From: Dawidia soli
GTDB lineage: Bacteria; Bacteroidota; Bacteroidia; Cytophagales; Cyclobacteriaceae
DNA length: 35,811 nt
Reading direction: 5' to 3'
Assembly (NCBI RefSeq): GCF_018598185.1
Contig: NZ_JAHESC010000060.1
Location: forward strand, 1-35,811
The number at the start of each line of letters is the position of its first letter. Positions within the stretch are counted from its first letter, which is position 1. The position numbers and the translations under genes were made by a program. Below the pieces are notes generated by a model. The model saw only the letters and a program-made list of their open reading frames with translations. It made no database searches and had not been told where the DNA came from. Below are positions 1 through 35,811 of this stretch, piece by piece.

Positions 1-107
1 GGCCGGGCCCGGCGGCCCTCCGGCGCTGGGGAGACGCGCCTCGGCAAACGCTGGGGGATAACCGGGGCGCCAGTTGTCAGGCGCCGGTCGCCGTGGCTCA
101 GCGTATG
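1..107. repeat. GC-rich intergenic stretch with GGCGCC inverted repeat
   Basis: This stretch lies downstream of rsgA and holds no gene that I can see. It is very GC-rich. Positions 66-71 and 80-85 are both GGCGCC, separated by eight bases, and can fold into a hairpin. The tag GCGCCAG at 67-73 is the same one that follows stem-loops near 4748, 21130, 21243 and 35685, so this may be a degenerate member of the same dispersed family. It continues off the left edge of the window. Confidence 0.4.
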
Positions 108-1037
108 TTATTTTCGGTTGTCTTCGCCGAGGAGCATGCTGAGGTAATTCTGGTAGCGGGTGGGGGCGATGGTGCCTGTTTGTACCGCGTCTATTACGGC
201 GCACTTCGGCTCGTTTACATGGATGCAGCGCGCGCCGAACTTACAGTCTAAGCGGCGGTCGCGCATTTCGGGGAAATAGTCTGAAAGTTCCTGTTGTTGA
301 ATGTCGACAAGGCCCCATTCTTTCACGCCGGGGGTGTCGATCACAAAGGTGCGGTCGTCGAGCTGGAACATTTCGGCAAATGTCGTCGTATGCGTGCCTT
401 TCTCTGAAAATGATGATATATCGCCTACGGTCTGTTCGATGTGTGGTGCCAGCTTGTTCAGCAACGTAGATTTACCTACCCCCGAGTGGCCGGCGATCAG
501 GGTGACCTTGTCCTGCAGTACCTGCCGTACAGGATCGGCCGATTCTTCGCGTGCGGACAATGAGAAGCATGTTACGCCCAGCGAGGTGTATAATGTCACC
601 AGGTGCTGTATCAGCTCGAGGTCTTCCGGTTGGAGCAGGTCTTTCTTGTTAAAGACTATTACCTGCGGTATGCGAAACGCCTCGGCGCTGACCAGGAAGC
701 GGTCGATAAACCCCAGGGATGTGCGCGGCATGGCCAGCGTTACCACCAGCAACGCCTGGTCTACGTTGGCCGCCAGCACGTGGGAGTGGCCTGTCTTCTT
801 AACCGATTGTCGCAGGATGTGGTTGGTACGCGGTAGTATTTCGGTGATGGAGCCGGTCTCGTGCTCGAGATCGAAGGCCACATGGTCGCCCACGGCGACG
901 GGGTTTGTTTCTTTGATGCCTTCCAGGCGGATCTTGCCCCGCACGCGGCACGTATAGTGCCGGCCGTTGGGTGCGAGCACGTCGTAGAACGAGCCGGTTG
1001 AGCGCATGACGGTGCCGTTGAGCCGCTGGGTGGTCAT
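108..1037 (-). CDS. rsgA: Ribosome small-subunit-dependent GTPase RsgA
   Basis: RsgA is a late 30S ribosome assembly GTPase acting in the cytoplasm. The 309-residue protein has the circularly permuted GTPase order that defines the YjeQ/RsgA family: an N-terminal OB-fold (about 1-70), then G4 NKKD at 130-133, the P-loop GHSGVGKS at 183-190, the G2 threonines near 214-219 and G3 DTPG at 234-237. A C-terminal zinc site is visible as C265, C271, H273 and C279. Length is normal for the family. The ATG at 1037 overlaps the TGA of the upstream kdtA gene in an ATGA arrangement, so the two genes are translationally coupled in one operon. Confidence 0.97.
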   Translation of the reverse strand: MTTQRLNGTVMRSTGSFYDVLAPNGRHYTCRVRGKIRLEGIKETNPVAVGDHVAFDLEHETGSITEILPRTNHILRQSVKKTGHSHVLAANVDQALLVVTLAMPRTSLGFIDRFLVSAEAFRIPQVIVFNKKDLLQPEDLELIQHLVTLYTSLGVTCFSLSAREESADPVRQVLQDKVTLIAGHSGVGKSTLLNKLAPHIEQTVGDISSFSEKGTHTTTFAEMFQLDDRTFVIDTPGVKEWGLVDIQQQELSDYFPEMRDRRLDCKFGARCIHVNEPKCAVIDAVQTGTIAPTRYQNYLSMLLGEDNRK

Positions 1038-2284
1038 GCGGGACGGATCTCGGAAGTGGTGACGACGTAATCGATGATCATGCGGGTAGCGCCGAGGTTC
1101 TCTTCGACGTATTGCCGCGTCACTTCGCAGGCCAGCAGGAAGTTCTCGGGGATGTTGAGCATTTCGTACTTGGCCTTGAAGTCGGGGTAATCGGACACTT
1201 CAAACGCGCCGCCGCGGTTGATGAGGTCTACCGCCTCCTGGAATTTTTCATAGTTACGGTTGCCGAAGAAGATCGGCACGCCATAACAAGCCGCTTCGAG
1301 GATGTTGTGGAGGCCTTTGCCAAAGGCGCCGCCTACATAGGCGAACTCCCCATAGCGATACAAGCGTGATAGCATGCCGACGTTGTCGATGATCAATACC
1401 CGCGCTTCTTCCAGGTCGGGCGTCTGGGCGGCCTGTGAATACCGTACCGAACGCACTTGCAACGCGCGCTCCAGGTTCACCAGCGACGCCTCATGGATCT
1501 CGTGCGGTGCGATGATAAACTTGAGCCGGTCTTCATTGATGAAGGGGATGAGCACGTCGAGGTCTTCGGTCCATGAACTGCCTACGACCAATACCTTTTG
1601 ATCGGCCTTGAATCTTTTGGCGGTGGCGATCTCTTCGGCTTGTTGCACGACCTGGTATACACGGTCGAACCGGGTATCGCCGGCGCGCTTTACCGGGTCG
1701 ATGCCGATGCTGTGAAGCAGCCGTACCGATTCGTCGTTTTGCACAAAAAAGACGGAGAAGTATTTCAGGATGTTCCGGTAAAAGCCCCCGTAGGATTGAA
1801 AGAACAATTGATCCTGGCGGAAGATGGCCGACACCGATAATAACGGGATATTATTTTTGTGCAGCGTGCGTGCAAAATGGTGCCAGAATTCATATTTGAC
1901 AAAGATGGCCAGGTCAGGTTTAACCAGCGATACGAAACGACGTGCATTCGCGGCGGTGTCCAGGGGCATATAACATACATAGTCAGCTTTGTCGTAATGC
2001 TTGCGTACCTCATAGCCCGAGGGTGAGAAAAATGTCAGCAGTATGCGTACATCGGGGAAACGTTCTTTCAGCGCTTCCATGAGGGGGCGTCCCTGCTCGA
2101 ACTCACCGAGCGAGGCGCAGTGTACCCACACCAGGAATCCCTGCCGGCGCTCAAAGCGTATTGCCAGTTCGTGAAAGATCCGTTTCCGCCCTTTGGCAAA
2201 GGCCTTGGCTTTGGGGTGAAAAAGCGCCGCAACGCGTGCCCCTACGCCCAGCAGGAAAATCGCCAGATTATACAGTACAATCAT
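1034..2284 (-). CDS. waaA: 3-deoxy-D-manno-octulosonic acid transferase (KdtA/WaaA)
   Basis: This enzyme transfers Kdo from CMP-Kdo onto lipid A precursors at the inner face of the cytoplasmic membrane, an essential step of LPS core synthesis. A hydrophobic N-terminal anchor is followed by the family motif ASLGEFEQGRP near residue 57 (its first glutamate corresponds to the catalytic acid known in the family), a GDTRFDR motif in the middle, and GGAFGKGLHNILEA plus GVPIFFG in the C-terminal GT-B domain. I chose the ATG at 2284 (416 aa) over an in-frame GTG six bases upstream, because MIVLYN matches how the family usually begins. A perfect TAnnTTTG -7 element (TAATTTTG, 2299-2292) lies just upstream without a clear -33, which would give an almost leaderless transcript. 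The stop overlaps the rsgA start. Confidence 0.95.
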   Translation of the reverse strand: MIVLYNLAIFLLGVGARVAALFHPKAKAFAKGRKRIFHELAIRFERRQGFLVWVHCASLGEFEQGRPLMEALKERFPDVRILLTFFSPSGYEVRKHYDKADYVCYMPLDTAANARRFVSLVKPDLAIFVKYEFWHHFARTLHKNNIPLLSVSAIFRQDQLFFQSYGGFYRNILKYFSVFFVQNDESVRLLHSIGIDPVKRAGDTRFDRVYQVVQQAEEIATAKRFKADQKVLVVGSSWTEDLDVLIPFINEDRLKFIIAPHEIHEASLVNLERALQVRSVRYSQAAQTPDLEEARVLIIDNVGMLSRLYRYGEFAYVGGAFGKGLHNILEAACYGVPIFFGNRNYEKFQEAVDLINRGGAFEVSDYPDFKAKYEMLNIPENFLLACEVTRQYVEENLGATRMIIDYVVTTSEIRPA

Positions 2285-2471
2285 GTCCACGCAAAATTAA
2301 CACGAAGCCTGATTCTGTACGTGTTGTTGTGTACGATTTGTGTTAAAACCTTACATGTAGCACGATCTTCTTCATTTTTTTACATGCTGGTTTTCAGGGA
2401 GTTTACCTAATGGGGTAATTTCGAATGAATGTGCACTGTTCAAACTCCTAATTAAAAACACCTTAACCATC

Positions 2472-3491
2472 ATGAAATTTTTACGATTGGCGGCATTGGC
2501 GGGTGTGTTGGCGTTCACCGCGACAACCACTACGTATGCCCAGGACGACATTGACAAACTGATCCGCGAAAACGCGGAAGACGGCGAGAAGCTTGTCGGC
2601 GGCTACATTGCCCCGTTTATGAAGAGCTTTGCGTTGGGCCTGAACTCGGGCTGGTACAACACGGCCAAGCCTCACAAGCTGATCGGCATCGACCTGACGA
2701 TCACGGTGAGCGCCATGCGCATTCCTGATAAGGAAATGTTCTATAGCGTGTCGGGCCTGAACAACATAGAATTGCAAGAAGGCGTAACGGGTCACCCCAA
2801 CGAGGCGCCTACCCTTATCGGTCCCGGCGAGTCGCCCATATACCGTGTCAAGGGCAGCGGTGAGACCTTCGAAGGTCCTGAAGGCCTTGACCTGAAAGAA
2901 GAGATCGGCAAGAACTGGGTACCCACCCCGATGGTGCACCTGGGGATCGGCCTTCCGAAGAATACAGACCTGAAGCTTCGCTTTATGCCCGAGATCGACC
3001 TGGGCGACGACGGTAGCGCCAACATGTTCGGTATCGGCGTGATGCACGACATCAAACAATGGCTGCCGGGCTTTAAAGTTATTCCGTTCGACCTGTCGGC
3101 ATTTGTAGGTTATACGCACCTGAAGCTGCAGTATGCTTATACACCGGATGAGATCCAGACGGAAAATCCGATGGCCGAAATGGTGATGAACGCTACGACT
3201 ATCCAGGGCGTGATCTCCAAGAAGTTTTCGGTGGTGACACTGTACGGTGGTCTGGGTTACAACATCGTAAAGTCCAACATCGGCATCAAAGGCAAGTGGG
3301 ACCTGAACGACAACGGTACCTACGAACCGAACCTGCGCGAGATCAACCCGATCAACATCGACTTCAAAACTTCCGGCCCCCGTGCCACAGCCGGTTTCCG
3401 CCTGAAGCTGGCCGTTATCACCCTGCATGCTGACTACACGGTGCAGAAGTACAATGCCCTTACGGTAGGGTTTGGTATCAACGTGCGGTAA
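2472..3491 (+). CDS. Secreted/outer-membrane DUF6588-like protein
   Basis: The protein has 339 residues. A cleavable signal peptide of about 23 residues ends at TYAQ. The mature part is rich in alternating beta segments (for example LKLRFMPEIDLG and TAGFRLKLAVITLHADY), which suggests an outer-membrane beta-barrel or a periplasmic beta protein. The early motif GYIAPFMKSFALGLNSGWYN resembles a Bacteroidota-specific family that I recall as DUF6588; no function is known to me. The last residue is arginine rather than the terminal aromatic typical of porins. It is a single gene transcribed alone, with a strong terminator 20 bases after its stop. Family assignment is moderate; envelope location is more secure. 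Confidence 0.75.
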   Translation: MKFLRLAALAGVLAFTATTTTYAQDDIDKLIRENAEDGEKLVGGYIAPFMKSFALGLNSGWYNTAKPHKLIGIDLTITVSAMRIPDKEMFYSVSGLNNIELQEGVTGHPNEAPTLIGPGESPIYRVKGSGETFEGPEGLDLKEEIGKNWVPTPMVHLGIGLPKNTDLKLRFMPEIDLGDDGSANMFGIGVMHDIKQWLPGFKVIPFDLSAFVGYTHLKLQYAYTPDEIQTENPMAEMVMNATTIQGVISKKFSVVTLYGGLGYNIVKSNIGIKGKWDLNDNGTYEPNLREINPINIDFKTSGPRATAGFRLKLAVITLHADYTVQKYNALTVGFGINVR

Positions 3492-3511
3492 TCGTTACCG
3501 ACACCGTTTTG

Positions 3512-3550
3512 GAAAGGCAATGTCGATTCGGGCATTGCCTTTCTATTTTT
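3512..3550 (+). terminator. Rho-independent terminator after the DUF6588-like gene
   Basis: An 11-bp perfect stem, GAAAGGCAATG (3512-3522) with CATTGCCTTTC (3533-3543), encloses a ten-base loop and is followed by TATTTTT at 3544-3550. It sits 20 bases past the stop of the preceding gene and upstream of the next gene's ATG. This also argues against extending the next gene upstream to position 3509. Confidence 0.9.
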
Positions 3551-3598
3551 ACACCGGTCCCGGGTACAATAAACCTTCGCTGCGAGCGACTTAGGGGT

Positions 3599-4708
3599 AT
3601 GAAACTTTTTCGGAAGATTATGATGATCGCGTTCTTTATTGTGGTGGCCCTGGCGGTTGCTGTATTTCTTTTTATGCAACAACCGTCGTTTGGCAAGCTG
3701 CCGTCGGGGGAGCGGCTGGCCCGGATCGAGCGCTCGCCGCACTACAAGAACGGGCATTTTGAAAACATACTGCCCACCGCCATGATGGCCGACGATGTTT
3801 CGTATCCGGACATGCTCCGGAAGTTTTTCTTCGCGACCGACCCGTTGCGCGAGCCTGACCACGTGCTGCCCGCCGTCAAGACCGACCTGCGCGCCCTCGG
3901 TGGCCGGGAGCCGGTGATCGTTTGGTTCGGACACTCGTCATACTTCCTGCGCATCGACGGCAAGAATATCCTGGTCGACCCGGTCTTCAGCAAACGCGCA
4001 TCGCCGGTGCAGTACGCAGGTTCCGAACAATTTGCTGGCACCGGGATCTATAGCGCCGACGACTTTCCCGACATCGACCTGCTGATCATCACACACGATC
4101 ACTATGATCACCTCGACTACAGCACGATCAAAAAGATACACACCCGCACCCACGCCATCTACACCTCGCTGGGCGTAGGCAGCCACCTGGCATATTGGGG
4201 CGTGCCCGAAAGCAAGATCCATGAGCTCGACTGGTGGGAACAGGCAAATGCCCTGCCGGGGATTGAATTGACGGCCACGCCTGCGCGCCACTTCTCCGGT
4301 AGAGGCTTTGTACGGAACAAGACGCTGTGGTCGTCGTTTGTGTTGAAGACGGCCACGCATAAGATCTTTGTGGGCGGCGACTCGGGGTATGATCCTTCGT
4401 TTAAGAACATCGGCGATACGTTCGGACCGTTCGACCTGGCGTTGCTGGAGTCGGGGCAGTATGATAAGCAGTGGCCGTTTATACACATGATGCCGGAGGA
4501 GACGGTGCAGGCGGCAAAGGACCTGCAGACGAAGGTATTGATGCCGGTACATTGGGCCAAGTTCAGACTGGCGCTGCATCCGTGGAACGAGCCTATTCAG
4601 CGTGTGACGAAGAAGGCTGCTGAGGAGGGAATGGCGATTGCTACGCCGAAGGTCGGGGAGGTGATTGTTGTGGGTGGCGGATATCCCACAGATACGTGGT
4701 GGGAGTAG
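3599..4708 (+). CDS. Membrane-anchored MBL-fold metallohydrolase, NAPE-PLD/RomA-like
   Basis: A 369-residue protein with one N-terminal transmembrane segment (about residues 7-26) and a metallo-beta-lactamase fold. The metal-binding signature THDHYDHLD is at 165-173 (H166, H168, D170, H171). Further family ligands appear as the histidine of PARHFSGRG, the aspartate of GGDSGY and the histidine of PVHWAKF. The start of the fold, WFGHSSYFLRIDGKNILVDP, is typical of the N-acyl-phosphatidylethanolamine phospholipase D-like/RomA group, so a phosphodiesterase activity on a lipid or related substrate is plausible but unproven here. I use the ATG at 3599; a longer in-frame start would run through the upstream terminator. 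The catalytic domain should face either cytoplasm or periplasm; orientation cannot be decided from sequence alone. Confidence 0.9.
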   Translation: MKLFRKIMMIAFFIVVALAVAVFLFMQQPSFGKLPSGERLARIERSPHYKNGHFENILPTAMMADDVSYPDMLRKFFFATDPLREPDHVLPAVKTDLRALGGREPVIVWFGHSSYFLRIDGKNILVDPVFSKRASPVQYAGSEQFAGTGIYSADDFPDIDLLIITHDHYDHLDYSTIKKIHTRTHAIYTSLGVGSHLAYWGVPESKIHELDWWEQANALPGIELTATPARHFSGRGFVRNKTLWSSFVLKTATHKIFVGGDSGYDPSFKNIGDTFGPFDLALLESGQYDKQWPFIHMMPEETVQAAKDLQTKVLMPVHWAKFRLALHPWNEPIQRVTKKAAEEGMAIATPKVGEVIVVGGGYPTDTWWE

Positions 4709-4719
4709 TTGTAGGTAAA

Positions 4720-4755
4720 GGCGGTCGGGAGACCGCCACTATACGCGGCGCCAGA
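4720..4755 (+). repeat. Dispersed stem-loop repeat, copy 1
   Basis: A perfect 7-bp hairpin, GGCGGTC (4720-4726), loop GGGA, GACCGCC (4731-4737), is followed ten bases later by the tag GCGCCAGA (4748-4755). The identical 18-base stem-loop recurs at 35619-35636, and a version with a longer loop lies at 21047-21070. Confidence 0.75.
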
Positions 4756-4871
4756 AACTGCGGTGTGGAGTATCTTTCTCAAAAACAGTAAACGTTTCTT
4801 TTTGTGGTACAGCATTGCCGGTAGTGGAGTGGGCTTGATCTTTTACGTGGGAGAGATAACACTTTTTGCCC

Positions 4872-5699
4872 ATGGAACATCTTTTCACTGCTGAGGGGCT
4901 TGTCAGCCTTGTGACGCTTACATTCCTGGAAATCGTACTGGGGATCGACAACGTCGTCTTCATCTCCATTCTCACGGGTAAGCTGCCGATCGAGCAACAG
5001 GGGAGGGCCCGCTTGATCGGTATAGGGCTTGCTTTGATCGCGCGCATCGCGCTGCTGTTGGGGGTGAGCTGGTTGATCGGCTTACAGAAGCCGGTGCTGA
5101 CGCTCGGCGCGTTTGCGCTAAGCTATCGCGACCTGATCCTGTTCGCCGGTGGATTGTTTCTGATCGGCAAGAGCGTTTCCGAAATTCACGGCAAGCTGGA
5201 GGGAACGGCGACGTCGTCTGCTAAGAATAAGGTGATCACGTTCCGCAGCGCCGTTGTACAGATCATTCTCATCGACCTCATCTTTTCACTGGACTCGATC
5301 CTGACCGCCATCGGTTTGGTGGAGAATGTGCTGATCATCATCATTGCCGTGGTGATCTCACTCGGTATCATGCTTTTCTTCTCCCGCATCATCAGCGACT
5401 TTATCAACAAGCATCCGACCATGAAGCTGCTGGCGCTGGCCTTCCTGATCATGATCGGTACGTTGCTGGTAGTAGAAGGACTGCACGTACATGTGCCGCG
5501 TGGGTATATATACTTTGCCATGGCTTTCGCGCTGGGGATCGAGTTTCTGAATATGAAGATCCGGAAGAAGACCACGCCGGCGCCTGTGTCGCTGCGCGAA
5601 GAGGTGACGCTTCCTAAGGTGACGGCGCAGAATACGATCCGCAAGGGATGGAGCGAGAAGTTTGCGCAGGAGGATGTGGAGGCGGATGACACTGTTTAA
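4872..5699 (+). CDS. TerC family integral membrane protein (putative metal exporter)
   Basis: The 275-residue protein is mostly hydrophobic with about seven predicted transmembrane helices. It carries the TerC family hallmarks: an acidic pair in helix 1 (E20 and D26 within LEIVLGIDNVVF) and a second acidic motif IDLIFSLDS with D135 and D141, both inside the membrane. TerC/Alx relatives export manganese or help load metals into secreted proteins; that is family knowledge, not shown here. The C-terminal tail (about 235-275) is polar and cytoplasmic. An in-frame TTG two codons upstream exists, but the ATG at 4872 gives the expected MEHLFT start. It converges on the TonB-dependent receptor gene. 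Confidence 0.93.
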   Translation: MEHLFTAEGLVSLVTLTFLEIVLGIDNVVFISILTGKLPIEQQGRARLIGIGLALIARIALLLGVSWLIGLQKPVLTLGAFALSYRDLILFAGGLFLIGKSVSEIHGKLEGTATSSAKNKVITFRSAVVQIILIDLIFSLDSILTAIGLVENVLIIIIAVVISLGIMLFFSRIISDFINKHPTMKLLALAFLIMIGTLLVVEGLHVHVPRGYIYFAMAFALGIEFLNMKIRKKTTPAPVSLREEVTLPKVTAQNTIRKGWSEKFAQEDVEADDTV

Positions 5700-5705
5700 A
5701 AAATA

Positions 5706-5770
5706 CCAGGGCCTTCGCCGCTAAACGAAGATGCCCTGGCCTATCAAACCCGGTCGCCATACAGGCGACC
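5706..5770. terminator. Paired hairpins between convergent genes
   Basis: Two hairpins fill the gap between the convergent terC-type and receptor genes. The first pairs CCAGGGC (5706-5712) and CTTCG with CGAAG and GCCCTGG (5733-5739) around an eight-base loop. The second is a perfect GGTCGCC (5752-5758), ATACA, GGCGACC (5764-5770). Neither has a long T tract, so termination on both strands is an inference from position. Confidence 0.5.
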
Positions 5771-5805
5771 CCCCTCTCGCGATCCCTTCTTATCGTGTCC
5801 TGGTC

Positions 5806-8211
5806 TTAGAATGTATACCGTATGAACGGCACGGGGAAAAACGACTGTTGGTACTGCGTCACGATGGCGTTTGTGCGCGGGTTATAGCTTTGATCGAAAA
5901 TGTTTTTGTTGTTGGTCAGGTTTTGAAGGTCCAACGAGATCTCCAACGTGCTGCGTGTGTATTCCTTGCGGTAGGAAAGGCGCAGGTCCGTGCGAAAGTA
6001 GGGATCTTGTTGTTCGCTGTACGCTGCCTCGGGACGGTATATGGTGCGGCCCATTTGTTGTGATTTTTCGAAGTTGATCGGTATGAGATACTTGCCGCCG
6101 ATGGCCGTCAGCTTGAGGTTGAGCGAGAAGAAGTTCTTGTTCTTGCCCACGCGCCACTCTTTGCCTGCCAGTGCGTTTACGACGTAGCCGGTGTTGAAGG
6201 CGGTGTTGCGTTCTATGCCGTCACTGCCTTCATATTTGGAGTCGAACAACGATGTCGTGAACAGAAAATAATAGTTGCGATGGAAGAATCGCTCGATCGT
6301 AAGCTCCACACCGTAGTTGTGGCCCGTGCCGTTGTTGACAAGGCTGTCTTCTTCCTCTGCCGCGAAGCTCATGCCGGCATTGATTGCCGAATAGGAGCTC
6401 GCCTTGCGCTCGACCGGTACGTTGCGCAGGGATTGATAGTAGCCCTCCGCTTTAACACGGAGGTGCTCGGTTACATTCCAATCGTAGGTGAGCACCAGGT
6501 GTTGACTGGTGGTAAAGTCCAGGTCTTTGTTCGTGAGCATCACTTCGCCCGACGGTGTGCGGGTTTGTGTAACGCTGGTTGTGATGTTCTGCGCCTGGTT
6601 GTGCAGGCCATATCCCAGGCTGACGGTGTGGCGTGGGTTGATGATGTATTGTACGCTTGCGCGCGGCTCGACGGCGGCTTGCTCGTTGAGCGAGTAATAT
6701 TGGGCGTGTACGCCGAGGTTCATCGACAGGTTGGTGCCGAAACGGTGTTTCCAGTTGCTGTAGGCCTGGTACAGGGTGGCGTTGTCGCGGGCGTTCATGC
6801 GCACGGTGTCGCGGCCCAGGTTGGCGTATACGTTGCGCATGAACAAGTCGAACTGCTGGGCGTCGATGTAGAAGCCCGACACGATGCTGTTGCGGGCGTT
6901 GATCTTTGTGCGTGTCAGTACGTTGAAGGAATATTTTTGTGTATTCATATCGGCTTGCGCGCGCAGGTACCGTTGGCTGACTTCGTTCCCGGTATTTCGC
7001 ACGAGTGAGTCGGCGGTAAATTTTTCGTGTGTGGCGCTGGCGCCGGCGGTGAAGCGTATATAGGTGCGCTCGGTCAGGCTCTTTTCGTAGCTGACGCCGG
7101 CGATGCCGGTGCGGTAACGCGGATAGGAATCGGTGTTCTCACTGCCATACAGATCGGCGTCGCCGTCGAGGTCCGCTTCACTGCCGAGCAGGTCGATCTC
7201 GCTGACGCCACCGAGACCAAAGATGGACCACTTGCCGCCGTTGCGCGTGGGCAGGGTGACTTTAAAGTTCAGGTCCTGGTAGAGGGGCGTGCTGGAGCCG
7301 GTACCAAACTCGATACCCAATGATTGAAATACACCCAGCGTTGAATAGCGATAGTTCGCTATATAGGAAGCGCCATTCTTGCCGATCGGTCCTTCGGCGC
7401 CCACTTCAAAGCCGTTGAAACCGATCTGTCCCAGGAATTCGTGTTTTTCGTTGTTGCCATCGCGCAGGCGGAGATCGAATACACCGGCGGTGGCGTTGCC
7501 ATACTGGGCTGTAAAGGCGCCGGTCATAAAATCAGACTTGTCGAGGTTGTTGTTGTTCAGCATGCTGACCGGGCCACCGGTCGATACGAGTGCACCGAAA
7601 TGATTGGGGTTGGGAATGTTCAATCCTTCGAGCTGCCACAGCATGCCGGTCGGGGAATTGCCGCGGACGACAATATCGTTGCGCGAATCGTTGCCGCCGA
7701 CCACACCGGCAAAGTTGGCTGCCATGCGCGAGGGGTCGCCGATGGCACCGGCGTAACGTTTGGTATCATCGACGTTAAAGGACCTTGCGCTGACAATGGC
7801 CATGTCGTTGTTGGTGGCGGTCTTGTCTTCGCGCGATGTACCGGTGATGACGATCTCGTTTAACTGGCTTACGCTCTCGGTCAGTGCTGCGTTCAGGATC
7901 ACTTCCTTGCCGGCGGTGACGATGGTGTTGGGAATGGACTGCTCTTCATACCCGATATAGGTAATGCGTACCGTGTGGCGGCCCACCGGTACTTTGTCGA
8001 TGCGAAACTGGCCGTTGGCGTCCGTGACGGCGCCAAAGGATCGTTGATCGGTCGTGACTACGGTTACACTCACACCGATCAGCGGTGTGTTGCTCACACC
8101 GTCGGAGATCTTTCCACGAATCGTTTGGGTGGACTGTGCCGCCAGCGAAAATGTCAGGCCGGTGCACACGACGGTCAGCAGGATGAGAATTGATAGCTTG
8201 GTTGGTTTCAT
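5806..8211 (-). CDS. TonB-dependent outer-membrane receptor with CarboxypepD_reg domain
   Basis: This 801-residue protein has a signal peptide (about 1-25, ending AAQ), a carboxypeptidase regulatory-like beta-sandwich (about 30-115: IRGKISDGVSNTPLIGVSV through YIGYEEQ), a plug domain starting near LNEIVITG and containing the VRGNSPTGMLWQLEGLNIPNP stretch, and a long beta-barrel ending in the C-terminal phenylalanine of PFIRYTF. It should import a TonB-energised ligand across the outer membrane. No SusD-like partner or glycoside hydrolase is adjacent, so it is not an obvious polysaccharide locus; the substrate is unknown. Immediately upstream on the same strand is a LytTR-type regulator, and the intergenic region carries a 10-bp inverted repeat and direct repeats that may be its control sites. 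Confidence 0.93.
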   Translation of the reverse strand: MKPTKLSILILLTVVCTGLTFSLAAQSTQTIRGKISDGVSNTPLIGVSVTVVTTDQRSFGAVTDANGQFRIDKVPVGRHTVRITYIGYEEQSIPNTIVTAGKEVILNAALTESVSQLNEIVITGTSREDKTATNNDMAIVSARSFNVDDTKRYAGAIGDPSRMAANFAGVVGGNDSRNDIVVRGNSPTGMLWQLEGLNIPNPNHFGALVSTGGPVSMLNNNNLDKSDFMTGAFTAQYGNATAGVFDLRLRDGNNEKHEFLGQIGFNGFEVGAEGPIGKNGASYIANYRYSTLGVFQSLGIEFGTGSSTPLYQDLNFKVTLPTRNGGKWSIFGLGGVSEIDLLGSEADLDGDADLYGSENTDSYPRYRTGIAGVSYEKSLTERTYIRFTAGASATHEKFTADSLVRNTGNEVSQRYLRAQADMNTQKYSFNVLTRTKINARNSIVSGFYIDAQQFDLFMRNVYANLGRDTVRMNARDNATLYQAYSNWKHRFGTNLSMNLGVHAQYYSLNEQAAVEPRASVQYIINPRHTVSLGYGLHNQAQNITTSVTQTRTPSGEVMLTNKDLDFTTSQHLVLTYDWNVTEHLRVKAEGYYQSLRNVPVERKASSYSAINAGMSFAAEEEDSLVNNGTGHNYGVELTIERFFHRNYYFLFTTSLFDSKYEGSDGIERNTAFNTGYVVNALAGKEWRVGKNKNFFSLNLKLTAIGGKYLIPINFEKSQQMGRTIYRPEAAYSEQQDPYFRTDLRLSYRKEYTRSTLEISLDLQNLTNNKNIFDQSYNPRTNAIVTQYQQSFFPVPFIRYTF

Positions 8212-8232
8212 AGAAGCGCTTACGGGGGATTA

Positions 8233-8271
8233 GTTATCGTGCCTTCTTAGACGAAAATGATGCACGATAAC
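8233..8271. promoter_or_regulatory. 10-bp inverted repeat upstream of the TonB-dependent receptor
   Basis: GTTATCGTGC (8233-8242) and GCACGATAAC (8262-8271) are perfect inverted repeats 19 bases apart, ending 21 bases before the receptor's ATG on the minus strand. It is either an operator for a dimeric regulator (arm centres are 29 bp apart, near three helical turns) or a leader hairpin that could mask translation. No T tract follows on either strand, so it is not a typical terminator of the upstream gene. Confidence 0.5.
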
Positions 8272-8290
8272 GTATGCCGCAGCGCCGGTA

Positions 8291-8342
8291 TGGCGTGAAT
8301 GGAGTGGATTACGTCGCCAGTAACAACGTGTGGGGTGAATGG
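8291..8342. promoter_or_regulatory. Pair of TGRGGTGAATGG-like direct repeats, possible LytTR sites
   Basis: TGGCGTGAATGG (8291-8302) and TGGGGTGAATGG (8331-8342) are 12-base direct repeats exactly 40 bp apart in the gap between the LytTR gene and the receptor gene. The complement, CCATTCACCCCA, resembles known LytTR-domain sites such as the AlgR type. Similar copies lie upstream of the LytTR gene itself. Confidence 0.45.
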
Positions 8343-8357
8343 TAAGCCGTTCTGGTA

Positions 8358-9266
8358 TTAATACAGCTCGATCATATCGCGCAACTGCTTGAGCTTGCCG
8401 ATCACTTCCTTGCCTTTGGACCGCGATACGGGCACAGAGAAGTCGGTGTCGCGTATGCTGAGCTTGTAGCCGTTGGTGTTGCCGCTGATGTGATCGATGG
8501 CGTAGATATTTACGATAAACGAGCGGTGGCAACGCAGTGCAAACGAATTATTGAGCTGCGCTTCCATGTTCTTGAGGTTGATGCGCAAGATCTTCTTCTC
8601 CACTCCCTTGCCATTCTTCCACACAATAGTGGAGTAGTTGTCATCGGCCTCTACGTACAACAGGTCGGGAAGATTCAAGGTGAGTGTCTCGCGTGTGTCC
8701 GATGAAATGGTGATGCGGTGGGATTCCGTGTCCTGCGTCGTTTCTTCTTTTCTCTCTTCTTTCAGCGTACGGATGCGTTCCAGCTCCTGATTGGCCTGGA
8801 TGGCGTTGCGCAGGTTCTCTTTTAAGGCATATGTACGAAGGATCATGGTGCCGGCGCCGACGGGGATGATGCCGTATGTAACAATGCGCGGGTACGTGGC
8901 AAGTATTGCCTCTCCCAGGCCGATGGGCTCATGGTGCAGGTGCAGTACATGTTTGACAATGGCAATGGCCGGTCCGCATAGAATAAGCTGCCAGGCCGTA
9001 AACGCCAGGTACTTGCCGAGCGTCCACTGGAGGGTGTCAAAGGGTGCCGGTAAAAGTTTGGGCAATAATACGATGTGGCTGAAGAGTACCAGGAACACCA
9101 CCGAGCCGATGATCAGCACCTTCGGTCCGCCCTGTCTGCACGCGGGATCGGAGGCGACCATGGTCGCTATCAACAAGAGTGTGATGCCGAAGGTGAGGAC
9201 CGTGTTCTTCCGGTCGTCGTTGAGGTAATAAGGGCAGGGGGCGTTGAGTTGCTGCAGCGATACCAT
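8358..9266 (-). CDS. Membrane-bound LytTR-family DNA-binding regulator
   Basis: The 302-residue protein has a hydrophobic N-terminal half with about four transmembrane helices (near 22-40, 49-72, 84-105 and 120-145), a short charged, probably helical linker (about 148-178) and a LytTR DNA-binding domain at about 195-300. The latter shows the usual LLYVEADDNYSTI, CHRSFIVN (246-253) and VPVSRSK (278-284) motifs. There is no receiver or kinase domain, so it resembles one-component membrane regulators common in Bacteroidota rather than LytR-type response regulators. It lies upstream of and in the same direction as the TonB-dependent receptor with a 146-bp gap, suggesting it controls uptake of one ligand. 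The signal and whether it activates or represses are not visible. Confidence 0.9.
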   Translation of the reverse strand: MVSLQQLNAPCPYYLNDDRKNTVLTFGITLLLIATMVASDPACRQGGPKVLIIGSVVFLVLFSHIVLLPKLLPAPFDTLQWTLGKYLAFTAWQLILCGPAIAIVKHVLHLHHEPIGLGEAILATYPRIVTYGIIPVGAGTMILRTYALKENLRNAIQANQELERIRTLKEERKEETTQDTESHRITISSDTRETLTLNLPDLLYVEADDNYSTIVWKNGKGVEKKILRINLKNMEAQLNNSFALRCHRSFIVNIYAIDHISGNTNGYKLSIRDTDFSVPVSRSKGKEVIGKLKQLRDMIELY

Positions 9267-9289
9267 AGCCGGAGGATTGTGGTTTGAAG

Positions 9290-9373
9290 GTAAAGTATTT
9301 AATCGTCAATGGCCCCGCAAAGGTTGAGGTGAATGGTGAATTGTTGTGAAAAACGTTGTTTTGGGGTGAATAA
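9290..9373. promoter_or_regulatory. Putative promoter and repeat sites upstream of the LytTR gene
   Basis: On the minus strand a -33 TTG (9320-9318) and a weak -7 TACTTTAC (9297-9290) are 20 bases apart. Overlapping and behind them are TGAGGTGAATGG (9325-9336) and TGGGGTGAATAA (9362-9373), the same motif found twice between the LytTR gene and the receptor gene. This arrangement suggests autoregulation. The region is also upstream of the plus-strand DUF4421 gene. Confidence 0.4.
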
Positions 9374-9433
9374 CTATCGCGGGAGGAACGGTTTTTTTAC
9401 GGGTGCCACCGGCCCCGATAACACCCCCTGCGC

Positions 9434-10447
9434 TTGAAAACACGATTCCTTCTGCTATTCTTTCTGCTCAGCCTCCTGGGGGCAAGCGCTCAGACCACCC
9501 AGACCGAAAATGACCCGACCTATTACGTGTCGTACGAGCGGTACATCACCGGTCGCTATTATTTCTCACGCAAGTACACCTCGTTCGACCTCCGGTCACT
9601 GGATGACGGAGTGCGCCTGCGCTACCGGCCCAACACCACGCTGAACATGGGCATCGGGGCCACGTACAAGTGGGCGACACTGAACCTGGCCTACGGCTTT
9701 CCGTTCCTGAACCCTACCGGCAACCGTGGAAAGACCCGCTACCTGGACCTGCAAGTGCACAACTATGGCCGCAAGATCGTCATCGACCTCTTCGGGCAAT
9801 TCTACCGGGGCTTTTACCTGAACAATGAATCGCTGCGCAAAGAAGACGGCACATACTACCAGCGCCCCGACATGCTGGTGCAGATGGTGGGTGCTTCGGG
9901 ACTTTACTTATTCAACCACCGCCGGTTTTCGTACCGCGCATCATTCCTGCAGAACGAATGGCAGAAGCGGTCGGCCGGCTCTTTTTTGTTGGGATGGGAG
10001 ATCTTTGTGGGGCGCGGCAAAGCCGATAGCAGTTTTATACCCTCGCCGATAAACGATGCGACGGGGATCCACGCCATCGATCGTGTCAGCTTTGTTGAAA
10101 CGGGGCCGAGTATCGGCTATGCGTACACGTTCGTGTTTAAAAAACATTTCTTCGCTACGGCCTCGTCCAATGTCAGCCTTGACTACGGCAAAAATCTGAT
10201 CTATACCGATGAGGGCATCGAGCATTCGGAATCGTTCAGCCCCAATTCGCTGGCGCGTCTTTTTGCGGGGTATAATTCTGACAAGTGGGCGCTAAGCTTT
10301 ACGTTCGTGCATCAGATCGCGCGGATCTCGTCCAACCGTGATGCGATAGCCAGCTCATTGAACACGGGTAATTTCCGCTTCAACGCGGTGTATCGATTCC
10401 TGCCGAACCGTAAGACGCGGAAGGTGTTAAAGGAGGTGATCAAATAA
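9434..10447 (+). CDS. DUF4421 family exported protein
   Basis: A 337-residue protein with a signal peptide (KTRFLLLFFLLSLLGASAQ) and a beta-rich mature part. The motif YRPNTTLNMGIGATYKWATLNLAYGF is characteristic of the DUF4421 family of Bacteroidota, predicted outer-membrane beta-barrel-like proteins without assigned function. The only start compatible with the signal peptide is a TTG at 9434, because an in-frame stop occurs at 9419-9421 and no ATG lies in between. It converges on the crotonase gene with a five-base gap between stops. It is divergent from the LytTR gene, so it could share that regulatory region; that is inference. Confidence 0.82.
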   Translation: MKTRFLLLFFLLSLLGASAQTTQTENDPTYYVSYERYITGRYYFSRKYTSFDLRSLDDGVRLRYRPNTTLNMGIGATYKWATLNLAYGFPFLNPTGNRGKTRYLDLQVHNYGRKIVIDLFGQFYRGFYLNNESLRKEDGTYYQRPDMLVQMVGASGLYLFNHRRFSYRASFLQNEWQKRSAGSFLLGWEIFVGRGKADSSFIPSPINDATGIHAIDRVSFVETGPSIGYAYTFVFKKHFFATASSNVSLDYGKNLIYTDEGIEHSESFSPNSLARLFAGYNSDKWALSFTFVHQIARISSNRDAIASSLNTGNFRFNAVYRFLPNRKTRKVLKEVIK

Positions 10448-10452
10448 CCGTC

Positions 10453-11226
10453 TTACTTTCCCCGATAGGAGGGTGCGCGCTTTTCGATGAAGGCTTGCAT
10501 GCCTTCCTTCTGATCTTCAGAGGCAAACGTGAGGTAGAAGTTCTTGCGTTCGAAATGCAGGCCTTCGTCGAGGTGTGTTTCAAAGGAGCGGTTGACGGCT
10601 TCCTTTGCCAGCCGTGCCGCCACGGGGGCCATTGTTGCAATCTCACTGGCCAGCTTTACGGCTTCCTGTAAGTACATTTCCACGGGTACTACTTTGTTCA
10701 CCAATCGATAGAACAATGCTTCTTCTGCCGACAGGAACCGGCCGGTGAGCACCAGCTCCATGGCCTTGGCTTTGCCGATGGCTTTGGTGAGGCGTTGCGT
10801 ACCACCGGCGCCGGGCATGACGCCAATTTTGATCTCGGGTTGGCCAAAGCGCGCGGTCTCTGACGCAATAATCATATCGCATGTCATGGCCAGCTCGCAG
10901 CCGCCGCCCAGCGCAAAGCCGGATACGGCGGCGATCAGCGGCTTGTGTGTTTTGCGGATCTGGTCCCAGGTGCTGAACTGATCGGTGATGAGCATGTCGA
11001 CGGCGGTCTTGTCGGCCATCTGGCGAATGTCGGCGCCGGCAGCAAAGGCCTGGTCGTTGCCGGTGAGTACAATGGCGCGTACGGCCTCGTCGCGATCCAA
11101 TTGCTGGAGGCCGTCGCGTAATTCCTGCATGAGTTGTAAATTCAGGGCATTGAGCTCTTTGGGGCGCTGCAGACGGATCAGGGCAACGGCGGGAGCATAT
11201 TGGGACTGGACTTGGATGAATTCCAT
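10453..11226 (-). CDS. Enoyl-CoA hydratase/crotonase family protein
   Basis: The 257-residue protein is a typical single-domain crotonase. The oxyanion-hole segments AFAAGADI and GFALGGGCEL are present, and both catalytic glutamates of true enoyl-CoA hydratases can be placed: E111 in GGGCEL and E131 in FGQPEI, followed by GVMPGAGGTQRL. It probably hydrates 2-trans-enoyl-CoA thioesters in fatty-acid or amino-acid breakdown in the cytoplasm. It stands alone here, without thiolase or dehydrogenase neighbours. Its leader contains a terminator-like hairpin (11304-11334), so read-through control is possible. Confidence 0.93.
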   Translation of the reverse strand: MEFIQVQSQYAPAVALIRLQRPKELNALNLQLMQELRDGLQQLDRDEAVRAIVLTGNDQAFAAGADIRQMADKTAVDMLITDQFSTWDQIRKTHKPLIAAVSGFALGGGCELAMTCDMIIASETARFGQPEIKIGVMPGAGGTQRLTKAIGKAKAMELVLTGRFLSAEEALFYRLVNKVVPVEMYLQEAVKLASEIATMAPVAARLAKEAVNRSFETHLDEGLHFERKNFYLTFASEDQKEGMQAFIEKRAPSYRGK

Positions 11227-11299
11227 ACGGGTTTGGTTTTTTGCGGCGTTTGCGGTGTTAAACCGGGTTACGGACGAACCGGGAAGGAAATTAACACAA

Positions 11300-11334
11300 A
11301 AAGAGAAAAGCCCACTTTTGAGGGCGGGCTTTTC
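11300..11334 (-). terminator. Terminator-like hairpin in the leader of the crotonase gene
   Basis: The arms GAAAAGCCC (11305-11313) and GGGCTTTTC (11326-11334) form a 9-bp stem; on the minus strand it is followed by TCTTTTTGTG. It points toward the crotonase ATG 78 bases downstream. A competing GCCC/GGGC pairing within the loop (11310-11313 with 11322-11325) is possible. It may end a short minus-strand transcript or act as an attenuator. Confidence 0.55.
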
Positions 11335-11463
11335 AAACCAAAAGGCAGTACTAAAAGTGTGCTATGCATATATAAATACCACATGCGAGCCTTTTGTAAC
11401 CCCTTGTGCATTATTTTTACATCGACCGGCCTCTGTATGTCGGTGTGGCCACGAAATAGCACG

Positions 11464-11946
11464 ATGAAACGTAAAAAAGTATTGTTTGTTTGCTTAGGCA
11501 ATATCTGCCGCTCACCCCTGGCCGAGGCCATTTTCAAGCACAAGATCAAAGGAACATCGCTGGAGCAACACGTGGAGGCTGATTCCTGCGGCACCGCTAA
11601 TTATCACATTGGCGATTCGCCGGATCACCGCACCATTGCCAATGCGTTGAAAAACGGCGTCACGATCAGCCACGCAGGGCGGCAATTGTGCAATGCCGAC
11701 TTTGGGGATTATGACTATATCCTGGCGATGGACAACAGCAACCACCAGAACATTCTGCGTGTGGAGGGTTCAAAGGGCCATGAGGCCAAGGTGCAGCTGA
11801 TGCGCAATTTTGATCCGCACGGGAAGGGGCACGAGGTGCCGGACCCGTATTACGGCGGCGAAGCGGGGTTTCAGGAGGTCTTTGATATCCTGGACCGGTC
11901 GATGGATGTGTTTATCCGGGAGCTGGAAAAGGACCTGGCGAAGTAG
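11464..11946 (+). CDS. Low-molecular-weight protein-tyrosine phosphatase
   Basis: The 160-residue protein starts with the family P-loop: VLFVCLGNICRSP with the nucleophile C10, C15, R16 and S17. The general acid loop DPYYGG is at 127-132 (D127). Length and both motifs match active LMW-PTPs. In bacteria these enzymes dephosphorylate protein tyrosines, often in exopolysaccharide control, but no tyrosine kinase or capsule gene is nearby. I use the ATG at 11464, since upstream in-frame codons enter the intergenic region and show no conserved sequence. It is divergent from the crotonase gene. Confidence 0.95.
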   Translation: MKRKKVLFVCLGNICRSPLAEAIFKHKIKGTSLEQHVEADSCGTANYHIGDSPDHRTIANALKNGVTISHAGRQLCNADFGDYDYILAMDNSNHQNILRVEGSKGHEAKVQLMRNFDPHGKGHEVPDPYYGGEAGFQEVFDILDRSMDVFIRELEKDLAK

Positions 11947-12237
11947 TTTTGCGGATCTAACAGGTGGAATACTTCGGATATATCATAGTATTGAAATAGC
12001 ATTAAAATAGTATTGAAATACAATTGTTATAGCCCTGTAGGGCTATAACAGACCCATCTCAATTCATATTCAGATCGAAGTTGATCGGGGCTAAACCTAG
12101 CAGCATTATCCTCCCCCCACACCCCTCTCTCCAACGTGGAACGGCTGGTCGTAGCTAGTGCGGGTTGGCTACGCCCTGGGACGAGGGCGGCCGGAGACTG
12201 GCCCCAGCCGTGGCCAGCCGCCGGCGGCGCGGCGTGA
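11947..12237. repeat. Gene-free stretch with 11-bp repeats, a palindrome and GC-rich hairpins
   Basis: No coding region is supported. Three 11-base direct repeats (TATTGAAATAG and variants) span 11989-12021. A near-perfect palindrome follows: GTTATAGCCCT (12026-12036), GT, AGGGCTATAAC (12039-12049). Further right are CGTAGC (12150-12155) facing GCTACG (12168-12173), and a degenerate stem-loop GGCC-GGAGACT-GGCC (12189-12203) resembling the dispersed GGTCGGGAGACC family. The right end is extremely GC-rich and abuts the stop of aspartate kinase. Confidence 0.65.
11989..12021 (+). repeat. 11-bp direct repeats downstream of the phosphatase gene
   Basis: Three AT-rich 11-base units, TATTGAAATAG, CATTAAAATAG and TATTGAAATAC, are directly adjacent. 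They start 43 bases after the phosphatase stop and end five bases before the 24-base palindrome at 12026-12049. Confidence 0.75.
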
Positions 12238-13479
12238 TCAACGCACCAATACTTGCAGGGTGGAGCGTGACGATTGTTCCAGCAGCACGTTGGACCTGTT
12301 GCGATAGGTATCGAATGTTTGCTTGTCGTAGTTCTTTACGGTGATCAATGTCAGGCCCGTGTTATAAAATACTTCGAATTGTTGTTGCAGCTTGCGGATC
12401 AGGCTCATGATCTTGTTCTCGCGGAAGTCGAGGCAGAAGGAGAAGGAGATGGCGGAGTTCTGCATTACGTTTACACGCAGGTCGAGGTCGGAGAGCGCGT
12501 TAAAGATCAGGCTGAGCTGTTGTTCGTTGACGAATGTATAATCTGTTACGCGGCACGATACCAGGCACTGATTTTCTTTAAATACGATCAGCGGGGGGAG
12601 GTTATCGATCTTGCAGGCGTGGATGCGGGTGCCGGGCAGGGAAGGGTCTGTAAAATTCTTTACCAGCAGGGGTATGTTGGCGTTTGCCAGGGGCTTGATG
12701 GTCTTGGGGTGAATGACGTTGGCGCCGTAGTAGGTCATCTCGGCAGCTTCCTGGAAGGGCAGCTCTTCAAACACGACGGCGGCGGGCAGGCGCTTGGGGT
12801 CGGCGTTCATGACGCCGGGTACATCTTTCCAGATGGTGACGGCGGCGGCGCGCAGGCAAGAGGCGAAGATGGCGGCAGAGAAGTCTGAGCCTTCGCGGCC
12901 CAGTGTCAGCGTGAGCCCGTCGGTGGAGCGGCCTATGAAGCCCTGGGTGATGATGACGTGGTCGGCCAGGATGGGTGGAAGGCCGGCGATGTTGCCTTCG
13001 GTCCGGGTCCAGTCGATCTTGCCTTCGCGGAAGGTGCGGTCGGTGGCAATGCACGTGCGGGCGTCTAGCCAATGTGTCGGGATAGACTGGCTGAGGAGGT
13101 AGTGGTGTACGATGACCGAGGAGATCAGCTCACCGCCGGATACTACCTGATCGTATACCTGGTCGTATTCACCGGGGCTGCTCAGCTCTTTGCGGAGCGT
13201 GTCGAAGAGGTCGTCGACGGCGGCGTATGCCGGATGGTTGTCGGGGAAGAGGTCGCGCATTACCTGGAGGTGGTAATCGTGCAGGGGGGCGAGCTCGGGT
13301 GACGCGTCCTGGTTCTTTTGCGCCAGGGCCACGGCCCGTTCGAGGGCATTGGTTGTTTTGCCCATGGCCGAGACCACTACCAGCAGGTTGCTGGCTGCTT
13401 TGGAGCCGATGATCTTCGCGACGTTGCGGATGCCGGCAGCATCTTTTAAGGATGCCCCGCCAAATTTAAAAACCTCCAT
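12238..13479 (-). CDS. Aspartate kinase, monofunctional
   Basis: Catalyses ATP-dependent phosphorylation of aspartate, the first step to lysine, threonine, methionine and diaminopimelate. The 413-residue protein has the N-terminal KFGGAS (5-10), SGGELISS (114-121), the nucleotide-binding TLGREGSDFSA (192-202; the usual GRGG reads GREG) and WKDVPGVMNADPK (217-229). The last 110 residues form the regulatory region with ACT-like segments. There is no fused homoserine dehydrogenase. The gene is divergent from fructose-1,6-bisphosphatase with 51 bases between the chosen starts, so their promoters must overlap. Confidence 0.95.
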   Translation of the reverse strand: MEVFKFGGASLKDAAGIRNVAKIIGSKAASNLLVVVSAMGKTTNALERAVALAQKNQDASPELAPLHDYHLQVMRDLFPDNHPAYAAVDDLFDTLRKELSSPGEYDQVYDQVVSGGELISSVIVHHYLLSQSIPTHWLDARTCIATDRTFREGKIDWTRTEGNIAGLPPILADHVIITQGFIGRSTDGLTLTLGREGSDFSAAIFASCLRAAAVTIWKDVPGVMNADPKRLPAAVVFEELPFQEAAEMTYYGANVIHPKTIKPLANANIPLLVKNFTDPSLPGTRIHACKIDNLPPLIVFKENQCLVSCRVTDYTFVNEQQLSLIFNALSDLDLRVNVMQNSAISFSFCLDFRENKIMSLIRKLQQQFEVFYNTGLTLITVKNYDKQTFDTYRNRSNVLLEQSSRSTLQVLVR

Positions 13480-13530
13480 TCTGATTAACTAAATCGTTTG
13501 CGTAATTACCTTTACCGTAAAAATAAAGGC

Positions 13531-14562
13531 ATGCAAAGATCATTTAATAATGCTAACACACCAAGCATTGAATCTTCAAGAATTGCAGTTCCGATCGGCA
13601 CGACCCTCGACCGGTTCATCAAAAACAACCAGGACCAGTTTGCCTACGCCAGCGGGGAGCTTTCGCAATTGTTGCGGGATATCGCCCTGGCCTCTAAAGT
13701 TGTAAACCGCGAGGTGAACAAAGCGGGTCTTATCGACATCATGGGGGCAGTCGGTTCGCAAAACCTGGCCGGCGACGACCAGCAGAAGCTTGATGTGCTG
13801 GCCAACATCCGTTTTACGCGGGCGCTGACCAAAGGGGGAGAAGCCTCCGCGCTGGTGTCGGAAGAGCTGGATACCTTTGTAGACCTCAACAACGACGGCA
13901 AGTATGTTATTGCCATCGACCCGCTCGACGGCTCTTCCAACATCGACGTGAACGTTTCGATCGGTACTATCTTTTCTATTTACCGGCGTAAGAGCCCGGT
14001 GGGGACGCCGATCCAGGAAGAAGATATTTTGCAACCGGGCAGCGAGCAGGTGGCGGCGGGGTATGTGCTGTATGGTTCCTCGACGATGCTGGTCTATACG
14101 ACAGGCCATGGTGTGAATGGCTTTACGTATGAGCCTACGCTCGGTGAATATTTCTTATCGCATCCCGACATGCGCATGCCCGTGGATGGGAAAATATACT
14201 CGGTGAACGAGGGGTCTGCCAATTCGTTTTCAGCGCCGATGAAGGCCTATATCCAGTATTGTAAAGATCAGCGCTATACGGCGCGCTATATCGGCTCGCT
14301 GGTGGCGGACTTTCATCGCAACCTGTTGAAGGGTGGTATCTACATTTATCCGGCGACAGCCAAAGATCCGAAGGGCAAGTTGCGGCTGATATACGAGTGC
14401 AATGCGCTCGCGTTCATTGCCGAGCAGGCCGGTGGTGCCGCCACGAATGGACACGAGCGGATACTCGACCTCACGCCGGCGACGTTGCACCAGCGTACGG
14501 CCTTTTACGTCGGGTCGCTCAACATGGTAGAGAAAGCGGGCGAACTGGAAAGCGCGTCTTAG
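13531..14562 (+). CDS. fbp: Fructose-1,6-bisphosphatase, class I
   Basis: This gluconeogenic enzyme removes the 1-phosphate of fructose-1,6-bisphosphate. The 343-residue protein has the class I metal site: SEE at 110-112 and DPLDGSS at 120-126, followed by [10 protein letters not shown]. The substrate region [19 protein letters not shown] and the C-terminal [14 protein letters not shown] motif are intact. I chose the ATG at 13531 (MQRSFNN); an in-frame TTG 33 bases upstream lies within the likely promoter, where a -7-like TACCTTTA sits at 13507-13514. Its stop overlaps the stop of the minus-strand DUF5606 gene by four bases. Confidence 0.96.
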
Positions 14563-14990
14563 GATGCTGCTTTTTCTTCAGTGCTTGTTTCGGCGGCGGT
14601 CAGAATTTCCGGGGCAAACTTCTGGATCAGCTCGTACCACTTGACGAGCTTCTTGATGTCCGAAACGTAGACGCGGCTTTCATCAAATTCCGGCAGTACG
14701 GATTTGAGGAAAGCTTTGAGCTCTGTGCTGTCGGCGTTGCCGTCTACGCCCGGGTCGGCGCCGTATTCTGCATGGATCTTTTTCAATACACCTTCCAATG
14801 CTACGGTACCTTCTTTTGTGGTGGTATAGATCGAGATCTCATTAAGCAGGGACAGGCGGTGGTTGGCGGTAGCGACCAGCTTGGTCCTGGCTTCGTCCAG
14901 GGATTCGAGGATGACGCCAGATTTGGTCGGGGCTACTACTTTAAACAATCCTCCTTTTCCGGAGATGGTCGCTAGTTCGGCTAAAGTCAT
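14559..14990 (-). CDS. DUF5606 domain-containing protein
   Basis: A 143-residue soluble protein without signal peptide or membrane segment. The start, [17 protein letters not shown], with [15 protein letters not shown] and [11 protein letters not shown], matches a small conserved Bacteroidota family that I recognise as DUF5606, whose function is unknown. The last 15 residues are Ala/Thr/Glu-rich and probably disordered. It lies 78 bases downstream of engB in the same direction, which would fit a short engB operon. The tail overlaps fbp by four bases. Confidence 0.88.
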
Positions 14991-15068
14991 ACGGGAGTTT
15001 TCAGAGTCTAAGCGGCAAAGCTAAGGAAAGGATTGAAAAGTCCCAGGCTGTGCAAAAAGCTTTGCGTG

Positions 15069-15686
15069 CTATGCTTCCGGCGTCTCTTCCGGTGTTCGCT
15101 GAATGGCTTCGTCGATAAAGGTGAGCACATCTTCGCGACCCAATTTGGTTTCGGCGGAGGTCACCAATAGGGGGGGCGTTTCATCCCATTCTTCCAGCAG
15201 TGCCTTTTCGAACCGGCGAATGTTTTTGCTGAGGTCATTTTTACCCAGCTTGTCGGCTTTTGTAAAGATAATGGCCAGGGGCACCCCCTTGCTACCCGCC
15301 CAATTGATGAAGCTCAGATCGATCTTTTGCGGTTCGAGCCGGGAGTCTATCAGCACAAATAAACACGAAATGTTCTCGCGCTTGCCTACGTAATCTTCGA
15401 TCATGCGGCCGAAACCTTCGCGGGTGCTTTTGCTTACGCTGGCATATCCGTAGCCGGGCAAGTCGACCAGGTACCAGGACTCGTTGATCAGGAAGTGATT
15501 GATTGTTTGGGTTTTACCGGGTGTGGCGGAGATCTTGGCGAGCTTTTTCTGCTGGGTCAATGCGTTGATAAGAGAAGACTTTCCTACGTTTGAGCGGCCT
15601 ATAAAAGCAAACTCGGGCTTATCGGGGGCGGGGCATTTGCGGAGATCGGCATAACTGGAAATAAACTCGGCGGAAGTAATCTTCAT
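15069..15686 (-). CDS. engB: Ribosome biogenesis GTP-binding protein YihA/YsxC (EngB)
   Basis: EngB is a GTPase required for 50S subunit maturation in many bacteria. The 205-residue protein has the P-loop GRSNVGKS at 30-37, the switch I segment ATPGKTQTINHF, G3 DLPGYGYA from 75, G4 TKAD at 142-145 and a G5-like SAET. All elements are intact and length is typical. The short Glu/Pro-rich C-terminal tail is not conserved. It is the first gene of a probable two-gene unit with DUF5606 and is divergent from the OmpA-family gene. Confidence 0.97.
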   Translation of the reverse strand: MKITSAEFISSYADLRKCPAPDKPEFAFIGRSNVGKSSLINALTQQKKLAKISATPGKTQTINHFLINESWYLVDLPGYGYASVSKSTREGFGRMIEDYVGKRENISCLFVLIDSRLEPQKIDLSFINWAGSKGVPLAIIFTKADKLGKNDLSKNIRRFEKALLEEWDETPPLLVTSAETKLGREDVLTFIDEAIQRTPEETPEA

Positions 15687-15784
15687 CTGTTAAAGTAATA
15701 ATTGAAGGGCAAAATACTAATAATGTAAGAACCGTGTAGTTTATGATCTATGTTTTCTGTTTAAAATCCCCACTTTTTAGTATC

Positions 15785-15811
15785 TTGGGGTACATTTTTA
15801 TCATACCTTTA
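15785..15811 (+). promoter_or_regulatory. Putative promoter of the OmpA-family gene
   Basis: A TTG (15785-15787) and a -7-like TACCTTTA (15804-15811; Bacteroidota consensus TAnnTTTG) are 16 bases apart, shorter than the usual 17-23. The -7 lies 20 bases before the ATG at 15832. Confidence 0.35.
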
Positions 15812-15831
15812 AGGTCAAAAATTTTTTAGCG

Positions 15832-18024
15832 ATGTCCAGTATCCGCAGTGTACTGATTTTTTTAGCTTTTTTATTGGTGCTTTTTATCCCCGGTTTTAGT
15901 CAACAAGATCCTAAGGAGACAGCACGGGAGTATATGGAAGTTGCAGAGGGCATGATTGCTGAAACAAAAGCGATCGACGATGCCCGTGGCCTGATGGTTA
16001 CGGCTGCCGACCTGGATACTACCTTTATCAAAGCGAACTTTGAAGCCGGCCGCTTACAGCTTTTAACCATCGGCAAAGACCTGGCGGTGAAGTATCTCAA
16101 GCGTGTCATGCGGCAGGATCCGGCGTACCGGTTCGACATCGAGTACCTGATCGGCCGAAGCTACCAGTATGGCGAGAACTTCGACATGGCCATTTATTAC
16201 TACAACCTGTATAAAGACAAGCTCAGCAAGAAGTCCAACTATCAGGGCAAGGACAAAATAGATCTGGCGGTTGTCGACCGGGCTATTTATGAATGTCAGA
16301 ATGGTAAGCAGTTCGTATCGAACCCGCAGAATTTTTCGATCGTCAACATTGGCCGGGAGATCAACTCCGAATTTGAAGATTATGCTCCGGTGTTTAACGA
16401 GACGGAGGACGAGGTGGTGTTTACGACGCGCCGCCGCGATGACAACTTGAACCAAAACGTGTTTGACGATAACAAACCGTGGGAAGATATTTTCTTTTCT
16501 ACTAAAAAGGACGGCAAGTGGTCGTTTGCTAAAAACATCGGTGAGCCTGTGAACACGCCGTATCATGACTCTAACCTTTCGCTTTCGGCCGATGGTAATA
16601 CGCTGTTCATTTTTAAGGATGACGGCGGTGGCGACATCTACTTCAGCGAGCGCACGAACGGTGTATGGAGCCCGCCCGCGCCGTTGCCGGGGATCATCAA
16701 CTCGAGCTTTGAAGAAAAGTCGATCTCGATGTCTGCCGATGAAAAGACATTATATTTTTCCAGTAACCGCCCCGGTGGTTACGGTGGCCTGGATATATAC
16801 CGTGCGACCAAAGACAGCAAGGGTGCCTGGTCGAATGTGAAGAACCTCGGTCCGAAGATCAATACGGAGGTCGATGACGACGGTCCGTTCATCGACTACG
16901 ATGGGACCACGCTGTATTTCAGTAGCCGCGGCCGCAGAGGCATGGGCGGCTTTGACGTTTTCCGTGCGACGTTCGACCCGGCTTCGAACGAGTGGAGCGA
17001 ACCTGAAAACCTGGGCTACCCGATCAACACACCGGACGACGACGTATTCTTTGTGGCGTCGAAAGACGGCAAGCGTGCGTACTATTCTTCTGTGCGGGAG
17101 GATGGCATGGGCTACCTCGATATCTATATGATCACCATTCCCGATGGTCTGAAGAACCTGGCGTCAAAGACAACGCCGACCCCGGTCAAAGAGCCCGATC
17201 CGATCAAAGAGCCTACGCCTGACCCGGTGACGGTGGCGCGCAACGATCAGACAAAAGAGCCCACTACGGTGGAGCCGGTGACACCGCCGGTGAACGATCC
17301 GACGAAGACAGATGCCACCAAACAACCGACGAAGGAGCCGGTAAAAACGGAGCCTGTTAAGACCGAGCCGAAAGTAGCGCCGGTGAAGAAGGAGACTATT
17401 CCGCTGAAGTACGAGGTGACGATCGTTGATTCAGACAGCAAAACACCGGTGAACGCGAAAGTAAAACTGGTGGGTGCGAAAGACAACGTGATCGTTCCGC
17501 TGACCAACAATGGCAACGGTGTGTATACCTTCTCGGTGAAGAGCCAGCAACCGAAGGACTATCGTTTGTCGGTGGATGCCGACGGTTACATCTTCGTGAA
17601 CCAGAATGTGCGCATCGCGGGTGCTTCTACCGACGAAAAGACGGTGGGCCGCACGATCGAGCTGCGCAAGATCAGCATCGGCGCGACGTCTATTCTGCGG
17701 AACCTGTATTTTGATTTCGACAAAGCTACGTTCCAGACCGAATCGTATACCGAGCTGAACAAGCTCGAGGCGATGATGCGGTCGAACCCTGATATGCAGA
17801 TTGAAATAGGCGGGCATGCGGACGCTGTCGGTACCAAAGCTTACAACCTGTTCCTGTCACGCAAGCGCGCGGAGGCGGTAAAAGACTATCTGACCAAAAA
17901 AGGCGTTGACGCACGTCGCATCAAAGCCACGGGATATGGTAAGTCCAGGCCGCTGGCCAGCAACGACGACGAGGAGGAGGGGCGTGAGCTGAACCGCCGC
18001 GTCGAGTTTACGGTGCTGAAATAA
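15832..18024 (+). CDS. OmpA family protein with TPR, WD40-like, CRD and OmpA_C domains (PorE-like)
   Basis: The 730-residue protein has a signal peptide (about 1-24), a helical TPR-like region (25-155), WD40/PD40 beta-propeller repeats (about 175-430; repeated TLYFSSNRPGGYGGLDIY- and DGTTLYFSSRGRRGMGG-like blades), a Pro/Thr/Lys-rich linker (about 446-520), a carboxypeptidase regulatory-like beta-sandwich (525-610) and an OmpA peptidoglycan-binding domain (620-730; NLYFDFDKATF, GHADAVGT, LNRRVEF). This order matches PorE, the peptidoglycan-anchoring component of type IX secretion, but Bacteroidota have many paralogues of this architecture. The mature start is SQQDPK, with no lipobox cysteine. 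The next two genes are ubiE and porT, which raises the chance of a T9SS role. Confidence 0.9.
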   Translation: MSSIRSVLIFLAFLLVLFIPGFSQQDPKETAREYMEVAEGMIAETKAIDDARGLMVTAADLDTTFIKANFEAGRLQLLTIGKDLAVKYLKRVMRQDPAYRFDIEYLIGRSYQYGENFDMAIYYYNLYKDKLSKKSNYQGKDKIDLAVVDRAIYECQNGKQFVSNPQNFSIVNIGREINSEFEDYAPVFNETEDEVVFTTRRRDDNLNQNVFDDNKPWEDIFFSTKKDGKWSFAKNIGEPVNTPYHDSNLSLSADGNTLFIFKDDGGGDIYFSERTNGVWSPPAPLPGIINSSFEEKSISMSADEKTLYFSSNRPGGYGGLDIYRATKDSKGAWSNVKNLGPKINTEVDDDGPFIDYDGTTLYFSSRGRRGMGGFDVFRATFDPASNEWSEPENLGYPINTPDDDVFFVASKDGKRAYYSSVREDGMGYLDIYMITIPDGLKNLASKTTPTPVKEPDPIKEPTPDPVTVARNDQTKEPTTVEPVTPPVNDPTKTDATKQPTKEPVKTEPVKTEPKVAPVKKETIPLKYEVTIVDSDSKTPVNAKVKLVGAKDNVIVPLTNNGNGVYTFSVKSQQPKDYRLSVDADGYIFVNQNVRIAGASTDEKTVGRTIELRKISIGATSILRNLYFDFDKATFQTESYTELNKLEAMMRSNPDMQIEIGGHADAVGTKAYNLFLSRKRAEAVKDYLTKKGVDARRIKATGYGKSRPLASNDDEEEGRELNRRVEFTVLK

Positions 18025-18086
18025 GCGCCTGACGGCGCGCTGTGATTCCCTTAAAACCCCCTACCTTCGCGGCGGGGATCACCGCT

Positions 18087-18809
18087 ATGACAGTCGTTCC
18101 ATATAAAGAACAAAACACCGGCAAAAAGGAGCAGGTGGCCAGGATGTTTGACAACATCAGCCACCGGTATGACTTTTTGAATCATTTTCTCAGCATGGGC
18201 ATTGACCGTGGATGGCGCCGCAAGGCTGTCAATCTGCTAAAGGCCCAAAAGCCCCGTCACATCCTCGACGTGGCCACCGGTACGGGCGACTTTGCCATCC
18301 AGGCGCTGAGCCTCAATCCCGAAAAGATCACGGGTGTCGACATTTCCGAAGGCATGCTGGAAGTTGGGCGCAAAAAACTGCGCGAGCGCAAGCTGGACCA
18401 GAAGATCACGCTGCTGAGCGGTGACTCTGAAAACCTGCCGTTTGAGGATGCTTCGTTCGATGCCGTGACCGTGGCGTTTGGTGTACGCAACTTTGAGAAT
18501 CTGGAACGGGGTTTACAGGAGATCCACCGCGTATTACGGCCAAACGGCCGGATCGTGGTGCTGGAATTCTCGCGCCCGCGTAAATTTCCGTTCAAGCAGG
18601 TATACCATTTTTACTTTCGGTTCGTTTTGCCTAAAATAGGAAGCCTGGTTTCGAGCGACAAGTCCGCCTATACTTACCTGCCTGAGTCTGTAGCGGCTTT
18701 TCCGGATGGAGAGGACTTTGTTCGCATCTTAACCACGGTCGGTTTTAAACAGACACAATGCAGATCTCTCACATTTGGAATAAGTTCTATATACACAGGC
18801 ACAAAGTAG
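18087..18809 (+). CDS. ubiE: Demethylmenaquinone methyltransferase (UbiE/MenG)
   Basis: This enzyme carries out the last step of menaquinone synthesis, SAM-dependent C-methylation of demethylmenaquinone. The 240-residue protein has the family N-terminus VARMFDNISHRYDFLNHFLS, SAM motif I DVATGTGDF at 61-69, GVDISEGML, FGVRNFEN and LEFSRP. I use the ATG at 18087; an in-frame GTG at 18042 would add 15 unconserved residues and cover a -7-like TACCTTCG (18062-18069). The last 52 bases overlap the start of porT in another frame. Adjacent ubiE and porT is an arrangement I know from other Bacteroidota. Confidence 0.95.
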   Translation: MTVVPYKEQNTGKKEQVARMFDNISHRYDFLNHFLSMGIDRGWRRKAVNLLKAQKPRHILDVATGTGDFAIQALSLNPEKITGVDISEGMLEVGRKKLRERKLDQKITLLSGDSENLPFEDASFDAVTVAFGVRNFENLERGLQEIHRVLRPNGRIVVLEFSRPRKFPFKQVYHFYFRFVLPKIGSLVSSDKSAYTYLPESVAAFPDGEDFVRILTTVGFKQTQCRSLTFGISSIYTGTK

Positions 18810-19510
18810 GTGTTGTCCTTTGCCTACTGTTTTTGTGGGGCGGTGCTGCAGCACAAACGACGATGGGAAAGCGGGCCCGCTGGGCACCGCGCAACAATCC
18901 TAACTACGACAACCGTAAGCTTACCTATGGCTTTCTCATCGGGATCCATAGCTCGGCGTTCAAGTTAAAATATTCCGACCCGTTTGTCAGCCAGCAGTTC
19001 GACTCCGTGCACTCTGTTATCGGTGCCTGGTCGGGTGGGTTCTCGCTGGGGTTTATTGTCAACTATCGTCTGGATGACCAGGTGGATGTGCGGCTTACGC
19101 CCAAAGTGGGGTTTTATGAGAACAAGGTAAGTTATCTTTATACCGACAAGACCCCGCGGGAAGACTTGCTGCTGGAAAGTACCATGGTGGAGTTTCCGCT
19201 GTTGCTGAAATATAAATCCCAACGGCGTGGGAACATCCGCATGTATATGATCGGGGGTGTCACACCTGCGATCGAAGCGTCGGGTAAGAAAAACGGTAAA
19301 AACGGTGAGTCGCTGGAGATCACCGGCAGCAACCTGAGCCTGGAGGGTGGTTTTGGATTCGACCTGTATTACCCGTTGTTCAAGTTCTCGCCGGAGATCC
19401 GTTTCTCTCATGGTCTGTTCAACATCCTCGACAATAAAAACAATATTTACGGGCAGCCGTTGAAAAGTATAACGACGAATACCGTTACGGTATACTTCCT
19501 GTTCCAATAG
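18758..19510 (+). CDS. porT: PorT family protein, type IX secretion/gliding component
   Basis: The 250-residue protein has a hydrophobic signal segment after a basic start (about residues 15-33, ending AAAQT) and a beta-rich outer-membrane body: YGFLIGIHSSAFKLKY, GFSLGFIVNYRLDDQVDVRLTPKVGFYE, VEFPLLLKYKSQRRGN, MIGGVTPAIE and SLEGGFGFDLYYPLFKFSPEIRFSHG. These fit PorT, an outer-membrane protein required for the T9SS in Porphyromonas and Flavobacterium. Length is near the usual 240-250. The ATG at 18758 lies inside ubiE (52-base overlap), implying coupled translation. Paralogous PorT-like barrels exist, but the ubiE neighbour strengthens the assignment. Confidence 0.88.
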   Translation: MQISHIWNKFYIHRHKVGVVLCLLFLWGGAAAQTTMGKRARWAPRNNPNYDNRKLTYGFLIGIHSSAFKLKYSDPFVSQQFDSVHSVIGAWSGGFSLGFIVNYRLDDQVDVRLTPKVGFYENKVSYLYTDKTPREDLLLESTMVEFPLLLKYKSQRRGNIRMYMIGGVTPAIEASGKKNGKNGESLEITGSNLSLEGGFGFDLYYPLFKFSPEIRFSHGLFNILDNKNNIYGQPLKSITTNTVTVYFLFQ

Positions 19511-19524
19511 TTTAGTCTTTGCGT

Positions 19525-20280
19525 ATGCAGAAAAGAATAGCCCTGATCACGGGTGCGACATCCGGCATCGGCGAGGCCACGGCCCGGTTGCTGGCCGCCC
19601 ACAACTTTGAACTCATTCTATGCGGTCGCCGCCGCGAGCGGTTGGATGTCTTGCAGCAGGAGCTGACGGCGCACACCCGGGTAACGACGCTGTCGTTTGA
19701 TGTGCGCGAGCATGCGGACGTACAGCGTGCGATCGCATCGCTGCCGGCGGAGTGGCGCGCCATCGATGTATTGATCAACAATGCGGGCAATGCGCATGGT
19801 CTCGACCCGATACAAACCGGAAGCCTGGCGGATTGGGATGCGATGATCGATATCAACGTAAAGGGACTTCTGTATGTATCGAAAGAGGTGCTTCCGGTCA
19901 TGACGGGCCGGCAGTCGGGGCACATCATCAACCTGGGCTCTATTGCGGGGAAGGAAGTATACCCCAACGGCAATGTATACTGCGCCAGCAAGTTTGCCGT
20001 CGATGCGTTGACCCGCGGCATGCGGATGGACTTGAATGCCTACGGTATAAAAGTGACGTCCATCAATCCGGGACTTGTGGAAACGGAGTTTTCGCTTGTG
20101 CGCTTTAAGGGCGATGAAACAAAGGCTTCTGCGCCCTATCAAGGCATGACGCCACTGAAAGGGACAGACATTGCCGACATCATTCTATATGTATTGCAAG
20201 CGCCGCCGCATGTGGTGCTGGCGGATATTACGGTTTTCCCCACGGCGCAGGCGAGCAGCACGCAGGTGAAGCGCGGATAA
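19525..20280 (+). CDS. Short-chain dehydrogenase/reductase, YdfG-like
   Basis: A 251-residue classical SDR. The nucleotide-binding TGATSGIG is at 9-16, NNAG at 85-88, and the catalytic S139, Y152 and K156 are in place (YCASK). The basic CGRRRERL after beta-strand 2 suggests NADP(H) preference. The closest family I recognise is YdfG, NADP-dependent 3-hydroxy acid/serine dehydrogenase; the physiological substrate cannot be read from the sequence. I start at the ATG at 19525, not the TTG two codons earlier. It follows porT by 14 bases and is probably co-transcribed. Confidence 0.93.
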   Translation: MQKRIALITGATSGIGEATARLLAAHNFELILCGRRRERLDVLQQELTAHTRVTTLSFDVREHADVQRAIASLPAEWRAIDVLINNAGNAHGLDPIQTGSLADWDAMIDINVKGLLYVSKEVLPVMTGRQSGHIINLGSIAGKEVYPNGNVYCASKFAVDALTRGMRMDLNAYGIKVTSINPGLVETEFSLVRFKGDETKASAPYQGMTPLKGTDIADIILYVLQAPPHVVLADITVFPTAQASSTQVKRG

Positions 20281-20286
20281 GTGTTG

Positions 20287-20940
20287 TTAGAGAAGCTGGG
20301 CCAGTGTGCCTTCGTGGATGTCGTGGCCTCCGTCGAAGGTCAGGCGGTTGGGGGTGACGTTCAGCCTGGCCGAGAGCGTTTCCATCTCGGCAAATCGTTC
20401 GTCTGTCAGGAACGGATCAGATGTGCCGTGTACCAATACAACTTCTTTGTCTTTTAATACTTCGCGTCCTGTTTCGAGGTCCATATCGGGCGGAAAGATC
20501 CCTGCCCAGAGGATGAGCCGGTGAAACGGAATATGGCCATTGATGGCCCAGCGTGTGGCCGTCGCGGCGCCTTGCGAGAAGCCGAGGATGGTTACTTGCA
20601 ACGGATGGGACAGCGGGATCTCGTGCTGGTATACGGCATTCAGATAGTGTATGTAATTATCGATGTCCATCTGCCGGTTTTCGCGGGTCATCCATGTGGC
20701 ACCTACACGGTTGTTGCCGCTCTGCATGCGCGTGGTGACGTCTTCCAGATAAAAGCGCGAGAGGGCTTCGGGGGCGACAACGCAGATGCCGGCGTCTTCG
20801 AGGGTGCGGAATTTACGGGCAAAGTACTGGGCGAGCTGGCCGTAGCCGTGCAGGACGAACCATACGTGCTTTGTGTGCCCGGTGATGGTGCCGAGCTTTT
20901 GGTAGCGGGCGCGGGTGGTGAAGGTGACTTCGTGCTGCAT
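20287..20940 (-). CDS. Alpha/beta hydrolase, phospholipase/carboxylesterase-like
   Basis: A 217-residue cytoplasmic esterase. The nucleophile elbow GFSQGAA gives S122, with D175 (GTSDPF) and H206 (GGHDIH) completing the triad; WFVLHGYGQ forms the oxyanion region. It resembles the YpfH/carboxylesterase group. The ATG at 20940 starts at MQHEV; longer in-frame readings up to 21174 run through the repeat-rich intergenic region and look non-coding. It converges on the SDR gene with six bases between stops. Confidence 0.9.
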   Translation of the reverse strand: MQHEVTFTTRARYQKLGTITGHTKHVWFVLHGYGQLAQYFARKFRTLEDAGICVVAPEALSRFYLEDVTTRMQSGNNRVGATWMTRENRQMDIDNYIHYLNAVYQHEIPLSHPLQVTILGFSQGAATATRWAINGHIPFHRLILWAGIFPPDMDLETGREVLKDKEVVLVHGTSDPFLTDERFAEMETLSARLNVTPNRLTFDGGHDIHEGTLAQLL

Positions 20941-21312
20941 ATTTGACGAAGATACGAATAAATGCTGCCGGGCTGGTGTTTGACTTTGTGCGAGGTGCGG
21001 TGGCTGGTGATGGCTGTTGCCTGTGCGGCTCGAAAACAATTTGTGGGGCGGTCGGGGTCGGGAGACCGCCCTCCATTCTTGCACGAATGGTGCTGGGCAC
21101 GAGTCGCCCTCCCGTTGGTCGGAAGACTCGCGCCAGATACTAATGTATATAGGGGCTTCGCCCCTATGACCCAAACTTTTCTGTGCCGAATATCATAACA
21201 CGAAATTATTAATCCACTACTTGGATCTTATGACAGTACCTCGCGCCAGATGCGCATTATATGTAGGGGCTACGCCCCTACTATACCGATAAAGCTTAAT
21301 TCAATTAGAAAT
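20941..21312. repeat. Gene-free stretch with stem-loop repeats (copies 2 and 3)
   Basis: No gene is supported here. GGCGGTC (21047-21053) and GACCGCC (21064-21070) form the dispersed stem-loop with an enlarged loop. CGAGTC (21100-21105) and GACTCG (21125-21130) form another stem directly followed by GCGCCAGA (21130-21137). Two related units then follow at 21127-21167 and 21240-21281: each begins CTCGCGCCAGAT and ends with an AGGGGC-3nt-GCCCCT hairpin (21151-21165 and 21265-21279). Confidence 0.7.
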
Positions 21313-21341
21313 AAAAAAGCCTTCCGTGGGAAGGCCTTTTT
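21313..21341 (-). terminator. Bidirectional rho-independent terminator
   Basis: A 13-bp stem with one G-T wobble (21313-21325 with 21329-21341) encloses a three-base loop and has A and T tracts on both sides, so it can work in both directions. It lies 27 bases past the stop of the minus-strand 139-aa gene and probably ends the ABC transporter/lipoprotein unit. Confidence 0.88.
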
Positions 21342-21368
21342 GTTGTTATTCTTTCGGGGGTGTTGCGA

Positions 21369-21788
21369 TCAGCGTTTGAAGCCGAGGGCGCTGCCGCCGC
21401 AGTATGTTGTCGAACCGTCGAAGGTATACTGGATGTAGTAGATGCCGGTGGTGTTGCACGGATAGGCAATGGCCGACACGAACTGACCGTTGATCTTGCT
21501 GGTAGCTACTTTGTTCCGGTTAGAGTCGAAAAGGCTTACCACGATGCCGTCTGTGGGCTGGGCCGAAGCGCAGATGTTGATCATATATTGTGTGCCTTTG
21601 GTGAACACATATGAATACTCCACGAAATCCTTTCCTCCTTTTTCGATCTTATAGCTTTTCAGAAAGTTAAATCCTTCGGCCAGTTTGGGAATACACTGGT
21701 TGCTCAGGGCTTCCGAGTTGCACTGTCCGATAACTTCCAATGTGCTCAGAACGAAAACGGATAGAACAATAAACATTAACTTTTTCAT
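21369..21788 (-). CDS. Small secreted cysteine-containing protein of unknown function
   Basis: I do not recognise this 139-residue protein. It has a clear signal peptide (MKKLMFIVLSVFVLSTLEVIGQ) and a beta-rich mature domain with five cysteines, C23, C32, one in NICASAQ, one in YPCNTTG and one in TTYCGGSALG. In the oxidising periplasm some could form disulfides. The segment IVVSLFDSNRNKVATSKINGQF followed by YYIQYTF has the look of a jelly-roll or pre-peptidase-like beta-sandwich. It follows the lipoprotein gene by 27 bases in the same direction and precedes a strong terminator, so it is probably the last gene of that unit. Confidence 0.8.
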   Translation of the reverse strand: MKKLMFIVLSVFVLSTLEVIGQCNSEALSNQCIPKLAEGFNFLKSYKIEKGGKDFVEYSYVFTKGTQYMINICASAQPTDGIVVSLFDSNRNKVATSKINGQFVSAIAYPCNTTGIYYIQYTFDGSTTYCGGSALGFKR

Positions 21789-21815
21789 AGGACGCCTGTA
21801 TTTCTTATTCTTAGC

Positions 21816-22715
21816 TTATGATATAATCTTGGTTCTGATGGAAGAGGTAACCGCGCTGATGCTGGCAATATCTTCGGGAGTAATTTCAATCGTGCTTGTG
21901 CTGTTATCTTTGATAACGGCTACTCCGTTCACGATCTCCATCGTAGATTCTTTGTACGTGTACGTGATCTTAACTTTGTCGTACACTTTCTTCAGCTCTT
22001 CCATGTCAGTCAACAATGATGCCATGTTTTGGTCCGACTCCTTGTAGAAGGAGAGGAGGAGCATGATGCTTTCGAGGATGATCTTCTGCTCGCCGATCGT
22101 TTCTTTCAGCTGCTGATTGTCGGGGTTTGCCATAGCAGTAGCACAGGTTATGTGCAGCGCTTCCAGCCAGCCACCGGTCAGGAACAGCACGCTGAGGTTT
22201 GCGCGGCCCTGCGATTGCAGATAGTGGTTGATGGTGTTGAAGTTCTGGGTGGTGATCAGCAGCAGCGAGTCGAGGTTCTTGCTGTTGGTGGCCAGGCGGC
22301 CGATGGTTTCGATGTCGAAGAACTGACCGATGCTCAGACCGTCTGCCAGGGTTTTGATAGAAGCCATGTACTTCACACCGTCCTGGTTCTGCTCGTAGAT
22401 GTTAGTGTAGCCCAGGTCGGTACCATAAAGGCCCAGGTTGAGGGCTTTTTTGTAGTTGGTGTTGTACTTGGAGGTGTTGTCCGGAGAGTTGAGGTAAGAG
22501 GCGTTATACTTCTTGCCCGATTCTTTCAGGAGCACGGAGATCTCCAACGGACTGGGGATCTGTTGAAGAATGTCGCCAATGACTTCTTCGGATATGGTAG
22601 GGCCTTCGGTTTTAGCCGAATCTATCTCTTCCAGGAAGGCTTGTTCGTCGGGTTTCTTACCTCCGCAAGCAGACAGTAGGATTGCCAGACAGAGCCCGAT
22701 AGGTAATATTCTCAT
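21816..22715 (-). CDS. Lipoprotein of unknown function
   Basis: A 299-residue protein with a lipobox LSAC (C17) and GGKK after it, so it should be lipidated and sit in the inner or outer membrane facing the periplasm. The mature part is mainly helical (for example QQLKETIGEQKIILESIMLLLSFY and MASLLTDMEELKKVYDKVKITYTY), ending in a short beta segment and a Ser/Thr/Ile-rich tail. I cannot assign a domain family. It has its own promoter upstream (22751-22780), lies 82 bases after the ABC transporter gene and before a small secreted protein. The clustering suggests an envelope module with the transporter. Confidence 0.85.
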   Translation of the reverse strand: MRILPIGLCLAILLSACGGKKPDEQAFLEEIDSAKTEGPTISEEVIGDILQQIPSPLEISVLLKESGKKYNASYLNSPDNTSKYNTNYKKALNLGLYGTDLGYTNIYEQNQDGVKYMASIKTLADGLSIGQFFDIETIGRLATNSKNLDSLLLITTQNFNTINHYLQSQGRANLSVLFLTGGWLEALHITCATAMANPDNQQLKETIGEQKIILESIMLLLSFYKESDQNMASLLTDMEELKKVYDKVKITYTYKESTMEIVNGVAVIKDNSTSTIEITPEDIASISAVTSSIRTKIIS

Positions 22716-22750
22716 ACAGAGTGATTAAATGATATAAAATTATCAGTTTA

Positions 22751-22780
22751 CAAATTTAAAAATTAAGCATTCCTGGCCAA
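22751..22780 (-). promoter_or_regulatory. Bacteroidota-type promoter of the lipoprotein gene
   Basis: On the minus strand TTG (22780-22778) and a perfect -7 TAAATTTG (22758-22751) are 19 bases apart, matching the Bacteroidota housekeeping consensus. Transcription would start near 22744, about 29 bases before the lipoprotein ATG. Confidence 0.65.
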
Positions 22781-22797
22781 AATGTTACCTGCATGCT

Positions 22798-25700
22798 TTA
22801 TTTCTTTTTTGCCTTCGGCAGGCTCAGCTTGCCCTCGATCTTGTCGAAGGACTCGATAAACTTACGCAACAGCTCGAAGTAAAGGGTTATGTACAGCAAG
22901 CCTGCCATGATCCAGATGACCAGCAGGTCGAACCAATAGGTGCTGAACGAGATGCCCAGGAACTCCTTTTCCGGTGCGAAAAACTGTGCCCGGTAGTCCA
23001 GCGGACCTTTGGGTGCGGGTGGCAGGAACACGGGGTTGATCTGTTGAATAAGCTCTCCGTTGAACTCGATGATCCGGTTCTTTTCGTTCACGTTCTTCAC
23101 CAGGTCGGCCAGGCTTTCGTTGAAGTAGTTGTTCTTGTAGTCGTTCAGCTTGTAGTCGGGATCTTTCTCCAGTTGGAGGATCACGTTCTCACGGGCTGCC
23201 ACGGCTTTGTTATACGCGCCCTGGTAGAACTTCTTGTAGGCGATGAGGAAATCTTCCAGCTTCTTGTTAAAGGCCGGTGTGAAGTCTTTCAGCGTCCAGT
23301 CGGCGGCCAGCTCCTTCTCCAGACCCTTTTTGAAGTAGTCCTTGCGCAAGGTGGCTTCGATGATGGTCAGGTCGCTTTGCAGCTTCTGCCGGACCGAGTC
23401 CGCCTTTTCGTCGAGGTTGGCGGCGATGTCGCGGCGCTTCTTGTCAAGCTCGTCCACCAGGAAGGAGGAACGGAAGTCGGCTTGCGCTTCGATCTTCTCG
23501 AAGGTGTAATAGGGTTTCTCGTACGAGTTCTCTTTGAACTGGTACACGGCCAGGGCCTCGTAGGCCCACCGGGAGGCCATCATATCGGCCACGATGGGTA
23601 CTTTGCCTTTGGTGCTGATCAGGTCGTTGAGCTTGTCGAAGCTGAACAGCAAACCGCTCAGGATCATCTGCGGAATGAGCAGCAGCGGGATCATGACATA
23701 CACGGTAACGGCCGAGTTGAAGGCCGACGAGATGTTCAGACCGAGCACGCTGGCAAAACACGACGTTGTGAACAATACCAGCCAGAAGGGCAGGAGCATG
23801 CTCCACTCGATCTCCAGGATGAGGTTGCCGATGAGGACGAACAAGAACGTCTGGATGGCCGACAGGGTGAACAGGATCCACACTTTCGACATGAGATAGC
23901 TGTTCCAACTCAGGTTGAGGAACGACTCGCGACGCAGGATCTTCCGGTCGCGGATGATCTCTTCGGCACTTACCGTGAGGCCCATAAACAACGCCACGAT
24001 TATGCTCATGAGCATGAAGGCGGGGAAGTTGTCGTTGAAGCGGAAGATGTATTCTTTACCCCCCGGTGCGCTGCGGTATTTGATGATGAAGGCAAGGATG
24101 ATGGCCAGCAGCGGTGCTTCGAGCAGGTTGATCAACAAATACTGCTTGTTGCTGAGCTTCGACAGTGTATCGCGCGTCGCGAAGACAAGTGTCTGGCGCA
24201 GTTTGTTGGGGAGTGTCAACGAGTGCGGCGGTTCTTCGCGCACGTCTTCGACCTTGTTGATCTTGAAGCGTTCTTTGTACAGGTCATACCACTGCGGCGG
24301 GGTGATCTTGCGCTTGTTGGTTGGCTGCCCGTACTCGTCGACCACCTTGGCCTCGATGATGTTGAAGATCTGCTCGGGGTTTACGTTACCGCAGGTCTCG
24401 CATTGGCCGCGGTTGCTGTCTACCTGGTGCGTCGACTTTTTAAAGTATGTTACGGCTTCCACCGGCGGACCGTAGTACGCCGGGTAGCCGCCGGTGTCCA
24501 TGATGATCATCTTGTCGAACATCTTGTAGATGTCTGACGAAGGCTGGTGGATCACGACAAAGATCAGCTTGCCCTTAAACGAGAGCTCTTTGAGCAAGTC
24601 GATGACGTTTTCGGAGTCGCGCGACGAGAGGCCCGACGTGGGCTCGTCGAGGAAGAGGATGGCGGGCTCGCGGATCAGCTCGAGGGCGATGTTGAGGCGT
24701 TTGCGCTGGCCACCGCTGATGGTCTTGTCCAACGGATTGCCCACGCGCAGGTCTTTGCGCTGGTCCAGGCCGAGGTTTTCCAATACCTCCATGACGCGCT
24801 GGTGCAGTTGCTCTTCGGTAAAGTCGGCAAAGCACAGCTTGGCGTTGTAGTACAAGTTCTGGTAGACGGTCAGCTCCTCGATGAGCAGGTCGTCTTGCGA
24901 CACATAGCCGATGACCCCATGGATCCGGTCTTTTTCGGTATTGATGTCGAAGCCGTTGATGAGGATCTGGCCCGTGGTAGGCTGTACAAGGCCGGCCATG
25001 ACGTTGAGCAGGGTGGTCTTGCCGGCGCCGGAGGCGCCCATGATGCCGATGAGCTTACCGGGGCCTTCGGAGATCCGCACGTTGCGCAGGCCGATGCCGC
25101 CGTTGGCGAACTTCAGCTCGTCGATGGTGACATTGAAAGACAGCTTGGTGGTCTTGAGCTCTTCGTTGTAGTTGGCCACGAGGTCGCTGTAATACAACGC
25201 GTCGCCGCCCTGGGTCTTGATGGTGCTGCCGTGTGAGAACAAATACACACGGTTGGGCTGCATCATGAAGCCGTTCAGTACGTTCGACTCCTCGCCCAGG
25301 TATTTGGTGAAGTACATTTCGACTCCGCGTACGCGCATGAAGATGAGCGTGCCGCCGATGTGTCCGTGTACGTGTTTATAGATCTTGCCTTCTTCGCCGC
25401 GGGCGGCGGAGTTGAGCAATAAGATGTCTGCAAAGTTGAGTGTCGTGGGGTCTTCCGCGCGCACGAAGCTTTCGATGAGATCGTATTCCTCCTGCACGAT
25501 ATTAAATACGGTGGAGACGGTATTGATGATCTCCATCCGTTGGGCGGTAAAGTTCTTGTCGGTGCTGACCAGTTCCAGCAGCTTGATCAATACAACGACC
25601 TTCTGCTTTTGCGTGAGGGTCTTGTTGATCTTCTTACAGATGCCCAGTGTCTTTACGGAATCTTTTACAGAGGTCAGCTTCTTTTTTCCCTCTTCCTCGT

Positions 25701-25884
25701 CGTCTGCTTTACCGTAACCGGAAAATTGGTCATAGAGGTCCAGGTATTCTTTTACAGAATCCTGGTCGAGTTCCGTCTGGAAGAAGTTTATAACGTATTG
25801 CCGCTCTCCTTCAGTAGCGCCGCCATCCTGTTTTGTGATAATCGCAAAAAGCTGGGTGAGGGCTTTGAGTATTTCTTCACTCAT
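22798..25884 (-). CDS. ABCG-type ABC transporter, fused ATPase/permease with TerB-like N-terminus
   Basis: The 1028-residue protein has, in order: an acidic helical TerB-like region (about 1-142); a short beta-rich linker (about 165-245); an ABC ATPase with Walker A GASGAGKT (283-290), signature SGGQRKR (390-396), Walker B LFLDEP (410-415, E414) and H-loop H446; a CETC cysteine pair (495-498); an ABC-2/ABCG membrane domain (about 560-790) with several helices; a charged, helical, probably extracytoplasmic insert of about 170 residues; and a last transmembrane helix near 985-1005. The ATPase-before-permease order is that of White/ABCG half transporters, which dimerise and usually export lipids or hydrophobic compounds. 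Substrate unknown. It lies between the SiaABC-like operon and the lipoprotein gene; the preceding terminator suggests its own promoter. Confidence 0.92.
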   Translation of the reverse strand: MSEEILKALTQLFAIITKQDGGATEGERQYVINFFQTELDQDSVKEYLDLYDQFSGYGKADDEEEGKKKLTSVKDSVKTLGICKKINKTLTQKQKVVVLIKLLELVSTDKNFTAQRMEIINTVSTVFNIVQEEYDLIESFVRAEDPTTLNFADILLLNSAARGEEGKIYKHVHGHIGGTLIFMRVRGVEMYFTKYLGEESNVLNGFMMQPNRVYLFSHGSTIKTQGGDALYYSDLVANYNEELKTTKLSFNVTIDELKFANGGIGLRNVRISEGPGKLIGIMGASGAGKTTLLNVMAGLVQPTTGQILINGFDINTEKDRIHGVIGYVSQDDLLIEELTVYQNLYYNAKLCFADFTEEQLHQRVMEVLENLGLDQRKDLRVGNPLDKTISGGQRKRLNIALELIREPAILFLDEPTSGLSSRDSENVIDLLKELSFKGKLIFVVIHQPSSDIYKMFDKMIIMDTGGYPAYYGPPVEAVTYFKKSTHQVDSNRGQCETCGNVNPEQIFNIIEAKVVDEYGQPTNKRKITPPQWYDLYKERFKINKVEDVREEPPHSLTLPNKLRQTLVFATRDTLSKLSNKQYLLINLLEAPLLAIILAFIIKYRSAPGGKEYIFRFNDNFPAFMLMSIIVALFMGLTVSAEEIIRDRKILRRESFLNLSWNSYLMSKVWILFTLSAIQTFLFVLIGNLILEIEWSMLLPFWLVLFTTSCFASVLGLNISSAFNSAVTVYVMIPLLLIPQMILSGLLFSFDKLNDLISTKGKVPIVADMMASRWAYEALAVYQFKENSYEKPYYTFEKIEAQADFRSSFLVDELDKKRRDIAANLDEKADSVRQKLQSDLTIIEATLRKDYFKKGLEKELAADWTLKDFTPAFNKKLEDFLIAYKKFYQGAYNKAVAARENVILQLEKDPDYKLNDYKNNYFNESLADLVKNVNEKNRIIEFNGELIQQINPVFLPPAPKGPLDYRAQFFAPEKEFLGISFSTYWFDLLVIWIMAGLLYITLYFELLRKFIESFDKIEGKLSLPKAKKK

Positions 25885-25908
25885 GGTTAGAAAGCAATTT
25901 TATAAGTA

Positions 25909-25976
25909 TAAAAAAATATCGGTTATCAGCCTCCCGCAACCCGGTTAAAGGGGCCCTTTTACGACTGATAACCGAT
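25909..25976 (-). terminator. Terminator of the SiaABC-like operon
   Basis: A 12-bp perfect inverted repeat, ATCGGTTATCAG (25918-25929) and CTGATAACCGAT (25965-25976), encloses 35 bases and is followed on the minus strand by ATTTTTTT. It begins 35 bases past the stop of the SiaC-like gene. It separates the regulatory operon from the ABC transporter gene. Confidence 0.8.
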
Positions 25977-26011
25977 TACCATACAGTGGGCTTCGTACCC
26001 CACGGTAGCCA

Positions 26012-26374
26012 TTAATAGGTCTTAAACTCGAACGGAATCTCTACCAGCTCAGAGAACTCCTGGCCGGCTTCTTCCATGTCTTCGTCGTCTTCATGGAAGT
26101 ACCATACGATGCGCATTCCCTTGATGTCTTCGAGGGCAGAGAGCACATCCAGGATCAGCTTCGAAGAAGCCGTGTTGAAGTATTCCAGCTTGAACACGAA
26201 CTCTGTGGCAGGGTGGGGTTCGGCGCCATACTTGGCGATCCATTCCAGCACCGGGCGGTAGAATTCAGCAGAATCTTCAGGGAGCGAACGGCCGGAGATC
26301 TCAAAGATTCCGTTTTTCTTATCGAGGATTATTTTCGGGGTGTCTTCTGTTCCTTCCAGATTCAAAATTTCCAT
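26012..26374 (-). CDS. SiaC-like partner-switch protein (DUF1987)
   Basis: A 120-residue acidic cytoplasmic protein of the DUF1987/SiaC family. The phospho-acceptor motif YFNTASSK is present, with the threonine at residue 68, the same number as the phosphorylated T68 of Pseudomonas SiaC. In that system the kinase SiaB phosphorylates SiaC, the phosphatase SiaA removes the phosphate, and unphosphorylated SiaC activates the diguanylate cyclase SiaD. The fold is related to anti-sigma antagonists. It is the last gene of the operon, 39 bases after the SiaB-like gene and before a strong terminator. No cyclase is encoded in the window, so the target of this switch is unknown. Confidence 0.92.
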   Translation of the reverse strand: MEILNLEGTEDTPKIILDKKNGIFEISGRSLPEDSAEFYRPVLEWIAKYGAEPHPATEFVFKLEYFNTASSKLILDVLSALEDIKGMRIVWYFHEDDEDMEEAGQEFSELVEIPFEFKTY

Positions 26375-26413
26375 GGTATAAGTCTATTTAGATTGTTCTA
26401 TAATTCAATGATG

Positions 26414-26962
26414 TTATTCGCTGTCGCGCGGTACGTTCACTTTCAGACAGAAGAAGCAGTACTCGGCAGACATTTCCGGGAATTCGAATTCCAGTTTTTC
26501 TCCTGACTTTCTGGCCATATCCACGAACCCCAATCCGGCGCCACCTTTTTCGGAGATGGTTGTATTCTTAATGATCTCTTTATATAAATCTTTCAGGCCT
26601 TCTTTTTCCAATCCGTTGATACGCTCGAGGGCGGCTTGCAGTTTGGAAACATTCTCCTTGCGGATGGGGTTGCCGGACATGATCGAATACCGGTTTGCCT
26701 CTTTACCGATGAGGAAGATCGCCGCATGGCTGCGCATCTGTCCTTCGACCAATTCGTCGCTGTGTTTAACAATATTCTGGAGAGCTTCGACCATCACATT
26801 AAATACCTTGCGCTTAATGCTAGACTCTTCCCCGGAAGAATCGAGATTTCGCTCGGCCATGGATAGTATGGACTTGGTGCTCTCCTGGGTAAAGTCACCC
26901 TGATAGACCAGAATGAGTTTCTGTGACATCATGGTGCGGTGCAGGTCATAAATGAATTTCAT
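26414..26962 (-). CDS. SiaB family protein kinase (DUF6272)
   Basis: A 182-residue GHKL-type protein. The N-box is visible as NVMVEALQNIVKHS (N55 to S68, with E59 and N63) and a glycine-rich ATP-lid motif KGGAGLGF at 139-146; these are the ATP-binding elements of SiaB-type Ser/Thr kinases, related to anti-sigma kinases such as SpoIIAB. The expected substrate is the SiaC-like protein encoded next. It lies 100 bases after the SiaA-like gene, longer than other gaps in the operon, but I see no convincing promoter or terminator there, so co-transcription is likely. Confidence 0.9.
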   Translation of the reverse strand: MKFIYDLHRTMMSQKLILVYQGDFTQESTKSILSMAERNLDSSGEESSIKRKVFNVMVEALQNIVKHSDELVEGQMRSHAAIFLIGKEANRYSIMSGNPIRKENVSKLQAALERINGLEKEGLKDLYKEIIKNTTISEKGGAGLGFVDMARKSGEKLEFEFPEMSAEYCFFCLKVNVPRDSE

Positions 26963-27062
26963 GCGTCAGAAGATTTGATTAAGTTGAGGTTCACTAAGTT
27001 AAAATTTATTTTTTACCAGACCTTCCCGGGCTTATAAAACCCCGGAATTCCGATGTCAGACA

Positions 27063-30000
27063 TTAGAATTTTATGCCGATCAATAACACGTCGTCTGTTT
27101 GTTTATGATCGCCACGCCAGTTCTCCCATTCTTCGTCGAAGACACTGACTGCGTCGTGCATCGACCCCGTGTGGACGCGTTCGACAATCTCGCGTGTGCG
27201 CTTCGGTCCGAACTTCCGGCCTTCGGGACCACCGAACTGGTCGGGGAATCCGTCGGAGCTGAAGTAGATCGAATCGCCTGCGCTGAGCTCGACTTTTGTA
27301 TTGGTAAAGTTAGTCTGGTTCTTATAGATACCACCACCGATGGGGAACTTATTGCCCTTTACCTCCTCCATTGCGCCATTTTTCATGACGTATAGGGGGC
27401 GGTGGGCGCCGGCGTATTCCACTTCGCGGGTTTCCATGTTGATCTTGCAGAGCGCTATATCCATACCGTCTTTGGTGGTGGAGTCTTCGTCCTGGCGGAG
27501 GGTTGTCGTTACCCCTTCGTCCAGCAGGTCGAGGATCTTGCCGGGTTCGGTGATCTTCCGGCTGCGCACGATGTCGTTCAGCAGGAAGTAGCCGATCAGG
27601 GACAACAACGCACCCGGTACACCGTGTCCGGTACAGTCTACGGCGGCGATAAAGATCTCGTCTTTGATCTGAACGAACCACGGGAAGTCACCGGATACCA
27701 CGTCGCGGGGTTTATACAAGATGAACGAGTCGGGTAACGCCCGGTTGATCACTTTGCTGTTGGGGAGGATCGCCGTCTGGATACGCTTCGCGTAGTTGAT
27801 ACTTTCGGTGATCTTTTTGTTCTTGTTCTGGATCTCGAGCTCGATCATTTTCCGCTCGGTAATATCGTGCGATACCACGAGGACGGATTCGAGCTTGTTC
27901 GACTCGTCGAATTCGGGGATGGCGTTCACCTGCATGATGCGCTTGCCCATTTCTGAGGGGAAGTCCATTTCGGTGTCGGCCTTTTCATTGGTCGCATTCA
28001 CTTGTTCTACGACCTTGAGCCAGCCTTCCAGTACGGCGGTGTCGAGCTCGGCATCCTGCACCTTGCGGTTGAGGAAGTATGCGGGCTCTTTGCCGGTGTA
28101 CTCCTGGATCACCGGGTTGATATAGGAGATCGAGTCGCCTTCGAGGCGGGTGATGAGGTCGAGCGAGTTTTCCGAGAGAGCTTGCATTTTCGAGCGCATG
28201 CGCTGCTCCTGCTCGGCCCGGCGGCGTTCGGTAATGTCGCGTGAGTTGAGGATGAAGCCGTGGATGGCCGGGTTGGCCATACAGTTGGTTCCGGTAGACT
28301 CCAGCCAGATGAAGCTGCCGTCTTTGGTGCGGTATTCGTACTGCACGGTTACCTTCTCATCGGGCGACTCTTTCATTTGAGTGAAGAGCTCGCGGAATGT
28401 ATCGCGGTAGTCGGGGTGTACCTTGTCGATGTCGCTTTTTGCGATCATCTCTTTCTGGCCGTAGCCTAGGATGGTCTCTACCGACGGCGAGATATAGCGG
28501 ATGCTTTCGTCTTCTTCGTAGATGGTGATCACCTCGGAAGCGTTTTCCAGCAACAGCTGCATGCGGCTCTGGGTGCGGTTCACTTCTTCGATCTGCTCTT
28601 CCAGTTTCTGGTTCGAGCGTTGCAGCTCCTCCTGCGTGGCCTGCATTTCTTCGGCGTTCTGGCGCAGTACTTCCTGCTTTTCCTTGAGCTCGTTACTCAT
28701 CTCCTGCGACTCGGCCAGCAGCCTGCGTGTGCGCTCGTTCACTTTGATGTTAAAGATGGTACGGGCCAGGATGAGGGAAAGCTCTTGTACGAACTTAACC
28801 TGCGACGCGTCGAAGCGGCGGAAGCCGGCAAATTCGAGTATGCCGTACACTTCTTCGTTGGTGATCAGCGGTACGATGAGGATACATTGCGGGCGTTGGT
28901 CGCCGAGGATACCCGAGGTGATGGTGACGTAGTCATCGGGTATTTCGGTGCGCAGTACGGTATCTTTTTCGGCAGCGGCCTGGCCTACCAGGCCTTCGGC
29001 CACACGGAATTTTGCTTTGAGGTATTTTTTACGGTTGTATGCATAGCTTGCGCGCATTTCGATCAGGGCCGGCGTTGTCTCGTCATTTACGACGTAGAAG
29101 GCCCCCTGGATCGCGCCGATCTTTTCGAGAATAAACCGGATGACATCGTCGCCCAGCTCGTCGATGGAGTCGTGCATACGCAGGATCTCGCTGATCTCGG
29201 CCACACCGCGTACAATCCAGTTGCGTTCTTTATCCTGGCGTTCGTTCTCGATGAGGTTGTCGCGCATTTCGATGAGCGACTTGCCGAGGATGTCGTTTTC
29301 GCTGGCGGGTGTAAACTCGGTGTCGTATTTACCTTCGCCGATGCGTTTTGCAAACTCGGCGTTGCCGCGCAGGGTTTGTACGAGCTCATCTACTTTGTTG
29401 CCCATCTGGCCGAATTCGTCGCTGTTGCGTTGCTCGGTGGTTTCGGGCAATACACCTTGTGCCACCAGGCCGATCGTCGTGCGCATAGAATGCAGCGGGC
29501 GCATGAGGGAGCGTGAGAACATCATCGAAAGGAACACCGCGAGGGCTACGATGCACAGGCCGGCATACACGAACAGGCTGGTGAGCTTGCCGTCGTGGCT
29601 GTGTACTTCATCCAGGTTGATCTTTCCCACCAGGGCGAAGCCACCGTGCGAGAGCTTGCGGCCTACCTGCAGTACGGCATTGCCGTGCAGGTCTTCGCTT
29701 TCGCCCGGGAGAGACTTGCCGTCTACCAGTTGGGCAAAGCCTTTCATGAAGTGGTTTGTGGTGTCGTGCGGAATGATGGCCGACGAGGTGTCGGCACGTT
29801 GCGGGCTGACGATGGCAATTTTGCCGGTGCCGGGATAGACGCGACCCAACAGCAACTCGCCGCTGGTGCCCAGACCGTGGTAGTTCTTCAGCACGCGGTA
29901 GGGGTGCGTCAGGTCCAGGGTGATAATGATGAGCTGTTGCGTGCCGCTGGCGTCTGTTACCGAGCCGGCTACATACGAAAAAAAGTTCTTTGTACGCTTG

Positions 30001-30557
30001 TCGCGGATAACTTCCGAAAAATAAATGTCGCTTTTAGCTTTTTCAAAGATGTGGCCGTCCTGATCGATGAAGTTGCCTTTGATCGTCGGATCTGTAGACG
30101 CTACTACTGCGCCGTTATCTGACGTAATGGTGATCTGTGCTACGTCGAGAATTGACTTTTGATCGTTGAGGTAATCCAGCAGGGGATTGCCGCTACCCGT
30201 GGGTTCTTCCAGCACAGCGGTCGTATCGGGCTCGGCGGAAGGTTCCGGGGAGGGGGGCATCATGGCCATCATGGCGGCCATCGGATCATCTGCCGGTGCT
30301 GCGCTGGTACTACCGTCGCCGCTCTTCAGGCGTTCGGAGCTTTGCAGTACGCGTACCGCCAACGCTGCCTTGTCGAAGAACGTATTCAGATACGCGGCGC
30401 GGTTATCGACCAACGCCGCCAGTGTGGCCGAGTACTTTTCCTCGTTGGCCTTACGGTGATAGTCATAGCTGAAAAAACTGATCGAGGCGACGGCCACGAG
30501 CGACACCATGAGAATAAGAATCGTAATTCTGGTGGTGATGTTTATGCTTTTCATCAT
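27063..30557 (-). CDS. SiaA-like sensor with HAMP, GAF, two PAS and SpoIIE/PP2C phosphatase
   Basis: The 1164-residue protein has TM1 (about 9-30), an extracytoplasmic sensor (31-324) with a Met/Pro/Ser-rich low-complexity stretch (80-122), TM2 (about 325-347), HAMP (348-400), GAF (about 470-620), a Gln/Glu-rich coiled coil (about 620-670), PAS (about 672-790), PAS (about 797-920) and a SpoIIE/PP2C phosphatase (about 945-1163). Metal-binding aspartates are visible in VVSGDFPWF, DCTGHGVPGALL, SSDGFPDQ and TDDVLL (1154-1159). The expected reaction is dephosphorylation of the SiaC-like protein. Compared with Pseudomonas SiaA, the GAF and PAS domains are extra inputs. It lies 18 bases after the GAF-protein gene. 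Confidence 0.93.
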   Translation of the reverse strand: MMKSINITTRITILILMVSLVAVASISFFSYDYHRKANEEKYSATLAALVDNRAAYLNTFFDKAALAVRVLQSSERLKSGDGSTSAAPADDPMAAMMAMMPPSPEPSAEPDTTAVLEEPTGSGNPLLDYLNDQKSILDVAQITITSDNGAVVASTDPTIKGNFIDQDGHIFEKAKSDIYFSEVIRDKRTKNFFSYVAGSVTDASGTQQLIIITLDLTHPYRVLKNYHGLGTSGELLLGRVYPGTGKIAIVSPQRADTSSAIIPHDTTNHFMKGFAQLVDGKSLPGESEDLHGNAVLQVGRKLSHGGFALVGKINLDEVHSHDGKLTSLFVYAGLCIVALAVFLSMMFSRSLMRPLHSMRTTIGLVAQGVLPETTEQRNSDEFGQMGNKVDELVQTLRGNAEFAKRIGEGKYDTEFTPASENDILGKSLIEMRDNLIENERQDKERNWIVRGVAEISEILRMHDSIDELGDDVIRFILEKIGAIQGAFYVVNDETTPALIEMRASYAYNRKKYLKAKFRVAEGLVGQAAAEKDTVLRTEIPDDYVTITSGILGDQRPQCILIVPLITNEEVYGILEFAGFRRFDASQVKFVQELSLILARTIFNIKVNERTRRLLAESQEMSNELKEKQEVLRQNAEEMQATQEELQRSNQKLEEQIEEVNRTQSRMQLLLENASEVITIYEEDESIRYISPSVETILGYGQKEMIAKSDIDKVHPDYRDTFRELFTQMKESPDEKVTVQYEYRTKDGSFIWLESTGTNCMANPAIHGFILNSRDITERRRAEQEQRMRSKMQALSENSLDLITRLEGDSISYINPVIQEYTGKEPAYFLNRKVQDAELDTAVLEGWLKVVEQVNATNEKADTEMDFPSEMGKRIMQVNAIPEFDESNKLESVLVVSHDITERKMIELEIQNKNKKITESINYAKRIQTAILPNSKVINRALPDSFILYKPRDVVSGDFPWFVQIKDEIFIAAVDCTGHGVPGALLSLIGYFLLNDIVRSRKITEPGKILDLLDEGVTTTLRQDEDSTTKDGMDIALCKINMETREVEYAGAHRPLYVMKNGAMEEVKGNKFPIGGGIYKNQTNFTNTKVELSAGDSIYFSSDGFPDQFGGPEGRKFGPKRTREIVERVHTGSMHDAVSVFDEEWENWRGDHKQTDDVLLIGIKF

Positions 30558-30575
30558 ACGTGTTCGGCGCTGGTA

Positions 30576-31343
30576 CTATGCTTTGGTTGAAATTTTATCG
30601 GCCACCAACTGTGCGGCTTCCTCCACGAACTTGCGCTGGTCTTCCGTGATATTCGTAAAGGAGGCAATCTCAACGATTCCGAGCACTTGCGCTTGTTGTT
30701 TTATAGGAACGATCAATAAGTAGCGGGGAGAGGCGCTGCCGAGGCCGGAGATGATCTTGATATACCCGGCCGGGACGTCGTCCACATACAGTGTACGGGC
30801 GCTGGCGGCGGCCTGGCCTACGAGGCCCTCGCCGAATTCAAACCTGATCACGGTGCTTTCGCCTACGGCGAGGGCGTAGCCGTTGTGGAGCTCGACGGTG
30901 CGTTTGCCGTCATCCTCGCGTGCGAGGTATAACGCGCCCTGGCCGGCATCCAGCTGTTTGCAGATGGCCTGCAGGCCGTTGTTGAGTATATCCTTTTGGT
31001 TGCGTGCCTGCTGCAGGCTGTTTTTTACGGTGTCGAGGCTGATGGATGTTTTGCCGGCTTGTTCGGCTTCGTCACGTTTGGCCTGGGCGGCGTCGATGAC
31101 GCGGTCGCGCATGACCACCACTTCTTTCTGGTAGCGCAGGGATGCGGTAAGCGTCAGGGCTCCGAGCAGGAACGTGGCGCCGATGGTCAGGTAGATGCCG
31201 GTGAAGGCAGGCTGATAGCCGTCGGTCAGACGCAATTCGGCGGGGAGCGAGTAGATCAGGTACAGCGAAATAATGATCCCGGCCATAAAGAGCACTGCCA
31301 GGATGACATTGAGATAATATCGATCGTTAAATAAGCCTGTCAT
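30576..31343 (-). CDS. Two-TM GAF domain protein
   Basis: A 255-residue protein with two transmembrane helices (about 10-31 and 47-70), a helical linker (about 75-115) and a GAF domain (about 115-250). The GAF core motifs GEGLVGQAAAS, PAGYIKIISGLG and YLLIVPIKQQAQVLGIVEIASF closely resemble the GAF domains of the SiaA-like protein and the HAMP-GAF protein nearby. There is no kinase, phosphatase or DNA-binding domain, so it probably acts by contacting another component. Its ATG overlaps the cheB stop (ATGA), showing tight coupling with the CheB gene. Confidence 0.88.
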   Translation of the reverse strand: MTGLFNDRYYLNVILAVLFMAGIIISLYLIYSLPAELRLTDGYQPAFTGIYLTIGATFLLGALTLTASLRYQKEVVVMRDRVIDAAQAKRDEAEQAGKTSISLDTVKNSLQQARNQKDILNNGLQAICKQLDAGQGALYLAREDDGKRTVELHNGYALAVGESTVIRFEFGEGLVGQAAASARTLYVDDVPAGYIKIISGLGSASPRYLLIVPIKQQAQVLGIVEIASFTNITEDQRKFVEEAAQLVADKISTKA

Positions 31344-31933
31344 CGGTATTGTTTATCTAATTCCTTTAAAAACTCTACTATCTGATCCACCTTCAGCACG
31401 TGGTCGATCTTGGTCACGGCCAGGGCGGCTTTCGGCATGGTATCGATCATACATTCAGACGGCTCCTGCACAATGGTGAGGCCGCCGCGGTCGTGTATAT
31501 GTTTCATGCCCAGGGCGCCGTCTTTGTTGGCGCCGGAAAGCAGGATACCAATCAGCTTGTCTTTGTAAACAAAGGCGCTGGTGCCGAGCGTAATGTCAAT
31601 GGCGGGCCGGGAGTTGTTGATCATCTCTTCGGTAGAGAGAGCAAAGTGAAGTCCCAGTTCGACAGACATATGGTAATTGGCCGGGGCCAGGTATACGCTT
31701 CCTTTCTTTATATTTTCCTTATCGTGCGGCTCGGTCACTTGTACCACGCTCTTGATGGAGAGCGCTTCCACGAAGCCGTTCCGCACGTGTTTGAGCCGGT
31801 GCAGGCACATAATGATGGGCAATGGGAATCCCTTCGGTAACTGCGACAGGATCTTTACCACACCCTGGAAGCTGCCTGCTGACCCACCGATAACAACGGC
31901 CTTATAGCTGTTATTTAGGTTGAACTTACTCAT
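31340..31933 (-). CDS. Stand-alone CheB methylesterase domain
   Basis: A 197-residue protein that consists only of the CheB catalytic domain; the usual N-terminal receiver domain is missing. The catalytic triad can be placed at S18 (VIGGSAGS), H45 (IMCLHRLKH) and D138 (LLSGANKDGALG). CheB removes methyl groups from, or deamidates, glutamates and glutamines of chemoreceptors, but no chemoreceptor (MCP), CheA or CheW is present in the window. Without a receiver the activity is probably not controlled by a CheA-type phosphorelay. It follows cheR by 20 bases and overlaps the GAF protein gene. Confidence 0.93.
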   Translation of the reverse strand: MSKFNLNNSYKAVVIGGSAGSFQGVVKILSQLPKGFPLPIIMCLHRLKHVRNGFVEALSIKSVVQVTEPHDKENIKKGSVYLAPANYHMSVELGLHFALSTEEMINNSRPAIDITLGTSAFVYKDKLIGILLSGANKDGALGMKHIHDRGGLTIVQEPSECMIDTMPKAALAVTKIDHVLKVDQIVEFLKELDKQYR

Positions 31934-31953
31934 TCGTCAAAGTGCAGCTTCGC

Positions 31954-32775
31954 TTAGTCTTTTATTTTCTTATATATCTTCTCCTCATTGTTTACGACAA
32001 TGAATCGGCTGGCATAGTCGCACCAGATCAATGATTCTTTCGAACCGATCGCCAGGTATCCGTATTTGAACAAGCTCTCGTGGAACTTCTTCAGTACTTC
32101 GTTCTGCAAGTTCTGGTTGAAATAGATCATCACATTGCGGCACAGTACCAGATCGAACTTATTGAAGATCTCGCCCAGCACCAGGTCGTGGCGGCGGAAG
32201 GAGACGTTCATGAAAAGGTCTTTGTGGAAGACGGCGTTGCCGTTCTCTTCGCGGTAATAATCTTTAAAGCTTTTGGTACCCTGGAACCGGATGTAGTTTT
32301 TCTCATTCAGTTCCATGTTCTTGATGGGGTATGTGGCTTGCTTGGCGCGCTCGAGGATGTTTACATCGAGGTCGGTAGCGATCAGCGTCACATCGTGCAG
32401 GATGCCCATCTCCTGGAGCATGATGCACATGGAAACAACCTCTTCGCCCGACGAGCAGCCTGCGTGCCAGATCTTAAACTGTTTGTGGTTGAGCTGGATG
32501 GCGGGGATGATCTCTTCGCGCATGATACGCCAGAAGCTCGGGTCACGAAACATTTCAGTAACATTGACCGTGAGCTCGTCGAGGAACTCGTTGATAAAGG
32601 CTGGTTGTTCGGTTATTTTCTTCAGGAGCGCATCCACCGAAAGCTTCTTCAACTCCATGATCCGGAGCACACGTCGTTTGAACGACGACATGGCATAATT
32701 CCGGAAGTCATAGTTGTACTTCTGGTAGATGAGCTCTGAAATCTTTTTTAGGTCGGCTATGTCGATATCGAGCAT
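31954..32775 (-). CDS. CheR-type protein-glutamate O-methyltransferase
   Basis: A 273-residue SAM-dependent methyltransferase of normal CheR length, with an N-terminal helical domain (about 1-65, SSFKRRVLRIMEL), the characteristic NVTEMFRD (71-78), SAM motif HAGCSSGEE (104-112), a D at ATDLD and LCRNVMIYFN near the C-terminus. It would methylate glutamates on a sensor's helices. There is no TPR extension. It is the first gene of the regulatory operon; a perfect -7 element TAATTTTG lies at 32806-32799. The substrate is probably one of the nearby GAF sensors, as no MCP is present; this is inference. Confidence 0.94.
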   Translation of the reverse strand: MLDIDIADLKKISELIYQKYNYDFRNYAMSSFKRRVLRIMELKKLSVDALLKKITEQPAFINEFLDELTVNVTEMFRDPSFWRIMREEIIPAIQLNHKQFKIWHAGCSSGEEVVSMCIMLQEMGILHDVTLIATDLDVNILERAKQATYPIKNMELNEKNYIRFQGTKSFKDYYREENGNAVFHKDLFMNVSFRRHDLVLGEIFNKFDLVLCRNVMIYFNQNLQNEVLKKFHESLFKYGYLAIGSKESLIWCDYASRFIVVNNEEKIYKKIKD

Positions 32776-32798
32776 GTACAGGTCTTTATAAAGGAACC

Positions 32799-32806
32799 CA
32801 AAATTA
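32799..32806 (-). promoter_or_regulatory. -7 element of the cheR-to-siaC operon
   Basis: TAATTTTG on the minus strand matches TAnnTTTG perfectly, 24 bases before the cheR ATG. No TTG is found at the expected -33 distance, so this promoter may be weak or depend on an activator. Confidence 0.4.
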
Positions 32807-32923
32807 AGTGCTATTACGAACCGGGGGGTGGATTTGACAGTGAAATCTTACATGTGTTCAAAACCACCCGAAGGCCGCGTTTTTCTTACAATAATGAAAT
32901 TAAGTAATTCATTCTAATTAGTT

Positions 32924-32954
32924 GAAAAAAAGGCATTTAAAAACTTAAAATGCC
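32924..32954 (-). terminator. Terminator of the HAMP-GAF sensor gene
   Basis: GGCATTT (32932-32938) and AAATGCC (32948-32954) form a 7-bp stem, followed on the minus strand by CTTTTTTTC. It lies after the stop at 33042. A second perfect hairpin, CTATGCC (32978-32984) and GGCATAG (32990-32996), lies just before it. Together they separate this gene from the cheR operon. Confidence 0.75.
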
Positions 32955-33041
32955 TGCGGGAAACGTGTAGATTCATGCTATGCCCATGCGGCATAGACAA
33001 GGTTGATGGGCCGTCTCACACACGGCATACACGTCTTTATT

Positions 33042-34949
33042 TTATCCTTTCCGGTCGAGTTCTTCCTGTGTGATGCGCAGGGCCTCCAGGTTTACCCGGA
33101 AGGTCTTTTCCACCTCTTCGGCTACCTGCCAATCGTCGCTGCGAACGGGCTTCTGGGCAACCGTTGTTTTGAGCGACTCGATGGTCTTTTCGTAGTCGGC
33201 CTCCCGTGCGCGGAATGTGCGGGCTGCCTGTTCCAACGCTTCGGCTGGCGAAACGAGGCCTTTCCGTTCTTCTTCGAGCGATTGAATGCGGGCGATATAC
33301 CCTTGCTCTTTGCGGGCTATCTCTTCCTGGGTGGCTTGCAGCTCCTCCATGTTCTGGCGCATCTCCTCTTCCTGTGCGCGCATCTCCTCTGTCTGTTGCT
33401 GGAACTGTTCGATCAGGTGTTTATTCTTCTGGGCCGATTGTACCGAGGCGATCGTAGAAGCGATGGTCTCGCCGAGGCGTTCGACGAACGCGATCTCGTG
33501 CGGCTGGTATTCGTGGAAGGATGCGAGCTCGACGATGCCGTATACTTTCGTGTCGATCTTCAAGGGCACGATCAAAATAGCCCGGGGGTTGGCGTCGCCT
33601 AACCCGGAGGTGATCCGGACGTATTCGTCGGGGAAGCTCGTGTAATAATTTGTGTCTTTTTCAAGAAAGGTCTGTCCCAGCAGGCCTTCACCCGGTTTGA
33701 TGCGACGGCTCTCGTGTTTCTTGATGTCGTACGCAAAGAGCGAGACCAGCTCGAGGTGCACATCGTGCTCGTCGTCGTCGTTGAGAATGTACAGTCCGCC
33801 CTGGTTCGAGCGCGTGTACTGCACCAGTGATGCGATGATCTGGTCGCCGAGCACGCGGATGTTATCACTGGATGAACGCAGGATATCCACAAACTTGGTG
33901 AGCCCTTCGTTGGCCCACTGGCGTCTGCGCTCCTCTTCGTTCAGGTCCTTGAGCTTTACCTGCATATCGATGAGCGAGTCGGCCAACTTGTTCTTGCCGC
34001 GGTTGTAGCCGTTGTCGAGCGAATCGCGGTAGTCCATTGAAAGGTCGCCCTTGCCAATGGCTGTTACGAAGTCGGTCGCGTCTTTGAGGCTTTCGAGTGT
34101 TTCATTGATCTGGCCGGCCAGCTTGCCGAGCTCGTTCGAGGGTAAATTATACACTTGTTCGTGGCGCGCAGAGGTCTCGGTCAACCGACGGATCGTACGC
34201 AGCACAAAGCGGTCGAAGCAATAATACAAGGCGGCCAGCAAGGCGATGTTGAAAAGAATGATGATCGTTACCCAGTTTTCCACGGCGCGCTTGTCGCGGG
34301 CGACTTCGTCTTCGAGGTCGTTGAAGAGATTGTCATACCAATGCGCCAACGTAATGGCCAGGCTTTCCTGACGCAGGCGGGCTTCGGCGGCCACGGCGGG
34401 GTCAGGCTGAACAAAGGCAGGAGTGCCCACGGCGGCTACCGGCTCAGGTGTAACGACGGCAGCTTGTGTGCTGTCGGTCTGTGTCGTGTCGTCGGTCATA
34501 ACCGGTGCGGGTGCCGGTGTGGCGGCGGTTGTCTCAACGGCCTTTCGTACGGGGAGTAAGGTTGTAACGGTTTCTTTGTATTGATTCCAATACCGCATGA
34601 GGTTGTCATACGAAATGCGGGGGAGGCGTGCCAGCGGTTTGAGGATGACGTCGGTGCGGCTGATGCGGCCACCGTTGCCGAGCACTTCCAGTTGTGCATC
34701 CTGGTGTACGAGGCGTGCCTGAATGTCGACGGCAGTGGTTGTGTCTTGTGGACGGAATCGCTGCACGAGCAGCGAGATCTGCTGGCTGGAGAGCTGTGTA
34801 CTGCGGGTGAAGTCGAGCTTTTGTTCTACTTCGTCGAGGGTGTTGATCTTGTGCCGGAGAATGAAGTACTCGGCGATAAAAAGCACAGCGATCAGCAGAA
34901 GCAGATAGAGACCGATCTGGCGGAGGGATTTGTCACGCAGAAACTTCAT
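33042..34949 (-). CDS. HAMP-GAF sensor protein with coiled coil and no output domain
   Basis: A 635-residue protein with TM1 (about 11-31), an extracytoplasmic region (32-225) containing a long Ala/Pro/Thr/Val-rich linker (about 140-195), TM2 (about 226-246), HAMP (about 247-310), a second helical segment, GAF (about 360-505) and a Glu/Gln-rich coiled coil to the C-terminus. The GAF core (PGEGLLGQTF, DEYVRITSGLGDANPRAIL, VYGIVELASF) is of the same subtype as in the two GAF proteins of the adjacent operon. No kinase, phosphatase, cyclase or methyl-accepting domain is visible. The ATG at 34949 is preferred to a TTG three codons upstream. It follows cytidine deaminase by 76 bases. Confidence 0.9.
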   Translation of the reverse strand: MKFLRDKSLRQIGLYLLLLIAVLFIAEYFILRHKINTLDEVEQKLDFTRSTQLSSQQISLLVQRFRPQDTTTAVDIQARLVHQDAQLEVLGNGGRISRTDVILKPLARLPRISYDNLMRYWNQYKETVTTLLPVRKAVETTAATPAPAPVMTDDTTQTDSTQAAVVTPEPVAAVGTPAFVQPDPAVAAEARLRQESLAITLAHWYDNLFNDLEDEVARDKRAVENWVTIIILFNIALLAALYYCFDRFVLRTIRRLTETSARHEQVYNLPSNELGKLAGQINETLESLKDATDFVTAIGKGDLSMDYRDSLDNGYNRGKNKLADSLIDMQVKLKDLNEEERRRQWANEGLTKFVDILRSSSDNIRVLGDQIIASLVQYTRSNQGGLYILNDDDEHDVHLELVSLFAYDIKKHESRRIKPGEGLLGQTFLEKDTNYYTSFPDEYVRITSGLGDANPRAILIVPLKIDTKVYGIVELASFHEYQPHEIAFVERLGETIASTIASVQSAQKNKHLIEQFQQQTEEMRAQEEEMRQNMEELQATQEEIARKEQGYIARIQSLEEERKGLVSPAEALEQAARTFRAREADYEKTIESLKTTVAQKPVRSDDWQVAEEVEKTFRVNLEALRITQEELDRKG

Positions 34950-35025
34950 GGCGAGCAAGTAAACTAAAATACGCTAAACCCCAAAATTTACCAATTTATG
35001 GCCATGTAGGGTCACAGGCAGATTG

Positions 35026-35490
35026 TTAGAGATTATCCTTTGAAAAGGCAAAGGGCAGGAGGGAGGCGGCGGTAGGGGTCTTCACCCACCGGTTATCGGG
35101 CGCCAGGAACACTACTTCGATGGGGCTTCCCTGCCGGTGCTCGAACTCGAGCATCACTTGTCGGCACGGCCCGCACGACGCTGCCGACACTACTGGCGCC
35201 ACGCCGCCGCGCAGCGCTACCACTGCCAGCTTGCGGATCGTCATGCCGGGATACTGGGCCGTTGCTGCATAAATAGCCACCCGCTCGGCGCACATGCAAG
35301 AAGGGTATGCTGCGTTCTCCTGGTTTGCGCCTGTCACGATGACACCATTGTCGAGCAGCAGTGCCGTGCCCACATGAAACTGTGAGTATGGGGCATAAGC
35401 GTTTGCTGTGGCTTTTACTGCGGCTTGTACAAGCTGCTGGTCGCCGGGGTGGAGGTCCTCGAGGTGATCCAGAATGGTGAAATTACCCAT
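35026..35490 (-). CDS. cdd: Cytidine deaminase
   Basis: This enzyme deaminates cytidine and deoxycytidine in pyrimidine salvage. The 154-residue protein has the zinc and catalytic motif CAE at 67-69 (C67, E69) and SCGPC with C106 and C109 as the other zinc ligands, plus the substrate segment TGANQENAAYPSCMCAE. Length fits the homotetrameric class. A well-formed promoter lies 55-84 bases upstream. It is a single gene; the downstream HAMP-GAF gene points the same way and read-through is possible, as I see no terminator between them. Confidence 0.95.
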   Translation of the reverse strand: MGNFTILDHLEDLHPGDQQLVQAAVKATANAYAPYSQFHVGTALLLDNGVIVTGANQENAAYPSCMCAERVAIYAATAQYPGMTIRKLAVVALRGGVAPVVSAASCGPCRQVMLEFEHRQGSPIEVVFLAPDNRWVKTPTAASLLPFAFSKDNL

Positions 35491-35544
35491 GTTATATTTT
35501 GTGGCGTTACTGTATCAGATTCCGCAGCGGCGGGGCCTGGTTAT

Positions 35545-35574
35545 CAAAGCTAGGGAAAGCTGTAGGAATAACAA
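35545..35574 (-). promoter_or_regulatory. Bacteroidota-type promoter of cdd
   Basis: On the minus strand TTG (35574-35572) and a perfect TAGCTTTG (35552-35545) are 19 bases apart. The start of transcription would be near 35538, giving a leader of about 48 bases before the cdd ATG. Confidence 0.65.
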
Positions 35575-35760
35575 TATGGTTGTGGGGGGCGGCCGGACTG
35601 ATTACACCTTCGGGCGAAGGCGGTCGGGAGACCGCCACCATCCGCCAGTAGTCGGACACGGTACGGGGCACCGGTCGGAAACCGGCGCCAGAGATGGGGT
35701 TTGGAGTAACTTTGCTGCGGCTTATCCCTGGCTTTGGGGTGGCTTTGGTATGGCGAAATA

Positions 35761-35811
35761 TCGCTATAAGGTCGCTATAAGGTCACTGTAAGGTCGCTGT
35801 AAGGTCGCGAT
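35761..35811 (+). repeat. 11-bp tandem direct repeats
   Basis: TCGCTATAAGG occurs at 35761-35771 and 35772-35782, TCACTGTAAGG at 35783-35793, TCGCTGTAAGG at 35794-35804, then TCGCGAT to the window edge. The period is close to one helical turn. Confidence 0.85.

Follow-up and report, generated by a model that had tools for sequence, protein, structure and literature searches.

Co-occurrence of cheR, cheB and a SiaABC-type partner switch in Dawidia soli suggests a CheA-independent sensory system in Bacteroidia

The SiaABCD system of Pseudomonas aeruginosa comprises the PP2C phosphatase SiaA, the kinase SiaB, the phosphoprotein SiaC and the diguanylate cyclase SiaD, whilst receptor methylation, the memory of chemotaxis, is usually linked with MCPs and CheA. 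A minus-strand gene cluster of Dawidia soli (contig NZ_JAHESC010000060.1, assembly GCF_018598185.1) resembles SiaABCD in that its PP2C, SiaB and SiaC homologues are encoded in the same order and the phosphorylated threonine of SiaC is aligned, but differs in adding cheR, cheB and genes for GAF proteins, in the GAF and PAS domains of its phosphatase, in the ABC transporter that follows siaC and in residing in a genome without a GGDEF match. With the MCP-CheA-CheW pathways, including those of alternative function, it shares CheR and CheB, a dCache-like fold and scattered receptors with a common glutamate-pair coil, yet the readout is PP2C/SiaBC and 11 of 25 carriers lack CheW/CheA domain or MCPsignal matches. 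Receiver-less CheRB and GAF-coil sensors also recur in the same class where CheR-CheB pairs adjoin GAF hybrid histidine kinases; the output there, however, is a receiver-bearing histidine kinase (confirmed in all eight proteins scanned, from 8 of 15 such CheRB loci) rather than a Ser/Thr switch. In Salmonella, CheR methylates PhoP and thus likewise acts on a non-MCP protein, but this substrate is a response regulator, and the accessible portion of that report mentions no link to PP2C/SiaBC (PMC8546571). A literature search at the level of titles and abstract beginnings, with subscription journals mostly outside its coverage, retrieved neither CheR/CheB with SiaABC nor such a coil.

The window, that is, the whole stretch of DNA analysed, covers positions 1-35,811 of the contig (35,811 nt). 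As the preliminary description had claimed, six consecutive minus-strand genes occupy 25909-32806, each backed by Pfam, with small gaps or overlaps between them, that of cheB and the TM-GAF gene being 4 bp (Table 1). The SAM motif AGCSSGEE is retained in the cheR product, and sequence alignment placed S18, H45 and D138 of CheB with residues which we take to be catalytic, so that both chemosensory enzymes keep their active-site residues. Pfam detected a methylesterase domain but no receiver domain in this CheB, which is therefore not of the two-component-regulated kind, and a scan of the cluster proteins returned no CheA or CheW domains and no MCP receptors. The phosphatase matched SpoIIE, GAF, two PAS and, barely above the cut-off, HAMP, and fold comparison indicated a dCache-like sensor region. 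Its PP2C chain is homologous to that of SiaA, matching 6k4e (E 8e-33), which we take to be SiaA; the best NCBIfam model was also SiaA, at 207.9 bits, under the equivalog cut-off of 700. The siaB product scored 177.6 bits against NF038262 (cut-off 85), as expected of a SiaB-family kinase, and its match 6kko_A is presumably SiaB. In SiaC, T68 within FNTASSK aligned with the threonine of LNTSS in 6kko_C, the phosphorylated position, and is conserved in at least 90% of 81 alignment rows; the SiaC equivalog model gave 83.7 bits, below its cut-off of 150.

Table 1. Features of the cluster and its flanks within the window
Feature	Position	Strand	Description
Upstream receptor-like GAF protein	33042-34958	-	2 TM, GAF, coil QEEEMRQNMEELQATQEE (residues 529-546; EELQATQEE codons 33321-33347); TTG start, ATG 3 codons on
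-7 promoter element TAATTTTG	32806-32799	-	ahead of cheR
cheR	31954-32775	-	glutamate methyltransferase; Pfam CheR 1e-40; 5ftw match E 7e-34
cheB	31340-31933	-	receiver-less methylesterase, 197 aa; Pfam CheB_methylest 7e-48; 3sft match E 2e-30
TM-GAF protein	30576-31343	-	two TM and GAF (Pfam GAF)
SiaA-like sensor phosphatase	27063-30557	-	dCache-HAMP-GAF-coil-PAS-PAS-PP2C
Phosphatase coil NAEEMQATQEEL	28626-28652 (EEMQATQEE codons)	-	within the 27063-30557 gene
siaB	26414-26962	-	SiaB-family protein kinase; Pfam DUF6272 1e-41; 6kko_A match
siaC	26012-26374	-	SiaC-family phosphoprotein; Pfam SiaC 7e-39
12-bp hairpin and T tract	25907-25976; stem 25976-25965 / 25929-25918	-	terminator or attenuator, between siaC and ABC gene
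ABC transporter	22798-25884	-	N-terminal TerB and FHA-like part, ABCG-type; candidate output
Probable lipoprotein	21816-22715	-	lipobox read by eye; 3' of ABC gene
Small, probably secreted protein	21369-21788	-	signal peptide read by eye

Loss of adjacency in related genomes, by which the preliminary description had proposed that its grouping be judged, was not encountered: among 80 related loci (the best 80 of 405 SiaC matches), the seven genes from cheR to the ABC transporter gene were full length and in fixed order in 70, and the remaining ten touch contig ends. The co-occurrence search that it suggested across Bacteroidota found CheRB next to PP2C/SiaBC in ten further families of the class. 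In a sample of 59 relatives from the family, a cheB orthologue was present in 24 of 25 genomes with a siaC orthologue and in none of 34 without, counts that are not phylogenetically independent because the genomes are related; the sample also shares at least 12 family loci with the 80 and cannot be treated as independent of them. Outside the family, 21 loci encode close CheB relatives (at least 47% identity), of which 13 harboured siaB/siaC, two had PP2C only, one was cut and five (L180, L183 and L185-L187) had no PP2C/SiaBC nearby. Among the 13, L167 lies at a contig start with no visible cheR and L177 holds a 67-residue SiaC piece. The receiver-less CheBs of the module form one supported group (98/92). 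Synteny in close relatives does extend past the cluster, 55 of 74 loci also sharing a deaminase-like gene, but passive synteny as the sole reason for clustering was rejected in view of rearranged copies in other families that retain the core.

The -7 element previously noted before the first gene was confirmed in the sequence and is above chance in relatives: TAnnTTTG stands at most 80 nt ahead of cheR in 33 of 72 orthologous loci, compared with 3.8% of random windows from the same loci; upstream of each later cluster gene it occurred in just 0-4 of 73-80 loci. This enrichment before cheR only, the short gaps or overlaps between the genes, the recurrence in several families and a CheB-REC-PP2C fusion protein (locus L202) together make it most improbable that the locus is a plain SiaABC switch with an unrelated, separately transcribed cheR-cheB pair.

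The 12-bp stem with T tract was located behind siaC as described, though a strict search found such a hairpin in only 20 of 75 siaC-ABC gaps, and it is therefore not a constant feature. The six genes of the proposed system stand; the preliminary description ended the system at this terminator, past which the ABC gene is also conserved. The cluster continues from siaC into the ABC, lipoprotein and secreted-protein genes, which the preliminary description had overlooked, as it had the receptor-like nature and coil of the upstream GAF protein. The ABC gene adjoins siaC downstream in four other families. The lipoprotein gene, whose product has no Pfam family, and the secreted-protein gene were each found in 74 of 74 eligible loci and also in L163, L171-L174 and L182, where the latter does not always adjoin the ABC gene. 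Homologues of the upstream GAF protein of at least 450 aa occur in 33 of the 80 related loci, and a homologue lies directly 5' of cheR in other-family loci L163, L164, L176, L177 and L179.

With respect to output, c-di-GMP was set aside, as GGDEF matches were found in only 3 of 60 genomes, including one partial match among the 25 cluster relatives; given their absence from the D. soli genome, a SiaD-like output is unlikely, and no SiaD diguanylate cyclase was identified as a SiaC target. The best candidate is the adjacent ABC transporter, because two relatives (L172 and L173) encode, between siaC and the ABC gene, a fusion of SiaC with a copy of the transporter's N-terminal TerB/FHA-like region. 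The FHA-like part was modelled with a pLDDT of 86 and FHA domains held the top Foldseek ranks, all weakly (none at E <0.001). Inspection by eye revealed no clear pThr pocket, only an N-G pair being evident, hence direct pThr reading is not claimed. Three genomes have an ABC orthologue but no cluster. The further SiaC genes of D. soli (L122-L124) have unrelated neighbours and no siaB, and gave no clue to output.

The D. soli genome does hold MCPs and CheW-domain proteins, so the cluster enzymes might serve these ordinary receptors with the operon as a convenient home only; we consider this very unlikely, as the MCP loci C60 and C89 have CheB/CheR of their own and cheB is retained in 11 of 25 cluster-bearing relatives in which MCPsignal and CheW-domain matches are both absent. 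Lacking any CheW-domain match, these 11 carriers had no detectable CheA, which strengthens the earlier claim that the system does not use it, and CheR/CheB must there act on something else. The full-length cheR is in place in nine of them, cut by a contig end in one, and in another the genes lie on another contig; the cluster cheB is the sole CheB at E<=1e-10 in nine.

The earlier proposal of receptor methylation gains, by sequence, a candidate substrate in a strongly conserved coil, QEEExRQNxEExxATQEE, in which glutamate pairs recur at heptad intervals. It was found in the upstream GAF protein, in scattered GAF sensors for which no output domain was recognised and, in shorter form, in the phosphatase. 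The TM-GAF protein was ruled out as a methylation target, the motif occurring in 0 of 75 orthologues. Four genomes yielded 22 coil proteins; all 19 that were scanned for domains contained GAF, with no matches to HisKA, HATPase, MCPsignal, GGDEF or PP2C. The coil is present in 75 of 76 orthologous phosphatases and the cluster is tight, which would suit a closed loop whose only methylation target is the cluster's own phosphatase. Such a loop is nonetheless rather improbable, given that the coil is just as well conserved in stand-alone receptor-like proteins, which are more numerous where the cluster is present, and that PP2C proteins of other families lack it in its strict form, a point that also counts against the reading favoured below.

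It is also unlikely, though slightly less so, that the coil merely serves a duplicated GAF family as a dimerisation or signalling helix, with the CheR/CheB target elsewhere or the co-occurrence due to lineage. Heptad coils rich in E are widespread, a different kind of E-rich coil occurs in histidine kinases adjoining other CheRB pairs, and the genomes counted are related. Against this, 12 of 17 coil positions are identical in 61 aligned receptor segments, including seven (QEEE, RQN) that the search pattern did not prescribe, and the strict motif was found in 16 of 20 module-bearing genomes, as opposed to 0 of 28 lacking the module. The former were picked from genomes with a CheB of at least 47% identity, together with family carriers and G141, and include G216, whose locus ends at a contig edge; of the four in which this motif is missing, G342 and G293 show an AQ variant, and the loci retrieved from G217 and G141 contained none. 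A looser pattern gave 2-19 matches per cluster genome against 0-2 in 34 others, but these are not all receptors, because true MCPs and CheB-CheR kinases also match, even in cluster genomes G008 and G052. Judged against what we assume to be the MCP methylation consensus, the coil has the same Glx-pair spacing as two of three MCPs examined (L127 differs), and we regard it as a candidate site for CheR.

On balance, we consider it somewhat probable that the cluster specifies a CheA-free sensory system in which coil sensors and CheR/CheB act through PP2C, SiaB and SiaC on an effector, most likely the ABC transporter. From the cluster, its conservation and co-inheritance, the active-site residues, the many carriers without MCP/CheW and the coil, we infer a single transcript, coil methylation, receptor-phosphatase contact, the direction of the signal and its output. 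The membrane sensors would be the upstream GAF protein, the scattered GAF receptors and, in the D. soli family, also the dCache phosphatase, sharing the coil, whose glutamate pairs would be methylated by CheR and demethylated by the receiver-less, probably unregulated CheB. Methylation state would set sensor gain and permit adaptation, and the sensors would converge on the SiaA-like PP2C, which would remove the phosphate that SiaB adds to SiaC T68. The phosphorylation state of SiaC may in turn control the adjoining TerB/FHA-like ABC transporter as the most likely effector, rather than a diguanylate cyclase. More tentatively, a 'methyl-accepting partner switch' independent of MCPs and CheA may operate across the class, with many output-less membrane sensors, a methylated coil, CheR/CheB adaptation and one PP2C/SiaB/SiaC node leading to a transporter.

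CheR and CheB of this cluster thus persist beside a Ser/Thr partner switch in genomes where neither MCP nor CheA was found. If the proposed system is correct, sensory adaptation would be a portable module, many Bacteroidota 'GAF domain proteins' would be receptors of one network, SiaC-family output would become testable outside Pseudomonas, and bacteria would have a further way of wiring their receptors.

The best reading of the cluster is a receptor system lacking CheA, with putative adaptation by CheR and CheB and readout by SiaABC. The six minus-strand genes of the preliminary description (cheR, cheB, a TM-GAF gene, a SpoIIE/PP2C phosphatase gene, siaB and siaC) were each confirmed by Pfam, with their coordinates and gaps unchanged, and CheB was indeed found to be a 197-residue methylesterase without a receiver. 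CheB has kept its active-site residues S18, H45 and D138 (alignment to 3sft), and CheR its active-site motif AGCSSGEE. The window SiaB and PP2C proteins matched 6kko_A and 6k4e, respectively, both labelled 'putative serine phosphatase', which we take to be SiaB and SiaA. SiaB scored above the cut-off of the NCBIfam SiaB kinase family; the SiaA and SiaC equivalog cut-offs of NCBIfam were both unmet, hence the window proteins are relatives of the Pseudomonas proteins and not the same proteins. The counterpart of the window SiaC residue T68 in the 6kko_C alignment is the Thr of LNTSS, and PMC8457831 describes T68 of P. aeruginosa SiaC as phosphorylated by SiaB.

Searches by SiaC similarity provided 80 loci (the best 80 of 405 matches), in 70 of which the order cheR-cheB-GAF-PP2C-siaB-siaC-ABC was full length, bearing out the adjacency predicted for related genomes. 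The other ten touch contig ends, with the frame also broken in two (PP2C in L119, ABC in L067). Wherever the sequence reaches far enough (74 of 74 loci), genes for a probable lipoprotein and a probably secreted protein come next. The system extends beyond its earlier description. The -7 element proposed before cheR recurred as TAnnTTTG in 33 of 72 loci, versus 3.8% of random windows, and preceded the ABC gene in none of 75. The hairpin and T tract reported behind siaC do lie between siaC and the ABC gene, but a strict search recovered them in just 20 of 75 loci; the ABC gene may therefore be reached by read-through. Some synteny among close relatives reaches past the cluster. Beyond the ABC gene, L110 and L112 harbour a second siaB/siaC pair (siaB of 366 aa) together with a shorter PP2C gene; L133 and L110 are probably the same contig.

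Features located by coordinates
Feature	Locus	Coordinates	Strand	Remarks
Upstream GAF protein	window	33042-34958	-	receptor-like; two TM segments, GAF and coil
Probable lipoprotein	window	21816-22715		conserved; no Pfam family; 3' of the ABC gene in 74/74 judgeable close loci
SiaC-TerB/FHA-like fusion	L172	5139-6272	-	one protein
SiaC-TerB/FHA-like fusion	L173	9524-10648	+	one protein
CheB methylesterase-receiver-PP2C fusion	L202 (genome G079)	7390-9216	-	one protein

From a class sample of 295 genomes, all 21 CheB loci of at least 47% identity outside the family were fetched, and siaB/siaC were present at 13; of the remainder, two had GAF-PP2C only, one was cut and five had neither. Two loci of lower CheB identity (L165, L166) also carried CheRB-PP2C-SiaBC. 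CheRB was accompanied by SiaBC in ten families besides that of the window, in varying gene directions (module parts lie on opposite strands in L172, L173 and L175), and the ABC gene lay 3' of siaC in four of the ten (L163, L167, L171-L174). A tree of 61 CheB domains placed the module CheBs in one group (support 98/92), which also contained the five CheB loci with neither PP2C nor SiaBC; the second CheB of L163 grouped with MCP-type CheBs. More distant CheRB pairs adjoin GAF hybrid histidine kinases (8/8 proteins scanned, covering 8 of 15 loci). G062, G163 and G239 contain CheB reading frames about as long (608-609 aa) as the fusion of G079 (see table), and these may encode the same fusion. PP2C and siaC, with siaB too in L154, lie near true che-cluster genes in L154 (G014) and L155 (G059), a second way of joining che and Sia systems.

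Within the family sample of 60 genomes (that of the window and 59 others), 25 relatives encoded a siaC orthologue (74-93% identity), and a cheB orthologue (68-94%) was found in 24 of these versus none of the 34 others, in a sample that overlaps the 80 loci and whose counts are inflated by relatedness. In the sole exception, G052, the cluster begins at a contig end. Neither MCPsignal nor CheW-domain matches, the latter domain type also being part of CheA, were found in 11 of the 25 cluster-bearing relatives. The cheR-cheB cluster was full length in nine of these 11 (cheR is cut by a contig end in G044, and cheB is on another contig in G003), and in nine the cluster cheB was the only CheB at E<=1e-10; hence MCPs can hardly be the targets of CheR/CheB in these carriers.

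A candidate methylation site is provided by a coil of Glu pairs. Its form in the phosphatase, located between the GAF and PAS domains, is NAEEMxATQEEL (matched in 75/76 orthologues), and in the upstream GAF protein QEEEMRQNMEELQATQEE (core matched in 29/34); the motif was found in none of 75 TM-GAF proteins. A comparison of 61 segments of receptors, drawn from 21 of 22 scattered proteins from four genomes, 30 of 34 upstream-GAF orthologues and 10 of 41 class proteins similar in GAF/coil, showed 12 of 17 coil positions to be identical throughout, including QEEE and RQN, which the search had not imposed. The Glu pairs recur at a spacing of seven residues, which the Glx pairs of two out of three inspected MCPs share (L125 and L154, not L127); MCPs are methylated at such pairs. 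The looser pattern EE[LIMF]x[AT][ST]xEE, searched in DNA, gave 2-19 matches in each of 25 cluster genomes (that of the window, 14), 2-13 in the 11 MCP-less carriers and 0-2 in 34 non-cluster genomes (zero in 22), with 0-2 per genome in a backward-read control; among the matches listed, coordinate comparison placed some at real MCPs (G014, G048; in the cluster set G008, G052) or near CheB genes (G001; in the cluster set G019, G036), so this count does not represent receptors alone. Of 20 module-bearing genomes, 16 contained the strict form EE[LIMF]xATQEE and four lacked it, versus 0/28 genomes without the module, and this form was not found in PP2C phosphatases of other families. Four genomes encoded 22 strict-coil proteins, six of which end within 60 residues after the coil; all 19 scanned had GAF, several with HAMP or Cache domains, and none matched histidine kinase, MCPsignal, GGDEF or PP2C models. 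Judged by sequence, these scattered proteins look like receptors needing a partner for signalling.

The outer domain of the phosphatase was modelled as a dCache-like fold (pLDDT 86), its first matches being B. subtilis McpB, in an integrative model, and several dCache sensors, PctA among them. The transporter N-terminus has a TerB match and an FHA-like sandwich (model pLDDT 86), for which FHA domains took the top structure-match ranks, yet none with E <0.001. In one genus, a gene between siaC and the ABC gene fuses a SiaC domain to a copy of this N-terminal region (see table), which links SiaC to the transporter. The ABC orthologue is also present without the cluster in three genomes, and GGDEF had no match in the genome of the window. 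In families f45, f65 and f70, siaB-siaC is doubled and, where inspected, followed by small coiled-coil membrane proteins replacing the ABC gene, so output may differ between lineages. Doubled siaB-siaC was seen at L165, L166 and L168-L170, with such a small protein in the ABC position at L166, L168 and L169. Three more SiaC proteins of the window genome (L122, L123, L124) lie beside unrelated genes, without siaB.

In the proposed mechanism, CheR and CheB would adapt the receptors, with the coil as candidate methylation site, and SiaABC would read out the receptor signal without CheA. The CheA-less system is a combination of two known kinds, and would be a new kind of system if methylation of the receptors and their action through PP2C were demonstrated.
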